DNA of 64,000 nucleotides, taken from NCBI RefSeq assembly GCF_033025475.1, contig NZ_CP130322.1, forward strand, positions 1,841,001 to 1,905,000, given 5' to 3'. This document shows positions 1 through 64,000 of this stretch, one piece after another (the first letter of the stretch is position 1; each line of letters begins with the position of its first letter). The notes below the pieces were generated by a model, which saw nothing but the letters and a program-made list of their open reading frames with translations, searched no databases and was not told the origin of the DNA. The translations under genes were made by a program, and so were the position numbers. The stretch comes from Sphingomonas sp. C3-2 (GTDB lineage Bacteria > Pseudomonadota > Alphaproteobacteria > Sphingomonadales > Sphingomonadaceae).

Positions 1-291
1 CACGAGCACGATCGGTCGGTCGGTGAGCGCCGCCACGATGAGGCCAGGAAAGCCCGCGCCCGATCCAAGGTCCATCCACGGCCCTGCGGGCGCATCCTTG
101 GCCTTGGGAACAAGCTGCGCGGAATCGACGATATGGCGCGCCCAGACATGCTCGCGCGTCGAGGCGGAGATCAGATTCTGCTTGTCGCCCTCCTCCAGCA
201 GGAAGGCGATGAACGCCTCGATCCGTTCCTCTGTTTCACGTGGAACAGCCAGATGATCGCGCAGCCAGGCGCGTGCTTCGTCTTCGGTCAT
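1..291 (-). CDS. rsmG: 16S rRNA (guanine-N7) methyltransferase RsmG, N-terminal part
   Basis: Only the first 97 codons are inside the window; the gene runs off the left edge. The translation begins [14 protein letters not shown] and contains the SAM-binding motif [10 protein letters not shown] at residues 74-83, which is the RsmG (GidB) signature. The family methylates G527 of 16S rRNA in the cytoplasm. The start is fixed by an ATGA overlap: the ATG at 291-289 shares bases with the mnmG stop at 290-288, so the two are translationally coupled. By conserved order parA and parB would be expected next, beyond the edge. Codons 15-20 contain a parS-like palindrome, so this stretch has a DNA-level role as well as coding. 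Confidence 0.93.
232..247. other. parS: parS-like centromere site inside rsmG
   Basis: The 16 bases TGTTTCACGTGGAACA match the bacterial parS consensus (TGTTNCACGTGAAACA and its GTGGAACA variant); the arms are complementary except at one position. It lies within the rsmG reading frame. ParB binds such sites and spreads to build the segregation complex. A perfect copy lies at 2187-2202. Location next to the gid/par locus and about 9.6 kb from the proposed origin fits known parS placement. Confidence 0.8.
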
Positions 292-2147
292 ATGCTTGCT
301 GCCCGGCGGGCCTCGATCAGGATAGCGGAGAGCGCAGCCGGGGTGATCCCCCGCACGCGCGAGGCGGCGCCCAATGTTTCGGGACGCGCGGCCTCAAGCC
401 GTTCCTTCATTTCGTTCGAGAGCCCGGCGATGCCGCGATAGTTGATCGCTTCGCCGAGGCGGACGGAATCATTGGCGCGCAGCTCGCGAATCTCCGATTC
501 CTGGCGCGCGAGATAGGGCGCGTAATGCGCGTCCTCGGCGATCTCGTCGGCAAGGTCGGCGGCGACATCGGCGAATGCATCCGACACGCGGTCGATATCG
601 GCGCGGCCGACATCGGGGAAGCGCAGCCATTCATAGAGCGAGCGCTTCGACCCATCGGCCGATACCTTCGCGCCCGATTCGGCCATGCGCTGTGCGCTCA
701 CCACCTGCTGAAGCGAGCCGATCGCGCGGGTACGCTGCGCCTCGCGGGTCGCAAACCAGTCCCGCCGCGCTGCCCCGACACAGCCTGCGGCAATCCCGAT
801 TCCGGTGAGCCGCGTCGCACTGTTATCGGCGCGCAGCCGCAGACGATATTCGGCGCGCGCGGTGAGCATACGGTAGGGTTCGGTGATTCCCTGCAGCACA
901 AGGTCGTCGATCATCACGCCGAGATAGCTGTCGGCGCGGTCGAAGATCACCGCCCCCTGCCCCCCGACATGGCGCGCGGCGTTAAGCCCGGCGACAAGCC
1001 CTTGCGCGGCCGCCTCTTCATAGCCCGTCGTGCCGTTGATCTGCCCGGCGCAGAACAGCCCGTTCACCCCGCGCACCGCGAGCGACGATTCAAGCGCACG
1101 CGGGTCGATATGGTCATATTCGACCGCATAGCCCGGCTGAACGATCTCGACCTTTTCGAGCCCCTTCATGCTGCGGAGGAGATCGACCTGGATCTCGCGC
1201 GGGAGCGATGTCGAGACGCCGTTGGGGTAGACGAGCGGATCGTCGAGCCCTTCGGGTTCGAGGAAGATCTGGTGGCCATCGCGGTCGCCAAAGCGGACGA
1301 CCTTGTCCTCCAGCGAGGGGCAGTAACGCGGCCCGCGCGCGCCGATCGCGCCGGTATAGAGCGGCGAGCGATCGAGCGACGCGCGGATGATATCATGGGT
1401 CCGCTGGTTGGTGCGGGTGATCGCGCAGAAAAGCTGCGGCGCCACCCGGCCGGTGCTGAGCGGCGACATCGTCCAGTCGGCGTCATCGGTCGGCTGAATC
1501 TCGAGCGCCGCCCAATCGATCGTCCGCCCATCGAGACGCGGCGGTGTCCCCGTCTTGAGCCGCGAGATCGGAAGCTCGAGCGCGCGCAGCTGGTCGCCCA
1601 GAGTCTGCGCAGCCTCTTCCCCGATCCGGCCGCCGGGGGTGATAGACTCACCGCAGAACATCTTGGCGTTGAGGAAGGTGCCGGTGGCGAGCACGACGGC
1701 ACCGGCACCGAGCGTTTCGCCCGAGCCGAGCACCAGCCCTGTTACCGTCCGACTGTCATCCTCGGCAAAGCGCAGCGCGCTGGCTTCGGCCTCGATCACG
1801 GTCAGCCCGTCCTGCTCGGCGAGCATCTGCTGGATAGCGGCCTTGTAGCGTTTGCGATCGGCCTGAATGCGCGGCCCCTGGACCGCCGCGCCCTTGCTCA
1901 TGTTGAGCATTCGATAATGGATCGCGGCATGGTCGGCGGCGCGCCCGATCAGCCCGTCAAGCGCATCGACCTCGCGGACGAGATGCCCCTTGCCCAGTCC
2001 ACCAATGGCGGGATTGCACGACATCGCGCCGATCGCATCGGCGCGGAAGCTGACGAGCGCGACGCGCGCGCCGGTGCGGGCGGCCGCTGCGGCTGCCTCG
2101 CATCCGGCATGACCGCCGCCCACAACAATGACGTCGAAAAGCTGCAT
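288..2147 (-). CDS. mnmG: tRNA uridine-5-carboxymethylaminomethyl modification enzyme MnmG (GidA)
   Basis: This is a 619-residue FAD protein of the usual family length. It starts [15 protein letters not shown], with the dinucleotide-binding GGGHAG at residues 10-15, and carries the GidA-typical block [11 protein letters not shown] near residue 200. With MnmE it makes the cmnm5 modification of wobble uridine (U34) in tRNAs reading split codon boxes; the complex is cytoplasmic. It is the middle gene of a minus-strand run: mnmE lies 60 bp upstream, and the stop overlaps the rsmG start by four bases (ATGA). The gap to mnmE holds a perfect parS palindrome. Confidence 0.97.
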
Positions 2148-2186
2148 GGCCCAAACGCCTAGGTGAGCGCTGGCCCCAAGTCAAAA

Positions 2187-2202
2187 TGTTCCACGTGGAA
2201 CA
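2187..2202. other. parS: parS centromere site between mnmE and mnmG
   Basis: TGTTCCACGTGGAACA is a perfect 16-bp palindrome matching the alphaproteobacterial parS motif. It starts five bases beyond the mnmE stop in the 60-bp mnmE-mnmG gap, so it does not code. Its sister site is at 232-247. ParB loading at such sites near the origin drives chromosome segregation in this class (family knowledge). Its distance to the proposed origin DnaA boxes is about 7.7 kb. Confidence 0.85.
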
Positions 2203-2207
2203 TCGGA

Positions 2208-3497
2208 CTATTTGCCGATGCAGAAGCGTCCGAAAAGCGCGTCGAGCATGTCCTCGGTCCCTGCGCGGCCGGTGAGGCGATCGAGCGCGCCGCGCGCATA
2301 GCGCAGATTTTCGGCGAGGATGAGCAGATCGTTGCTGCCCTCAAGCGTGGTGCAGCACGCGGCGAGCAGGTTGCGCTGGCGGGCGTTGAGCGCCAGCTCG
2401 CCCGGGCGCGGGAGCAGCGCATCGGCGCGGGTGGTGAGCTGATCGACGAGCGCGTCCATCCCCGCCCCTGTCCGCGCCGAAATCGCAATATCGGCATCGG
2501 CGGGCGCCGCTTCGCGCCCTTCGCGATCGGCCTGGGCGTGGATGCGTATCGTCTTGTCCGGCGCGGGCGAGGCCGATGCCTCGTCGAGCCAGAGCAGGAT
2601 ATCGCTCGCCTCGATCACCGCGCGCGCGCGGTCCATGCCGATGATCTCGATCTCGTCGCTGGTGGCGTCATGAAGTCCGGCGGTATCGCTGAACACGAAG
2701 GGACGCCCGGCAAGCGCGATCGGCACCTCGATAATGTCGCGCGTCGTCCCCGGCCGCGCCGAGACGATCGCTGCCTCGCGCCCGGCGAGCGCGTTGAGCA
2801 AGGTCGACTTGCCCGCATTGGGCGGACCGGCGAGCGCGACGCGAATGCCATCGCGCAGCCGCTCGGCCGAGGGTCGGTTGAGGAAGGTTTCGATCTCGGC
2901 GGACAGTGCCGCGATCTCGGCGGAGAGCGTCTTCGCCGCGCCCATATCCTCGTCGACGTCATCCTCGTCGGAAAAATCCAGCAGCGCCTCGACCCGCGCA
3001 GAGATCCCGAGCAACTGATCCTGCCACGCGCGCACGCGCGCGCTCAACCCGCCTTCGGCCATCGCCATCGCGCTCATGCGCTGCAGCTCGGTTTCGGCGA
3101 AGAGCAGATCGGACAAGCCTTCGGCCTCGGCGAGATCCATCCGGCCATTTTCAAACGCGCGCCGGGTAAAGGCACCGGGCTCGGCGGGCATCAGCCCCTC
3201 GACCCGGCCAAGCACTTGGAGCACACGCGCCACCACGGCCCGGCCGCCGTGCAGATGCAGCTCGGCCAGATCCTCGCCGGTCGCGGTCGCCGGCCCCGGA
3301 AACCAGAGCACCAGCGCCTGATCGAGCACGGCACCGTCGGCGGGATCGCAGAGCCGTGCCAGGCTCGCCTGACGCGGGCGCGGCAAACGGCCGGCGAGCG
3401 CGCGGACCGCATCGGCGGCGTGCGGCCCGCTGATCCGGACGATCGCGATGGCGGCGGGCGGCGCGCCGCTCGACAGGGCAAAGATGCTGTGCGTCAT
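2208..3497 (-). CDS. mnmE: tRNA modification GTPase MnmE (TrmE)
   Basis: This is a 429-residue protein, slightly shorter than the usual ~450. The N-terminal tetrahydrofolate-binding domain starts MTHSIFALSSGAPP. The embedded G domain has G1 GPPNAGKS (224-231), G2 PGTTRD (249-254) and G3 DTAGL (271-275), and the C-terminus ends with the catalytic CIGK motif. The G4 motif, normally NKxD, reads AQAD at residues 321-324, keeping only the aspartate; base specificity may therefore be relaxed or supplied differently. MnmE partners with MnmG in wobble uridine modification. The gene follows a DUF6489 gene by 16 bp and precedes mnmG. Confidence 0.96.
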   Translation of the reverse strand: MTHSIFALSSGAPPAAIAIVRISGPHAADAVRALAGRLPRPRQASLARLCDPADGAVLDQALVLWFPGPATATGEDLAELHLHGGRAVVARVLQVLGRVEGLMPAEPGAFTRRAFENGRMDLAEAEGLSDLLFAETELQRMSAMAMAEGGLSARVRAWQDQLLGISARVEALLDFSDEDDVDEDMGAAKTLSAEIAALSAEIETFLNRPSAERLRDGIRVALAGPPNAGKSTLLNALAGREAAIVSARPGTTRDIIEVPIALAGRPFVFSDTAGLHDATSDEIEIIGMDRARAVIEASDILLWLDEASASPAPDKTIRIHAQADREGREAAPADADIAISARTGAGMDALVDQLTTRADALLPRPGELALNARQRNLLAACCTTLEGSNDLLILAENLRYARGALDRLTGRAGTEDMLDALFGRFCIGK

Positions 3498-3513
3498 CGT
3501 CTTGGCTAAGGGC

Positions 3514-3750
3514 TTATTTCCGCGTACCGCCGATCTGGCCGAGCAGATCGCGCCAGAGATTCATCCCCGCCTCCCCCATCGGGGTCCAGTTGCGCATCAG
3601 CTGCTCGATCAGCTCGGGATTGATCGCCTTGCCGCCCAGCGCATCGACCAGCCCCGCGACATATTTTTCATGAACCGGCGACAGATCCGGCAAGCCCATG
3701 AAACGGCGGGCTTCTTCCGGCGTGCAATCGATCTCGACATTCACCTTCAT
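3514..3750 (-). CDS. DUF6489 family small protein
   Basis: This is a 78-residue protein starting MKVNVEIDCTPEEARRFMG and ending GQIGGTRK. The beginning and middle (TPEEARRFMGLPDL) look like the DUF6489 family seen in sphingomonads and relatives; its function is unknown to me. There is no signal peptide or membrane segment. I chose the start at 3750 rather than an upstream extension because the upstream frame reads as low-quality antisense of ogt and the conserved sequence begins here. It sits 16 bp before mnmE, so it likely leads the mnmE-mnmG-rsmG operon, divergent from ogt across 51 bp. Confidence 0.85.
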   Translation of the reverse strand: MKVNVEIDCTPEEARRFMGLPDLSPVHEKYVAGLVDALGGKAINPELIEQLMRNWTPMGEAGMNLWRDLLGQIGGTRK

Positions 3751-3801
3751 GGTGTTCTTCTCCGCTTGAGCAGCCGCGCGGCCCCCTGCTACGCTGCATC
3801 C

Positions 3802-4299
3802 ATGTCCTATGCCCCCGACCATGCCCGGATCGCAACGCCCATCGGCATGATCACGATCTGCGGCACGGCCGACAACCTCTCCGCGATCACGATAGAGTCC
3901 GGAATCGGCGAAGGCGAGGTGCAATCGCGGGCGCCTGCCGTCATGGCGGCCGTGGCGCAGCTGCGCGCCTATTTCGAGGGGCGGCTGCAGCATTTCGACC
4001 TGCCGCTCCTCCCGCTCACCACGCCGCGCGGCGAAGCGCTGCGCGCCAGCATCGCCGCCATCGGCTATGGCGAGACGATGAGCTACGGCGCGCTAGCAGC
4101 CAGCATCGGCTCGTCGCCCCGCGCGATCGGGCAGGCCTGCGCGCGCAATCCCTATCCGATCATCATCCCCTGCCACCGCGTGCTCGGCGCGGGCGGCGCG
4201 CTTGGCGCCTATAGCGCGGGGGCTGGGCCCGACACCAAGCAACAGCTACTCATCCACGAAAACCCCAACTTTGCGAAAGGCACCCTATGGGCATTATGA
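3802..4299 (+). CDS. ogt: methylated-DNA--protein-cysteine methyltransferase (Ogt/MGMT type)
   Basis: This is a 165-residue protein with the suicidal alkyl-acceptor motif PCHR at residues 123-126 (Cys124) and the downstream GGALGAYSAG segment of the MGMT active-site fold. The family removes O6-alkyl groups from guanine by transferring them to the cysteine. The start ATG at 3802 begins MSYAPDHARIATPIG; longer in-frame extensions would overlap the divergent DUF6489 gene. The stop overlaps the ATG of the next gene (ATGA at 4296-4299), suggesting a three-gene plus-strand operon with the hydrolase and quinone reductase. Confidence 0.92.
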   Translation: MSYAPDHARIATPIGMITICGTADNLSAITIESGIGEGEVQSRAPAVMAAVAQLRAYFEGRLQHFDLPLLPLTTPRGEALRASIAAIGYGETMSYGALAASIGSSPRAIGQACARNPYPIIIPCHRVLGAGGALGAYSAGAGPDTKQQLLIHENPNFAKGTLWAL

Positions 4300-4985
4300 C
4301 CACAGTCGAAACCCTTCATCACGACGGCAGCTTCCAGGCCTATGTCGCCGAACCGGCGGGCACGCCCAAGGCGGCAATCGTCGTGATTCAGGAGATCTTC
4401 GGCGTGAACCCCGGAATCCGCGCCAAGTGCGACGAATGGGCGGCGCAAGGCTATCTCGCCATCGCGCCCGATCTGTTCTGGCGCCTGCGCCCCGGAATCG
4501 AGCTCGATCCCGATGTCGAGGCGCAATTCCAGGAAGCGCTGGGCCTGTTCGGCCAGTTCGATCAGGACAAGGGAATCGAGGATATCGAAGCCACGATCCG
4601 CTTTGCACGTGAAAAGAGCGGCGGGCTCAAGGTCGGCTGCACCGGTTACTGCCTTGGCGGCCGGCTTGCCTTCATGACGGCGACGCGCACCGACATCGAT
4701 GCCTCGGTTGGCTATTACGGCGTTGGAATCGATGGCCTTCTTGGCGAAAAGCACGCCATCTCGCGCCCCGTGATGCTGCACGTGCCGACCGCCGATCATT
4801 TCGTCGACGCCGATGCGCAAAAGCGCATGCACGACGGGCTCGACGATCACCCCAAGGTGACGATCCACGACTATCAGGGCCTCGACCACGGCTTTGCCAC
4901 CCAGATGGGCAATCGCCGCCACGAGGAAGGCGCGCAGCTGGCCGATGGCCGCACCGCCGCCTTCTTCGCCGAGAATCTCGCTTGA
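4296..4985 (+). CDS. dienelactone hydrolase family protein
   Basis: This 229-residue cytoplasmic alpha/beta hydrolase has the DLH nucleophile elbow GYCLGG (Cys at about residue 119), followed by a TADHF aspartate near 167 and the YQGLDHGF histidine near 198. That gives the Cys-Asp-His triad of carboxymethylenebutenolidase-like enzymes. The early EIFGVN segment is also typical. The true substrate is not evident, since no aromatic ring-cleavage genes are nearby. I prefer the ATG at 4296, which overlaps the ogt stop as ATGA; an alternative ATG lies at 4287. The stop overlaps the TTG start of the next gene. Confidence 0.9.
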   Translation: MTTVETLHHDGSFQAYVAEPAGTPKAAIVVIQEIFGVNPGIRAKCDEWAAQGYLAIAPDLFWRLRPGIELDPDVEAQFQEALGLFGQFDQDKGIEDIEATIRFAREKSGGLKVGCTGYCLGGRLAFMTATRTDIDASVGYYGVGIDGLLGEKHAISRPVMLHVPTADHFVDADAQKRMHDGLDDHPKVTIHDYQGLDHGFATQMGNRRHEEGAQLADGRTAAFFAENLA

Positions 4986-5965
4986 GCGAGCATTACCGCC
5001 TTGTGATCCGCCAGCCCGGCGGGCCCGAAGCGATCGAGCGGGAGGTGTTCGACCTCCCGCCCGTTCCGGGGCCCGGCGAGGTGCGGATTCGCAATCGCGC
5101 GATCGGGCTCAACTTCATCGACGTCTATCACCGCATGGGGCTCTATCCCCTGCCCTATCCCGCCGGGCTCGGCCGCGAGGCGGCGGGTGTGGTCGAAGCG
5201 CTCGGACCCGGTGTCTCGGGTTTCGCGGTAGGCGACCGGGTCGGCTATCTGTTCGCCCCGGGTGGCACCTATGCCACGCACAGCATCGCCGCCGCCGACA
5301 GCCTGATCCGCCTGCCCGACGAGATTTCGGACGAAATGGCCGCAGCCGCGCTCCTGAAGGGGCTGACCAGCTGGATGCTGATCGAGAAATGCGCGCGCGT
5401 GGCGGCGGGACAGGCGGTGCTCGTCCATGCAGCCGCCGGCGGCGTGGGCAGCATCGCGGTGCAGTGGCTGAAGGCGATCGGTGCGGTCGCGATCGGCCAT
5501 GCGGGCAATGACGCCAAGGCGGCACGCGCCAAGGCGCTGGGCGCCGACCATGTGCTGAGCGGCGATTTCGCCGCGCTGGCTGCATCCGTACGCGCGCTTA
5601 CCGATGGTCGGGGCGTCTCTGCGGTGCTCGACGGTGTCGGGCGCGACAGCTGGCAGGCCTCGCTCGACAGCCTTGCGCGTCGTGGAACCATGGTCAGCTT
5701 CGGCAATGCCAGCGGCCCTGCCCCGGCGATCGAGCCGCTCGAACTCAGCCGGCGTGGATCGCTGATGCTCACCCGCCCCACGCTCGGCGATTTCATGGTC
5801 GATCCCGTCGAACGCCAGCAAGGCGCCGATGCGCTGTTCGGACATATCAAGAGCGGCGCGGTGACGATCGAGATCGGCCAGCGTTTCCCGCTGGCGGCGG
5901 CCGCAGAGGCACACCGGGCGCTTGAGGCACGTGAGACCACCGGATCGACGATCCTGCTGCCCTGA
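4982..5965 (+). CDS. quinone oxidoreductase (zeta-crystallin-like, MDR family)
   Basis: This 327-residue medium-chain dehydrogenase/reductase lacks the zinc ligands of alcohol dehydrogenases. The N-terminal GroES-like half contains NRAIGLNFIDVYHRMGLYP, which is the quinone reductase signature. The Rossmann half contains VHAAAGGVGSIAVQ for NADPH. The family reduces quinones by one electron with NADPH. The start is a TTG at 4982 that overlaps the preceding stop (TTGA); no better start is available without a gap. It is the last gene of the ogt operon and is followed by a strong bidirectional terminator. Confidence 0.92.
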   Translation: MSEHYRLVIRQPGGPEAIEREVFDLPPVPGPGEVRIRNRAIGLNFIDVYHRMGLYPLPYPAGLGREAAGVVEALGPGVSGFAVGDRVGYLFAPGGTYATHSIAAADSLIRLPDEISDEMAAAALLKGLTSWMLIEKCARVAAGQAVLVHAAAGGVGSIAVQWLKAIGAVAIGHAGNDAKAARAKALGADHVLSGDFAALAASVRALTDGRGVSAVLDGVGRDSWQASLDSLARRGTMVSFGNASGPAPAIEPLELSRRGSLMLTRPTLGDFMVDPVERQQGADALFGHIKSGAVTIEIGQRFPLAAAAEAHRALEARETTGSTILLP

Positions 5966-5994
5966 GCCCCCTCAAAACGGCAAATGCGCAAAGA

Positions 5995-6026
5995 AAAACG
6001 CCCCGGTAGCGATACCGGGGCGTTTT
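5995..6026. terminator. bidirectional intrinsic terminator
   Basis: A 14-bp perfect stem runs from 5995-6008 (AAAACGCCCCGGTA) to 6013-6026, with a four-base loop, and both ends carry A/T runs. It sits between the convergent quinone oxidoreductase and terC genes and can serve both. Confidence 0.93.
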
Positions 6027-6030
6027 CGTG

Positions 6031-6771
6031 TCAGAAGTTGGCGGTCAGCACCATCAACCCGACATCGGGATCAACGATCCCTTGGTAGATCATCTTGATC
6101 GCGACATAGACGATCACGGCCAGGCCGACATAAGCGATCCAGCGATAACGCTCGATATATTTGGCGATGATGTTCGCCGCGATACCCATGAGCGCGACCG
6201 AGAGGATGAGGCCGATGACGAGAATGCCCGGATGCTCGCGCGCGGCGCCCGCCACCGCGAGCACATTGTCGAGGCTCATCGACACATCGGCAACCGCAAC
6301 CGCCCAGGCGGCGGCGGCAAAGCTCTTGGCCGGCGCGATACCGCTATTTTCGTCGCCCTCCACCTCGGGCGAACCGGCATTGCCGGCCGTCACGGGATGA
6401 AGTTCGCGGTACATTTTCCACGCCACCCAGAGGAGGAGCAGACCACCCGCGAAGATCAGCCCGATAATGCCGAGCAGCCAGCTGACGACCAGCGCAAAGC
6501 CGATCCGCAGCACCAGCGCCGCGATGATACCGATCATGATGACCTTGCGGCGCTGTTCGGCGGGAAGCCCCGCTGCCAGCGCGCCGACCACGATCGCATT
6601 GTCGCCTGCAAGGACGAGATCGATCAGCAGAACCTGACCGAACGCCGCCAGCGCCGCGGGCGAGCCGATATTCGACAAATCGTTGAGGATATGCTGCCAG
6701 ATATCGGCAGGTGATCCGAGCCCGGCCCCCGCCGCAGCGGCGGCCGACGTCATGGCAATGAGTTCGTGCAT
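6031..6771 (-). CDS. TerC family integral membrane protein
   Basis: This 246-residue inner-membrane protein has about seven hydrophobic segments. It carries TerC-family signature stretches: QVLLIDLVLAGDNAIVVG near residues 46-63 and the matching second repeat VAVADVSMSLDNVLAVAG. The paired acidic residues in membrane helices (D..AGDNA and SLDN) are the conserved putative metal-ion ligands. Members (TerC, YjbE, Alx) are linked to tellurite resistance or manganese and other metal efflux; the specific substrate cannot be read here. The gene follows rho by 21 bp on the same strand and may be co-transcribed with it. Confidence 0.9.
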   Translation of the reverse strand: MHELIAMTSAAAAAGAGLGSPADIWQHILNDLSNIGSPAALAAFGQVLLIDLVLAGDNAIVVGALAAGLPAEQRRKVIMIGIIAALVLRIGFALVVSWLLGIIGLIFAGGLLLLWVAWKMYRELHPVTAGNAGSPEVEGDENSGIAPAKSFAAAAWAVAVADVSMSLDNVLAVAGAAREHPGILVIGLILSVALMGIAANIIAKYIERYRWIAYVGLAVIVYVAIKMIYQGIVDPDVGLMVLTANF

Positions 6772-6792
6772 GATGGCGATCCCGGTTGCGGC

Positions 6793-8049
6793 TTACTGAT
6801 TCATCGAATCGAAGAAGTCTTCGTTGGTCTTCGAATCCTTCATCTTGTCGAGCAGGAACTCCATCGCATCGATGGTGCCCATCTGCATGAGGATGCGACG
6901 CAGCACCCACATCTTCGACAGCTTCGCCTTGTCGACCAGCAGTTCTTCCTTGCGGGTGCCCGACTTGCCGACGTCGAGCGCCGGGAAGATGCGCTTGTCC
7001 GCAACCTTGCGGTCGAGCACGATTTCCGAGTTACCGGTGCCCTTGAATTCTTCGAAGATCACTTCGTCCATGCGGCTGCCGGTATCGATGAGCGCGGTCG
7101 CGATGATCGAAAGCGAACCGCCTTCCTCGATATTGCGCGCGGCACCGAAGAAACGCTTGGGGCGCTGGAGCGCGTTGGCGTCGACACCGCCGGTCAGCAC
7201 CTTGCCCGACGAGGGCACCACGGTGTTGTAGGCGCGGCCGAGACGGGTGATCGAATCCAGAAGGATCACGACGTCCTTCTTGTGCTCGACGAGGCGCTTG
7301 GCCTTTTCGATCACCATTTCGGCGACCTGGACGTGGCGCTGCGCGGGTTCGTCGAAGGTCGAGGAAATGACCTCGCCGTTCACCGAACGCTGCATGTCGG
7401 TCACTTCCTCGGGGCGTTCGTCGATCAGCAAGACGATCAGGAACACTTCGGGGTGGTTGTCGGTGATCGCCTTGGCGATGTTCTGCAGCAGCACGGTCTT
7501 ACCGACGCGGGGCGGTGCGACGATCAGCGCGCGCTGGCCCTTGCCCTGCGGCGCGACGATATCGATCACGCGCGCCGACTTGTCCTTGACGGTCGGGTCG
7601 AGCGTGTCGAGCACCAGCTTCTGCTCGGGGTAGAGCGGGGTGAGGTTGTCGAAGTTGACGCGGTGGCGCACGGCGTCGGGATCGTCGAAATTGACCGAGA
7701 CGAGCTTGGTCAGCGCGAAATAGCGTTCGCCGTCCTTGGGGCCGCGGATTTCGCCTTCGACGGTGTCGCCGGTGCGCAGGCCGAACTTGCGGACCTGGTT
7801 GGGCGAGACATAAATGTCGTCGGGGCCGGCGAGATAATTGGCATCGGGGCTGCGCAGGAAGCCGAAGCCGTCCTGGAGCACCTCGATCGTGCCCATACCC
7901 ATGATCTGGGTACCGTTCTCGGCCTCCACCTTCAGGATCGCGAACAGCAAATCCTGTTTGCGCAGGGTCGATGCGCTTTCAACACCCAGCTTTTCGGCCA
8001 GCTCAACCAGCTCGGCGGGCGACTTCTTCTTGAGATCTTTTAAATGCAT
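6793..8049 (-). CDS. rho: transcription termination factor Rho
   Basis: This 418-residue protein has typical Rho length and order. An N-terminal helical domain ([20 protein letters not shown]) is followed by the RNA-binding cold-shock-like domain with [13 protein letters not shown] (residues 61-73) and the hexameric RecA-like ATPase with Walker A APPRVGKT (178-185). Rho is the ATP-dependent RNA translocase that ends transcription. A 160-bp leader separates it from hemJ. This leader contains three GANTC sites within 46 bp (8054, 8065, 8095). Rho next to hemE and the origin matches the Caulobacter-type ori region. Confidence 0.97.
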
Positions 8050-8178
8050 ATGGGATTCCGAATGGAGTCTGGGAGTGAATTCCGCAGGAAATGAGACTCG
8101 ATTACTGGATAGAAAACCCTGCGCGAACGGCAGAGTGGTCCGACAGGCGTTAAGCGGCCTGCCGGATCAAGTCAAGCA

Positions 8179-8194
8179 AGCGCCCGAAGGCGCT
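8179..8194 (-). terminator. UUCG-tetraloop hairpin after hemJ
   Basis: On the minus strand a six-bp stem AGCGCC/GGCGCT closes a TTCG tetraloop (a C-UUCG-G cap, known to be exceptionally stable). It lies 16 bp past the hemJ stop. Only a weak T-rich tail follows (TTGCTTGACTTG), so it may end the hemE-hemJ transcript or stabilise its 3' end. Confidence 0.5.
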
Positions 8195-8209
8195 CGACAG
8201 AATGAGGAG

Positions 8210-8656
8210 TCAGAAGGGACGAACGACCGCGAGGATCACGATCACCGCGGCGGCAACACCGGGCACTTCGTTCCACATGCGCAGCTTCTTGTCCGAAAAG
8301 GCGCGTTCGCCGCGCGCCAGCTTTTTCGCATAGCCGACCGTCCAGCCATGATAGCCGCTGAGCAGCAGCACAAAAAGCAGCTTGGCGTGGAACCAGCCTT
8401 GCGAAAACATGCCGCCATTCAGCGCGAGCACGATCCCGAGCACCCAGACGACGATGAGCGAAGGGTTCAGGATGATGTTCTTCAGCCGGCGCTCCCGCTC
8501 GATCCAGCGCGCATCCTCGGGCGAGCCGACAGGGGCTTCCTGATGATAGATGAAGAAGCGCGGCATCATGAACAGCCCCGCCATCAGGAAGATGGCGAAG
8601 ATGATGTGCGCGGCCTTCACCCACAGCCATAGATTGCCCAGAAAACCTTCCATCAT
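8210..8656 (-). CDS. hemJ: protoporphyrinogen oxidase HemJ (CopD-like membrane protein)
   Basis: This 148-residue protein has about four membrane segments. It includes the family features WVKAAHIIFAIFLMAG near the N-terminus, with the conserved histidine in KAAH, then RFFIYHQE and RMWNEVP. HemJ is the oxygen-independent-type alternative to HemG/HemY and oxidises protoporphyrinogen IX to protoporphyrin IX in the inner membrane. Coupling supports the call: its ATG overlaps the hemE stop as ATGA, giving a two-gene heme operon. The older annotation for this family is CopD or UPF0093. Confidence 0.9.
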   Translation of the reverse strand: MMEGFLGNLWLWVKAAHIIFAIFLMAGLFMMPRFFIYHQEAPVGSPEDARWIERERRLKNIILNPSLIVVWVLGIVLALNGGMFSQGWFHAKLLFVLLLSGYHGWTVGYAKKLARGERAFSDKKLRMWNEVPGVAAAVIVILAVVRPF

Positions 8657-9663
8657 GCCCCCCTGCGGACAAGGCCGAGAAGCTGTTCGACATGCGCGAT
8701 CGGCGTGTCGGGCAGGATTCCATGGCCCAGGTTGAAGATGTGCGGTCGATCGCCCAGCGCATCCAGGATGCGGGCGACGGCACTTTCGAGCGCCGAACCA
8801 CCGGCAATAAGCGCGAGCGGATCGAGATTGCCCTGCACCGGCAGATTGGCCGGCAGGTTCGCCGCCGCCCAGACCGGATCGACCGTTTCATCGAGCCCGA
8901 CGGCATTCACCCCGGTTTCGCGGGCATAGGCTGGAAGCTTGCCCCCCGCCCCCTTCGGAAAGCCGATGATCGGGGTGTCGGGATGGCGCTGGCGCAAGGC
9001 ATCAACGATCCGGACCGTGGGGGCGATGACCCAGCGTTCGAACTGCGCGGGCGACAGGCTGCCCGACCAGCTGTCGAACAGCTGGACCGCATCGACGCCC
9101 GCTTCGATCTGCTTGGCCAGATAATCGACCGTGCTGTCGGCGATGGCGTTGATGATCGCTTCGAACGCCTGGGGATCGCGGTAGGCATAGCGTCGGGTTT
9201 CGCCCTGCTCTCGGCTGCCCTGCCCGGCCACCATATAAGTCGCCACGGTCCAGGGGCTTCCGGCAAAGCCCAGAAAGGTCGTCTGCGCGGGCAGATCGGC
9301 GCGTACCCGCCGCACCGTTTCATAGACCGGTTCCAGCCGCTCCATCACCGGGGTGAGCGCCGCCAGCGCATGATCGACGAGCGGGGGCGACAGACGCGGC
9401 CCCTCGCCCGCCTCGAAACGCAGATCCTGACCCAGCGCATGGGGGATCATCAGAATGTCGGAAAACAGGATCGCGCCATCAAAGCCGAAGCGGCGGATCG
9501 GCTGCAAGGTGATCTCGGCCGCGGTCTCGCTGTCGGTCGCCAGTTCGAGGAAGCCGCCCTTTTGTTCGCGAAGCGCGCGATACTCGGGAAGGTAACGCCC
9601 GGCCTGGCGCATGAGCCAGACAGGAGGCACGGGCTGGCGGGTCCCCCGGAGCACGGCGAGCAA
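8653..9663 (-). CDS. hemE: uroporphyrinogen decarboxylase HemE
   Basis: The protein has 336 residues from a TTG at 9663. The two HemE signatures are clear: PVWLMRQAGRYLPEYR near residue 14, and the later GFAGSPWTVATYMVAGQGS. The enzyme decarboxylates uroporphyrinogen III to coproporphyrinogen III. The start is uncertain. From the TTG the protein lacks several N-terminal residues that E. coli HemE has, whereas an in-frame CTG at 9693 would add MTDRHASVRP and has an AGAGGG Shine-Dalgarno-like stretch upstream. No ATG or GTG is available before an in-frame stop. The gene borders the origin. Confidence 0.94.
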   Translation of the reverse strand: MLAVLRGTRQPVPPVWLMRQAGRYLPEYRALREQKGGFLELATDSETAAEITLQPIRRFGFDGAILFSDILMIPHALGQDLRFEAGEGPRLSPPLVDHALAALTPVMERLEPVYETVRRVRADLPAQTTFLGFAGSPWTVATYMVAGQGSREQGETRRYAYRDPQAFEAIINAIADSTVDYLAKQIEAGVDAVQLFDSWSGSLSPAQFERWVIAPTVRIVDALRQRHPDTPIIGFPKGAGGKLPAYARETGVNAVGLDETVDPVWAAANLPANLPVQGNLDPLALIAGGSALESAVARILDALGDRPHIFNLGHGILPDTPIAHVEQLLGLVRRGA

Positions 9664-9857
9664 TGGGCGAACGGAAGCGTGTCGGTCGGTCAGAGCTTTG
9701 TCCCTCTACCTATCTATCTTGATTCAAGAAGATGGGTGTTGATGTTGGTCGCTTGATAGCGGGGCTTATCCCCCAGGCACAGTTTTGCCAACAGCTTGAC
9801 TCCTGAGGAGTCGAGAGTCCGCACAGAGTCGATTCAAATATCCCCATGACTCACATT

Positions 9858-9866
9858 TTATCCACA
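9858..9866 (+). other. DnaA box 1 (perfect)
   Basis: TTATCCACA is the exact consensus DnaA box. It lies inside the hemE-ppsR gap. Confidence 0.85.
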
Positions 9867-9878
9867 GGGGGTATGGGT

Positions 9879-9887
9879 TGTGGATAG
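9879..9887 (-). other. DnaA box 2 (one mismatch)
   Basis: TGTGGATAG on the plus strand is CTATCCACA on the minus strand, one base off consensus. It is inverted relative to the box 12 bp to its left. Confidence 0.7.
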
Positions 9888-9969
9888 TTTGTGGAGCGAA
9901 TCTAGGGCATCGGGGATGGAATCCAGAGTTTCCGGACTCTGTGAGTCTTTTGCTAGATAATTCCCAAAC

Positions 9970-9978
9970 TTATCCACA
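9970..9978 (+). other. DnaA box 3 (perfect)
   Basis: TTATCCACA ends 11 bp before the ppsR start codon and adjoins the AT-richer stretch. It could both initiate replication and let DnaA influence ppsR transcription. Confidence 0.8.
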
Positions 9979-9989
9979 AAGATGCACCC

Positions 9990-10814
9990 ATGACCCGTTT
10001 ACACCTTCATCTCCTGTCCGATTCCACCGGCGAAACCCTGGAAAACATAGCAAAAGCGGCGCTAGCGCAATTCGATGGCGTCGAAACGATCAAACATTTC
10101 TGGCCGATGGTCCGGTCCGAAGGACACCTCGATCGGATCCTTGTCGACATCGCGCAGAACCCCGGACTCGTCCTCTTCACGCTGGTGAACATCGATATCC
10201 GGCGCAAGCTTGAAGGGCGCTGTCGCGCGCTTGGGCTGCCGATGGTCGCCGCCCTCGATCCGGTCACCGATGCGCTGTCCAACCTGCTTGGTCAGCAGGC
10301 CAAGGCGCGGCCCGGGCGACAGCACACGCTCGACGCCGCCTATTTCGCGCGGGTTGATGCGATTCAGTTCACCATCGCGCATGACGACGGCGTGAACTGG
10401 GAGAATTGGGAAGAGGCGGACATCCTGCTCGCGGGCGTGTCGCGCTGTTCGAAAACGCCGACCTCGATCTATCTCGCCAATCGCGGATTCAAGACCGCCA
10501 ATATCCCGATCGTCGTTGAATCGCCGCCGCCCGACAAACTCTATTCGCTGCGCAATCCGCTCGTCGTCGGGCTCACCGCGAGCACCGACCGGCTGGTCCA
10601 GGTCCGCCGCAACCGGCTGCTCTCGCTCAATCAGGCGCCCGAGACCGATTATGTCGATCAGGATGCCGTCACCCGCGAAATCGCCTTTGCCCGCCGGATG
10701 TTCGCCGATAATGGCTGGCCGGTGATCGACGTCACCCGCCGCTCGATCGAGGAAACCGCCGCGGCGATCATCAACCTCTATAATGAGCGCAACGGCGCCC
10801 GGGAAATCGCATGA
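9990..10814 (+). CDS. ppsR: pyruvate,phosphate dikinase / PEP synthase regulatory protein (DUF299)
   Basis: This 274-residue cytoplasmic protein starts MTRLHLHLLSDSTGETLENI and carries the nucleotide-binding P-loop GVSRCSKTPTS near residues 149-159. These are the hallmarks of the bifunctional ADP-dependent kinase / Pi-dependent pyrophosphorylase that switches PPDK or PEP synthase off and on. It is the homologue of Rickettsia RP001, which flanks the origin. It opens a five-gene run in which each of the first four junctions is an ATGA overlap, ppsR-maf being the first. Confidence 0.94.
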   Translation: MTRLHLHLLSDSTGETLENIAKAALAQFDGVETIKHFWPMVRSEGHLDRILVDIAQNPGLVLFTLVNIDIRRKLEGRCRALGLPMVAALDPVTDALSNLLGQQAKARPGRQHTLDAAYFARVDAIQFTIAHDDGVNWENWEEADILLAGVSRCSKTPTSIYLANRGFKTANIPIVVESPPPDKLYSLRNPLVVGLTASTDRLVQVRRNRLLSLNQAPETDYVDQDAVTREIAFARRMFADNGWPVIDVTRRSIEETAAAIINLYNERNGAREIA

Positions 10815-11407
10815 CTCTTGTTCTCGCCTCCGAAAGCGCCGCGCGCCGCGCGATGCTGGCGGCGGCCGGCGTGCCGCACGAGGCGCTGGCCCCGCGCGTC
10901 GATGAAGACAGCGCCAAGGCCGCACTGCGCGCCGAGGGGATCAGCGCGCGCGGGCTGGCCGATGCGCTGGCCGAACTCAAGGCGGTCCGCCTCTCCACCC
11001 GGGTGCCCGGCGCATTGGTCCTCGGCTGCGATCAGACTCTGGCGCTCGACGACGGCACGATGTTCGACAAGCCCGCCGACCGTGCGGGTGCCGCCGAGCA
11101 ACTGCGTCTGCTGTCGGGCCGCACCCATGCGCTCCACAGCGCGGCGGTGATCGCCGAGAACGGCCAGCCGATCTGGCGGCATGTAGACCGCGCCAAGCTC
11201 TATGTCCGTCCGCTCAGCGACGCGTTCATCGAATCCTATCTCGATGCCGAATATGAAGCCGTGCAATATTGCGTCGGCTGCTACCGCATCGAGGGGCCGG
11301 GGATTCAGCTCTTCTCGCGCATCGAGGGGAGCCATTTCACGATATTGGGGCTCCCGCTCCTGCCGCTTCTCGATTTCCTGCGTACCCGAAAGATATTGAC
11401 GTCATGA
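10811..11407 (+). CDS. maf: Maf-like nucleotide pyrophosphatase
   Basis: This 198-residue protein begins MTLVLASESAARRAML, the Maf N-terminal signature (LASxSxxRR). It also has the catalytic block GCDQTLALDDGTMFDKP near residue 75 and the closing GCYRIEGPG block. Maf proteins hydrolyse non-canonical or canonical nucleoside triphosphates to monophosphates for house-cleaning, with effects on septation in some bacteria. It overlaps ppsR and aroE by four bases at each side, so its expression is coupled to both. Confidence 0.92.
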   Translation: MTLVLASESAARRAMLAAAGVPHEALAPRVDEDSAKAALRAEGISARGLADALAELKAVRLSTRVPGALVLGCDQTLALDDGTMFDKPADRAGAAEQLRLLSGRTHALHSAAVIAENGQPIWRHVDRAKLYVRPLSDAFIESYLDAEYEAVQYCVGCYRIEGPGIQLFSRIEGSHFTILGLPLLPLLDFLRTRKILTS

Positions 11408-12216
11408 CGCTTCCCTATGCCGAGGTGATCGGCGATCCGATCGCCCAGTCCAAATCGCCGGTCATCCACAAATTCTGGCTCGAAAAGCTCGGAATCGCGG
11501 GAGATTACCGCAAGACTCACATCACCGCTGACGGGCTGGAGGCGTTTTTTCGCGAGCGCGCGGCCGATCCGGCGTGGAAGGGGTGCAACGTTACTGTCCC
11601 GCACAAGCAGGCGGTGATTCGCTTCGTCGAGGATCGCGGCGGCGTGGGCGACAGCATCGGCGCGATGAACACGGTCATCCGGCTCGATGACGGCACGCTG
11701 ATCGGCACCAACACCGATGCCGCCGGATTTTATGGCCCGATCGCCGATCTCGATCTGGCTGGCCGCGATGTCGTCGTGATCGGCGCGGGCGGTGCGGCGC
11801 GCGCGGTGCTGTTTGCGCTATCGCGCGCGGCGGTGGGCGAGGTCACGATTCTCAATCGTACGCGCGAAACCGGCGTCGAACTGCTTCGTCATTTCGGGCT
11901 GAAGGGCAAGGTGCTGCCGCTCGACGCGCCGATTCCGCCCGCCGCGCTGATCGTCAACGCCAGCACGCTCGGCATGACCGGCGCGCCCGATTTCGATCCC
12001 GATCTGTCGGACCAGCCCGATGACTGCGTCGTCTATGACATCGTCTATGCGCCGCTGCAGACCGCGCTTCTTGCCGAAGCCGAGGCGCAGGGGCTGGAGA
12101 CGGTTGACGGACTCGCGATGCTGATCGGCCAGGCGGCGGTGGCGTTCGAACTCTTCTTCGACCGCGAACCCCCGCGCCTGTTCGACGAGGAATTGCGCAA
12201 GCTGCTCACCGCATGA
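11404..12216 (+). CDS. aroE: shikimate dehydrogenase AroE
   Basis: This 270-residue enzyme starts MTLPYAEVIGDPIAQSKSP, which contains the shikimate-binding SxS motif. It has the catalytic block GCNVTVPHKQ near residue 60 and the NADP-binding glycine motif IGAGGAARAV near residue 125. It reduces 3-dehydroshikimate to shikimate in the aromatic amino acid pathway. The ATG at 11404 is embedded in the maf stop (ATGA), and its own stop overlaps coaE likewise. An upstream in-frame extension lies wholly in maf and is not used. Confidence 0.96.
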   Translation: MTLPYAEVIGDPIAQSKSPVIHKFWLEKLGIAGDYRKTHITADGLEAFFRERAADPAWKGCNVTVPHKQAVIRFVEDRGGVGDSIGAMNTVIRLDDGTLIGTNTDAAGFYGPIADLDLAGRDVVVIGAGGAARAVLFALSRAAVGEVTILNRTRETGVELLRHFGLKGKVLPLDAPIPPAALIVNASTLGMTGAPDFDPDLSDQPDDCVVYDIVYAPLQTALLAEAEAQGLETVDGLAMLIGQAAVAFELFFDREPPRLFDEELRKLLTA

Positions 12217-12815
12217 TCGTCATCGGGCTCACCGGATCGATCGGCATGGGCAAATCGGCGGTAGCCGCGATGTTCATGGCCGAAGGGGTACCCGTGTTCG
12301 ACGCTGATGCCGCGGTACACCGGCTGCAGGGCCCGGGCGGGCGGCTGCTCGCTCCCATCGAGGCGCGTTTTCCCGGCACGACCGGGTCGGACGGGGTGAA
12401 TCGCGCCGCGCTCGGCCAGGCTGTGTTCGGCAATCCCGAGGCGCTCGCCGCGCTCGAGGCGATCGTCCACCCCGTCGTCGCGCTTGACCGGTTGGCGTTT
12501 CTGCGCCGGAATCGCGCGCGGCCGATGGTGGTGCTCGATATTCCGCTGCTCTTCGAAAAGGGCGGATCGGCGCGGGTCGATCATATCGTCGTCGTCTCCG
12601 CCCCGGCGTGGAAGCAGCGCCGGCGCGTGCTCGCGCGCCCCGGCATGACGCCCGAAAAATTCCGCCGCATCCTCAAGCTCCAGCTGCCCGACGCGCAAAA
12701 GCGCCTGCGCGCGGACACGGTTGTCGACACTGGCGGGGCGAAAGCGGCGACACGCGCAAAAATCCGCCAACTGGTGGCTTGCCTCCGCGCAAAACAGCGC
12801 CGATATTGTTCGTGA
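12213..12815 (+). CDS. coaE: dephospho-CoA kinase CoaE
   Basis: This 200-residue protein has the Walker A loop GLTGSIGMGKS at residues 5-15, the substrate block VFDADAAVH near 30 and the HPxV motif (VHPVV) near 85. CoaE phosphorylates dephospho-CoA in the last step of coenzyme A synthesis. It overlaps aroE by four bases, and dnaQ starts just after its stop (one base between), so it sits in the same operon. Confidence 0.95.
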   Translation: MIVIGLTGSIGMGKSAVAAMFMAEGVPVFDADAAVHRLQGPGGRLLAPIEARFPGTTGSDGVNRAALGQAVFGNPEALAALEAIVHPVVALDRLAFLRRNRARPMVVLDIPLLFEKGGSARVDHIVVVSAPAWKQRRRVLARPGMTPEKFRRILKLQLPDAQKRLRADTVVDTGGAKAATRAKIRQLVACLRAKQRRYCS

Positions 12816-12816
12816 C

Positions 12817-13527
12817 ATGCGTGAGATAGTATTCGACACCGAAACGACCGGATTGAGCGCTCAGGGAGGCGACAGGCTCGTCGAGATCGGCTGCGTCGAA
12901 CTCTTCAACCGGGTTGAAACCGGGCGCGTCTTCCATGCCTATTTCAACCCCGAGCGTTCGATGCCGAGCGAGGCGCAGGCGGTGCACGGCCTGTCCGAGG
13001 CGTTTCTCGCCGACAAACCGCTCTTCGCCGACAAGGTCGAGGATCTGCTCGACTTCCTCGAAGACACCCCGCTCATCGCGCACAATGCGCAGTTCGACTT
13101 TTCCTTCCTGAATTTCGAACTGAAGGCGTGCGGCCGCCCGATCGTGAGCCTTGATCGGATGATCGATACGCTGGCGATGGCGCGCACGCGTCATCCCGGT
13201 GCGAAGCACACGCTCGACGCGCTGTGCAACCGTTATGGCATCGATCGCAGCCACCGTGTGATGCACGGCGCGTTGCTCGACGCGCAGCTTCTTGCCCAGG
13301 TCTATGTCGAGCTGACCGGCGGACGCCAGATCGGGCTGATGCTGGGGGCGCCCGAAACGCTGGTTACGGCCGCGGCCGGACCCGCATCGGCGGTTGCCAC
13401 GTTGGTAGAGCGTGTGGTGCGCCCCGCGCGTGCGCATGCCGCAAGCGAAGAGGAGCTGACACGCCACGCAGAGTTCGTTGCCAAGCTGACCGACCCGCTC
13501 TGGTTAAAGGGGGTGGTCGCCGGGTGA
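12817..13527 (+). CDS. dnaQ: DNA polymerase III epsilon subunit (3'-5' proofreading exonuclease)
   Basis: This 236-residue DEDDh exonuclease has Exo I FDTETTG (residues 6-12), Exo II AHNAQFDFSF near 88 and Exo III HGALLDAQLLAQVY near 150. It also has a proline/alanine-rich C-terminal tail that would bind the polymerase alpha subunit. It proofreads the replicative polymerase. The start MREIVFDTE follows coaE by one base. In Caulobacter-type order secB would come next; here a hibernation factor gene does. Confidence 0.95.
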   Translation: MREIVFDTETTGLSAQGGDRLVEIGCVELFNRVETGRVFHAYFNPERSMPSEAQAVHGLSEAFLADKPLFADKVEDLLDFLEDTPLIAHNAQFDFSFLNFELKACGRPIVSLDRMIDTLAMARTRHPGAKHTLDALCNRYGIDRSHRVMHGALLDAQLLAQVYVELTGGRQIGLMLGAPETLVTAAAGPASAVATLVERVVRPARAHAASEEELTRHAEFVAKLTDPLWLKGVVAG

Positions 13528-13581
13528 CGGTCCAGTGCCGTTTCGGTCGAAGCGGTACAGTATCTTGATGGAGAAATAGCC

Positions 13582-14175
13582 ATGGAAATCCGTGTTTCGG
13601 GTCATCGTGTCGACACCGGCGAAGCGCTTCGGGCGCATGTCGAGGATCGACTGACTGCCATCGCGGACAAATATTTCTCGCGCGCGCTTTCCGCACAGGT
13701 CACCTTCAGCAAGGGGCCGCATGATTATGGCTTCCGGTGCGACATCGTCGCGCATGTGATGCAGGGCGTGATTCTGAAGGGAAGCGCCACCGGGCAGGAA
13801 GCCCATCCTGCCTTCGACACCGCCGCCGACCGTATCGAAACCCAGCTGCGTCGGTACAAGCGCCGGCTGAAGGATCGCGCCCCCGCGCAGCAGGCGGCCG
13901 CCAACGCCGCGATGGAGCTGCTCAACGGCAATGCGGGCTATACCGTCTTTGAAATGGCCGAGGAAATCGAGGAAGCGACGGATAATCCGCCCATCGTCGC
14001 CGAAACCCGCGTGGACGTGCCCGATGCCTCGGTTTCGGATGCGGTGATGATGCTCGATTTGCGCAATACCAACGCGTTGCTTTTCAAAAACAGTGGCACT
14101 GGCGCGTATAATATGGTCTATCGCCGCGGCGACGGCACCATCGGCTGGGTCGAGCCGCAGCGCGCCGCCATCTGA
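13582..14175 (+). CDS. hpf: ribosome hibernation-promoting factor, long form
   Basis: This 197-residue protein consists of an N-terminal HPF/YfiA domain (MEIRVSGHRVDTGEALRAHVEDRL, residues 1-24, to about 100), a variable linker and a C-terminal dimerisation domain (SDAVMMLDLRNTNALLFKNSGTG region). This is the long-HPF architecture that makes 100S ribosome dimers in stationary phase. A GGAGAAA ribosome-binding site precedes the ATG. ptsN follows 71 bp downstream; hpf-ptsN pairing is common in proteobacterial rpoN regions, although rpoN itself is not here. Confidence 0.94.
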   Translation: MEIRVSGHRVDTGEALRAHVEDRLTAIADKYFSRALSAQVTFSKGPHDYGFRCDIVAHVMQGVILKGSATGQEAHPAFDTAADRIETQLRRYKRRLKDRAPAQQAAANAAMELLNGNAGYTVFEMAEEIEEATDNPPIVAETRVDVPDASVSDAVMMLDLRNTNALLFKNSGTGAYNMVYRRGDGTIGWVEPQRAAI

Positions 14176-14211
14176 TTTCAGCAACCGTAAAGGTTGGATA
14201 ATACAAGGTTC

Positions 14212-14234
14212 GAGGCGGGCTATATGCCCGCCTC
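14212..14234 (+). promoter_or_regulatory. perfect hairpin between hpf and ptsN
   Basis: A nine-bp perfect stem (GAGGCGGGC, 14212-14220, with 14226-14234) has a five-base TATAT loop. It is not followed by a T run, so it is less likely a simple terminator than a partial terminator, mRNA stabiliser or processing site that would set ptsN level relative to hpf. Confidence 0.55.
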
Positions 14235-14246
14235 TGCGGATTTAAT

Positions 14247-14714
14247 ATGAGCAACTTCAGTGATATACTTGTTCCCGCCACGGTTGTGGCGGGGATGCCG
14301 GTTACCAGTAAGAAGGCCCTTTTCCAGCAGCTCGCGGCAATCGTTGAGCGCGAGGTGGGCCTGTCTGCGCGTACCGTGGTCGAGCGTCTGAGCGACCGCG
14401 AAAAACTGGGTTCGACCGGATTCGGCGGCGGAGTCGCGATTCCGCACGGCAAGATCGAGGGCCTGAATCAGGTGATCGGGGTGTTCGTCCGTCTGGATGA
14501 GGCGATCGAGTTCCAGGCGATCGACGATATGCCCGTCGATATCGTGTTCATGCTGCTGTCCCCGCCCGATGCGGGGGCTGAACATCTGAAGGCATTGGCG
14601 CGCGTCAGCCGCGCGCTGCGCGACAAGCAGTTCCTCGCCAAGCTGCGCGGCGCGGGGTCGACCGATGCGCTGTTCGCGCTTCTGGTGACAAGCGAAGCGC
14701 GCGATGCTGCCTGA
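14247..14714 (+). CDS. ptsN: PTS IIA-like nitrogen-regulatory protein PtsN
   Basis: This 155-residue EIIA-Ntr/fructose-type domain has the phosphorylatable histidine in GGGVAIPHGKIEG (about residue 70). Its length and start (MSNFSDILVPATVV) are normal. PtsN is the last phosphate acceptor of the Ntr-PTS and regulates potassium transport and stress responses in its unphosphorylated form (family knowledge). It overlaps the next gene by 11 bases. Confidence 0.94.
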   Translation: MSNFSDILVPATVVAGMPVTSKKALFQQLAAIVEREVGLSARTVVERLSDREKLGSTGFGGGVAIPHGKIEGLNQVIGVFVRLDEAIEFQAIDDMPVDIVFMLLSPPDAGAEHLKALARVSRALRDKQFLAKLRGAGSTDALFALLVTSEARDAA

Positions 14715-15204
14715 GGCAGGCGATCCCGGCGCGATGGAGGGCGAACAGGCCCATTTTCGCGCGCTGGAATCGCTTTATGCGAGCGCGCCGATCAACCTGC
14801 TTTTCCCGTCGCGCCTTGAAATCCCTGCGGCCGGCGAAGCGCGGATCCATTTCGACGTCGACGAGCGCGTCCATCACGCGGCGGGCGCGGTGCACGGCAC
14901 CAGCTATTTCAAGATGCTCGACGACGCTGCCTTTTATGCGGCGAACAGCCTCGTCACCGATTATTTCCTGCTGACGACCGCGTTCAACCTGTTCTTTACC
15001 CGCCCGATGAAAAAGGGCCCGGTGATCGCCGAGGGGCGCTGGATCAGCGGCAAGCGGCGTGTTTACGTGGCCGAAGCGCGGCTGATCGATGCCGAAGGCG
15101 AGGAATGCGCGCGCGGGACGGGCACCTTCATGCGCTCGCGCATCCCGCTCGCCTCGCTTCCCGGCTATTCCACCACGCCGACTGTGGCATCGCCGCGCGC
15201 GTGA
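14704..15204 (+). CDS. PaaI-type hotdog-fold thioesterase
   Basis: This 166-residue protein has the PaaI/4HBT hotdog-fold pattern. HHAAGAVHGTSYFKMLDDAAFYAA (roughly residues 58-81, in two parts) holds the helix and catalytic acidic residue, and is followed by strands ending RGTGTFMRSR. Members hydrolyse acyl-CoA thioesters; the substrate is not evident. The first ATG at 14704 lies inside ptsN; a later ATG (MEGEQAHF) would start after it. The stop overlaps the GTG of the DUF1491 gene. The ptsN-thioesterase-DUF1491 run is coupled. Confidence 0.85.
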   Translation: MLPEAGDPGAMEGEQAHFRALESLYASAPINLLFPSRLEIPAAGEARIHFDVDERVHHAAGAVHGTSYFKMLDDAAFYAANSLVTDYFLLTTAFNLFFTRPMKKGPVIAEGRWISGKRRVYVAEARLIDAEGEECARGTGTFMRSRIPLASLPGYSTTPTVASPRA

Positions 15205-15542
15205 CGCCGCGGCTTACCAGCAAGTTTCTTGTATCGGCGCTCGTCCGCCGCGTCGAAATCGAGGGTGGGCACGGCGCGATCCTGGCACGCGGCGATGCCG
15301 AAGCGGGCGCGATCCTGCTGCTCTGCGCCGAACGCGGCGTCCCCCAAAAGCTGCTCGAACGCACGCTCGATTTCGATCGAGGCTATGTCTGGACGGCATG
15401 CGGCCCCGAAAACATTGACGATTCAGAGGCTCTCGCCGCCTATATCGACCGCCGCCGATCGCGTGACCCCGACCTGTGGCTGGTTGAACTGGATATCGCT
15501 CACGCCGAACGGTTCGCCGCTGAAACAATCGCTCAGGGTTGA
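15201..15542 (+). CDS. DUF1491 family protein
   Basis: This 113-residue protein starts at a GTG (15201) in a GTGA overlap with the preceding stop and reads VTPRLTSKFLVSALVRRVE. The middle (GAILARGDAEAGAILLL) and the tail (RRRSRDPDLWLVELDI) match my recollection of DUF1491, a small alphaproteobacterial family of unknown function. There is no signal peptide or transmembrane helix. The overlap implies translation coupled to the thioesterase. Confidence 0.8.
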   Translation: MTPRLTSKFLVSALVRRVEIEGGHGAILARGDAEAGAILLLCAERGVPQKLLERTLDFDRGYVWTACGPENIDDSEALAAYIDRRRSRDPDLWLVELDIAHAERFAAETIAQG

Positions 15543-15702
15543 CTCGAAACGCGTCTGCGAACATTTGGGCGTCCAACGCCACGCGTCAGGCCGTGTTCCC
15601 GTAAGTTGGGAAGTCCGGCAACGCAGTCGGGGGGCGATCAGGGAATGCCAGAATTTGGGGGCATCCTAGTTCGATCAGTCAACCGCACATCGCCTTGAGT
15701 TG

Positions 15703-16350
15703 ATGAGTCCGATTTTGCGCGCTGCGGGTTCCGCGGCGATTTCCCTTTGCGTGTTTGCGGCGGCCGTCGAAGCCGTTCCGTCAGTCGCTTTCGCTTCGGC
15801 ATCGGTTACCAACCCGACCAGCGAAACCGTAATTTCCGATCCTGCGATCATTAACGCACCCGTCGTGCAGCAGGTTCCCGTTCTCGAAGATGCTGCGGCT
15901 CCGGCTGCACCCGAGGCGGTAGAGCCCGACACCAAGCCCGTTTCGCTGCGCGCACTGGTCGATGCCCAGAACACCGAAACCGCGCTCAGCAAGGATGAGG
16001 AATGCCTTGCCGGTGCGATCTATTTCGAATCCAAGGCGGAATCGCTCGAAGGCCAGCACGCCGTGGCCGAAGTGATCCTGAACCGTGCCGAATCCGGCCG
16101 CTTCCCGACCAGCATCTGCGGTGTGGTCTATCAGCCCAGCCAGTTCTCGTTTGTGCGCGGCGGCAAGATGCCCGCGATCAACCGTGACAGCTCGGCCTGG
16201 CACCAATCGGTTGCGGTCGCCCGTGTCGCGATGCAGGAACGCTGGGACACGGCAGCGTCCGATGCGCTGTTCTTCCACGCCACGCGCGTTTCGCCGCGCT
16301 GGAAGCTGAAGCGCGTCGCAACGATCGGTAATCACATTTTCTATCGTTGA
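15703..16350 (+). CDS. SleB-type cell wall hydrolase, secreted
   Basis: This 215-residue protein has an N-terminal signal peptide (MSPILRAAGSAAISLCVFAA). An alanine/proline-rich linker follows, then a C-terminal Hydrolase_2 (SleB) domain from about residue 100: LAGAIYFESKAE, with the catalytic glutamate, and the later FSFVRGGKM and ALFFHATRV blocks. The family cleaves peptidoglycan, probably in lytic-transglycosylase-like fashion. Sphingomonads have several non-sporulation SleB proteins that act in envelope growth. A 160-bp spacer separates it from DUF1491, and a strong terminator follows. A TTG immediately upstream (15700) is a less likely start. Confidence 0.88.
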   Translation: MSPILRAAGSAAISLCVFAAAVEAVPSVAFASASVTNPTSETVISDPAIINAPVVQQVPVLEDAAAPAAPEAVEPDTKPVSLRALVDAQNTETALSKDEECLAGAIYFESKAESLEGQHAVAEVILNRAESGRFPTSICGVVYQPSQFSFVRGGKMPAINRDSSAWHQSVAVARVAMQERWDTAASDALFFHATRVSPRWKLKRVATIGNHIFYR

Positions 16351-16376
16351 TTTCCGCGCCAACGGCACGAGATTGA

Positions 16377-16412
16377 AAAAGGGGGCGAGGCCATGATGCT
16401 TCGCCCCCTTTT
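16377..16412 (+). terminator. intrinsic terminator after the SleB hydrolase
   Basis: A 12-bp stem AAAAGGGGGCGA (16377-16388) pairs with 16401-16412, with a 12-base loop, and ends in TTTT. It lies 26 bp after the stop. Confidence 0.9.
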
Positions 16413-16444
16413 CCATGTTCCTGTTACGTTCTATGGTGCCGTGC

Positions 16445-16924
16445 ATGGATGCGGGATCGATTCTGGAAAAGGCCGTGGCAACCGACGTCGCACGCGGCGT
16501 GGCGCGGCTGTTCCTTGCGCATGACATGACCGCATTGGTCGAGGTGCCGCTTGGCAATGGCCGGCGCGCCGATGTGATGGCGCTCGATGCATCCGGGCGG
16601 ATCACGATCGTCGAGATCAAGGTCGCGCGCGGCGATCTTCTGGGCGACATGAAATGGCCCGATTATCTCGATTATTGCGATCGTTTTTTCTGGGCGGTGC
16701 CGCCGGGCTTCGATGCCGCGCCGCTCGACGGCGCCTTTTTCCAGCCAGAGCGCACCGGCGTGATCGTTGCGGATCGTTATTCGGGGGCGATCCTGCGCGA
16801 GGCGGCGACGGTGTCGCTGGCCGGGGCACGGCGTAAGGCGGAAACGCTGCGCTTTGCCCGGCGGGCGGCGTCGCGGCTGCTGAGCTTGCAGGACGGCGAT
16901 CTGGCGCGGATCGAGGAGCAATAG
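16445..16924 (+). CDS. mmcB: MmcB family DNA repair protein
   Basis: This 159-residue protein starts MDAGSILEKAVATDVARGV. It contains the restriction-endonuclease-like core RADVMALDASGRITIVEIK, with D and ExK spaced as in PD-(D/E)XK nucleases (about residues 42-60), and the WPDYLDYCDRFFWAVP block. MmcB is part of the LexA-regulated damage response in Caulobacter (family knowledge). The ATG at 16445 is the first conserved methionine; alternatives at 16433 and 16415 lie within or near the preceding terminator, which argues against them. It is convergent with the ankyrin gene. Confidence 0.85.
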   Translation: MDAGSILEKAVATDVARGVARLFLAHDMTALVEVPLGNGRRADVMALDASGRITIVEIKVARGDLLGDMKWPDYLDYCDRFFWAVPPGFDAAPLDGAFFQPERTGVIVADRYSGAILREAATVSLAGARRKAETLRFARRAASRLLSLQDGDLARIEEQ

Positions 16925-16945
16925 GCCCCTCGATCGCTGAGGGGC
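16925..16945. terminator. convergent-gene hairpin between mmcB and the ankyrin gene
   Basis: A seven-bp stem (GCCCCTC, 16925-16931, with 16939-16945) exactly fills the 21 bases between the mmcB stop and the opposing ankyrin stop. TTATTT follows on the plus strand. Confidence 0.7.
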
Positions 16946-17554
16946 TTATTTGGGGCCCATCATCCCTTCGGAACGCGTCTTGCCCTGTTCCTCGATCAGC
17001 TTGAGCACCGCGGTCGCGCGTGGGTCGCGCTTGGCATAGTCGCGCGCGGACATGCCCGCGAGCGTATCGGCCCGATCGGGATTGGCGCCGGCAGTCAGCA
17101 GCAGGCGGACGGTCCGCACATCGCGGTTCTGGACCGCGCGGATAAGCGGGGTTTCGCCCTGGGCGTTCGCCGCATCGACGCGCGCCTTGCGGCCGACGAG
17201 CAACTGCGCGCCCTCGAAAAAGCCGAGCTGCGACGCAACCATCAGTGGGGTATTGCCCTGCTTGTCGGTAAGGTCGACCTTGGCGCCCTTGCCGATCAGG
17301 AAACCCATCCAGCCGAGATCGCGGCGCTGGGTGACGATGTGGAGCGCGGTTTCGCCGGTTTTCTGGTCCTTGGTGTCGACAATCGTGCTGCCGGGTTCCC
17401 CCAGAAGCTCGGTCGCCTTGGTGCCATCCGCGTCGCGCGCCGCCTTCAGGAAACTATAACTGTCGGAAAACTGGGCCTGCGCGGTCGTCGGCAGAATGGT
17501 GGTCGCCAGCAGCGCGGCAATCATCATTCGGGCGGGGCGTTTCGGAAATTCCAT
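16946..17554 (-). CDS. secreted ankyrin-repeat protein
   Basis: This 202-residue protein has a signal peptide (MEFPKRPARMMIAALLATTI, cleavage after TTAQA), followed by about four ankyrin repeats. The repeat cores are GETALHIVTQRRD, GNTPLMVASQLGF, GETPLIRAVQNRD and the divergent AGMSARDYAKRD. Ankyrin repeats mediate protein binding; export suggests a periplasmic role, but no partner is identifiable. It is divergent from the SCO gene across 45 bp. The much longer upstream open frame is antisense to the SCO gene and is not used. Confidence 0.87.
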   Translation of the reverse strand: MEFPKRPARMMIAALLATTILPTTAQAQFSDSYSFLKAARDADGTKATELLGEPGSTIVDTKDQKTGETALHIVTQRRDLGWMGFLIGKGAKVDLTDKQGNTPLMVASQLGFFEGAQLLVGRKARVDAANAQGETPLIRAVQNRDVRTVRLLLTAGANPDRADTLAGMSARDYAKRDPRATAVLKLIEEQGKTRSEGMMGPK

Positions 17555-17599
17555 CGCGTTTGCGTTCCTGTTGTCTTGCGCTCCAGCCAATAGCAAAGC

Positions 17600-18223
17600 A
17601 TGGCTAGACCCGCCATGAACGTTTTCAATCGTCCCCTCGCCCTTGGCCTGGCCGCGCTGATGACGCTGGCCGGCTGCAATCCCGCCCCCGGCGATGCGCC
17701 GCTGTCCGAGGCGCCGCTTGCCGGCGCGCGGATCGGCGGACCGTTTTCGCTGACCGATCAGGACGGCAAGACCGTGACCGACAAGGATTTTGCGGGCCAA
17801 TACCGCATCATCTATTTCGGTTATACCTTCTGCCCCGATGTCTGCCCGGTCGATGTCCAGAAGATCATGCAGGGCTTCAAGCTGTTCGAGAAGGAACAGC
17901 CCGCGCTCGCCGCCAAGGTCCAGCCGATCTTCATCAGCGTCGATCCCGAGCGCGACACGCCCGAAGTGCTCAAGCAGTTCATCGGCAATTTCCACCCGCG
18001 CCTGATCGGCCTCACCGGCACGCCCGATGCGATCGCCGCGGTGGCCAAGGATTATGCGGTCTATTTCCGCAAGGCGGGCGCCGAGACGGACCCCAAGGCC
18101 TATCTTGTCGATCACAGCCGGCAGACCTATCTCATGGGCCCTGATGGCGGCCCGGTGGCGCTGGTGCCGCTCGATGGCACGCCTCAGGAAATTGCTGCGG
18201 TATTGAGCCAATGGGTGCGGTGA
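17600..18223 (+). CDS. SCO family copper-binding lipoprotein (cytochrome oxidase assembly)
   Basis: This 207-residue protein has a lipoprotein signal (lipobox LAGC near residue 26) and a thioredoxin-like SCO domain. CPDVC near residue 77 and the histidine in VDHSRQTYL near 173 form the copper site. SCO1/SenC proteins deliver copper to the CuA or CuB centre of cytochrome c oxidase in the periplasm. The ATG at 17600 or a second one at 17615 (MNVFNRP) could start it; neither has a strong Shine-Dalgarno. The 3' end overlaps the next gene by 13 bases. Confidence 0.92.
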
Positions 18224-18654
18224 CGAAAGCTTTCTGGGAAACCAAGACGCTGGAACAGATGGACCGGGCGGAATGGGAAAGCCTGTGCGACGGCTGCGGC
18301 AAATGCTGCATCCACAAGCTCGAGGACGAGGAAACCGGAGAACTTCTGCCCACCAATGTCGCGTGCAAGCTGCTCGATCGGCATAGCGGGCAGTGCACCA
18401 ATTATCGCCATCGCCGCGCCTTTGTTCCCGAATGCGTGCGCCTTACCCCCAAGCTGCTGCGCGAGATCGACTGGCTGCCCGACAGCTGCGCCTACCGTCT
18501 TATCGATGAGGGCAAGCCTCTGCCCGACTGGCATCCGCTGGTGAGCGGCGATCCCGAAAGCGTCCACCGCGCCGGGATTTCGGTGCGCGGCTGGACGATT
18601 TCCGAGGTCGATGCCGGCGATCTGGAACTCCATATTGTCGACAGGCCCCTCTGA
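18211..18654 (+). CDS. YcgN/UPF0260 cysteine-cluster protein
   Basis: This 147-residue soluble protein has the zinc/iron-chelate cysteine cluster [13 protein letters not shown] (residues 26-38) followed by [14 protein letters not shown] and a further conserved cysteine in ECVRLTP. It matches the UPF0260/YcgN family (YkgJ-type CxxCxxCC cluster), whose biochemical role is unknown. It overlaps the SCO gene upstream and the YgjP-like gene downstream by 44 bases, which suggests one transcript. Confidence 0.9.
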
Positions 18655-19354
18655 ACTCTCCTTCGGCCCGGCGGGGCGCGAGCGCCCGCTCCAGATCCGC
18701 CGACGGCCGGGGGCGCGTTCGGTTCGGCTGACGGTCGATCCCCGCACCGGGGCGATCACCCTCTCCCTGCCGCCCCGCCACAGCCTGCGCGCCGCGCTTG
18801 CCTGGGCCGAGGGGCAGCATCGCTGGGTGGAGGATGCGCTGTCGCGCATTCCGGTGCCGCGCCCGATCTATCCGGGCGGGCCCTTTCCCTTCGAGGGGCG
18901 CGACCTGATCGTCGACTGGTGCGAAGGGCTCACCCGCACCGTTCGCCATGAAGACGACCGGCTGGTCTTTGGCGGGCCGCTCGACGCCGTGACGTCACGC
19001 GTGCTCGGATGGGCCAGAAAACAGGCGCTCGAGCGGATGACGCGCGAGACGCACGAGATCGCCGCCAAGGCCGGGGTCAGCATTGGCCGGGTCAGCGTTG
19101 CCGATCCGCGCGCGCGCTGGGGCAGCTGCTCGGCGAACGGCGATATCCGCTATAGCTGGCGGCTGGTGATGGCGCCCGTCTATGTCCGGCGCTCCACCGT
19201 CGCGCATGAGGTCGCGCACCGCGTCCATATGGATCACAGCCCCGCCTTTCATGCGCTGGCGGCAAAATTATACGGCGGCGATCCTGACGAGGCGCGCGCA
19301 TGGCTGCGCGCGCATGGCAGCGCGCTTCACTGGGTGGGGCGGGAAACGTCCTGA
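18611..19354 (+). CDS. YgjP/M48-like zinc metallopeptidase (SprT-type fold)
   Basis: This protein has up to 247 residues. The C-terminal half is the YgjP-like domain with [14 protein letters not shown] (the HExxH zinc motif at about residue 197) and the preceding RARWGSC signature. The family is a predicted metal-dependent hydrolase of unknown substrate. The ATG at 18611 lies 44 bases inside the YcgN gene; an in-frame TTG nearer its end could be the real start. The 3' end overlaps the convergent PBP gene by 28 bp, so the last codons of both genes share DNA. Confidence 0.86.
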
Positions 19355-21456
19355 AGCAGGTTTTGCGGCTGATTGCGCTGGCCTGACGGCGGGCTGGCGG
19401 GCTGGCGTTCCTGCTGCGGCTGGCGCGGCGTTGCCGGGCGCTGCGGGGGGCGTTCGCGGCCCAGAACATCGTCGATCCATTGCTGGTCGAGCTTGGGCGG
19501 GGCCTGCATGTCCTCGCCGTCCTGCGGCATTGCGCCCTGAATCTCGGGATTTTCCGCGCCGGGGACGGGATTGCCGTGCTCGTCGACGAACACGCCTTCG
19601 TCGGGCGCGCCGTAATAGGCCTCGTCATCGGGCTCCAGCTCCCATTCGGGCAGCGTCACCTCGGTTTCGAAATTCTCGATCGGGCGTTTGGCGACCGCGA
19701 TCTGCATGAAGCTGGCAAAGGCGCGCGCGGGGGCGGCCCCGCCCTGCAGCGACCCCACCGCCTTGGCGTCGTCGCGGCCCATCCATACGCCAGTGGTCAG
19801 CCCGCTCGAGAAACCGAGGAACCAGCCATCCTTGTTCGAACTGGTCGTCCCCGTCTTGCCCGCGACCGGGCGGCCGATCTGCGCGGCGCGGCCGGTGCCC
19901 GCGCTCACCGCGGTCTGCAGCAGGTCGGTCATCTGCGCGGCGACCCAGGGCGCCACCAGCACGCGCGAATCGTCGGTCTGGTGCTGGTAGAGGATCTCGC
20001 CATTATCGGCGGTCACCTTGGTGATGCCGTAGGGGACGATGGCGATGCCCTTGGCCGCGACCGAGGCATAGGCGCGCGTCATATCGATCAGGCGGACATC
20101 GGCGGTGCCGAGCACGATCGAGGGATGGTTGTTGAGCGGGGTGGTGATCCCGAAACGGCGCGCCATGTCGGACACGGTCGAAAAGCCGACCTCCTGCCCC
20201 AGCTTCGCCGCCACGGTGTTGATCGAATAGGTGAAGGCGGTGCGGATCGTCATCTCGCCCGAGAAGCGGCGCGAGCTGTTGCGCGGCGACCAGCCGCCGA
20301 TCGTCACCGCTTCGTCGACCACGGTGTCGTTGGGCGTATGCCCCGCCTCGAGCGCGGCGAGATAGACGAACAGCTTGAACGCCGAGCCCGGCTGGCGCTG
20401 CGCCTGCGTCGCGCGGTTGTAGATCGACGAGACATAGTCCTTGCCGCCCACCATCGCGCGCACCGCGCCGTCGCGGTCGAGCGAGACGAGCGCGCCCTGC
20501 AGCCCGGCGGGGGTGTTCGCGCGAATCGCCGCGTCGGCGGCGCGCTGCATGCTGGGGTCGAGCGTGGTCCACACCACGATCGGGCGTTCGCTTTCCTCGA
20601 TCAATGTTTCGAGCTGCGGCAGCGCCCAGTCGGTGAAATAACGCACGCTGTTCTGCGGTGGTTCGGGGGCGAGCTTGATGTCTTCGGGGCGCGCCTCGGC
20701 GGCCTCGCTCGGCGAGATGACGCCGGCATCCTGCATCACCTGCAGCACCACGCCGGCGCGGCCGATCGCGGCCTCGGCATCGGCGGTGGGCGAATAGTTG
20801 GAGGGCGCCTTGACCAGCCCCGCGATCACCGCGGCTTCGGCCAGCGAAAGCGACTTGGCGTCATGACCGAAGAATTTGCGGCTCGCCGCGTCGATTCCGT
20901 AGGCGCCGCCGCCGAAATAGACCTTGTTCAGGTACAGCTCGAGGATCTGGTCCTTGGTGAACTTGCGCTCCATTGCGAGCGCGAGGATCATCTCGCGGAA
21001 TTTCCGCCCGAAATCCTTGTTGTTGTTCAGGAAGATGTTGCGCGCCAGCTGCTGGGTGATCGTCGATCCGCCCTGCGCCCAGCGGCCGCGTTGCACGCGC
21101 ACGATCAGCGAGCGCGAAATGCCGATGGGGTCGACGCCGGGATGCATGCGGAAGCGGCGGTCTTCCACCGCCACCATCGCATCGGTCATTACCTGCGGAA
21201 TCTCGTCATAGGACAGCCATTCGCCGTAGCTGGGGCCGAGCGAGACGAGTACCGAACCGTCTGCCGCGCGCACCTGGATCATCTGTCCATTGGGATCGCG
21301 CTTCAGTTCGCTGAATCCTGGCATGCTCGACATGGCGATGCCGACCGCGATGACGAGCGCGATCAGCGCCGCGATGCCGGCGAAAAACGCAAGCTTTGCG
21401 GATTTTACGAGAAAGCGCTTGATGCGCGTCGATGCACGGGGAGGTTTGGCTGCCAT
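19327..21456 (-). CDS. mrcA: penicillin-binding protein 1A (class A, bifunctional)
   Basis: This 709-residue inner-membrane protein has a cytoplasmic tail, one transmembrane segment (residues 21-42) and a glycosyltransferase family 51 domain with EDRRF (98-102) and QGGSTITQQ (128-136). The transpeptidase domain has S358-xx-K361 (PGSAFK), SIN (411-413) and KTG (534-536). It polymerises and crosslinks peptidoglycan. An acidic then proline/glutamine-rich tail after about residue 620 (QRPATPRQPQQERQ) is unusually long and likely disordered. It is about 65 bp upstream of msrB's stop. Confidence 0.96.
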   Translation of the reverse strand: MAAKPPRASTRIKRFLVKSAKLAFFAGIAALIALVIAVGIAMSSMPGFSELKRDPNGQMIQVRAADGSVLVSLGPSYGEWLSYDEIPQVMTDAMVAVEDRRFRMHPGVDPIGISRSLIVRVQRGRWAQGGSTITQQLARNIFLNNNKDFGRKFREMILALAMERKFTKDQILELYLNKVYFGGGAYGIDAASRKFFGHDAKSLSLAEAAVIAGLVKAPSNYSPTADAEAAIGRAGVVLQVMQDAGVISPSEAAEARPEDIKLAPEPPQNSVRYFTDWALPQLETLIEESERPIVVWTTLDPSMQRAADAAIRANTPAGLQGALVSLDRDGAVRAMVGGKDYVSSIYNRATQAQRQPGSAFKLFVYLAALEAGHTPNDTVVDEAVTIGGWSPRNSSRRFSGEMTIRTAFTYSINTVAAKLGQEVGFSTVSDMARRFGITTPLNNHPSIVLGTADVRLIDMTRAYASVAAKGIAIVPYGITKVTADNGEILYQHQTDDSRVLVAPWVAAQMTDLLQTAVSAGTGRAAQIGRPVAGKTGTTSSNKDGWFLGFSSGLTTGVWMGRDDAKAVGSLQGGAAPARAFASFMQIAVAKRPIENFETEVTLPEWELEPDDEAYYGAPDEGVFVDEHGNPVPGAENPEIQGAMPQDGEDMQAPPKLDQQWIDDVLGRERPPQRPATPRQPQQERQPASPPSGQRNQPQNLLQDVSRPTQ

Positions 21457-21520
21457 TTGTGGTGCGATGATTTACGGGGAAATATACGCACTGCCAAGCC
21501 GATCTGGCGTGAACGGCGCG

Positions 21521-21925
21521 TTAATCGTCGTGGCGCTGCCCCTGAAAGTCGAGCGCGACGCTGTTCATGCAATAACGCAGGCCCGTCGGATTGGGGCCGT
21601 CGGGGAAAACATGGCCCAGATGTCCGTCGCATTTGGTGCAGCGCACCTCGACGCGGCGCATGCCATGGCTGGCATCGGCATGTTCGGTCACGGCATCCGC
21701 GCTGGCGGGGGCAAAGAAGCTGGGCCAGCCCGAACCGGATTCATATTTCTCGTCCGATCGGAAAAGCTCGGCGCCGCATCCCGCGCAGCGATAAAGACCC
21801 GGCGCCTTGTTGTCGGTCAGCAGGCCGCTGAACGCCCGCTCTGTCCCCGCCTCGCGCAGGACGTGATATTGCACGGGGGAAAGGCGCTTGCGCCATTCTT
21901 CTTCGGAAAGATCGAGCCGGTTCAT
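21521..21925 (-). CDS. msrB: peptide-methionine (R)-S-oxide reductase MsrB
   Basis: This 134-residue protein has two zinc CxxC pairs (CAGCG near residue 47 and [12 protein letters not shown] near 96) and the catalytic cysteine in [11 protein letters not shown] near residue 119. It reduces methionine-R-sulfoxide in proteins; as there is no signal peptide, it acts in the cytoplasm. It lies 31 bp downstream of the flavoprotein gene on the same strand. Confidence 0.96.
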
Positions 21926-21956
21926 CGCCCAAATCTGATGCGGATGCGCGCGCCGG

Positions 21957-23069
21957 TCAATAGCGCGGGCGCGCGCTTTCGCCGATCCGGGTCAACCGGG
22001 CGATCAGCGCGGCGGCGCCGGGGACATGCGCGATCAGCGGTGGCAGCAGCGGGCGGAGCGAAGCGCTGCCGGCCGCCGTTGCCACCAGCCCCGCCACCGC
22101 CAGCGGCCCCCTGCTTGCCCGTGCCATGTCGGCCTGAAAAGCGCGCGCGGCCGGGGCGCCTCCCGCGCTATGACGTCGTGCCGCCATCAACCCGCTCAGC
22201 AGCGCGATGCCGATCCCCTCCCCCGCGAGCGAGGGGATGACCGCCGCCTGATCGCCCAGCCGAAACACTCCCGGCACCGTTATCGCCGCACGCCAGCCAT
22301 AGGGGATGGCGACGATGGCATCGATCGGCGCATCGGGTGCGGCATGGGCGATGCGATCGCCCAGCGCGGGCGAATCACCGGCCAGCACCTTCAGCAGCGC
22401 CCAGGGATGCCTCCCCGCCGCCTTCAGCCGCGATTTGCGCACCGCCATGCAAAGATTGCCGCTGCCATCCTCCTGCAGCACCAGCCCGGCATAGCCCCCG
22501 GCAAACAGGTGCAGTTCGATTGCCGACCGCAGCATCTGCGTCAGCGCCGGGTGCGGCGCGAGCCGCAGGCGCAGCCCCAGCATCGGGTCGGGCTCGGCGG
22601 GCGCGCCGCGCGGCAGCCCGCGACAGTCATGCTTGCCGGTCGCGAGAAACAGGCTTTCGCAGGTGATGGTCGCGCCGTCAGCGGCCTCAACCCGCCCCGG
22701 TTCGGCGTGGGTTACCGCCACGCCGCGCTCAATTGCTGCGCCGCCATGTTCGGCTATGCTGCGCAGCAATCGATCAAGCCGGCGCCGCGATAGCCCGGTG
22801 GCGGGCGCGGGCAGCCGCACTTCTCCGCTGTGCGTGCCGGCGAACAGCCGCAGCGTGTCGATCGCATGGCCGCCCAACTCGACGCGCGCCAGCCCAATCG
22901 CCTCCAGCGTTGCGCAGGTGCGCCAGCTCAGGAAACCGCCGCACAGCGCATCGCCGTCGTCGCGTTGGCGTTCGAGCATCAGTGCCGGGAGCCCCGCGCG
23001 CGCGAAGCCGATCGCCGCCGCCGCGCCCGCCGGGCCGCCGCCCAGAATCAGGCGATCCGTTCGACGCAC
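21957..23069 (-). CDS. FAD-dependent monooxygenase-like flavoprotein of a polyketide operon
   Basis: This 370-residue protein has an N-terminal FAD Rossmann motif [13 protein letters not shown] (residues 8-20). An internal [22 protein letters not shown] segment matches the second FAD motif (GD) of geranylgeranyl reductase/UbiH-like flavoproteins. I chose the GTG at 23069, 22 bases inside the upstream methyltransferase gene, because the flavin motif starts right after it; the longer upstream frame is antisense-like. Placement as the third gene after a type III polyketide synthase and a methyltransferase resembles srsC, which hydroxylates alkylresorcinols to quinones. The substrate is inferred, not shown. 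Confidence 0.85.
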
Positions 23070-23746
23070 AACCGGAAGGGAAAGGCGCGGAAGATTCGCG
23101 TATCGCCGGGGGCAATCCCCGCTTCCGCCAGAATCGGCGGCCATTCGTGCGGGCGGTAAGCGCGCCGGATCGACAGACTGCCGTCATGACGGACGATCTC
23201 GTGCCAGTGCATCGCGCGCGCCAGAATCGGAAAGCCCAATGCGGACAGCCGGTGGCGGTGGAGGTCGTTGATCAGCCAGCCGACCCGCGCCTCGGCCATC
23301 ATGAAGCGCAGAAAGGCGATGAGCTCGCCGTGGCGCATATGATGCGCGACCAGGCTTGAGAGGATGATGTCGAACCCTTCTCCCCTCAGCTCGGCATAAT
23401 CGCCGGTGCGCCAGTCGATCGCGCAATCTGGCGGGCTGTGCGCGCGTGCGGTGGGGGCGCTCGATGGGTTGAGATCGATCCCGACCAGCCGGGTGGCAAT
23501 CCCACGCCTTTTGGCCCAGCGATCGATGGTGCGCAGCATATCGCCGTCGCCAAAGCCGACATCGAGGATCGTCGCCCGTGTCCGCCCGGCGAGCGCGCGG
23601 TTCAGAAAGCTCAGAGTCGGGCGCTGGGCGAGCGTGGCGCGGTTCACCTTGGTGAGGTCGCCCAGAACCTGCGCATAGACCGCCGGATCGAGGTCGGGCG
23701 CGTCCATCCGCTCTTCTTCGAGCGCGCGGAGGGCGAGGCTCTTCAT
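23048..23746 (-). CDS. class I SAM-dependent methyltransferase of a polyketide operon
   Basis: This 232-residue protein has the SAM motif I LDVGFGDGD at residues 61-69 and a later acidic loop (VGIDLNP). There is no membrane segment. Its ATG overlaps the stop of the type III polyketide synthase (ATGA), and its end overlaps the flavoprotein start, so all three are coupled. In the Streptomyces srs operon the second gene O-methylates the phenolic lipid; a parallel role is plausible. The fold alone does not tell O- from C-methylation. Confidence 0.86.
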   Translation of the reverse strand: MKSLALRALEEERMDAPDLDPAVYAQVLGDLTKVNRATLAQRPTLSFLNRALAGRTRATILDVGFGDGDMLRTIDRWAKRRGIATRLVGIDLNPSSAPTARAHSPPDCAIDWRTGDYAELRGEGFDIILSSLVAHHMRHGELIAFLRFMMAEARVGWLINDLHRHRLSALGFPILARAMHWHEIVRHDGSLSIRRAYRPHEWPPILAEAGIAPGDTRIFRAFPFRLCVERIA

Positions 23747-24816
23747 CGCGGTGGTCCGAAGCGAAAGCCTTCCGCCGCCAGCCCGGGGCCGAAGGCGAGC
23801 GCGATGCCCGGGCCGTGTATCCCGTCGGCGAGCATGCGTGCGAGCACGAACATCAGCGTCGAGGACGACATGTTGCCGCAGGCGCGCAGCACCGCGCGCG
23901 AATCATCGAGCGCGCCAGCCGACAGGTCGAGCCCGTGCTCGACCGCATCGAGCACCGAACGCCCGCCCGCATGCACCGCCCAGTGCGTGATCGCCGCGAG
24001 TGCGCGGCCGCCGGTCATCAGCGCGCGGACCTGGGGCTGGGCAAGCGCCGTGCCGATCTGGCCGGGCACCGCGCCCGACAGGTGCATGAGAAAACCATGA
24101 TCGCCGATCGTCCAGCGGATGAGATCGCCGGAATCGGGAATCGTCGTGGCAAAGCAGCCCTCCATCGCCAGCCCCTCGGGCCGTGCGGATACGAGCGCGG
24201 CGGCCGCGCCGTCTCCGAACTGGAGCATGGCGAGCAGCGCTTCCAGCCGGTTTTCAGGCGTCAGGTGGAGCGACGACAGCTCGACCGTGATCACCAGCAC
24301 CTGCGCCTCTGGGTCGGAGCGCACGATATGGCGCGCGCTACGCAGCGCGGCGACGGCGGCATAACAGCCCATGAAGCCGACGAGCAGCCTTTCGACATGC
24401 GGAGAGAGCCCGATCTGCTGCGCCACTATCTGGTCGATCCCCGGCGCGCTGAACCCGGTGCAGCTGGCGAGGACGAGATGGGTGATGCGGCCCGGATCGA
24501 AGGCAAGACCGGCGATCGCCCTGCCCGCCAGAATCGGCGCCGCTTCGGTATAAAGCGCCATGCGCCTTGAGGTCGGCGGCTGGTCGGGGCCGCCATAAAG
24601 CCCCTCGGGGCCGGTGGGTGGTTCGTCGAGGATCGACCAGCGATGCGCGATTCCCGAACGCGCCGTCATCCGCCGAAAAATCGCACGTTCGCTGGCGGGC
24701 AGCCGTGCCTCGGCCCAGTCGATGAACAATTGGTGGATGTCGCGATCGGGAATCGCGGTGGCAATGGCGTTGATATGCGGGGTGGGCGCGTCGAAACTGC
24801 GGGCATTGGTCGGCAT
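23743..24816 (-). CDS. type III polyketide synthase (chalcone/stilbene synthase superfamily)
   Basis: This 357-residue protein has the complete thiolase-fold triad: Cys119 in LVLASCTGFSAPG, His282 in THWAVHAGG and Asn315 in ACGNMSSS. The homodimeric family condenses an acyl-CoA starter with malonyl-CoA; bacterial relatives make alkylresorcinols or alkylpyrones. The start at 24816 (MPTNARSFDA) has a strong GGAGGAGAG ribosome-binding site; a longer upstream extension lacks family character. It heads a coupled operon with a methyltransferase and a flavoprotein. Starter specificity cannot be read from the motifs. Confidence 0.93.
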   Translation of the reverse strand: MPTNARSFDAPTPHINAIATAIPDRDIHQLFIDWAEARLPASERAIFRRMTARSGIAHRWSILDEPPTGPEGLYGGPDQPPTSRRMALYTEAAPILAGRAIAGLAFDPGRITHLVLASCTGFSAPGIDQIVAQQIGLSPHVERLLVGFMGCYAAVAALRSARHIVRSDPEAQVLVITVELSSLHLTPENRLEALLAMLQFGDGAAAALVSARPEGLAMEGCFATTIPDSGDLIRWTIGDHGFLMHLSGAVPGQIGTALAQPQVRALMTGGRALAAITHWAVHAGGRSVLDAVEHGLDLSAGALDDSRAVLRACGNMSSSTLMFVLARMLADGIHGPGIALAFGPGLAAEGFRFGPPR

Positions 24817-25026
24817 GCCGTTTCTCTCCTCCCCGTGCATTCTGCATACGGAAAGCCCGGCGTGGACGGTGGGGCGCCCCCTCGGCCCGATCGCGCGCAC
24901 GCATGTCCGCTATCAACCCGGAAAGGGCGCGCACTGTTCCATAGTCGTGCCAGCCGACTTTTGCGCGCGTGCGCCAGGCCACGGTTTTCCCCGTGAGGGG
25001 GAGGGATATTTATTTCAGAGAGAAGA

Positions 25027-25113
25027 TGGTGCGGTCGAGAAGACTCGAACTTCCACGGGCTTTCGCCCACAACGACCTCAACGTTGCGCGTCTACCAGTT
25101 CCGCCACGACCGC
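25027..25113 (-). tRNA. tRNA-Leu (anticodon GAG)
   Basis: A complete class II cloverleaf lies on the minus strand. The seven-bp acceptor stem is GCGGTCG/CGACCGC, with discriminator A and encoded CCA (25027-25029). The anticodon stem is CAACG/CGTTG around loop TTGAGGT, giving anticodon GAG (bases 25077-25079). A GGGC-GAAA-GCCC variable arm follows, as required for leucine tRNA, then the TTCGAGT loop. It reads CUC and CUU. It stands alone, between the zinc-ribbon gene and the polyketide operon. Confidence 0.96.
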
Positions 25114-25202
25114 ACTGATCTTTCCGCCGGAAGAAACCGGCGTCTGGTAAGGCGCGTGCCTCTAGCAGGGGGTTTCGGGGTTGGGAAGCCCCTTCACGCG
25201 GG

Positions 25203-25226
25203 AAAATCGCATTTTTCTGCGATTTT
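25203..25226 (-). terminator. intrinsic terminator after the zinc-ribbon gene
   Basis: A nine-bp stem AAAATCGCA (25203-25211) pairs with 25218-25226, with T or A runs on both sides. It is 40 bp beyond the stop of the minus-strand zinc-ribbon gene and before the tRNA. Confidence 0.85.
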
Positions 25227-25266
25227 TTGTTAAAATCCCCGAAACATGGGGGTTTTGGGCCTGCGA

Positions 25267-25995
25267 TTATTTCAGGCCCGCACCGGAAAAGCTGAGATTG
25301 AGTTCCTTGGCGCTCTTGGGCACGTCCATCTCGGCGCTGTCGAACGCGGTTGATTCCTTGGGCGCGAGCTTGCGCACCGACGGAACGATCCGCCAGCCAT
25401 AGACGACACGCCCCGATGTATCGCGCAATTCGGCGATGATGTCGGGCACGATCTGGGCTTCGTCGGTCGGATTGATGATTCGGCCCGACACCGCGAACAG
25501 TTCGTTCCCGCTCGGCTGCAGGCGGCGTTCGGGCTTGCGCGGCACCTCCAGCAGCAGCGGAATTTCCACCTGCGCCGATTTCACGCCCAGCCATGCCGCC
25601 GTGCCCGGCGTGCCGAAATATTGCACTGCGCCGAAACCGGCGACCATCAGCAGCCCCGCCCCCGCCGCGGCAAAGGTCCAGCGCCGCGCCGGATTCTTCT
25701 TCGGCTTGAAAGGCGGCTGATGCGCATAGGGATCGAAACCCGTTTCTGCGGTGGGCTCGGCCACCGGTTCGGCGGCCAGCGTCGCCGCGCGCGCGGGTTC
25801 GGCGGCGGCGGCCGGAATCGGATCGGCGGCGGGCTGTGCCGTTGCTATGGGCGTTTCGGCGGCCGCCTCGGCATCCGGGGCGGGTTCGAACCAGCTATGC
25901 TTGCACGAGGCGCAACGGACCGTGCGGCCATCCGCGCCGATCGCCGTATCGGGGACCGTATAGCGTGTCCCGCACTCTGGGCAGGTCAGGATCAT
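25267..25995 (-). CDS. MJ0042-type zinc-ribbon membrane protein
   Basis: This 242-residue protein has an N-terminal zinc ribbon with two CxxC knuckles (CPECGTRY at 5-12 and CASCKHSW near 28), an alanine/proline-rich linker (to about residue 95), one transmembrane segment ([20 protein letters not shown]) and a C-terminal domain (DUF3426-like) ending [10 protein letters not shown]. The cytosolic zinc ribbon joined to an extracytoplasmic domain hints at sensing or scaffold function, but none is established. The start is at the zinc-ribbon methionine. It is divergent from ftsE across 165 bp, a neighbourhood seen across alphaproteobacteria. Confidence 0.86.
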
Positions 25996-26160
25996 CTGAT
26001 TTGGAAAACCCCATGTTTCGGATCGAACTGTAAACACGCAGCCGATTCAAGTTGCAAGCCTCTCGGCGGTAAGGGCTGTATTTGACGGCACAAGTCGCTT
26101 TACGCGGCGCGCGGCTCTGTGCGATGGCAACGCCGGGCAAAGGAGTGTCAGCGGTCAGCG

Positions 26161-26877
26161 ATGACGAGCATTGTGCAGTTCGAAAATGTCGGCCTGCGCT
26201 ATGGCACAGGCGCCGAAACGCTCTCGGATCTGAGCTTTTCGCTCCCCGAGGGCGCGTTTTGCGTGCTTACGGGGCCGTCGGGCGCGGGCAAGACCTCGCT
26301 GCTCCGGCTTCTGTATCTGGCGCAGCGCCCCAGCCGCGGGCTTATCCGCCTGTTCGGTGAGGATGTCGTTACCCTCCCCCGCGAAAAGCTGCCCGCGATG
26401 CGGCGGCGCATCGGCGTGGTGTTTCAGGATTTCCGGCTGGTCCCGCATCTTTCTGCCTTCGACAATATTGCGCTGCCGCTCCGCGTCATGGGGCAGAGCG
26501 AGCGCGAGATCGAGGCGCCGGTCAACGAGATGCTCGCCTGGGTCGGCCTGTCCGACCGCGCCTCCGCCCGCCCCGCGACGCTTTCGGGCGGCGAACAGCA
26601 GCGCGTGGCGATCGCGCGTGCGGTGATCGGGCGGCCCGATCTGCTCGTGGCCGACGAGCCGACGGGCAATGTCGATCCTGAAATGGCCGAGCGGCTGCTC
26701 CATCTGTTCGACGGGCTGAACAAGCTCGGCACCACCATCGTTGTCGCGACGCACGATATCCATCTCCTCAACCGCGTGCCGCGCGCGGCCTTGATGCGGC
26801 TCGATCGAGGCCGCGTGACCGACCCCACCGATGAGTTGCGCCATGCGCTCCGGTTGGAAGCGGGAACGCCGGCATGA
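26161..26877 (+). CDS. ftsE: cell division ATP-binding protein FtsE
   Basis: This 238-residue ABC ATPase has Walker A GPSGAGKT (38-45), a Q-loop with [10 protein letters not shown], the signature [14 protein letters not shown] near 139 and Walker B LLVADEP. The FtsE-specific [17 protein letters not shown] segment is present. FtsE pairs with FtsX at the septum to control peptidoglycan hydrolases. The ATG at 26161 is used; longer frames lack family sequence. The stop overlaps the ftsX ATG (ATGA), opening a coupled ftsE-ftsX-ydcF-plsC run. Confidence 0.94.
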
Positions 26878-27770
26878 GCTTCGGCCTCATCTCCAGCCGC
26901 GCCGATCGGCGCCTGCTGCCCGAAGGGCGGCTGGCGGGGCCGATGCCCTGGGTGATTGCGATCATGATGTTCCTGACCGCACTCGCGGCCGCCACGGGGC
27001 TTGGCCTTGGCGCGGCGGCGCGCACGATCGGCAATGATCTGTCGGGCAAACTCACCGTCCAGATCGTCGAGGCCAATCCCGATATCCGCGATGCGCAGGC
27101 GCAGGCGGTGGAACGCGTGCTGCGCGGGCAGGCCGATGTCACCGCGCTGCGCCGCGTGGGCGAGGCCGAGATGGCTGCGCTGCTCGAGCCCTGGCTGGGC
27201 GAAGCGGGGCTTTTGGGCGAAGACCTGCCCGTCCCCGCGCTCATCGATGTCAGCCTGCGCGACGGCGACGACAAGCGCGTCGAGGCGGTTGAGCAGGCGG
27301 TGCGCAAGGTGGCCCCCACCGCGCGGATCGATCGCCATGCCCGCTGGCTTGAACCGATCATCGCGCTCATCGGCTCGCTGCAATGGCTTGCGGCGGCGCT
27401 GGTCGGGCTGATGGCGGCGGCCACCGCCTCGATCGTGGTGCTCTCCGCGCGCGCCGCGCTCAACACGCACCGCGAAACGATCGACGTGCTCCACCTGATG
27501 GGGGCGACCGATCTCCAGATCACCCATCTGTTCCAGCGCCGCATCGCGCTCGATGCGCTGTTCGGCGGGCTTGTCGGGCTGATCGCGGCCTATGCCGTCA
27601 TCCTGTTGCTGGGGGACAGGGTGCAGGCGATGGGATCGGACATGCTGGGCGCGGTCAGCTTGTCGGGGATCGACCGCGCGCTTATCCTCGCGCTTCCCTT
27701 TGCGGGCGCGCTTCTGGCAACCTTTGCCGCGCGCGTCACGGTCATCAAATCCTTGCGGAAAATGTTGTGA
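26874..27770 (+). CDS. ftsX: cell division protein FtsX
   Basis: This 298-residue protein has four transmembrane segments in the FtsX layout: one near residues 24-47, a periplasmic loop (roughly 50-160), then three in the C-terminal half, including [22 protein letters not shown] and the [15 protein letters not shown] region typical of the MacB/FtsX fold. It transmits FtsE ATPase activity across the membrane. The stop overlaps a GTG start of ydcF. Confidence 0.93.
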
Positions 27771-28297
27771 TCAAGCGCCTGTTCTCGATTGTCCCTTTGA
27801 TCTGGGCGCTGGGCTTTGCGGCGTTCGTCGTCTTCCTGCCGCGTCCGGCGGGCGATGTTGTCACCGATGGCGTCACCGCGCTCACCGGCGGGCCGGGGCG
27901 GATCGAGCGCGGGCTTGAGGTGATCGAACGCAACGAAGCCAAAAGACTGCTGATCTCGGGCGTCAACCGCAGCGTGAAGCGCAAGGAACTGGCGCATACG
28001 CTCGGCATCCCCGTCGAACGCCTCGAATGCTGCGTCGATCTTGGCCGCCAGGCGGTCGATACCCGCTCGAACGCGCAGGAAACCGCAAATTGGCTCAAGC
28101 GCCGCGGGTATAAAAGCGTGCGGCTCGTCACAACCGATTGGCATATGCGTCGCGCACGCTATGAACTGAGCCGGGCCGTGCGCGGCAAGGTGGTCATCGT
28201 CCCCGATGCCGTTCGCAGCCAGGCCAGTTTCTCGGTATTGTTCCGGGAATATCATAAATATCTGCTCAGCCATGCCGGCGCAGCCGTAGGATTGTGA
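27767..28297 (+). CDS. YdcF family (DUF218) membrane-anchored protein
   Basis: This 176-residue protein starts at a GTG (27767) overlapping the ftsX stop (GTGA). An N-terminal transmembrane anchor ([19 protein letters not shown]) is followed by a DUF218 domain with [10 protein letters not shown] and the [29 protein letters not shown] block, cut here into recognisable pieces. DUF218 proteins such as ElyC and YdcF influence envelope polymer synthesis, some binding SAM; here the role is unproven. It is next to ftsEX and plsC, consistent with envelope function. Confidence 0.85.
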
Positions 28298-28989
28298 TGA
28301 TTTTAGTTCGTTCGCTGCTGTTTGCGCTGATCTTCTATCCGGGGACGCTGGTCTATGTGCTCTCGGCGCTCGCCGTGGCGCCGTTCAGCGTAGCGATGCT
28401 GCGCAGCATTGCGCGCGGTTGGGCGGCGTTTCACCGCTGGTGCGCGGCGGTGTTCCTCGGTATTCGCGTCCGCATCGTCGGTACCGTTCCCGATCATCCG
28501 GTGCTGTTCGCGATCAAGCATGAATCGATGTTCGAGACGCTCGAGACGCTCATTCAGTTTCGCGATCCGGCGGTGCTGGTTAAAAAGGAACTGACGCAGA
28601 TTCCGCTCTGGGGGAAGGTCGCGCTGCTCCACGGCGTCATCCCCATCGACCGTGAGGGCGGGGCCACCGCGCTGCGCCAGCTGGTGCGCCAGGCGCGCGC
28701 CGCGGCATCCGAAGGGCGTTCGCTCGTGATCTTTCCCGAAGGCACGCGCGTACCGCATGGCGAGCGGCCGGAGCTGCGCTCGGGCTTTGCCGCGCTTTAC
28801 CGTCAGATCGGGCTGCCCGTCGTCCCCGTCGCGCTCGACAGCGGGCTCGTCTCGCCGCGCCGTACCTTCCTGAAGCGGCCGGGCGTCATCACCTTCCACT
28901 TTTGCGACGAAATCGCCCCGGGGCTCGATCGCCACACCGTCGAGGCGCGCGTGCACGCGGAAATCAACCGGCTCAATTCGGCCGGCTGA
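28297..28989 (+). CDS. plsC: lysophospholipid acyltransferase (PlsC-like)
   Basis: This 230-residue protein has one or two N-terminal membrane segments and the acyltransferase blocks KHESMFETL (an HX4E variant of HX4D, near residue 76) and FPEGTRVPHGE near residue 147. The family acylates 1-acyl-glycerol-3-phosphate to phosphatidate. HX4E instead of HX4D is a known alphaproteobacterial variant, though I have not verified activity. The ATG at 28297 shares its A with the ydcF stop (TGATG); a GTG at 28294 is an alternative. It ends the ftsE operon. Confidence 0.88.
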   Translation: MILVRSLLFALIFYPGTLVYVLSALAVAPFSVAMLRSIARGWAAFHRWCAAVFLGIRVRIVGTVPDHPVLFAIKHESMFETLETLIQFRDPAVLVKKELTQIPLWGKVALLHGVIPIDREGGATALRQLVRQARAAASEGRSLVIFPEGTRVPHGERPELRSGFAALYRQIGLPVVPVALDSGLVSPRRTFLKRPGVITFHFCDEIAPGLDRHTVEARVHAEINRLNSAG

Positions 28990-29011
28990 GTTCGGTCAGC
29001 GCACGGCATTT

Positions 29012-29920
29012 TCAGTCGTGATGGCGGCCGAAATCGGCGGCCGCATCGTCCTGCCCCTGTTCGATGATGCTGCGGCGGATCGTGCGCGTGCGCGAGAACA
29101 GATCGAACAGCTCGTCGCCCTTGTCCCAGCGGATCGCCCGTTGCAGCGCGCTCAGATCCTCCGAGAAGCGCTGGAGCATGTCGAGCACGGCATCCTTGTT
29201 GGACAGGAAGACGTCGCGCCACATCGTCGGGTCCGATGCCGCGATGCGCGTGAAGTCGCGAAAACCGCCCGCCGAATATTTGATCACTTCGGATTGGGTG
29301 ACGGTTTCGAGGTCGGATGCCGTGCCCACGATCGTATAGGCGATGAGGTGCGGCAAATGGCTGGTGACCGCGAGCACCAGATCGTGGTGCTGCGGGTCCA
29401 TTCGTTCGACATTGGCGCCCAGCCGCCGCCAGAACTCCTCGACGCGCACCGTGGCCGTTTCGCTGGCCTCTGCGGGCGGGGTGACGATGCACCAGCGCTG
29501 GTGAAACAGCGTCGCGAACCCGGCATCGGGGCCGCTATGCTCGGTCCCCGCCACCGGGTGCGCGGGGATAATGCACGCATTCGGAAGCGCTTCGCTGAGC
29601 GCGGCGAGCACGCTCGCCTTGCACGATCCGACGTCGCTCACGATCGCATCAGCCGGCAGATCGGCGGCAATCGCCTCGCCCGCCTTGCCCATCGCGCCCA
29701 CGGGTACGCACAGGATCGCCAGATCGGCGTCGATCACCGCGCTACCGGCGGTGTCGGCAATGTCGTCGCACAGCGAAATCTCGCGCGCCCGCTCACGGAC
29801 GGCCGGATCGGCGTCGTAACCGGTCACGCGCACCGTCGGCATATATTGGTGCACGGCCCGGGCGACCGACGATCCGATCAAGCCCAGCCCGATCACGGTA
29901 ACGCGCGAAAATGGCAGCAT
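29012..29920 (-). CDS. tyrA: prephenate/arogenate dehydrogenase
   Basis: This 302-residue protein has the NAD-binding motif VIGLGLIGSSVARA (residues 9-22), the TyrA block IIPAHPVAGTEHSGP near 118 and HDLVLAVTSHLPHLIAY near 180. It oxidises prephenate or arogenate toward tyrosine. Its ATG overlaps the hisC stop (ATGA), so the aminotransferase and dehydrogenase are coupled, giving paired steps of tyrosine and phenylalanine synthesis. Confidence 0.93.
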   Translation of the reverse strand: MLPFSRVTVIGLGLIGSSVARAVHQYMPTVRVTGYDADPAVRERAREISLCDDIADTAGSAVIDADLAILCVPVGAMGKAGEAIAADLPADAIVSDVGSCKASVLAALSEALPNACIIPAHPVAGTEHSGPDAGFATLFHQRWCIVTPPAEASETATVRVEEFWRRLGANVERMDPQHHDLVLAVTSHLPHLIAYTIVGTASDLETVTQSEVIKYSAGGFRDFTRIAASDPTMWRDVFLSNKDAVLDMLQRFSEDLSALQRAIRWDKGDELFDLFSRTRTIRRSIIEQGQDDAAADFGRHHD

Positions 29921-31020
29921 CAGCCGGCAGCCTCGGCCAGTTCGCGCAGCGCGTCTGCAACGCCGCGGGTTTCTTCCTCGGTGCCGATGGTGATGCGCAG
30001 CCCGTGGCCAAGCCCCTGCCCCGGCAGCCAGCGCGTGATATAGCCGCGCTCCATCAGCCCGTTATACGCGGCCTCCGCGGTCAGCGGCCCCTCGAACAGG
30101 ACGAGCAGGAAGTTCGCCTTGGACGGCACCGCGCGCAGCCCCTTATTGCCCAGCGATTCCACCTGTGCGGTGAACCAGGCCAGCCATTCGTCGTTATGCG
30201 CGCGGCTGCCGGCCACGAAATCATCGTCGGCAAAGGCGGCGATCGCGGCGTTCTGCCCGGCGGTCGTCACGTTGAACGGCGCGCGGATGCGGTGGAGCGC
30301 GTCGATGATCTCCGCCGAGGCATAGCCCCAGCCGATCCGCTCGGCGGCAAGCCCATAAATCTTGGAAAAGGTGCGCGTGACGAGCACGTTCGGCGCCGAT
30401 ACCGCAAGCGCAAGCCCGCCATCGTCGTCGGCTGCACCCAGATATTCGGCATAGGCCTGGTCGAGCACGAGGAGGACGTCGGCGGGAAGGCCGGCATGAA
30501 GCCGCGCGATCTCGGCGGCGGGGGTATAGGTGCCCGTCGGGTTGTTGGGATTGGCGACGAAGACGACGCGGGTGTTGGGCGTGACCGCGGCGAGCAGCGC
30601 GTCGACATCGGTCGCATAGTCCGTGTCGGGCGCGATCACCGGGGTGGCGCCCACGCGGCGCGTGGCGATTTCGTACACCGCAAAGCCATAGCGCACGAAC
30701 AATACTTCATCGCCCACGCCGGCAAAGGCGCCGGCGGCGAGGTGCAGGATCTCGTCCGAACCGGTGCCATAGATGACGCGCGCGGGATCAAGACCGTATT
30801 TCGCGGCGATCGCTTCGCGCAGCGCTGCGGCACTGGCATCGGGATAGCGCGACAGATTGGCGCCCCCGGCCGCGAAGGCTGCCTCCGCATGCTGGCTGGT
30901 GCCAAGCGGATTTTCGTTCGACGAAAGCTTGGCGACCTTGCGGCCGTCAGCGGTGGTGGAACGACCGGGAACATAGGGTGCGATGCCCTTGATCCAGTCC
31001 TTGGGGCGCGGTGCTGTCAT
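29920..31020 (-). CDS. hisC: histidinol-phosphate / aromatic aminotransferase
   Basis: This 366-residue fold-type I PLP enzyme has the N-terminal [12 protein letters not shown] motif near residue 32, [12 protein letters not shown] near 163 and the Schiff-base lysine in [19 protein letters not shown] near 223. HisC-type enzymes act on histidinol phosphate and can act on aromatic keto acids; pairing with tyrA suggests the latter role, but sequence alone does not settle it. It is divergent from recF across 120 bp. Confidence 0.92.
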
Positions 31021-31140
31021 GGTCGCCGCCTTAGAGGATCGAGCGGCGCTTGGGCAAGCAATCGCTTATGGGGGTATGATCGTTCACCACGCGCGAAAAA
31101 TCCATTCGCGCCCAGAACTTCCCCGGCCTAGAAGGCGGCC

Positions 31141-34771
<3,631 letters not shown>

Positions 34772-34809
34772 AGCATGAAGCGGATGGTAGGCCGTTTCAT
34801 AAAAGAGAG

Positions 34810-35262
34810 AAATGTTTCAGAGAAAGTGAGAAACGAAGCTCGCTGGTTACAGGGGCGCTTGCGAAAATGAGTAAATTACAAGTTATATTCATTTTTTCAT
34901 TGATGATGATTTCGCAAATTTTATTTGAAATTTATGGGGATCTTGTACCCTCATTCGTGAGGGTGATTGCACCTGCCTCAATTGTGCTCTTGGTCCATTT
35001 CATGGGAAAAGGAATGGCGATTAAATAAAAAGTCGTGGGGGAGCGTCTGGGTCGGTGCGCGCAAACACGTCCACTTCGGGGCACTGACCGAGACGGGTAG
35101 CGTCGTTTCTTGTGATGGCTGCGGGCAATCACTCTGCAGCTATTTAGTTTTCGCGAATCTATTATCAGCCCTTCCCGACATGTGCCATTTTGCCGACGCC
35201 GCGCGGAAAGCCGTGCCGCACGGATGGTGAAGATCCGTACACCAACATTCTCAGAAACATTT
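34810..35262. repeat. 14-bp near-perfect inverted repeat flanking an AT-rich segment
   Basis: The left arm AAATGTTTCAGAGA (34810-34823) and the right arm TCTCAGAAACATTT (35249-35262) are inverted copies differing at one of 14 bases, and enclose about 450 bp. The enclosed DNA is visibly AT-richer than its flanks around 34860-35030 and carries a 53-codon membrane ORF. This is compatible with a mini transposable element or decayed insertion, but no transposase and no clear target-site duplication are visible. Confidence 0.4.
34867..35028 (+). CDS. 53-residue putative small membrane protein (unrecognised)
   Basis: The ORF reads MSKLQVIFIFSLMMISQILF and so on to MGKGMAIK. Two hydrophobic stretches (residues about 4-20 and 31-46) are separated by a short acidic turn (EIYGD), compatible with a helical hairpin in the membrane. 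Codon use is A/T-rich, in contrast to every neighbour, suggesting transfer or a very recent or non-adapted gene. No recognisable family; coding status rests only on the intact frame and hydrophobic pattern. It lies 95 bp after gyrB inside the inverted-repeat segment. It could equally be a chance frame. Confidence 0.4.
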   Translation: MSKLQVIFIFSLMMISQILFEIYGDLVPSFVRVIAPASIVLLVHFMGKGMAIK

Positions 35263-35384
35263 TGTTACATGAATTGAAAGCATTAGCGGCTTTGCGCGCG
35301 TGCGCTCCGCCCGCGTGCGCCGGTGGTGATTCCTAACCTCCTATAATGACAGTGCTTTTCTAACGTCCCGAAAAGAGGACTTTC
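35029..35384. other. intergenic region before the TorF-like gene
   Basis: I see no convincing gene here. An 87-codon plus-strand frame overlapping the small ORF (34967-35230) has no protein-like pattern. The right arm of the inverted repeat lies at 35249-35262. An AAGAGGAC-type ribosome-binding site precedes the next ATG. The region is the likely promoter space for the TorF/chemoreceptor pair. Confidence 0.6.
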
Positions 35385-36098
35385 ATGCGCTTTGTCACTT
35401 CGTCGGGGCTTGCCCTGATCGCATTCCTATTGCCTGTCGCCGCTGCGGCTGAGACTGCCGCCGACACCCCCGAATTCACCGTTTCCGGCGCCGCTACCAT
35501 CGTCAGCGATTATCGCTTTCGCGGCGTTTCGCTGACCGGGAAGGATCCCGCCGTCCAGGCTACGATCAACCTCGCCCATGAAAGCGGCGTCTATATCGGC
35601 GCCTGGGGATCGTCGATCGACATGGGCGACCGCTACGGCGCCACCGAAATCGATTTCTATGCGGGCTGGGCGGGGAGCATCGCCCCGCGCACCGATCTCG
35701 ACATGGCGGTCGCCTATTACAGCTATCCCGGCGGCAGCGGCCCCGGAAAGATCGAATTTTTCGAGACCAGTGCCAAATTGTCGCACGATCTGGGCCCGCT
35801 CCGCACGACGCTGGGCATGAACTATAGCTGGGATCAGGCCGCGCTTGGCGACGACAATCTCTATCTTTACGGCGAAGCTGCCGCCTCCATTCCGGGGACG
35901 CCGCTCACATTGAAGGCGCGTGGCGGCCGCACCCGGGGCGCGCTCAGCCCCCGCGCCGGCAGCTATCATGACTGGTCGCTTGGCGCCGATGCGGGCTTCG
36001 GGCCGATCACGGTCGGCCTTGCCTATGTCGATACCGATCTCGGCCGCGGTGCCCGCGCCGATGGTGCTGCGCTGCTGTCCATCAGCGCCGCCTTCTGA
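35385..36098 (+). CDS. TorF family putative outer-membrane porin
   Basis: This 237-residue protein has a signal peptide (cleavage after about AAAAE, residue 23) and a beta-strand-rich mature region: alternating aromatic/hydrophobic strands such as [20 protein letters not shown] and [13 protein letters not shown], ending in the phenylalanine of LLSISAAF typical for BAM substrates. TorF (TIGR02001-like) proteins are predicted outer-membrane proteins; function is unknown. Only 23 bp separate it from the chemoreceptor gene, so they are probably co-transcribed. Confidence 0.85.
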
Positions 36099-36121
36099 CC
36101 CTTTCTGCTGGAGCGATTACA

Positions 36122-38272
36122 ATGAAAGAGCTTTTCAGTCGCATGCATATCGCAGGCAAGCTGATGACGGTCGCCGGGCTGGCGATCGCAACGCTGCTCC
36201 TGCTTGGGTTCACCGCCGTGGTTCTGCAGACCCGGTCGGCGGTCGGTGCCCTTTCCGATGAATCCGCGATCGCGCAGGCCGATGCCGAGGGCAATCAAGT
36301 CAAGGCCGATATCGCCGCTTTCGAAGCGACCGCACGCGCCATGGCCTCGGCGCTTGGCAAGCTGCACGCCGATGGTGCGCGCGACCGCAGCGTCGCGCTC
36401 ACCGTGCTCAAGACCGATCTTCTTGAATCGAAGATGGCGCTGGGCAGCTGGACGATGATCACCCCCGATCAATGGGATGGTCCCGATGCCGCAAAGATCG
36501 GTTCGGCCGGTTCGAACCGGCACGGCAATTTCACCCCCTATTGGGTGAAGAGCAGCACCGGCGCGCTCAATCAGGTGCCGATTGACGAGGAAGGGGCCTA
36601 TGAAAAGCCCTATTTCCGCACCGCGTTCGAAAGCGGCGAAGGCGCGATCGTCGATCCGTACAGCTTCGACGTCGACGGCAAGAGCGTGATGATGACGTCG
36701 ATCGCGCATCCTGTGCGCTCGGGCGATAGCGTGATCGGTGCCGCCGGGGTCGATATGGAACTGAGCAGCGTGTCCGAACGCCTCGGCGCGCTCAAGCCCT
36801 TCGGCACCGGCCGGGTCATGCTGCTGTCGGGCACCGGCGCCTGGGTGGCGAACCCCGATCCGGCGGCGCTCGGCAAACCCTATGCCGATCCGGGGCTTGA
36901 AGAGGTCAAGGCCGCGCTCGCCAGCGGCGAAACGCGCGTGCTCCCCAATCTCGATATCGACGGGGTGGCCATGCGCCGCGTGATCCGGCCGATCGCGCTC
37001 GATGGGCTCAACGCCACCTGGGGCCTGGTGCTCGACGTTCCCGAAGCGACGATTGCCGCGCCGGCGCGTGAAATGGCGTGGCAGCTTGTCATCGGCGGCT
37101 TGCTGATCGTCGGCGCGGTGCTTGCCAGCCTCTTTTATGCCGCGCGCAACATCATCGGGCGCCCGATGGCGGGGCTCAGCGACGCGGTCGACCGGCTGGC
37201 CAAGGGTGAGGATTGCACGATCCCGCAGCTCGAGCGTCAGGACGAAATCGGCACGATGGCGCGCGCGGCGGATGTCTTCCGTCTGGCGGCGGCCGAACGC
37301 GCCGAGGCGGATCACCGCGCGGCCGAGGAACAGCGTGTCGTCACCAGCGCGGTCGGCGCGGGGCTCGATGCACTCACCCATGGCAATCTCACCGCCGAGA
37401 TCACCGCACCCTTCCCCTCGGGCTATGCCGCGCTCAAGGAGAATTTCAACGCGGCGCTCGGCGAGTTGCGCCGGATGATCGGCGCGGTCGCGCACAGCGC
37501 GGGCGGCATCCGCTCGGGCTCGCAGGAAATCGCGCAGGCCTCCGAAGACCTGGCCCGCCGCACCGAAGCCAATGCGGCGAGCCTTGAGGAAACCTCGGCC
37601 GCGCTCGTCCAGATCGATCAGCGCCTCAAGGCCTCGGCGCAGGCCGCGTCGCAGACCGTGCGCCGCGCGGACGAAGCGCTCGAAACCGTCACCAGCGGCC
37701 GTGCGGTTGCCGGTGAGGCGGTGCAGGCGATGGACCGGGTGAGCGAAAGCGCCAAGGGCATCGATCAGGTGATCGAAGGCGTCGACAAGATCGCCTTCCA
37801 GACCCGCGTCCTTGCGATGAACGCGGCGGTCGAAGCCGGCCGTGCGGGCGATGCGGGCCGTGGCTTCGCAGTCGTCGCTGATCTCGTCTCGGCGCTCGCG
37901 ATGCGTGCTGAGGAAGAGGCCAAGCGCGCGCGCGATCAGCTCACCGTGACGCAGACCGACATCGTCACCGCGGTCGATGCCGTCCAGCGCGTCGACGGGG
38001 CGTTCGAAACCATTTCGGGCGGGGTGTCCGAAGTGCACATGCTGCTCGGCCAGATGGCCGAGGACAATCAGGTCCAGTCGTCGGCGATCACCCAGATCAG
38101 CGTGGCGGTGACGACGATGGACCAGTCGACCCAGCAGAACGCCGCGATGGTCGAGGAAACCTCCGCCGCCGCGCGCAACCTCACCACCGAGGCGGTCGCG
38201 CTCAACGATCAGGCCGCGCGCTTCGATACGGGTGCCGCGCAGACCGCGCCCCGGCTGTCCTCGGCGGCCTGA
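36122..38272 (+). CDS. methyl-accepting chemotaxis protein with Cache-type sensor
   Basis: This 716-residue membrane receptor has a transmembrane helix near residues 15-37 and a periplasmic dCache-like domain with [20 protein letters not shown] and the [13 protein letters not shown] end. A second helix lies near 320-340, followed by a HAMP linker ([13 protein letters not shown] at the end) and the signalling hairpin with [20 protein letters not shown] near 560. The hairpin core keeps N, E and R of the tip, but the usual GEVRxLAxRS reads [10 protein letters not shown]. No C-terminal pentapeptide tether. It follows the TorF gene and is closed by a terminator. Confidence 0.92.
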
Positions 38273-38304
38273 TCCGCCGGGCAAACAGCCCAAGATCGTG
38301 CAGG

Positions 38305-38342
38305 CGCCCGCGGTTCGGTCAGGTCCGATCCGCGGGCGTTTT
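38305..38342 (+). terminator. intrinsic terminator after the chemoreceptor
   Basis: A nine-bp stem CGCCCGCGG (38305-38313) pairs with 38330-38338 and is followed by TTTT. It lies 32 bp past the chemoreceptor stop and abuts the convergent S9 peptidase stop. Confidence 0.88.
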
Positions 38343-38344
38343 GA

Positions 38345-40414
38345 TTATAGCGCCGGGGCCGGTGTCGCTGGCGATGTGCGGTATTTGCCGAACCAGTCGA
38401 GGATCGCCGAAGCCTTGGCCGCCGATTGCGACGGGCGCGCCGCGATTCCGCCGTGGCTGGCGCCGGGGATCTTCACCAGCGCGGTGGGCACGCCGCGCAG
38501 CTGGAGCGCCGAATAATATTGCTCGGACTCGCTCACCGGCGTGCGGTAATCCTCGCTGCCGACGACGACGAGCGTCGGGGTCTGCACATTGCCGACCAGC
38601 GACAGCGGCGAGCGGTTCCAGAACGCCATCGGGTCTTCCCACGGGAATTTGCCGAACCAGTAGCGTGAGAAATAGGGCGTGTTGTCCGCCGTCAGCGCAA
38701 AGCTGGCCCAGTCGATCACGGGTTTTTGCGTCGCGGCCGCCTTGAAGCGGTTGTTCTTGCCCACGATCCATGCGGTCAGCACGCCGCCGCCCGATCCGCC
38801 GGTGACGAACAGATTGTCGGGATCGGCATAGCCGCTCGCGATCGCGGCATCGACCGCGGCCATCAGGTCGTCATAATCCTCGCCCGGATATTTGTGATGG
38901 ATGAGGTTGGCGAATTCCTCGCCATAAGAGGTCGATCCGCGCGGATTGGTATAGAGCACGACATAGCCGGCGGCGGCATAGAGCTGGTTGTCGGTCGAAA
39001 AGCTGGGGCCATAGGCGGTGTGCGGCCCGCCATGGATTTCGAGGACGAGCGGATAGCGCTTGCCTGGCTGGTAATCGGGCGGGGTGACGATCCAGGCGGG
39101 CACCGGGCGTCCATCGGGCGCGGTGACCGCCAGTTCCTGCACCTGGCCAAGCGCCTTGGCGCCGAGCATATCCTCGTTGAGCCGTGTCAGGCGCCGCGTC
39201 TTGCCGCCCTGCACCACCGAAATATCGGCGGGGCGCAACGCACTGCCGCTGGTGAACGCCACCGTGCCGTTTTTCGAAACGCTGAAATCGCCGCCGCTAT
39301 AGGGGCGATCGAGCCCGCTTCCGGCCAGCCCCGTCGCGACCGCCGAAACCTTGCCGTCCAGCGTCACGCGGCCCACGCGGTTCTGCCCGCGCGCGTCGTA
39401 GAGGATATAGAGCGAGCGCCCGTCCGCCGCCCAGACCGCCTTGTCGATGCTCGTATCCAGCGCCTTGGTGAGCGAGCGCGATCCCGAACCGTCGCGGTTC
39501 ATCACGTACAGTTCGGCATTCTGATAGCCGAGCCGCTTGTCGTCGAACCCGATATAGGCGATCCGGCTGCCATCGGGCGAAATGGCGGGCGCGCCATCGG
39601 GTCCTTCGCGGCTGGTGAGCGCGGTCAGCGCGCCGGTGGCGATATCGAGCGCATGGATCTCGCTGTTCACCGGCTCGCGTTCCCAGTCCTTGGTGCGGAC
39701 CGCGCTGAAATAGAGCGTTTTGCCATCGGGCGCCCAGGCCAGCGGCCCGCCATCATGGACCGCGCCGAAGGTCAGCTGGCGCGGCGGCCCGCCTTCGGCC
39801 GATACGGTGAAGATATGGTCGAAGCCCGGCGTCACATAGCCGCCGCCGTCATTGCGGTAGACGACCTTGTCGATCACCTCGAGCGGGGGCGCCCAATTGG
39901 CGCCCTCGGGCTTGGCGGGTGCCTTGCCGAGCTTGGTCCCCTCGTCGGGCACCGTCATGATATAGGCGAGCCGCGTCCCATCGGGGGACCAGCTGATGCT
40001 TTGCGGGCTGTCGGGCAGGCCGGTTACGCGCGCCACCGCGCCCGTTTCCATCCAGCGGACGAACAGCTGCGGCGCATCGCCGTCACCGGCCGAGACATAG
40101 GCCAGCCGCTTGCCATCGGGGGACCAGCGCGGCTGGCTGTGCGCGCCCGGCCCGGCAATGAGCGGCGTGTGCGCGCCGGTGCGCGTATCGATCAGCCAGA
40201 TCGACGGGCGCGCCTTGTCGCTCATGATGTCGTTCGATCGGCGGACATAGGCGATCATGGCGCCATCGGGGCGGATCTGCGGATCGCTCGCCACCTCCAG
40301 CCCGAACAGGTCCTTGCCCTCGAAATAGCGGCTGGGGGTTTCGGCGGGCGCGGCGAATGCTGGTGCGGTTGTGGCGGCAAGGAGCACCGGAATTAGGCTG
40401 GCGCGAAACGGCAT
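38345..40414 (-). CDS. secreted S9 family prolyl oligopeptidase-like peptidase
   Basis: This 689-residue protein has a signal peptide (MPFRASLIPVLLAATTAPAF, cleaved after AFA) and a beta-propeller of WD40-like TolB-type repeats with several WSPDGxxLAY turns. The C-terminal alpha/beta hydrolase has nucleophile GGSGGG (Ser near 540), Asp in GSEDYRTP near 618 and His in GASHGGIAA near 652. Such enzymes (dipeptidyl aminopeptidase/acylaminoacyl-peptidase type) trim short peptides in the periplasm. The start at 40414 is chosen for the signal peptide. It is divergent from the cobalamin riboswitch. Confidence 0.93.
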   Translation of the reverse strand: MPFRASLIPVLLAATTAPAFAAPAETPSRYFEGKDLFGLEVASDPQIRPDGAMIAYVRRSNDIMSDKARPSIWLIDTRTGAHTPLIAGPGAHSQPRWSPDGKRLAYVSAGDGDAPQLFVRWMETGAVARVTGLPDSPQSISWSPDGTRLAYIMTVPDEGTKLGKAPAKPEGANWAPPLEVIDKVVYRNDGGGYVTPGFDHIFTVSAEGGPPRQLTFGAVHDGGPLAWAPDGKTLYFSAVRTKDWEREPVNSEIHALDIATGALTALTSREGPDGAPAISPDGSRIAYIGFDDKRLGYQNAELYVMNRDGSGSRSLTKALDTSIDKAVWAADGRSLYILYDARGQNRVGRVTLDGKVSAVATGLAGSGLDRPYSGGDFSVSKNGTVAFTSGSALRPADISVVQGGKTRRLTRLNEDMLGAKALGQVQELAVTAPDGRPVPAWIVTPPDYQPGKRYPLVLEIHGGPHTAYGPSFSTDNQLYAAAGYVVLYTNPRGSTSYGEEFANLIHHKYPGEDYDDLMAAVDAAIASGYADPDNLFVTGGSGGGVLTAWIVGKNNRFKAAATQKPVIDWASFALTADNTPYFSRYWFGKFPWEDPMAFWNRSPLSLVGNVQTPTLVVVGSEDYRTPVSESEQYYSALQLRGVPTALVKIPGASHGGIAARPSQSAAKASAILDWFGKYRTSPATPAPAL

Positions 40415-40599
40415 CGGAAACCTCCCATCGGATATTGCGGGCCAGAATGCTGTTTTCGCTGCCCGTTTCAAGCAAGTCGTTTCGTTTGCAGCAAAAGTTC
40501 ACGCAGCCTCTCGCCCTGTACCAAGCCCCCTTTTCGCGCGGCGGTTTTTGCCCTAACAGGCCGTCCGGGCGCCTTTACGGCGTCCGATACAGATCGCGC

Positions 40600-40801
40600 C
40601 GGTGCCCTTGATCGGGCTTAATTCGGGAATGCGGTGCGGGTGGCATGGCCATCCAAATCCGCGGCTGTCCCTGCAACTGTAAGCGGAGAGCGCGATGCAC
40701 TGGCCCTTTCGAGGGGCAGCCACTGGATCCGGGCCGAATGCGCCCATGATCTGGGAAGGTGTGCATCAAGCGAAGACCCGCGAGCCAGGAGACCTGCCGG
40801 C
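40600..40801 (+). promoter_or_regulatory. cobalamin (adenosylcobalamin) riboswitch
   Basis: The conserved core elements are in order: GGTGCC at the start, TTAAT..GGGAATGCGGTG, GCGGCTGTCCCTGCAACTGT, GCCACTG, TGGGAAGG, and the B12 box AGCCAGGAGACCTGCC at 40783-40798. The element controls btuB and the downstream uptake/cob operon; the start codon is about 200 bases past the B12 box, leaving space for an expression platform. Most of 40415-40599 is undistinguished and probably holds the promoters of the riboswitch transcript and of the divergent S9 peptidase. Confidence 0.95.
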
Positions 40802-41003
40802 GTTGCGGTCGCTCTTGCCTCGGTCCAGGGGATGGCCAAGGCACGGTTGTTTCTCCGTCTGAGCGACGAACCATGTGGCTGGGGCCGCATCGGTGCCTGT
40901 CGGCGAGCGCCCGTCGCGCCCGTTTGCCGACGCGCGCCGACCGTTCGTTCGCGCACGGCACGCCCCCGCCCGTCCGATTTGCTCAGGCGCGGGGGAAACA
41001 GAA

Positions 41004-42863
41004 ATGAAATATGTAACGCTCGGTCTCTTGCTCGCGGGTGTCTCCGCACCCGCATTCGCGGCCGATTCCGCCGATAACGAGATCCTCGTCACCGCCAGCC
41101 GCATCCCGCTCGCCGCGCGCGAGGTGGGGAGCGCGGTCACCATCGTCACCCAGGAAGACATCAAGGAAAGCCAGGCGCCCTTCGCCAAGGATCTGCTCCA
41201 GATGATCGCGGGCGTCCAGCTGACCACCGACCGCCCCGGCGACAATACCAATGTCAGCATCCGTGGATCGGACAATGATCAGGTGCTCTTCCTCATCGAC
41301 GGGATCGAGCTTGGCGATCCCAGCTCGACGAGCACGCAATATCAGTCCGATCACCTCGTCACGCGCGATATCGCGCGGATCGAGGTGCTGCGCGGCAATC
41401 AGAGCTCGCTTTATGGTTCGGACGCGATCGGCGGCGTGGTCAACATCATCACCCAGCGCGCGACCGAAGAAGGCATCTCGGTCAATGCCGAGGGCGAATA
41501 TGGCGCGCATGATACGCTGAACGGCGGCGCGTCGATCCTTGGCAAGAAGGGCGCGGTCGATTTCCGCCTCACCGCCACCGGCTATCAGCACAAAGGGCCC
41601 TCGCTCGCCGATCCCGCCACGGGCAGCGCAACCGAGCGCGACGAATATTGGCGCTACGGGTTCAGCGGGCGTCTGGGCGTCGCCGCGACCGACAATCTCG
41701 AACTCCAGCTGATCGGATTCTGGCAGGACGCGCATTCCGATCTCGACAACACCAATTCGGACAGCGCAAACACCGTGCGCAAGCGTGAATATGCCTATGC
41801 CGGGCAGGCGCGCTATGGCAGCGATGACGGGCATTTCCACGCCGATCTCACCGCCAGCCGCTATGTCGCGCGGCGCCTTTATTTCGGCAATTCCTACAAG
41901 CCCGAAGGCGATCTCTACAAGGGCACCAAGGACGTCGTCGCGCTCAACGCCAATTATGATTCCGGATCGTTCGTCAGCGTCGCCGCGGGCGTGAACAAGG
42001 AATGGGAAAAGAGTGATCAGGTCACCAACTATTCGGGCAATTTCGATGCGTCGGTGAACACCTCGGCGGTGTACGGCGAACTGGCGCTGCGCCCGCTCAA
42101 AAACCTCACCCTCACCGGCGCCGCGCGGGTGGACGATCACAGCCGTTTCGGGTCGTTCGACACCTATCGCGCTACCGCCGCCTATCTCATCACCGATGCG
42201 ATGTCGGCGGCCGATATCAAGCTGCGCGCGAGCTATGGCACCGGCGCCAAGGCGCCCGGGCTCTATCAGCTGTTCGATCCGCAATATGGCAATCCCAATC
42301 TCGAGGTCGAAACCTCGAAGGGCGGCGATGTCGGGTTCGACCTTGGTTTCGGTCAGGCCTTTACCGCGCAATTCTCCTATTTCTTCGCGCGCGTCCGCAA
42401 CGAGATCGTGTTCGACGGGTCGATCCCGCCCTATGGCGGCTATGGGCAGTTCGGCCGCACCAAAAAATCGGGCGTCGAGATCGGCATGACGGTGCGCCCC
42501 ACCAATTGGCTGTCGATCGCGCAGAGCTACACCTATCTCAAGGCGCGCGAGGATGGCGACGAGGACGGCGTCTATCTCGACATGGGGCGTCCGAAGAATT
42601 CGGGCAGCACCGCGGTCACCGTCACCCCCTATGACGGCGTCTCGCTCACCGGCCGCGCGCGTTATCGCAGCCGCAATGAATCGAGCTATGGTGGTGCCAC
42701 TGCGGGCTTTGCGGTCTTCGATCTGCTCGGATCATACCGGCTGAACGACACGGTCGAGCTTTATGCCCGCGTGCTCAACCTCTTCGACAAGCAGTATCAG
42801 ATGAGCTTCGGCAAGAACACGCTGGGCGCCAGCGCCTATGGCGGCGTCCGCCTCAGCTTCTGA
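41004..42863 (+). CDS. btuB: TonB-dependent cobalamin receptor BtuB
   Basis: This 619-residue outer-membrane protein has a signal peptide (MKYVTLGLLLAGVSAPAFA) and a TonB box in DNEILVTASR near residue 25. The plug domain includes QTTDRP-like LTTDRPGDNTNVSIRG and IEVLRGNQSSLYGSDAIGG, and a 22-strand barrel ends in YGGVRLSF with terminal phenylalanine. The riboswitch upstream supports corrinoid as the ligand. The gene heads the cobalamin operon; 75 bp separate it from an unknown conserved gene. Confidence 0.94.
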   Translation: MKYVTLGLLLAGVSAPAFAADSADNEILVTASRIPLAAREVGSAVTIVTQEDIKESQAPFAKDLLQMIAGVQLTTDRPGDNTNVSIRGSDNDQVLFLIDGIELGDPSSTSTQYQSDHLVTRDIARIEVLRGNQSSLYGSDAIGGVVNIITQRATEEGISVNAEGEYGAHDTLNGGASILGKKGAVDFRLTATGYQHKGPSLADPATGSATERDEYWRYGFSGRLGVAATDNLELQLIGFWQDAHSDLDNTNSDSANTVRKREYAYAGQARYGSDDGHFHADLTASRYVARRLYFGNSYKPEGDLYKGTKDVVALNANYDSGSFVSVAAGVNKEWEKSDQVTNYSGNFDASVNTSAVYGELALRPLKNLTLTGAARVDDHSRFGSFDTYRATAAYLITDAMSAADIKLRASYGTGAKAPGLYQLFDPQYGNPNLEVETSKGGDVGFDLGFGQAFTAQFSYFFARVRNEIVFDGSIPPYGGYGQFGRTKKSGVEIGMTVRPTNWLSIAQSYTYLKAREDGDEDGVYLDMGRPKNSGSTAVTVTPYDGVSLTGRARYRSRNESSYGGATAGFAVFDLLGSYRLNDTVELYARVLNLFDKQYQMSFGKNTLGASAYGGVRLSF

Positions 42864-42938
42864 TCCTTCCCTGCTTCCCCCGGCGCCGCGCGATTTTTAT
42901 CGAAAAGATCGCGCGGCGCCACCCGGAGACCCTAAGCC

Positions 42939-43517
42939 ATGCCGCACCCCATTGCCGTAGAGCACAAGACCGCCGAGGACGGCCGCGTCCTCGCCGAATT
43001 TTGGCCGCTTCCCACCGATCAGGCCTTTCTCGAAACGCTGTTTCGCGATCTGTTCGAAAATCACTGGCACCAGCTTACCTTCGGCCCGATGGTCGAAGGC
43101 GGCGCCTATGAACTGCGCTGCCCCGGCGCGCCCCAATCGATCACCGTCAGCGGCGGCTATTTCACCGTCCATTGGGGATCGGGCGGGCATTTCCATCTGT
43201 GCATCGGCGAAAATCGCGGATCGCCCGAAAATCCCACCCCGCCCGAACTGATCGCGCATCGCCGCCCCGGCCGGGTCTGGCTCGAACGCGGGCTCGACCG
43301 CGCGGGCCATCCCGTCACCTGGTCGCTGCGCGCGGTGAACGGGCGCGGCGAATCGACGATCGCGATCTTCTTTCCCAATCCCTTCCTCACCCCGGACGAC
43401 GGGATCGCCGAGACCCCCGATTTCGGCCGTCTCGCGCTCTGGCAGCTGGTACTCGAACGCTATGCCGGCACCCTGCCCGATGGGCGCGACAGGCTCGGCA
43501 AGGGGTTCGGCAAGTGA
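42939..43517 (+). CDS. conserved protein of unknown function in the cobalamin operon
   Basis: I do not recognise a named family with certainty. The 192-residue protein is soluble and has no signal peptide. It is rich in H, W and aromatic residues in potential ligand positions: ENHWHQLTFGP near residue 42, YFTVHWGSGGHFHLCIGENRG near 78, and SRAVNGRGES-like turns later (LRAVNGRGESTIAIFF). A cluster of His and one Cys suggests metal or corrinoid contact, but this is inference. It lies between btuB and btuF (GTGA overlap with btuF) and is thus under the riboswitch; a corrinoid-handling or regulatory role is possible. Confidence 0.85.
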   Translation: MPHPIAVEHKTAEDGRVLAEFWPLPTDQAFLETLFRDLFENHWHQLTFGPMVEGGAYELRCPGAPQSITVSGGYFTVHWGSGGHFHLCIGENRGSPENPTPPELIAHRRPGRVWLERGLDRAGHPVTWSLRAVNGRGESTIAIFFPNPFLTPDDGIAETPDFGRLALWQLVLERYAGTLPDGRDRLGKGFGK

Positions 43518-44365
43518 ACCCGCGCCGGGCGATCGCACTGTTTGGCGCGGTCCTCGGGCTCTTTTCCGCATCGGCAATCGCCGCCCCGGTGCGGGTCGCC
43601 TCTTACGGCCTGTGCGCCGACCAGATGGTGCTGATGCTCGCCCCGCGCGCGCAGATCGCCGCCGTGTCGCCACAGGCCACCGGGCCCTTGTCGCATTATG
43701 CGGCGCGCGCGCGTGGTATCCCCGCCACGCGCGGTTCGGCCGAGGAAATCCTCGCATCGGGCGCAAGGCTTCTGGTGACGAGCGACATGATGGACAAGCG
43801 CACCATGGCGGCGCTCGACCGGTTCGGAATCGCGGTGCTGCCGCTCCCCTTCGCCAATGACTGGGCGGAAATCGCGGCGATGACGCGCGATGTTGCTAAG
43901 GCGCTGGGCCGGCCCGAACGCGGTGAGGCGGTGCTCACCGACATGCGCGCTACGCTTGCCGCTGCCCGCCCGTCCGAGCCGCGCGCGCACTGGCCGACCA
44001 TCATCTATTACCGCCCCGATGGCGGCGGCGCGGGGGAAGGCACCTTTGTCGATGCCGCACTCCAGGCGGCGGGCTACCGCAATCTGCAGGCCGAATGGGG
44101 CCCGCCCGGCTGGGGCGGGGTGCCGCTCGAACGCGTGATCGGCGCGCCGCCCTCCGCCTTTGCCGTCAGCTATTTCGACGGGGCCGCGCCCAGCAGCACG
44201 GTGCTGCGGCGCAATCCGCTGCTCTGGGGCAAGGCACAGCACCGGCCGATCCTCTCCGTCCCCGGAAAATACTGGAATTGCGGCAGCCCGCTGCTGGCCG
44301 AGGCGGTCAAATGGCTCGCCGCACAGCGCGCCCCGCTGCGCGCGCGCATGACGGGAGGCGCATGA
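43514..44365 (+). CDS. btuF: cobalamin ABC transporter substrate-binding protein
   Basis: This 283-residue protein starts at a GTG (43514) overlapping the previous stop. A signal peptide (FGAVLGLFSASAIAAP) is followed by a helical-backbone class III binding fold: VRVASYGLCADQMVLMLAPRA near the N-terminus and LLVTSDMMDKRTMAALDRFG in the middle, in the FecB/BtuF manner. It would receive corrinoid from BtuB in the periplasm and deliver it to BtuCD. The stop overlaps the btuC ATG (ATGA). Confidence 0.88.
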   Translation: MNPRRAIALFGAVLGLFSASAIAAPVRVASYGLCADQMVLMLAPRAQIAAVSPQATGPLSHYAARARGIPATRGSAEEILASGARLLVTSDMMDKRTMAALDRFGIAVLPLPFANDWAEIAAMTRDVAKALGRPERGEAVLTDMRATLAAARPSEPRAHWPTIIYYRPDGGGAGEGTFVDAALQAAGYRNLQAEWGPPGWGGVPLERVIGAPPSAFAVSYFDGAAPSSTVLRRNPLLWGKAQHRPILSVPGKYWNCGSPLLAEAVKWLAAQRAPLRARMTGGA

Positions 44366-45375
44366 TGCAGAACCCGCCTGCCCATGCGCACGATCTGCGC
44401 CTCAACCTCTTTCTGCTGCTTTTGCTCACCGCGCTGATGCTGGCCTCGCTGCGCATCGGCTATGTCGTCATCCCCACGAACGATCTCGTCGCCGGCGCCT
44501 TTGGGCTGGCGGATGAACCCACCGTCACCATCGTCCAGCAACTGCGCATGCCGCGCATGCTGCTCGCGGTGCTGCTCGGCGCGTCGCTCGGCGGGGCGGG
44601 GGCGATGCTCCAGGGCATATTGCACAATCCGCTCGCCGAACCCGGAACGCTGGGGATCACCGGCGCGGCCAGCCTCGGCGCGGTCATCGCGATCTATTTC
44701 GGGCTGATGGCGATCCATCCGCTGCTGCTGCCGCTCTGCGCCATGGCGGGCGGCGCGGCGGCGACCGCGCTCCTTCTCGTCGCCGCGCGGCGCCGGGCGT
44801 CGACGCTCACGCTCATCCTTACCGGGGTCGGCATTGGCGGGGTATCGGTGGCGCTCACCTCGCTCGCGATGAACCTTTCGCCCAATCCCTGGGCGGTCAG
44901 CGAAATCGCGATGTGGCTGCTGGGTTCGGTGCGCGATCGCACCTTTGCCGAGGTCTGGCTTGCCGCGCCCTTCATCCTTGCGGGCATGGCGATGCTGCTC
45001 GCCGCCGCCCCCGCGCTCAACAGCCTGTCCCTGGGGGAGGAAGCCGCACGCAGCCTCGGGCTCGATGTTCAGCGGACGCGCTGGCTCGCGATCACCGGCA
45101 CCAGCCTTGCGGTGGGCGCGGGCGTCGCGGTGGCAGGATCGGTCGGCTTTGTCGGGCTGATGGTGCCGCATCTCCTCCGCCCGCTCGTCGATCATGTCCC
45201 CAGCCGGCTGGTCCTGCCCAGCATGCTCGGCGGCGCGGCGCTGGTGCTCGCGGCGGATATCCTCATCCGGCTGATCGCGGTCGGCCCCGAATTGCAGCTC
45301 GGCGTGCTCACCTCGCTCATCGGCACGCCCTTCTTCCTCTATCTCGTCCACCATCTGCGAAAGGCCATGACATGA
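44362..45375 (+). CDS. btuC: cobalamin ABC transporter permease (FecCD family)
   Basis: This 337-residue protein has nine to ten membrane helices and FecCD hallmarks: LRMPRMLLAVLLGASLGGAG near residue 55, NPLAEPGTLGITGAASLGAV near 88 and GFVGLMVPHLLRP near 263. It forms the membrane pore for BtuF-delivered corrinoid. The start is in an ATGA overlap with btuF. It overlaps btuD the same way. Confidence 0.92.
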   Translation: MMQNPPAHAHDLRLNLFLLLLLTALMLASLRIGYVVIPTNDLVAGAFGLADEPTVTIVQQLRMPRMLLAVLLGASLGGAGAMLQGILHNPLAEPGTLGITGAASLGAVIAIYFGLMAIHPLLLPLCAMAGGAAATALLLVAARRRASTLTLILTGVGIGGVSVALTSLAMNLSPNPWAVSEIAMWLLGSVRDRTFAEVWLAAPFILAGMAMLLAAAPALNSLSLGEEAARSLGLDVQRTRWLAITGTSLAVGAGVAVAGSVGFVGLMVPHLLRPLVDHVPSRLVLPSMLGGAALVLAADILIRLIAVGPELQLGVLTSLIGTPFFLYLVHHLRKAMT

Positions 45376-46169
45376 CGATCCTTACCGTCGACGCCTGTTC
45401 GGTGCCGCTGGCGCAGAAGAATATCCTCAGCGATGTCGGCTTCTCCGCCACCAGCGGCAATTTGATCGGGCTGGTCGGCCCCAATGGCGCGGGCAAGTCG
45501 ACATTGGTGCGCGCGGTGGCGGGCTTGCTGCCGCTGAGTGAAGGCCGTGTCCTGCTCGACGGCGCCGATGTTCATGCGCTCCCCCGGCGCGAAGCCGCAC
45601 GGCGGATCTCCTATCTGCCGCAGGGCGATACCGTGCACTGGCCGCTTTCGGTCGAAAATATCGTCCGGCTCGGGCGCACCCCCTATCAGGCGGGCTTTGC
45701 GCGTACCACGCCGGGCGATGCGGCCGCGGTAGCGCGCGCGATGGCGCGCACCGGCGTCGCCGCCATGGCGGATCGTGACGTCACCCGCCTTTCGGGGGGC
45801 GAGCGCGCGCGGGTTCTGCTCGCCCGCGCGCTCGCGGTCGAGGCACCCGTTCTCCTCGCCGATGAGCCGATGGGCGCGCTCGATCCCAGCTACAGCCTCA
45901 CCATCATGGAATTGCTGCGTGCCGAGGCCGCGCGCGGAACGCTCGTCATCGTCGTGCTCCACGATCTCGTGCTCGCCAGTCGCTTCTGTGATCGGCTGAT
46001 CGTGCTCGTGAATGGCCGGTTGGTCCGGGACGGCGCGCCGATGGACGTGCTCGGCAACGCTGAAATCAGGCGCTTCTACGGCGTCACCGGCCATTATGGC
46101 CACCATGACGGCGAAGCCTTTGTCCTTCCCTGGAAACCCGTTTCCGCCCGCACGGCGGAACTTGTATGA
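45372..46169 (+). CDS. btuD: cobalamin ABC transporter ATP-binding protein
   Basis: This 265-residue FepC/BtuD-type ATPase has Walker A GPNGAGKST (35-43), LPQGDTVHW (Q-loop region), the signature LSGGERARVLLARALAVEAP near 138 and Walker B VLLADEPMGALDP near 160. It powers BtuC. The start codon is embedded in the btuC stop. The stop is followed by 67 bp before the DUF1636 gene. Confidence 0.92.
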   Translation: MTILTVDACSVPLAQKNILSDVGFSATSGNLIGLVGPNGAGKSTLVRAVAGLLPLSEGRVLLDGADVHALPRREAARRISYLPQGDTVHWPLSVENIVRLGRTPYQAGFARTTPGDAAAVARAMARTGVAAMADRDVTRLSGGERARVLLARALAVEAPVLLADEPMGALDPSYSLTIMELLRAEAARGTLVIVVLHDLVLASRFCDRLIVLVNGRLVRDGAPMDVLGNAEIRRFYGVTGHYGHHDGEAFVLPWKPVSARTAELV

Positions 46170-46236
46170 CCCCGCACCCCTATCGGAGCCGCCTTGTGAC
46201 CCATCTCCTTGCCACCGCCTTTCGGAACACCCGCCC

Positions 46237-46644
46237 ATGCTGACCCGCGTCGAAGACGGCCCCGCTGTCGTGGCCTGCAACACCTGCCGTTTTTCGGCGG
46301 ACAAGACCAATGGTCCCGATGGCCGCCGGGGCGGCGCGCATATGGTCGATGCGCTGCGCGCGGCCAAGGCCGCCGATCCGCGCTTTGACAAGGTCGCGGT
46401 GCAGGAAATGCCGTGCCTGTTCGCGTGCAGCCGCGCCTGCACCATCCATCTGCGCGCGCCCGACAAGGTGGGCTATGTGCTCGGCGGATTCGAACCGGGG
46501 GCGGACGCCGCGCAGGCGATCCTCGAATATGCCGCGCTCTATGCCGACAGCGATTTCGGCCGTGTGCCCTTTGCCGACTGGCCCGAAGGCGTGAAGGGGC
46601 ATTTCATCACGCGCACGCCCCCCGCTGGATTTGTCGCCGAATGA
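46237..46644 (+). CDS. DUF1636 family cysteine-rich protein
   Basis: This 135-residue protein starts MLTRVEDGPAVVACNTCRFS. Two cysteine pairs are visible: C15-xx-C18 (CNTC), and a second group in MPCLFACSRACTIHLRAPDKVG near residue 60, compatible with a thioredoxin-like [2Fe-2S] fold. DUF1636 members recur next to cobalamin or metal genes, which agrees with this place (family knowledge; exact role unknown to me). It overlaps cobT as ATGA. Confidence 0.86.
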   Translation: MLTRVEDGPAVVACNTCRFSADKTNGPDGRRGGAHMVDALRAAKAADPRFDKVAVQEMPCLFACSRACTIHLRAPDKVGYVLGGFEPGADAAQAILEYAALYADSDFGRVPFADWPEGVKGHFITRTPPAGFVAE

Positions 46645-47663
46645 CGCGCGCCTTCGCCGATCCGGCCGCTTTTTCCGATGCGCTGCGCCATTTGCCCGGC
46701 GCCGATGAGGCGGCGGCCATGGCGGCGCGCGCGCGCCAGGCCGTGCTCACCAAGCCGCTCGGCTCGCTCGGCCGGCTGGAGGATGTCGCCGTCCAGCTCG
46801 CCGGCTGGCAGGGGCGCGAATGCCCGCAGCTGGGTCATGTGCGCACCGTCATTTTTGCCGGCAATCACGGCGTCGCGGCGCGCGGCGTCAGCGCCTATCC
46901 CGCCGAAGTGACCGCCCAGATGGTCGCCAATTTCGAGGCGGGTGGGGCTGCGATCAATGCGCTCGCCGCCGCCAATGGCATGGAACTGGTCGTCGTCCCG
47001 CTCGATCTCGATCGCCCGACGCGCGATTTCACGCACGCTCCCGCGATGGACCCCGAGGAATGCCTAGCCGCGCTCAATGCTGGCGCGGCGGCGGTGGAGG
47101 GCGATCTCGATCTGCTCACCATCGGCGAAATGGGGATCGCCAATTCCACCGCCGCCGCCGCGCTCTGCGCCGCCAGCCTTGGCGGTGCGGTTTCTGGATG
47201 GACGGGGCCGGGCACTGGGCTCGACGGTGCGGGCGTCGCCGCCAAGATCGCGGTGATCGAACAGGCGCTCGCGCATCATGCATTGGGTGACGACGCCACC
47301 CCGTTCGAGATTCTCTGCGCGCTGGGCGGGCGCGAAATTGCCGCCATGGCGGGTGCGGTGGTTGCGGCGCGCCGCCGCCGCGTTCCCGTGGTGGTCGATG
47401 GTTTTATCAGCTGCGCGGCGCTCGCGCCGCTCCTCCGCGCCGCGCCCGATATCGCGGCGCACTGCATCGCGGGCCATGTCTCGGCCGAACCGGGGCATGC
47501 CGCGCTGTTGCAGGCGCTTGGCCTTCAGCCCCTGCTCGCGCTCGGCATGCGGCTGGGCGAAGGCAGCGGCGCGGCGCTTGCGGTCGGGATCATCCGCTCG
47601 GCGGTCGCCGTCCATAACGGCATGGCGACCTTTGCCGAGGCGGGGATCGCAACCGCGTCATGA
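46641..47663 (+). CDS. cobT: nicotinate-nucleotide--dimethylbenzimidazole phosphoribosyltransferase
   Basis: This 340-residue protein has the family blocks TKPLGSLGRLEDVAVQLAGW near residue 37, IFAGNHGVAARGVSAYP near 75 and TIGEMGIANSTAA near 167. The catalytic glutamate is in LGEGSGAALA near residue 308. It joins lower-ligand base and nicotinate mononucleotide to form alpha-ribazole phosphate. Start and stop both overlap neighbours (ATGA), which ties it to DUF1636 and cobC. Confidence 0.95.
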   Translation: MTRAFADPAAFSDALRHLPGADEAAAMAARARQAVLTKPLGSLGRLEDVAVQLAGWQGRECPQLGHVRTVIFAGNHGVAARGVSAYPAEVTAQMVANFEAGGAAINALAAANGMELVVVPLDLDRPTRDFTHAPAMDPEECLAALNAGAAAVEGDLDLLTIGEMGIANSTAAAALCAASLGGAVSGWTGPGTGLDGAGVAAKIAVIEQALAHHALGDDATPFEILCALGGREIAAMAGAVVAARRRRVPVVVDGFISCAALAPLLRAAPDIAAHCIAGHVSAEPGHAALLQALGLQPLLALGMRLGEGSGAALAVGIIRSAVAVHNGMATFAEAGIATAS

Positions 47664-48229
47664 CCGCCTTTCTCCTCCATCTGATGCGCCACGGCACGCC
47701 CGAACAGCCGGGCCGCCTCCACGGCCATAATGACGTCGCGCTGGCTCCCAGGGCCGAAATCTCGTGCCTGGAACAGGCGCGGCTGGTCGAGTTCGATCGT
47801 CTCGTCACCTCCGATCTGGCGCGCGCGGGGGACTGCGCACGCGCCATCGGAGAGGAGCGGGGGATGGCGCCCCTGATCGATCCGCGCTGGCGTGAACTTG
47901 ATTTCGGCGTCTGGAACGGTTGCGCCCCGGCCGAGGTCGATCAGACCCGGCTCACCGCCTTCTGGGCCGATCCCGACGCCAGTCCGCCCCCCGGCGGCGA
48001 AAGCTGGTCGGCGCTTTGCGCGCGCGTGGCGGTGGCGATCGGCGCGCTTGAGCCGCATTCAACGCTGGTCGTTTGCCACGGCGGCGCGATGCGCGCCGCG
48101 CTTGCCGGCTTGTGCGGCTTTTCGGTCGCGCAGGGCTGGGCGTTCGATCTGCCCTATGCCGCCATGCTGTCGCTGCGCGTCTGGCCGGGGGAGCGCCCGA
48201 TGGCGCAGATCGTCGGGCTCTGGCCATGA
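47660..48229 (+). CDS. cobC: alpha-ribazole phosphatase (histidine phosphatase)
   Basis: This 189-residue phosphoglycerate-mutase-fold phosphatase has the RHG motif (LMRHGTPEQPG, residues 8-18), ELDFGVWNG in the middle and a late catalytic histidine in VVCHGGAMRAAL near 134. In this context it dephosphorylates alpha-ribazole 5'-phosphate or cobalamin-5'-phosphate. It overlaps cobT and cobS by four bases each side. Confidence 0.88.
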   Translation: MTAFLLHLMRHGTPEQPGRLHGHNDVALAPRAEISCLEQARLVEFDRLVTSDLARAGDCARAIGEERGMAPLIDPRWRELDFGVWNGCAPAEVDQTRLTAFWADPDASPPPGGESWSALCARVAVAIGALEPHSTLVVCHGGAMRAALAGLCGFSVAQGWAFDLPYAAMLSLRVWPGERPMAQIVGLWP

Positions 48230-48942
48230 AGCCCCTCATCCTCGCGCTCCAGTTCCTGACGCGGATCCCGCTCCCGCGCGTTGAGGCCAGCGCCGATGAT
48301 TTTGCGCGCGCGATGCGCTGGTTTCCCGCCGCCGGGCTGGTGGTCGGCGGTTGCGTCGCGGGGGCGGCGTTTCTCGGCAATTATATCGGCCCGTGGCAGG
48401 GCGCGCTTGCCGGGCTCGTCGCGTGGGTCATCGTCACCGGCGGGCTGCATCTCGACGGGCTCGCCGATCTGGTCGATGCGCGCGGTGCGGCGCATGGGGA
48501 CAAGACCCGTTTTCTCGAGGTTCTGGCCGATCCGCATATCGGCAGCTTCGGCGTCATGGCGATCGTTCTGCAGATGCTCGCCAAGCTCGTCCTGGTCCAC
48601 GCCGCGGTGCTCGGGCAGCACTGGCTCGCGCTTATCCTCATTCCGTTCGCCGCGCGGATCGCGCCGCTGGTCTGGACGCGCTGGCTCCCCCCGCTCCATC
48701 AGGGGCTTGCCGCGCGCTTCCGTCATGGCGTCAGCCTGCCGGCAATCCTTGTCTGGGGGCTTGCCCTTGCTGCGGCCGGCTGGTTCGTGCCTGCGCTCTG
48801 GGCGGGTTTCCCGCTGATCGCGGCGGGCTATTACTGGTTCCGCACCCAGTTGGGCGGGATTTCGGGCGATTGCCACGGCGCCGGCATCGAACTGCTCGAA
48901 ACGCTGCTCTTAATCGCCCTGATTGCCACGCGCCTCGGCTGA
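48226..48942 (+). CDS. cobS: adenosylcobinamide-GDP ribazoletransferase CobS
   Basis: This 238-residue integral membrane protein of the CobS/CobV family starts MKPLILALQFLTRIPLP. It has GGLHLDGLADLVDA near residue 77, which carries the Mg-binding acidic residues, and late GGISGDCHGAGIEL near 210. It joins alpha-ribazole to adenosylcobinamide-GDP in the inner membrane. The 3' end overlaps the convergent cobQ by 33 bp, an unusual tail-to-tail overlap with no terminator space. Confidence 0.93.
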   Translation: MKPLILALQFLTRIPLPRVEASADDFARAMRWFPAAGLVVGGCVAGAAFLGNYIGPWQGALAGLVAWVIVTGGLHLDGLADLVDARGAAHGDKTRFLEVLADPHIGSFGVMAIVLQMLAKLVLVHAAVLGQHWLALILIPFAARIAPLVWTRWLPPLHQGLAARFRHGVSLPAILVWGLALAAAGWFVPALWAGFPLIAAGYYWFRTQLGGISGDCHGAGIELLETLLLIALIATRLG

Positions 48943-50382
48943 CAGCGCGATCATCGCGTCGATATCGACATGGCGTTCCAGCTCGGCGGCAATCGCGTCG
49001 AGCGCGCGGTCGATCTGCGTGCCGTGATGCTGCCCGTCGCTCGCAACGCCCAATCGCTCCAGAAAGGCGCGGCGATGGCCGGGCTGTTCGAACAGCCCGT
49101 GGAGATAGGTGCCCATCACCCGCCCGTCCGCGCTGATCGCGCCGTCCGCCGTGCCGCCGTCGATCTGCGCATAAGGCCGCGCGCAGTCGTCGCCATGGGT
49201 GCGGCCCATATGCATTTCATAGCCTGAAAGCGCGCCGCCCATCGCATGGCCGGTCACCGGCTTCAGCGTCTTTTCGCCGGTCAGCACGGTCTCGATATCG
49301 AGCAGCCCCAGCCCGTCGACCGCACCCGCCGGCCCCTCGACGCCGTCGGGATCGGCGATCCGCCGTCCCAGCATCTGATAGCCGCCGCACAGCCCCAATA
49401 TCGCACCCCCGCGCCGGTGATGCGCGCGCAGGTCGATATCCCAGCCCTCGGCGCGCAGCGCGGCGAGATCGGCGATCGTCGATTTCGATCCGGCCAAGAT
49501 CACAAGGTCGATATCGGCGGGAATCGGTGTCCCCGGCTTCACCCAGACCAGTTCCACCGCGCTTTCCAGCGCGAGCGGGTCGAGATCGTCGAAATTGGAG
49601 ATACGCGGCAATATCGGGCAGGCGATCCGCACCCGGCCCGCGCCCTTCGCCGCGCCGCGCTCCAAAATCACCGCATCCTCGCTCGGCAGATATTTGACCG
49701 GGGTCAGCCACGGCACCACGCCATAGCCGCGCCAGCCCGAAAGCGCCTCGATCTGCCGATAGCCATCCTCGAACAGGCTGATATCGCCGCGAAACTTGTT
49801 GATGAGGAACCCGTGGATCATCGCCGCATCCTCGGGCGCGATCACGGTGCGCGTGCCGACCACGGCGGCGATCACCCCGCCCCGGTCGATATCGCCGACC
49901 AGGATCACCGGCACCCCGGCGGCGCGCGCAAAGCCCATATTGGCGATGTCGCCCGCGCGCAGGTTGATCTCGGCGGGCGATCCCGCCCCCTCGATCACCA
50001 CGATGTCCGCCTGTTCGCGCAGCCGCCAATAGCTTTCGAGCACATGGCCCAGAAGCGGCTTGCGCGCCTCGCGGAAATTGCCGCCATGGATGCTGCCGCG
50101 CACCCGGCCGTGCACCACCAGTTGCGATGTCCGGTCGGCCTGCGGTTTCAGCAGCACGGGGTTCATATCGGTGTGTGGCGGCACCCGGCAGGCAATCGCT
50201 TGCAGCGCCTGCGCGCGGCCGATCTCGCCGCCATCGGCGGTGACGGCGGCATTGTTCGACATGTTCTGCGGCTTGAACGGGCGCACGGTGAGCCCGCGAT
50301 TGGCGAGCGCGCGGCAGATCCCCGCCACCAGCACCGATTTGCCGACATCGGACCCCGTTCCCTGCAGCATCAAAGCGCCCAT
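48910..50382 (-). CDS. cobQ: cobyric acid synthase CobQ
   Basis: This 490-residue amidotransferase has an N-terminal dethiobiotin-synthetase-like ATPase (MLQGTGSDVGKSVLVAGICR near residue 4) with VRPFKPQNMSNNAAV, and a C-terminal class I glutaminase-like domain with the cysteine in LGLCGGYQMLG near residue 335. It amidates adenosylcobyrinic acid a,c-diamide at four carboxyls. The start is at 50382 (MGALMLQG); cbiB ends 13 bases inside it. It is the last gene of the minus arm. Confidence 0.93.
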   Translation of the reverse strand: MGALMLQGTGSDVGKSVLVAGICRALANRGLTVRPFKPQNMSNNAAVTADGGEIGRAQALQAIACRVPPHTDMNPVLLKPQADRTSQLVVHGRVRGSIHGGNFREARKPLLGHVLESYWRLREQADIVVIEGAGSPAEINLRAGDIANMGFARAAGVPVILVGDIDRGGVIAAVVGTRTVIAPEDAAMIHGFLINKFRGDISLFEDGYRQIEALSGWRGYGVVPWLTPVKYLPSEDAVILERGAAKGAGRVRIACPILPRISNFDDLDPLALESAVELVWVKPGTPIPADIDLVILAGSKSTIADLAALRAEGWDIDLRAHHRRGGAILGLCGGYQMLGRRIADPDGVEGPAGAVDGLGLLDIETVLTGEKTLKPVTGHAMGGALSGYEMHMGRTHGDDCARPYAQIDGGTADGAISADGRVMGTYLHGLFEQPGHRRAFLERLGVASDGQHHGTQIDRALDAIAAELERHVDIDAMIALSAEARGNQGD

Positions 50383-51308
50383 GCAATGCTCCCTGCGCCG
50401 ATCCACAACAGGAAACAGGCGTTTTTGTAGATGATCAGCGCGCGCGCGAGGTCGCGTGTTTCCGCATCGCGTCCCTCGCCGCCGATCCAGGCTTTGTCCA
50501 GCACCACCCCGTCATAGGCGACGGGCCCGGCCAGCCGCACGCCCAGCGCCCCCGCCATCGCCGCTTCAGGCCATCCGGCATTGGGGGAGGCGTGCTTGCG
50601 CCCGTCGCGGCGCATCGTGGCCAGCCCGCGCCCGCCCGCGATGGCGATCAGCAGCCCGGCGAGCCGCGCGGGGATGAAATTGGCGATATCGTCGGCGCGC
50701 GCGGCGGCCCAGCCAAAATGCGTATAAGGCGCTTCCTTGTGCCCGATCAGGCTGTCGGCGGTGTTCAGGGCCTTATACGCCCAGATGCCGGGCAGCCCGA
50801 GCAGCATCAGCCAGAAGAGCGGCGCAACCACCCCGTCGCAAAAGCTTTCGGACAGGCTTTCGATCGCCGCGCGGCTCACCCCGGCTTCGTCCAGATCGCG
50901 CGTGTCGCGCCCGACGATCATCGCCACCGCGCGGCGCGCGGCGGGCAGGTCGCCGGCGGCCAGCGCCTGCCCCACCGGGCGGACATGATCATAAAGGCTG
51001 CGCTGCGCGAGCGCGGGAAAGGCGAGGATCGCGGTCGCCACCCAGTGCCAGCGCCCGAAGCATTGCTCGGCAATAAGCGCAAGGCCCCAGGCTCCGCCCC
51101 CCGCCATGCCCAGCAGCAGCAAGACCGTCATCACCCCCAGCATGCGGCGCGTCGCATCGCTTTTGTCGGGCCGGTTCCAGCGCCGGTCGCAGCGCGCGAT
51201 CAGCCGCGCAAAGCCCCCCACCGGATGCCCCACGCGCCGGTAGAGCGCGTCAGGCCAGCCGATCGCCGCGTCGAGTATGAGTGCGAGCACCGCCATCGGC
51301 TCAGCCAT
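50370..51308 (-). CDS. cbiB: adenosylcobinamide-phosphate synthase CbiB
   Basis: This 312-residue membrane protein has about five helices, with hallmarks DRRWNRPDKSDATRR near residue 42, MIVGRDTRDLDEAGVSRAAIESL near 130 and ESFCDGVVAPLFWLMLLGLPG near 153. It attaches aminopropanol phosphate to cobyric acid. The start at 51308 overlaps the cobD stop by eight bases; a downstream ATG at 51296 is an alternative. It lies between cobD and cobQ. Confidence 0.92.
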   Translation of the reverse strand: MAEPMAVLALILDAAIGWPDALYRRVGHPVGGFARLIARCDRRWNRPDKSDATRRMLGVMTVLLLLGMAGGGAWGLALIAEQCFGRWHWVATAILAFPALAQRSLYDHVRPVGQALAAGDLPAARRAVAMIVGRDTRDLDEAGVSRAAIESLSESFCDGVVAPLFWLMLLGLPGIWAYKALNTADSLIGHKEAPYTHFGWAAARADDIANFIPARLAGLLIAIAGGRGLATMRRDGRKHASPNAGWPEAAMAGALGVRLAGPVAYDGVVLDKAWIGGEGRDAETRDLARALIIYKNACFLLWIGAGSIAWAL

Positions 51309-52302
51309 CGCCAAGCGCCCTGTCGAGCCGGTCAAGCGCTTCCATGCCCCCCGGCAGGCCGATGCGCAGCCAATGGGGTGCATAGTCGAACGGGCGCGTC
51401 AGGATCGCCGCGCGCGCCAGCCGCTCGAACAGCGCCGACGCATCTGCCGTCTCCACCAGCCGGAAGAGCGGGCAGTTCCCGTGCGGGCTGAGGCCATGAC
51501 GTCGCAGCACGCTATCGAGCCGGTCTGCCTGGGTTTTGAGGCTTTCGCGCGTGGCGGCAATCCACGCCGCATCGGCATAGGCCGCCGCCCCGATCGCGAC
51601 GGCGCCTGCGCTCACCGGCCAGCTTCCGACGAACGCGCGCAGCCGCGCAATCAGCTTGGGCGGCGCGATGGCGAAGCCGAGCCGCAGTCCCGCCAGCCCA
51701 AAGAATTTGCCGAAGGACCGTGTCACGATCAGCGGCAATCCCGCGCCCACCAGCGGCGCGGCGGACAGTTCGGGCATGCAGTCGCCAAACGCCTCGTCGA
51801 CGATCAGCCACCCGCCCCGCGCGCTCTGCGTCTCGGCAAGGTGGTGGAGCGTCTCGGCCGGGCTTGTCTCGCCATCGGGGTTGTTGGGGTTGGCGATCAC
51901 CAGCGTGCCCGCATGGCCGGCATGCGCCAGCACCGCGTCGCGGCTGGCGCTGCGCGCGCCATCAAAGGCGTCGGCATAGGTGCGGTAAGCGGGGCTCGCG
52001 ATCAGCGCGTCGTCCGGCAGCCCCAGAAGCGGCAGCAGGCGCAGCGCCATCTCGCTGCCCGGCACCGCGCAGACATAGTCGGGCGGCGCGCCGAAATGCG
52101 CGGCGGCGGCGTGCTCCAGTTCGGCGAGTGCGGTGGGCGCGGGAAGTGCGCGCCAGTCGACCCTGATATCGGCCGCCCCCGGCCAGGGATCGGGGTTGAT
52201 CCCGGTCGACAGGTCGATCCAGTCGGCTGCGCCCTGGCCGAAATGCGCCTGCGCCGCGGCGATATTTCCCCCATGATGCAACCAGTCGTGCAACGCACCC
52301 AT
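51301..52302 (-). CDS. cobD: threonine-phosphate decarboxylase CobD
   Basis: This 333-residue PLP enzyme starts MGALHDWLHHGGNIAAAQAH. It has IDLSTGINPDPWPG near residue 29, the NPNNPDG motif near 139 and the PLP lysine in RSFGKFFGLAGLRLGFA near 195. It decarboxylates L-threonine-O-3-phosphate to aminopropanol phosphate, the substrate of CbiB. (This gene is called cobC in Pseudomonas nomenclature.) The start at 52302 faces divergent cobU across 75 bp. A threonine kinase that makes its substrate is not visible in the window. Confidence 0.9.
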   Translation of the reverse strand: MGALHDWLHHGGNIAAAQAHFGQGAADWIDLSTGINPDPWPGAADIRVDWRALPAPTALAELEHAAAAHFGAPPDYVCAVPGSEMALRLLPLLGLPDDALIASPAYRTYADAFDGARSASRDAVLAHAGHAGTLVIANPNNPDGETSPAETLHHLAETQSARGGWLIVDEAFGDCMPELSAAPLVGAGLPLIVTRSFGKFFGLAGLRLGFAIAPPKLIARLRAFVGSWPVSAGAVAIGAAAYADAAWIAATRESLKTQADRLDSVLRRHGLSPHGNCPLFRLVETADASALFERLARAAILTRPFDYAPHWLRIGLPGGMEALDRLDRALGDG

Positions 52303-52377
52303 CCCGCAATCGCCAAGCCGATGGTCGTCCGCGCAAAAATCCCGGCGGCTTAGTGAAATGTCTGTTAGACGCGCGGA

Positions 52378-52902
52378 ATGATGACAGAGACCGGTTTTCG
52401 TACCGCGCTGGTAACGGGCGGGGCCCGTTCGGGAAAGAGCCGTTATGCACAGGCCTGCGCCGAAGCGCTGCCGGGGCGGCTGGTCTTTGTCGCCACCGCG
52501 CAGGCCTTCGACGCCGAGATGGCCGATCGCATCGCGCGCCACCGCGATGATCGCGGCGAACGCTGGTCGACGGTCGAGGACCCCTTCGATCTGCCCCAGA
52601 CGATCCTGCGCTGTGCCGCGCCCGACTCGGTGGTGCTGGTCGATTGCCTCACCCTTTGGGCGTCGAACCTGCTGCTTGCCGAGCGCGACGGCGTCGCCGC
52701 CACCCGCGCGCTGGTCGAATCGATCGCTGGTGCGGCCGGTCCGGTCGTCTTCGTTACCAACGAGGTGGGCATGGGAATCGTGCCCGAAAACGCGCTGGCC
52801 CGGGCCTTTCGCGACCTTGCGGGGACGGTCAACCAGGCCGTGGCGGGGGCGTGCGACAGCGTCACGCTGATGGTCGCGGGGCTGCCGCTTCGGGTAAAAT
52901 AG
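52378..52902 (+). CDS. cobU: bifunctional adenosylcobinamide kinase / guanylyltransferase CobU
   Basis: This 174-residue P-loop protein has VTGGARSGKSRYAQ (residues 12-25), FVATAQAFDAEMADRIARHRDDRG in the middle (the guanylylation histidine lies in this region) and late VVFVTNEVGMGIVPENALAR. It phosphorylates adenosylcobinamide and transfers GMP, feeding CobS. It is divergent from the cobD arm and on the same strand as the uptake operon but separated from it. Second ATG at 52381 is an alternative start. Confidence 0.94.
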   Translation: MMTETGFRTALVTGGARSGKSRYAQACAEALPGRLVFVATAQAFDAEMADRIARHRDDRGERWSTVEDPFDLPQTILRCAAPDSVVLVDCLTLWASNLLLAERDGVAATRALVESIAGAAGPVVFVTNEVGMGIVPENALARAFRDLAGTVNQAVAGACDSVTLMVAGLPLRVK

Positions 52903-53023
52903 TTTCTGTTTTAACTACATAAACAGAGGCTGGCGCTTCGGTCCACGCGGCGTGAAAACGGGACGAGCGGAGGCTGGGGTGGTTGAGGCTTCAGTTATCA
53001 AAGCCTAATTCACAGCCGCCATA

Positions 53024-53102
53024 AAAGCGCGCGGTCGCGCTTTGCTTATTATACCTGAGTCGGCAGACGACTTCGAGGTTGGACTCGAAACGACCGCGCG
53101 CT
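53024..53102 (+). ncRNA. candidate structured leader RNA upstream of the glycosyltransferase
   Basis: A perfect 12-bp closing stem AGCGCGCGGTCG (53026-53037) pairs with 53091-53102. Inside it are two hairpins in series, AGTCG/CGACT (53058-53062 with 53068-53072) and TTCGAG/CTCGAA (53072-53077 with 53084-53089). The 5' arm can instead pair locally (AAAGCGCG 53024-53031 with 53036-53043), which is mutually exclusive with the closing stem. The glycosyltransferase GAGGG ribosome site is at 53117-53121. The structure may be a leader switch or just a cobU terminator plus chance pairing; known riboswitch motifs were not recognised. Confidence 0.4.
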
Positions 53103-53129
53103 GCCGGGCGGAATGATTGAGGGTTATAC

Positions 53130-55037
53130 ATGCTCCTTGCACGGGAGTCTCTCGACGCGGGCCTGCTGTTTCTCGCCCTGATGAATCTGGTTGTTCCGGC
53201 GCTTGCGGCCTGGAACGTCAAGCGTCCCTATCAACTGCGGTTCGACGATCGCGCCGAATGGGCGCTGTTCGGCCTTGGTTTTGCCTCTTCGGGCATGATC
53301 GCGGCGCTCGCCGTGCCCATGGGCGGCAGCCTCGATCTGGTGATGATCGCCTTTGGCGCATCGGTCTTCGCGCTGCGCCATTTCGTGCCGCGGCTCACGC
53401 TCACCGGGGCCTGCGAAACCGCGCTTGCCCCTTTCACCTTCCTGATCGCGACGCTGTGGAGCTTTGCGCTCGTCGGCGAACTCGGCTTCCCGCACTGGTT
53501 CAAGGTGCTGATGCTCTTCGGCAGCCTGGCCGGGATGATCGGCCTCGGCTTTTCGATGGCGGGGCGTTTCGCGCGCCAGTCGCTCCTCACCCACCGCGAA
53601 TGGCAACGGCCGACCGCGCCGCTTCCGATGCGCAGCGCAGGGCGCCTGCCCAAGGTTTCGGTCCAGCTCGCCTGCTATGCCGAGCCGCCCGAAGTGGTGA
53701 TCGCGACGATCGATCATCTCGCGCGCCTCGATTATCCGAATTACGAAGTCATGGTGTGCGACAACAACACGCCCGACGAGGCGCTGTGGCGCCCGCTCGA
53801 GGCACACTGCGCGCGCCTCAACCGCGAACTTGGCTTCGAACGCTTCCGCTTCTTCCATGTCGCGCCGCTTGCTGGCGCCAAGGCGGGCGCGCTCAATTGG
53901 TGCCTGCCGCGCATGGCGCCCGATGCCGAGGTGATCGCCGTCATCGACGCCGATTATTTCGCCGAACCCGATTTCCTCGCGCGGCTCGTCGGTTATTTCG
54001 ACGATCCCAAATTCGCCTATGTCCAGACGCCGCACGATTATCGCGGCTATGCCGGCAGCCCGTATCTCAATGCCTGCTACTGGGAATATATGCCCAGCAA
54101 CAAGGTCGATATGCCGGGCGTCAGCCAATATGGCGCGGGCTTCACCATCGGCACGATGTGCCTCATCCGCACCGAGGCGCTGAAGCGCGCGGGCGGCTGG
54201 GCCGAATGGTGCCTGACCGAGGATTCCGAAGTCTCGGTGCGCATCCGCGCGCTCGGCTATCACGGGCTCTATCTGCGCCAGACCTTCGGGCGCGGGCTGA
54301 TCCCCGAAACCTTCGAGGATTACAAGAAGCAGCGTTTTCGCTGGACGGCGGGGCCGGTGCAGCAGCTGTGCCGTTACTGGCGTCTCTATCTGCCCAGGCC
54401 CTTTGCCGCGCCGTCGAACCTGAAGCCGTGGTGCAAGCTGCTCGAATTCCAGCGCAGCCTCGCCCCGCTTGCGGGGGCGGTCACCCAGATCATGGCGGTG
54501 TTCACCAGCATCTTCCTTGCCGTCATGACGGCAAGCGACGCGCTGCCCGCGCTGGTCCTCCCCGATATCGGCTGGGCGGTGCTGCTGCTCGGGATGGCAA
54601 GCGGGCTGGTGCGCATCTGGCATCGCTACCGCCTCACCGGCACGCGCCGGCTGCGTGACATGCTGGGCGGCGAACTCGCGCGGCTCTCGCTCACCTATGT
54701 CGCGGCGGTCGCCAGCTTTGCCGGCCTGTCGCGCAAACCGCTCGCCTGGCGTCGGACGCCCAAGTTCAAGGCGGAAAATGCCGGGCTCACCGCGCTCTAC
54801 AAGTGCCTGCCCGAAACGATGGTGGGGATGTTCCACCTCGTCCCGGCCTGGTTCATCCTCGTCCGCTGGGACGGGATCGGTGCGCATCTCGGCCTTGTGT
54901 CGCTGGCGATGGTGCTGTTTTCGGCGCTGCGCTTCTTCGCGGCCCCCGTCATGGCGGTGCTCAGCGAAAAGCATCTCTACCGGATCAACCTGCCCTATGC
55001 CGAGGGCGGGCTTGCACCGGGGTCGCTCAAGGCTTGA
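53130..55037 (+). CDS. membrane glycosyltransferase family 2 (cellulose-synthase-like)
   Basis: This 635-residue protein has N-terminal membrane helices (residues 8-28, 46-66, 104-165 area), followed by a cytoplasmic GT2 domain with VIDADYFAEPDFL (the DxD motif near 272), TEDSEVS near 364 and QRFRWTAGP near 401, then C-terminal helices. This D, DxD, ED, QxxRW series marks a processive polysaccharide synthase, of the beta-glucan or hyaluronan type; the product is unknown. A GAGGG ribosome site precedes the ATG. It is unrelated to the cob genes and preceded by a candidate structured leader. Confidence 0.9.
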   Translation: MLLARESLDAGLLFLALMNLVVPALAAWNVKRPYQLRFDDRAEWALFGLGFASSGMIAALAVPMGGSLDLVMIAFGASVFALRHFVPRLTLTGACETALAPFTFLIATLWSFALVGELGFPHWFKVLMLFGSLAGMIGLGFSMAGRFARQSLLTHREWQRPTAPLPMRSAGRLPKVSVQLACYAEPPEVVIATIDHLARLDYPNYEVMVCDNNTPDEALWRPLEAHCARLNRELGFERFRFFHVAPLAGAKAGALNWCLPRMAPDAEVIAVIDADYFAEPDFLARLVGYFDDPKFAYVQTPHDYRGYAGSPYLNACYWEYMPSNKVDMPGVSQYGAGFTIGTMCLIRTEALKRAGGWAEWCLTEDSEVSVRIRALGYHGLYLRQTFGRGLIPETFEDYKKQRFRWTAGPVQQLCRYWRLYLPRPFAAPSNLKPWCKLLEFQRSLAPLAGAVTQIMAVFTSIFLAVMTASDALPALVLPDIGWAVLLLGMASGLVRIWHRYRLTGTRRLRDMLGGELARLSLTYVAAVASFAGLSRKPLAWRRTPKFKAENAGLTALYKCLPETMVGMFHLVPAWFILVRWDGIGAHLGLVSLAMVLFSALRFFAAPVMAVLSEKHLYRINLPYAEGGLAPGSLKA

Positions 55038-55042
55038 TCAGT

Positions 55043-55081
55043 AACCGGGGCGGGCGCTACACCAGCGGCCCGCCCCCCGTT
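55043..55081 (+). terminator. GC-rich hairpin between glycosyltransferase and proC
   Basis: AACCGGGGCGGGC (55043-55055) can pair imperfectly with GCCCGCCCC..GTT (55068-55081), with a short GTTATT tail. It lies in the gap between the convergent stops. Confidence 0.5.
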
Positions 55082-55094
55082 ATTCGTGCGGGGC

Positions 55095-55940
55095 TCAGCC
55101 CTGCGCCGTCGCCTTGGCGCGGCGCGCTTCCTCCGCCAGTTCGACCGCGCGTTCGGCTGCGGCCTTGAGTGTCGCCTCCACAAGCGCATAGATCGCCCGG
55201 TCGGCATCCAGCACATTCAGCCCGGCGCGGGTCGTCCCGCCGGGGCTTGCCACCCGGTCGGCCAGTTCGGCCGGGGTTTCGGTCGATGCGGCGGCCAGCG
55301 CCGCTGCGCCTTCGACGGTCGCCAGCGCCAGCTGCTGCGCCTGGTCCTCGGAAAAGCCCAGTGCGCGCGCGCCTGACGCCATGGCGTCGATAAAGCGGTA
55401 GACAAAGGCCGGGCCCGATCCCGAAACCGCGGTCCCTGCGTCGATCAGCGCCTCGCTTTCCACCCACATCGCCAGCCCCAGCGGCTCGGCCAGCGCCTGC
55501 ACCGCCATGCGCGCGGTGGGGGCGGTGCCGTCAGCCGCGTGGAGCAGCGCCACGCCCTTGCCCAGCGCCACCGGCAAATTGGGCATGATGCGGATGACGC
55601 CCGCCGCGTCAGGAAAGGCCGCGCCCAGCGTCTGCAGGTCTACGCCCGCCATGACCGAGGCGATCGCCGTGTCCCCATCGGTGGTGGCGGCCAGCCCGGC
55701 GGCGGCGCTTTCGAACATCTGCGGCTTCACGCCGAGGAGGAGGAGCGCGGGGGGTGCCTCGCCGCTGGGCAGCGCGGTGAAATGCCGCACCCCGGCGGGC
55801 ACCGCGCGGGGCGAGGGATCGATCACGGTAACACTGGCGGGGTCGAGCCCCGTCTCGATCCAGCGCGACAGCATCGCGCCCACCATGTTGCCGCACCCAA
55901 GCAGCCACAGCTGCCGCGAAACCGTGAAAGGATAGATCAT
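55095..55940 (-). CDS. proC: pyrroline-5-carboxylate reductase
   Basis: This 281-residue protein has the N-terminal NAD(P) motif LWLLGCGNMVGAMLSRWIE (residues 11-29), LLLLGVKPQMFESA near 65, AVSGSGPAFVYRFIDAM near 170 and ASPGGTTRAGLNVLD near 230, all standard for P5C reductase. It reduces pyrroline-5-carboxylate to proline. The first ATG at 55940 is used; it is a slightly longer N-terminus than usual. It is convergent with the glycosyltransferase. Confidence 0.94.
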   Translation of the reverse strand: MIYPFTVSRQLWLLGCGNMVGAMLSRWIETGLDPASVTVIDPSPRAVPAGVRHFTALPSGEAPPALLLLGVKPQMFESAAAGLAATTDGDTAIASVMAGVDLQTLGAAFPDAAGVIRIMPNLPVALGKGVALLHAADGTAPTARMAVQALAEPLGLAMWVESEALIDAGTAVSGSGPAFVYRFIDAMASGARALGFSEDQAQQLALATVEGAAALAAASTETPAELADRVASPGGTTRAGLNVLDADRAIYALVEATLKAAAERAVELAEEARRAKATAQG

Positions 55941-56016
55941 ATACCGCGCGTTAGGCGAAAAGGCGGGTGACGAAAAGCGCCTCTGTGCGAAACAAAGCTG
56001 CGCGTGGGCGCTGGGC

Positions 56017-57567
56017 TCAGCGCACTGCCGCTTGTGTGCCGCCCGCAGGGGCTGCCGGGGCTGCCGCCGGTCCGCCGACGCGTACGCCGGTCAGCTGGTT
56101 CAGCTTGGCGCGGAAGCGCGCGAGTTCGCCGCCCGAAAGCTGCGCCTTCTGGACGAAGGACACCGATTTCGGATTGATCGCCTGCCCGTTGCGATAGAGT
56201 TCGTAATGGAGGTGCGGCCCGGTCGACAGTCCGGTCGATCCGACATAGCCGATCACCTGCCCCTGCGAAACGCGCGCGCCGCCGCGCACCGCGATTCGGC
56301 TCATATGCGCATAGCTGGTGGCGAGCCCGCCGCCATGCTGAAGCTTGACGTAATTGCCATAGCCGCGATTGCGCCCGGCAAAGGTGACGACGCCGTCGGT
56401 CGCCGCGCGGATCGGGGCGCCGTGCGGGGCACCGAAATCGAGCCCCTTGTGCAGCCGTGAATAGCCGAGCAGCGGGTGCCGTCGCATCCCGAATCCCGAG
56501 GTCAGCCGCCCGGTTACCGGCTGCACCATCGTGCCGCGCTGCTGGCCGACGCCCGCTGCCTCGAACCATTCGGTGCGCCCGCCGCTCGTCCACTCGATCA
56601 TGCGGATCTTGCGCTTGCCCTGATCAAGCCCCGCGTAAAGCAGCTTACCGACCTTGGTCTCGCCGGTTTCGGCGCGCGCATGTTCGATGATGATGTCGAA
56701 CCGGTCGTCGGCCCTCAGCTGGCTCATCGGCACCTGGGTCGCGATCGCGCGGATATAGGCCTGGATCGCGCTGCCCGGAACGCCCGCCGCGCGCGCCGAG
56801 GCCACCAGATTGGACCCGCGCCGCCCCTGGATGCGTAAAGGTGTATGGTCGACCGCGATCGGAATCTTGCGCAGGCTCAGCGCACCGTTCACGCGTTCCA
56901 CCTGCAGCCGCATGTCGAAGGTCGCGCGGAACGCGAGCATGTCGAGCGGGCGGGAAACATTGCGGTTGGGGCGGCGGCCGAGCGTGATGTCCATCCGCGT
57001 GCCGGGGATGATCTCCTTCATCGGCACCGCCTGCGCCACCATCCTGGCTACCTGTGCGGCCTCGGCATCGCCCACGCCCGCGCGGGTCAGCACGCGCGAA
57101 AAGCCGTCGCCGCGGCTGACGGTTGCGACCAGATCGATCGACGGGCGTTCGGGGGTCGAGGTCAGCGGCGCGACCAGATCGGTCGCGTTCATCCGCTTGC
57201 CCATGTCGCTGCCCAGCGCCATCGGCTGGATCACCTGCGCGCGCGCTTCGCTGCGCTCGTCTTCGGTGATAGTGTTGGGTTCGACCGCGATCAGCGGGCG
57301 CAGTCCGGGCGACAGCGCCCAGGCGGAGGAGATAAGGACGACGCAGGTGGCCACCCCGCGAAACCATTCGCGTGAACCGATGCGCGCGCCAAGGTCGGGA
57401 ACAAGGTCGATGTCGCCGAGCGCGGCCTGAAGGCGGCTCCAGCGCGAGGCGGCGGGGCTCTTGCGCCCGAACGTGCCGCCCTGGCCACGGCCGATCGCCT
57501 GGTCGAGCGAAAGCGCAGCCGTGCCGCCGCCATTCGCGCCCAATGCGTAGTCGCTCCGCTGATACAA
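56017..57567 (-). CDS. M23/LytM-type peptidoglycan endopeptidase, membrane-anchored
   Basis: This 516-residue protein has a cytoplasmic N-terminus of about 70 residues, one transmembrane helix (near 72-88), a long periplasmic stretch and a LytM domain. SGFGMRRHPLLGYSRLHKGLDF holds the HxxxD ligands near 372, and HLHYELYRNGQ near 452 supplies the catalytic histidines. The domain layout resembles MepM/DipM-like crosslink hydrolases active in growth or division. A perfect TTAA-N7-TTAA CtrA-type box lies 86 bp before its start, suggesting cell-cycle control. Zinc site intact, so probably an active enzyme. Confidence 0.9.
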   Translation of the reverse strand: MYQRSDYALGANGGGTAALSLDQAIGRGQGGTFGRKSPAASRWSRLQAALGDIDLVPDLGARIGSREWFRGVATCVVLISSAWALSPGLRPLIAVEPNTITEDERSEARAQVIQPMALGSDMGKRMNATDLVAPLTSTPERPSIDLVATVSRGDGFSRVLTRAGVGDAEAAQVARMVAQAVPMKEIIPGTRMDITLGRRPNRNVSRPLDMLAFRATFDMRLQVERVNGALSLRKIPIAVDHTPLRIQGRRGSNLVASARAAGVPGSAIQAYIRAIATQVPMSQLRADDRFDIIIEHARAETGETKVGKLLYAGLDQGKRKIRMIEWTSGGRTEWFEAAGVGQQRGTMVQPVTGRLTSGFGMRRHPLLGYSRLHKGLDFGAPHGAPIRAATDGVVTFAGRNRGYGNYVKLQHGGGLATSYAHMSRIAVRGGARVSQGQVIGYVGSTGLSTGPHLHYELYRNGQAINPKSVSFVQKAQLSGGELARFRAKLNQLTGVRVGGPAAAPAAPAGGTQAAVR

Positions 57568-57652
57568 GGCTTACGCCCCCCGAATTCCACTTTGCCCCTC
57601 GAAGCACCCCGAAAGGCGTTCGACCCGTTTGGCTGTGTGTGAAGGCGCAGGG

Positions 57653-57667
57653 TTAAAGTCAAATTAA
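57653..57667. promoter_or_regulatory. CtrA-type binding site TTAA-N7-TTAA
   Basis: TTAA (57653-57656), seven bases AGTCAAA, TTAA (57664-57667) is the consensus for the cell-cycle response regulator CtrA. It stands between divergent M23 peptidase and helicase promoters (starts at 57567 and 57779) and could act on either. I found no second copy in the window. Confidence 0.7.
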
Positions 57668-57778
57668 GCCCGATTGCGGGGGCCGCCTTCTGCGGTGAAC
57701 CGTGCGGATCGAGGGATTGGGGGGCTGCGCGGCAACGGGGTTCTTGCGCTTGTCGGTGCGATTGCCGATTTAGGGGGC

Positions 57779-60268
57779 ATGACCCGTTTCGCGCGTTTGC
57801 CGGTTTCCGCCATTTTGGGGCCGACCAATACCGGTAAGACCCATCTCGCCGTCGAGCGGATGTGTGCCCATTCCAGCGGCATGATCGGCTTTCCGCTCCG
57901 CCTGCTCGCGCGCGAGGTCTATGACCGCGTCGTCGCGCTGAAGGGCGCGGGCGCGGTGGCGCTGATCACCGGCGAGGAAAAGATCGTGCCCCCCGGCGCG
58001 CGTTGGTTCCTGTGCACCGCCGAAAGCATGCCGATCGACCGCGATTTCGCCTTTGTCGGGATCGACGAGGCGCAGCTCGGCGCCACCCCCGAACGCGGCC
58101 ATGTCTTCACCGATCGGCTGCTGCGCGCCCGCGGCCGCGAGGAAACGATGATCCTCGGTTCCGAAAGCCTGAAGCCGATGATCCGCGCGCTCGTCCCCGA
58201 TGCCGAGATTGTCGGCCGCCCGCGTTTCTCGACGCTCAGCTATGCGGGCGCGAAGAAGCTTTCGCGGTTGCCCAAGCGCTCCGCGATCGTCGCCTTCTCG
58301 GCGGAAGAGGTCTATGCCGTCGCCGAAATGCTGCGCCGTCTGCGCGGCGGTGCGGCGGTGGTGATGGGCGCACTCAGCCCGCGCACGCGCAACGCGCAGG
58401 TTGAAATGTTCCAGTCGGGCGAGGTCGATTATCTCGTCGCCACCGATGCGATCGGCATGGGGCTCAACATGGATGTCGCCCATGTCGCCTTTGCCGGGCT
58501 CGCCAAGTTCGACGGCCGCCGTCGCCGGCGGCTGACGCTCGCTGAAATGGCGCAGATCGCGGGCCGCGCGGGGCGCCACCACCGCGACGGCACCTTTGGC
58601 ACCTTGGGGCCCGAGGCGGGCGGAATCAGCTTTTCGCCCGAAGAGATTGAGCGCATCGAGAATCACGATTTCCCGTCGCTCGAGCATCTGTTCTGGCGCA
58701 ATGGCGAACCGGCGATGGATCGGCTCGACACGCTCGTCGCCTCGCTCGAACAGCGCCCCGACCTGCCCCAGCTGCGCGCCGCGCCCGAGGCGGTCGACCT
58801 TGCCGTGCTGCGCCGGCTGGCGGCCGAACCATGGGTGCAGGATCGCGCCGCGCGCGGGCCGATGGTCCGTCGGCTCTGGGCGGCGTGTGGCCTGCCCGAT
58901 TTCCGCAAGACCGGGGCGGAGCACCATGCCCGGCTCGTCGGCCGGATCTTCCGCCATTTGTCCGAAGGCAATGGCCATGTGCCGACCCAATGGTTCGCCG
59001 ATGAAATCGCGCGGCTCGATACGATGCAGGGCGATGTCGAGACGCTGTCGGCGCGGATCGCCTCGATCCGCACCTGGGCCTATATCGCGCACCGCGCCGA
59101 TTGGCTCACCGATCCGCATCACTGGGCCGAACGCACGCGCGAGATCGAGGAACGTCTCTCCGATGCGCTTCACACCGGGCTCACCCAGCGTTTCGTCGAT
59201 CGCCGCACCACGCTTTTGATGCGCGAGATCGGCTCGGACCCCGATGCCTTTCCCTTCACCATCGCCGATGACGGCGCGGTGCTGATCGATGACGAGCCGA
59301 TCGGCCGGCTCGAAGGCTTTCGCTTCCACCCCGCCGCCGATGCGCGCCATGCCGATCGCAAGCGGCTGCTGGCCGTCGCCGAACGCCGGCTGGCTGTGGA
59401 GCTGGGCCGCCGCGCGGCGCGGCTGGTGGCGGGGGAGGACAAGGATTTCGTCCTCGACACCCCAACCGGCGCGCGCGCGCAGATCTGCTGGCAGGGCGCG
59501 CCCATTGCCGCGCTCCAGGGTGGGCGCAGCCTCATCCAGCCACAGATCCGGCTCGACCGCGCGCTCGATTCGCTCGACGAACTCACCCGCAAGCGCGTGC
59601 GTGGCCGGATCGAACAATGGCTGGCGGCCCAGCTGGCGCGCCAGCTCCGTCCGCTGGTGCGCTTGGCGCACGCTGCCGCCGACCCCGAAACCTCGCCCTT
59701 CCTGCGCGCGCTGCTCGTTCCGCTGGGCGAGGCGGGCGGGGTGGCCCCGCGCGGTGCGGTCGACCGCGCGCTCGAAGGCCTCGACAAGGACGGGCGCTAT
59801 CAGGCGCGCCGTCTCGGCATCGAGATCGGCACGCTCGACCTTTATCATCCCGCGCTGCTCAAGCCCGAGGCGATGCGCTGGCGCATGGCGCTCATCGCCG
59901 CGCGCGACGATATCGTCCTGCCCGCGCAGCCGCGTCCCGGCGCGGTGCTCCTCGATGCGCCCTCGCGGCTCCCCGATTTCCGCAGCTTCGGCAAGCAGGC
60001 GCTGCGTGTCGATCTGGTCGAACGCATCGCCCGCGCCGCGCATGAGGCGCGTAGCGGCCGTCGTCCCTTCCAGCCCGATTCCGCGCTCGCCACCTCGGTT
60101 GGCCTCGGCACCGATGCGCTGGCGCGGCTGATGCGCCTGCTCGGCTTCGAATCGCGCGCCGATGGCTGGGCGTGGCGCGGGCGCCCGCGCGCCAGACGGA
60201 CGGAGGAACGCGCCGTGAACGGGGCCTTTGCCGGGCTTGCCGATCTGGTGCGCGCGCATGGCCGATGA
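57779..60268 (+). CDS. SUV3-like ATP-dependent RNA helicase
   Basis: This 829-residue superfamily 2 helicase has Walker A GPTNTGKT (14-21), DEAQ box IDEAQLG (96-99 core), ATDAIGMGLNMDVAHVAFAG (motif V area near 225) and QIAGRAGRHH (motif VI near 265). These are the hallmarks of the mitochondrial SUV3 degradosome helicase family, which alphaproteobacteria share. The long C-terminal half after about residue 400 has no recognised motif. Its stop overlaps an S4-domain gene by 11 bases, as also seen in other alphaproteobacteria. Function in bacteria is likely RNA decay or remodelling, by analogy. Confidence 0.88.
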   Translation: MTRFARLPVSAILGPTNTGKTHLAVERMCAHSSGMIGFPLRLLAREVYDRVVALKGAGAVALITGEEKIVPPGARWFLCTAESMPIDRDFAFVGIDEAQLGATPERGHVFTDRLLRARGREETMILGSESLKPMIRALVPDAEIVGRPRFSTLSYAGAKKLSRLPKRSAIVAFSAEEVYAVAEMLRRLRGGAAVVMGALSPRTRNAQVEMFQSGEVDYLVATDAIGMGLNMDVAHVAFAGLAKFDGRRRRRLTLAEMAQIAGRAGRHHRDGTFGTLGPEAGGISFSPEEIERIENHDFPSLEHLFWRNGEPAMDRLDTLVASLEQRPDLPQLRAAPEAVDLAVLRRLAAEPWVQDRAARGPMVRRLWAACGLPDFRKTGAEHHARLVGRIFRHLSEGNGHVPTQWFADEIARLDTMQGDVETLSARIASIRTWAYIAHRADWLTDPHHWAERTREIEERLSDALHTGLTQRFVDRRTTLLMREIGSDPDAFPFTIADDGAVLIDDEPIGRLEGFRFHPAADARHADRKRLLAVAERRLAVELGRRAARLVAGEDKDFVLDTPTGARAQICWQGAPIAALQGGRSLIQPQIRLDRALDSLDELTRKRVRGRIEQWLAAQLARQLRPLVRLAHAAADPETSPFLRALLVPLGEAGGVAPRGAVDRALEGLDKDGRYQARRLGIEIGTLDLYHPALLKPEAMRWRMALIAARDDIVLPAQPRPGAVLLDAPSRLPDFRSFGKQALRVDLVERIARAAHEARSGRRPFQPDSALATSVGLGTDALARLMRLLGFESRADGWAWRGRPRARRTEERAVNGAFAGLADLVRAHGR

Positions 60269-60584
60269 TCCGCCGGGGGTCGCCGCGCAGCGGCTCGACC
60301 GGTTTCTCTGGTTTGCGCGGCTGGCCAAGACGCGGGCGGTGGCGCAGGCCTTGTGCGCGGCGGGGCATATCCGGCTCGACGGGCGGCGCGTCGACCGCGC
60401 GCATGCGCTGGTCCGGCCCGGTAGCGTCCTCAGCCTGATGGTCCACGGCCATGTCCGCGTGCTACGGATCGAGCAACTGCCCCTGCGCCGCGGGCCCGCC
60501 GCCGAGGCGGCGGCGCTCTATCGGGAGATTCCACCGGCTTCGGCGTCAAAAGAGCAGATTGACGGATCGGAATCGGGGCAATAG
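60258..60584 (+). CDS. S4 RNA-binding domain protein (Hsp15-like)
   Basis: This 108-residue protein starts [20 protein letters not shown], with an S4 alpha-L motif: [33 protein letters not shown] and [16 protein letters not shown]. It resembles the heat-shock protein Hsp15 (HslR), which binds 50S subunits carrying free nascent chains. The start is embedded in the end of the helicase gene, an overlap of 11 bases, so both are coupled. It precedes fdxA by 28 bases. Confidence 0.86.
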
Positions 60585-60612
60585 CAGGGCCGCTACAGGA
60601 GGATTGATCCCA

Positions 60613-60951
60613 ATGACCTATGTCGTCACCGACGCGTGCATCCGCTGCAAGTATATGGACTGCGTGGAAGTGTGCCCCGTGGACTGCTTCTACGAAGGCG
60701 ACAACATGCTGGTGATCAACCCCAGCGAATGCATCGACTGCGGCGTCTGCGAACCCGAATGCCCGGCCGAGGCCATTTTGCCCGATACCGAAAATGGTCT
60801 CGAAAAATGGTTGGAGCTCAACAACACCTTCTCGGCGCAGTGGCCCAACATCACGCGCAAGCGCGAAGCGCCCGCCGATGCCGATGAATTCAAGGGACAG
60901 GACGGGAAATACGAGAAATTCTTCTCGCCCGAACCCGGCCAGGGCGATTGA
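60613..60951 (+). CDS. fdxA: seven-iron ferredoxin FdxA
   Basis: This 112-residue protein has the two-cluster cysteine pattern of [3Fe-4S][4Fe-4S] ferredoxins: [19 protein letters not shown] near residue 9 and [16 protein letters not shown] near 40, with a C-terminal helix extension ([17 protein letters not shown]). It carries electrons for redox reactions; partners are unknown here. A GGAGG ribosome site at 60598-60602 fixes the ATG at 60613. Confidence 0.95.
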
Positions 60952-60954
60952 GGC

Positions 60955-60973
60955 ACGGCGGCTCCGCCGCCGT
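60955..60973 (+). terminator. perfect GC hairpin just after fdxA
   Basis: An eight-bp perfect stem ACGGCGGC (60955-60962) pairs with 60966-60973 around a three-base loop, starting four bases after the fdxA stop. It lacks a T run, so may be a mild terminator or mRNA-stabilising element rather than a full stop. Confidence 0.55.
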
Positions 60974-60999
60974 CCATCGCGATCAATTGCTGTGCTGCC

Positions 61000-61032
61000 G
61001 CCCGCAAAAATGAACGCGGGCTGGCATTTTTG
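61000..61032 (+). promoter_or_regulatory. overlapping hairpins or pseudoknot upstream of carD
   Basis: GCCCGC (61000-61005) pairs with 61016-61021 and CAAAAATG (61005-61012) pairs with 61025-61032. The arms interleave, so the two helices either compete or form a tight pseudoknot. The second ends in a T-rich run as a terminator would. It is in the 242-bp fdxA-carD gap, which otherwise shows nothing certain; the carD promoter presumably also lies here. Confidence 0.4.
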
Positions 61033-61193
61033 TTGTGACTCTGTTAAACTCCGTCATCGCAAGCGCGTGTTTACCACGACGCTAGAGGAGATTCACACCT
61101 GCTGACCGCCATATGGTTTCCCCGTCCCGACTTGCATGGTCAGGAAGGATACCCATATTCTGGCGGTCTTCCCCATGGAAAGGGCCACAACAC

Positions 61194-61715
61194 ATGGCTT
61201 CCAAGGCTTTGTCCTTCGACGTCGGCGATTATGTCGTTTACCCCAAGCACGGCGTTGGGCGCGTCATTGAGCTTCAGAGCACCGACATCGCGGGCATGCA
61301 GCTCGAACTGTACGTTCTGCGTTTCGAAAAAGAGCGGATGACCCTCCGCGTTCCGACCAACAAGGCCGAAAGCGTCGGCATGCGCAAGCTGTCGTCGGAC
61401 AAGACGCTCAAGGAAGCGATGGAAACGCTCAAGGGCAAGCCCAAGGTCAAGCGCACCATGTGGTCGCGCCGCGCGCAGGAATATGAAGCCAAGATCAATT
61501 CGGGCGACCTCGTGTCGATCGCCGAAGTGGTCCGCGATCTGTTCCGTGCCGACGATCAGCCCGAACAGAGCTATTCCGAGCGTCAGATCTTCGAAGCGGC
61601 CACCAGCCGTCTCGCCCGCGAGCTCGCGGCGATGGAAGAGACCGACGAACCCGGCGCGCAGGCGAAGATTCTCGAAATCCTGAACAAGGCCGCGCCGCTC
61701 CACGCCAAGGATTGA
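61194..61715 (+). CDS. carD: CarD family transcriptional regulator
   Basis: This 173-residue protein starts MASKALSFDVGDYVVYPKHG, with the RNA-polymerase-interaction domain (to about residue 70) containing GVGRVIELQS and a helical DNA-binding C-terminal domain with WSRRAQEYEAKINSGDL. CarD/CdnL stabilises open complexes at rRNA and growth-linked promoters. It is monocistronic: a 242-bp leader gap before, and a clear terminator after. Confidence 0.94.
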   Translation: MASKALSFDVGDYVVYPKHGVGRVIELQSTDIAGMQLELYVLRFEKERMTLRVPTNKAESVGMRKLSSDKTLKEAMETLKGKPKVKRTMWSRRAQEYEAKINSGDLVSIAEVVRDLFRADDQPEQSYSERQIFEAATSRLARELAAMEETDEPGAQAKILEILNKAAPLHAKD

Positions 61716-61735
61716 GCGGTCCTTTATGGGATCCG

Positions 61736-61763
61736 AAAAGGGCGGCCTTGGGCCGCCCTTTTT
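61736..61763 (+). terminator. intrinsic terminator after carD
   Basis: A 12-bp stem AAAAGGGCGGCC (61736-61747) pairs with 61751-61762 around a three-base loop, and ends in a run of five T. It lies 20 bp past the carD stop. Confidence 0.93.
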
Positions 61764-61837
61764 CATATCTGCCTGATATCGCTGGACGCGCCCCGTTGCA
61801 TTCTGTATTGCTTGCGTAACACAGTGGGAGTTCGGCA

Positions 61838-62590
61838 ATGCGCGCAATCTTTCTCGTCCCGGCCTTTATGGCGATCGTCGGCTGCTCGGTGGACAGCGAT
61901 GCCGGCGATGTGAAGCTCAGCGGCCAGAACGGCGCGCGCAGCTACAACGTCGCCAATTTCGACGAAATCTCGGCCTACGGCCCCGACACGGTCATCGTGA
62001 AGGTCGGCGGCCCCTTCTCTGTCAAGGCCGAGGGCGATACCGCGCTGCTCGACCGGCTCGAGGTCGAGGTGAAGGGCAGCGATCTGCGCATCGGCCGCAA
62101 GCGGACGGGCGGCGTCCAGATCGGCGGCAATAACGGCGCGGTCACCTTCACCGTCACCCTCCCCGCGATCAAGGCCGCAAGCCTGGCCGGCTCGGGCGAC
62201 ATGCAGATCGACAGCGTCGCCGCCGCCAAATTCGAAGCGAAGATGGCGGGCTCGGGCAATCTCGCGATCGACGCGATCAAGGCCGATGATCTCGATGTAT
62301 CGATCGCGGGCTCGGGCGATGTGAAGCTTGCCAAGGGCAGCGTCGGGCATCAGGAATATTCGATCGCCGGCTCGGGCAATGTCGAGGCAATGGGCGTCGC
62401 ATCGAAAACCGTCGATATCTCGATCGCCGGCTCGGGCGACCTCAAGCTTGCGGCCTCCGAAAAGGCCAATGTTTCGATCATGGGGTCGGGGGATGTCGAG
62501 ATCGTGGGCACCACGCAGTGCAGCGTCAACAAAATGGGTTCGGGCGATGTGCGCTGCACCCCGGCTGCGGCTGCGCCAGCCGCCAACTGA
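61838..62590 (+). CDS. DUF2807 family lipoprotein with GSG repeats
   Basis: This 250-residue protein has a lipoprotein-type signal (MRAIFLVPAFMAIVGCSVDS; cysteine near residue 16). A DUF2807 beta-helix follows, in which GSG[D/N] recurs about seven times at roughly 19-20 residue spacing (LAGSGDMQ, MAGSGNLA, IAGSGDVK, IAGSGNVE, IAGSGDLK, IMGSGDVE, KMGSGDVR). DUF2807 proteins are predicted right-handed beta-solenoids of unknown function, exported to the envelope. It is followed by a second DUF2807 gene. Confidence 0.86.
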   Translation: MRAIFLVPAFMAIVGCSVDSDAGDVKLSGQNGARSYNVANFDEISAYGPDTVIVKVGGPFSVKAEGDTALLDRLEVEVKGSDLRIGRKRTGGVQIGGNNGAVTFTVTLPAIKAASLAGSGDMQIDSVAAAKFEAKMAGSGNLAIDAIKADDLDVSIAGSGDVKLAKGSVGHQEYSIAGSGNVEAMGVASKTVDISIAGSGDLKLAASEKANVSIMGSGDVEIVGTTQCSVNKMGSGDVRCTPAAAAPAAN

Positions 62591-63305
62591 CGGCCAGACA
62601 CTGCGGCGTTCTCATGTCGCCATTGTCGCGTTTCTGGCCTTCGGGTCGGCGCCGGCATTGGCGGCGGAGCGCGGCTTCACCGTCACCGATTTCGATCGGA
62701 TCCGGCTCGAGGCACCCTATCAGGTCACGCTCGAAACCGGCCGCTCGTCCACCGCGCGCGCCAGCGGAGACCGCGAGGCGCTCGATCGCGTCCGCCTCGA
62801 TGTCCAGGGGCGCACGCTCGTCATCCGCACCGATTCCCGCGATTGGGGCGGTTTTCCGGGGAGGACCAGCGCCGCCGGGCCGGTCATGCTGCGCCTTTCC
62901 ACCCAGGCGCTGCGCGGCGTCACGCTGATCGGCAGCGGCGCGCTCAGCGTCAACCGTCTTCGCGGCGAAAGGTTCGTCGGCACGCTCGATGGCTCGGCCA
63001 CCTTCGCGGCGGATGGTATCGCGGTCGACCGGTTCGAGCTTGTCGCCACCGGATCATCCTCGGCACGGCTTGCGGGCACCGCGCGGATGTTCGGCGGGGT
63101 CGTGCGTGGTTCGGCGCGGGTTGAGGGGGCGCAGCTGCTCGCCAATGATCTGACACTGACCACGCAGAGCAGCGACCGGGTCGCGCTCGCCGCGCGGACC
63201 AGCGCCAAGGTGCAATCGTCGGGATCGGGCGAAACGGTGATCACGGGCAGGCCCGCCTGCACGGTATCTGCGGTTGGCTCGGGAAGCGTCAGCTGCGGGC
63301 GTTGA
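62547..63305 (+). CDS. second DUF2807 family secreted protein
   Basis: This 252-residue protein shows DUF2807 features: GFTVTDFDRIRLEAPYQVTLE at about residue 42, and ALRGVTLIGSGALSVNRL, RVEGAQLLAND in the middle, ending ITGRPACTVSAVGSGSVSCGR. The start is uncertain. Only the ATG at 62547, 44 bases inside the preceding DUF2807 gene in another frame, gives a signal-peptide-like N-terminus; otherwise an in-frame CTG at 62601 is the nearest start. Tandem overlap with its paralogue implies co-expression. Confidence 0.75.
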   Translation: MCAAPRLRLRQPPTDGQTLRRSHVAIVAFLAFGSAPALAAERGFTVTDFDRIRLEAPYQVTLETGRSSTARASGDREALDRVRLDVQGRTLVIRTDSRDWGGFPGRTSAAGPVMLRLSTQALRGVTLIGSGALSVNRLRGERFVGTLDGSATFAADGIAVDRFELVATGSSSARLAGTARMFGGVVRGSARVEGAQLLANDLTLTTQSSDRVALAARTSAKVQSSGSGETVITGRPACTVSAVGSGSVSCGR

Positions 63306-63309
63306 TCCG

Positions 63310-63876
63310 TCAGGCGAGCAGCTCGATGTCCCAATAGAGCCAGTCACGCCAGCTATCGTGCAGATAATTGGGTGGGAAGGCGCGGCCATTTTCGTGCAGC
63401 TGCCAGTTGGTTGGGCGGATTGGCGTCACATGCAGGTGCATCCCTGCTTCCATCGGCGTTCGGCCGCCTTTTTTCAGATTGCAGGGCGCGCAGGCGGCGG
63501 CGACATTTTCCCAGGTGGTGCGTCCGCCCTGGGTGCGGGGAATGACATGGTCGAAGGTCAGATCGCGCGAGATGCCGCAATATTGGCACTGGAAACGATC
63601 GCGGAGGAAGAGGTTGAACCGGGTAAAGGCGGGATATTCCGAGGGCCTCACATATTGTTTGAGCGCGATGACGGAGGGCAGTTTCATCGCGCAGGTGGGA
63701 CTTCGGATCTCTCTTTCATAATGGTTGATGATCGATACGCGATCTAGAAAGACAGCCTTTACAGCGGTTTGCCATGGCCAGAGACTGAGTGGGTAATAGC
63801 TGAGCGGCTTGTAATCCGCGTTGAGCACCAGCGCGGGGCAATTGTCCGGGTGACGGATCAGATCGGGGTGATACAT
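63310..63876 (-). CDS. HNH endonuclease domain protein
   Basis: This 188-residue protein starts MYHPDLIRHPDNCPALVLNA. A typical HNH core is formed by CQYCG (97-101), TFDHVIPRTQGG (DH at 109-110), NVAAACAPCN (N124 and the paired CxxC of 129-132) and a lysine-rich KKGGRTP. HNH proteins of this small type are often stand-alone nucleases of unknown target; phage or defence links cannot be inferred here. A longer start at 63942 is possible but lacks family character. It is convergent with the DUF2807 gene. Confidence 0.88.
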   Translation of the reverse strand: MYHPDLIRHPDNCPALVLNADYKPLSYYPLSLWPWQTAVKAVFLDRVSIINHYEREIRSPTCAMKLPSVIALKQYVRPSEYPAFTRFNLFLRDRFQCQYCGISRDLTFDHVIPRTQGGRTTWENVAAACAPCNLKKGGRTPMEAGMHLHVTPIRPTNWQLHENGRAFPPNYLHDSWRDWLYWDIELLA

Positions 63877-64000
63877 GGTCGCCTGTATTCTCCCTTGGCC
63901 CCATCTTCCTTGCGGAAAATGATGACATGGGCATGACACCATATCACGCGACTCACGGTCAACCCCCGTTCTGCGCTAGGGCTTGGGGATGACCGAAGTT

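Follow-up and report, generated by a model that had tools for sequence, protein, structure and literature searches.

Where does replication of this Sphingomonadaceae chromosome start, and which short sequences does the origin preserve? The window studied is a stretch of 64,000 nucleotides that covers positions 1,841,001–1,905,000 of the Sphingomonas sp. C3-2 genome, a single contig of 3,529,048 bases. A sequence-only reading of the window had placed the origin in a gene-free gap at 9664–9989 (genome coordinates 1,850,664–1,850,989). We conclude that the bacterium almost certainly starts DnaA-dependent replication of its chromosome in this gap. It is also highly probable that the origin has the following anatomy, from left to right: hemE, a presumed unwinding element rich in AT, an IHF-like element, a near-invariant CcrM site, the DnaA boxes and ppsR. 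Direct computation shows the gene junction, boxes and parS neighbourhood, as well as conservation of the boxes and of the CcrM site across the family.

The hemE–ppsR junction

The gap is bounded on the left by hemE (uroporphyrinogen decarboxylase; 8653–9663, minus strand), recognized by a Pfam URO-D match, and on the right by a DUF299/COG1806 gene (9990–10814, plus strand), which, like the earlier reading, we take to be ppsR. Because hemE lies on the minus strand and ppsR on the plus strand, the two genes diverge from the gap, as the sequence-only reading had described. The left boundary may lie further in. Upstream of the hemE TTG at 9663 a stop is reached without any in-frame ATG, and the reading frames upstream of the gene, in the window and in 25 relatives, suggest that hemE may start at a CTG at 9691–9693 instead of the TTG at 9661–9663. 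With hemE starting at the CTG, the true gap may begin near 9694, leaving 9694–9989, and the DnaA boxes and GANTC sites are all retained. A CTG (or TTG) start of hemE seems likely here and in several related genomes.

The arrangement is shared widely. Among the best 30 of 76 same-family genomes with ppsR, hemE is found divergent upstream of ppsR in the window and in all 29 relatives, and among the best 80 of 574 named loci of a public collection the junction is present in 79, the one left out (L109) being a contig without a hemE match. The set from outside the family comprised 20 of 60 same-order genomes and 60 of 133 class genomes with ppsR; 68 of these 80 stretches have the junction, and the twelve in which hemE was not found divergent upstream were left out. 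The family comparisons below use 94 origins, window included, which remained when 25 redundant gaps were removed from 119. Two loci titled Brevundimonas (a metagenome bin; L067) and Microvirga (L131) have ppsR loci 83% and 82% identical to that of the window, respectively, and are probably mis-binned or mislabelled.

The gene on the right flank is less constant within the order, where ppsR was found in 136 of 147 genomes. It was not found in ten of the ten genomes examined of one genus (g13, L214–L223), nor in one other genome of the order. All ten genomes of the ppsR-less genus keep hemE, with at least one box-like site and three to nine GANTC in the adjoining 400 bp, so that the origin goes with hemE and can do without ppsR.

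DnaA boxes, parS-like sites and candidate origins elsewhere

Two perfect DnaA boxes (TTATCCACA) lie on the plus strand of the gap at 9858–9866 and 9970–9978, the second adjoining ppsR, and a box with one mismatch (CTATCCACA) lies on the minus strand at 9879–9887. These are the two perfect boxes and one near-perfect box that the sequence-only reading had picked out, and they exceed chance: among 2000 dinucleotide-keeping shuffles of the gap, none contained three or more boxes with at most one mismatch and none contained two perfect ones. Across the window at large there is no enrichment, since its six DnaA sites with at most one mismatch compare with 3.25 expected and 13 of 100 shuffles reach six. 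The unusual feature is the presence of three boxes inside one 326-bp gap, not the window-wide count.

Boxes missing from other hemE–ppsR gaps had been named in the same reading as an observation that would speak against an origin here. That objection is not borne out. With at most one mismatch allowed, at least one box is present in 93 of the 94 non-redundant family gaps and in 64 of the 68 gaps outside the family, and at least two are present in 78 of 94 and 46 of 68, respectively. Measured from the TTGAC of the IHF-like element described below, the commonest places of the family boxes are about +51 (plus strand), +63 (minus), +83 or +94 (minus) and +174 (plus), the last of which is the place of the box at 9970–9978. 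Where the family has its first box, at +51, the window has a decayed plus-strand sequence with three mismatches (TGACTCACA, 9847–9855), and 11 bp farther along lies a perfect box.

The parS-like sites that had been reported near the gap are also real. Two lie in the window, at 232–247 and 2187–2202, and a third lies at genome position 1840723, immediately left of it. These three are the only parS-like palindromes with at most two mismatches in the whole genome, and all are 7.5–10 kb left of the gap. Boxes above chance, the genome's only parS-like cluster and a conserved junction with boxes thus support the proposal that the gap is the real origin. A coarse GC-skew sample, drawn from 40 stretches plus the window and covering some 13% of the genome, has mainly negative values on the left and positive ones on the right. 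Its best change point falls at 1.92 Mb (score 1.14; 1.86 Mb scores 1.02), about 70 kb from the gap at 1.8507 Mb, and is compatible with the gap, if too blunt to pin it. A dif search for the terminus gave one match at two mismatches and likewise one in a reversed control, leaving the terminus unplaced.

Three other places could in principle hold the origin: the gyrB–recF cluster, the dnaA locus and a three-box cluster elsewhere in the genome. The gyrB–recF cluster (31141–34771), which would not be the origin by the inference of the sequence-only reading, lacks DnaA boxes even with one mismatch allowed, and we rejected it. We likewise rejected the dnaA locus, which has no perfect box within 20 kb; lying at 708,550 (0.709 Mb), dnaA is no guide to the origin, and PMC8116508 reports that a position of dnaA near ori is not conserved in Sphingomonadales. 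The third place, genome 2,322,615–2,322,760, has three perfect boxes in 146 bp and two TGCCAACA elements resembling the gap's own, and the sampled skew change point lacks the sharpness to speak against it. However, upstream of the same gene two boxes occur in none of the 29 relatives and a single one-mismatch box in two of them, and the genome scan at up to two mismatches places no parS-like site near the cluster. It was rejected as an origin because it is not conserved in these relatives, and an origin at any of the three places is, in our judgement, very improbable. The cluster (L015:5615–5760) lies upstream of a gene that its matches suggest to be ABC-ATPase-like, and is possibly a young DnaA-titrating or regulatory site.

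Putative unwinding and IHF-like elements

The family alignment has an AT peak at the hemE end of the gap, over 30 columns from 9709 (mean AT 0.73; about 0.6 in the window itself), and the unwinding element, a function assigned here from composition, is likely to lie on this side, at 9709–9738. The sequence-only reading had drawn attention to an AT-richer stretch beside the last DnaA box. That stretch exists (AT 0.68 over 40 bases from 9944), but its AT richness is not shared by the family, and we rejected it as the unwinding element.

A conserved element, TTGCCAACAGCTTGAC, lies at 9785–9800 on the plus strand and holds YAA-N4-TTGA at 9789–9799, the IHF consensus core read on the other strand. 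Of the 94 family origins, 59 have YAA-N4-TTGA at this position, against about three by shuffling; outside the family it shows no enrichment (3 of 68 against 5.9). We infer that this TTGAC element is an IHF-like site.

As the sequence-only reading had stated, the gap has no full CtrA box (TTAA-N7-TTAA); a scan found no TTAA in it at all, and the full box occurs in 4 of the 94 family gaps. The window's sole full CtrA-type box lies far away, at 57653–57667 (0.01 expected by shuffling).

GANTC sites are concentrated in the origin

The gap contains 11 GANTC sites, the targets of CcrM, which start at 9721, 9798, 9808, 9815, 9826, 9831, 9848, 9898, 9919, 9935 and 9943 (span 9721–9947). This number is reached in none of 5000 shuffles of the 326 bp (mean 2.07, maximum 8), and in a genome sample of 20 stretches (201 kb; 243 GANTC, about 1.2 per kb) the richest 326-bp window holds four.

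The GANTC sites had gone unmentioned in the sequence-only reading. Two of them, at 9798 and 9808, make up the inverted repeat GACTCC-TGA-GGAGTC (9798–9812). Another inverted repeat, CAGAGT-TTCCGG-ACTCTG at 9924–9941, carries the site at 9935, which is present in one of the 94 gaps and is thus peculiar to this genome. Raised GANTC density spans some 10 kb around the origin (window 1–16000), with 3.3 and 5.3 per kb in the 8-kb bins at 1.841–1.857 Mb, the gap lying in the second; a stretch at 1.905 Mb likewise has 3.2 per kb.

Abundance of the motif is a family trait. The 94 family gaps contain 489 GANTC against 119.7 expected, a 4.1-fold excess when measured against base composition. Ratios for the remaining seven pentamers that are palindromic and share this make-up run from 0.40 to 1.32, and the next highest of all 24 pentamer arrangements has a count of 159 (1.3-fold). 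At least one GANTC is present in every family gap and at least five in 49 of 94. Outside the family the ratio is 1.60-fold; 9 of 68 gaps have at least five sites, 16 have none, and the richest hold 13, 9 and 8. As PMC3973325 reports that GANTC is more than 1.5-fold over-represented in intergenic regions of most alphaproteobacterial orders, the level outside the family is that of any intergenic region, whereas the family level, measured against composition, seems to exceed it. GANTC density in the 79 named loci is 14.8 per kb inside the gaps and 2.33 per kb elsewhere; no other window of the locus equals the gap in 35 loci, another window ties with it in 22 and another is richer in 22.

The spacing of the sites shows phasing at 10 bp, with z values, from which kinship is not removed, of 5.4 for the 49 gaps with at least five sites and 4.2 for 25 gaps of a thinned set. 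The corresponding values, again with kinship in them, are 2.1–3.5 at 8 bp and about 2 at 10.5 bp. We regard the roughly 10-bp spacing as a lead only.

The host genome contains a 420-residue open frame with RAMA, the C-terminal domain of CcrM, scoring 68.3 bits over the cut-off; by this domain we identify it as a CcrM-type gene. RAMA is present in 145 of 147 genomes of the order and in 138 of 192 of the class. Loci outside the family without a RAMA match (n = 8) and with one (n = 60) are alike, with 5.0 and 5.3 GANTC per kb, or 1.8- and 1.6-fold over composition. The numbers are small, the domain may be present where no match was scored, and G159, counted among the 60, scores under the family cut-off. 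In Sphingomonas sp. AAP5, m6A occurs far more often in GANTC than in any other motif (PMC8067484).

A near-invariant CcrM site beside the IHF-like element

One of the 11 sites stands apart. The GAGTC at 9826–9830 is the most conserved pentamer of the gap: 84 of 94 family origins have a GANTC in its alignment column, whereas the best DnaA-box pentamer reaches 79 of 94, both counts being inflated by shared ancestry. A site lies within three columns in 86 origins and eight are without it, and in a thinned set it is kept in 41 of 49. Its middle base is T or G in 82 of the 84 same-column sites.

The site also keeps its distance from the IHF-like element. In all 59 gaps with CCAACA-N2-TTGAC it begins 29–31 bp past the start of TTGAC; the 35 gaps without this strict anchor are outside that count and inside the 84 of 94. 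Because the stretch between TTGAC and the site varies, conservation of the site is no by-product of general conservation. Other GANTC recur, from TTGAC, near +2 (29 of 59), at +10 to +12 (15), +19 to +22 (22) and +100 to +106 (28), and in family gaps at about +35, +113 and +123 too. The CcrM-site module is a family-wide feature.

In every one of the 59 anchored origins the site has the form GAKTC, with a G after it in 50, which brings it near the extended GcrA motif YGAKTCK (PMC7987155); the same source predicts GcrA control of ctrA in Sphingomonadales. The GANTC sites might accordingly serve transcription, by marking GcrA/CcrM-dependent promoters from which hemE, ppsR or a transcript of the origin is read, TTGAC being the −35 element. 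However, only 25 of 59 origins have the motif's leading Y, and the spacer after TTGAC, judged by eye in the anchored rows, is GC-rich and variable and has no −10-like sequence. The site is, moreover, kept in 7 of the 10 rows of the genus without ppsR. A purely transcriptional role is in our view possible, though not probable.

The fixed spacing and fixed middle base resemble those of a protein site, and GAKTCG might instead be part of the binding site of a DnaA cofactor or a nucleoid protein, with the CcrM target incidental to it. Such a reading accords with the gaps outside the family, none of whose 68 has a GANTC at that distance from the TTGAC core even though RAMA is common in the class (138 of 192 genomes). 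Yet an incidental target leaves the other GANTC unexplained, both in their total (489 in 94 gaps, 4.1-fold) and in the 49 of 94 gaps with at least five, and we consider this reading unlikely as well.

A possible role of methylation in limiting re-initiation

The arrangement of the elements suggests how this origin might work. DnaA would load on its boxes and, together with an IHF-like protein, would assemble on the right two-thirds of the gap. The IHF-like bend would carry the complex to the AT-rich left end, which would open, and forks would depart both ways, with parS being duplicated soon after. Firing would hemimethylate the 11 GANTC, which would stay in that state until CcrM acts. Hemimethylation might then alter the binding around 9826 of DnaA, the IHF-like protein, GcrA or an unknown reader, and so help to limit re-initiation. 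We advance this regulatory step tentatively, on the strength of the sequence, and as a hypothesis that may well prove wrong. The fixed CcrM site lies between the bend and the boxes and would therefore be well placed for its methylation state to affect assembly.

Work on other alphaproteobacteria points in both directions. The late action of CcrM in Caulobacter leaves origin-proximal sites hemimethylated longest, and several GANTC lie inside the origin (PMC3973325, which for GANTC motifs in Caulobacter origins cites a Caulobacter origin comparison). Extra chromosomes accumulate in Caulobacter over-expressing CcrM, according to work cited in PMC3973325, which counts for the regulatory step; normal initiation in C. 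crescentus without CcrM, reported in the same paper, counts against it. In A. tumefaciens, depletion or over-expression of ccrM shifted ori2 and did not significantly shift the DnaA-type ori1 (PMC11514494), which likewise counts against it. Several results given above weigh on the same side: the excess of GANTC in alphaproteobacterial intergenic regions at large, the 22 loci in which another window is richer and the 22 with a tie, the eight origins that lack the 9826 site, and the similar densities of loci with and without a RAMA match.

A bolder and doubtful extension is that Sphingomonadaceae run a methylation-gated main-chromosome origin, in which the fixed CcrM site by the IHF-like element would be the licence that CcrM resets. 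Were this so, hemimethylation on firing would block re-initiation, and the further GANTC, at preferred steps of roughly 10 bp, would surround the licence site.

Comparison with known replication origins

An origin at the hemE–COG1806 pair was reportedly described for Caulobacter and Rickettsia by Brassinga in 2001/2002. The mention of such an origin in the sequence-only reading is borne out by PMC1914354, in which the Caulobacter crescentus and Rickettsia origin has the same flanking genes as here, DnaA boxes and an IHF-type site. Unlike the Caulobacter origin, the gap of the window is without a full CtrA box, as are all but four of the 94 family gaps.

Closer to the present genome, PMC4741004 predicts oriC close to hemE for most Sphingomonadaceae, with conserved DnaA boxes and a putative DUE. 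The predicted origins of Sphingopyxis and other Sphingomonadaceae therein resemble ours in their position by hemE, their DnaA boxes and their putative DUE. Since that paper already reports oriC near hemE, the place of the origin is not new, and it is ordinary for the family. Its main text does not mention GANTC; the fixed CcrM site and the IHF-like element are described here. In the open-licence literature we found no description of a CcrM site as the best-conserved short motif of a family's origins, held at constant spacing from an IHF-like element. The best-conserved short origin motif of this family is thus a methylation site, not an initiator-binding site, in origins where full CtrA boxes are nearly absent. 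This suggests a link between methylation and replication timing that can be tested through a single 5-bp target kept by selection in the family. On CcrM control of a DnaA-type origin, the answer given for Caulobacter in PMC3973325 was no.

In the repABC replicons of alphaproteobacteria, CcrM sites are enriched at the replication locus, as they are here, and hemimethylation has been proposed to hold back re-firing (PMC11514494, PMC6090056). Those are RepC-dependent secondary replicons, whereas the gap described here is a DnaA-type origin of the main chromosome. The E. coli oriC, with its Dam/SeqA system (PMC10073500), is likewise of the DnaA type and has eleven adenine-methylation sites in a few hundred bases. 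It differs in its methyltransferase and motif, and in our family the likeness to Dam/SeqA lies in the sites and the CcrM-type gene. If Sphingomonadaceae do gate initiation by methylation, their origin would give the alphaproteobacteria an independent equivalent of Dam/SeqA, covering part of the role that CtrA plays at the Caulobacter origin.
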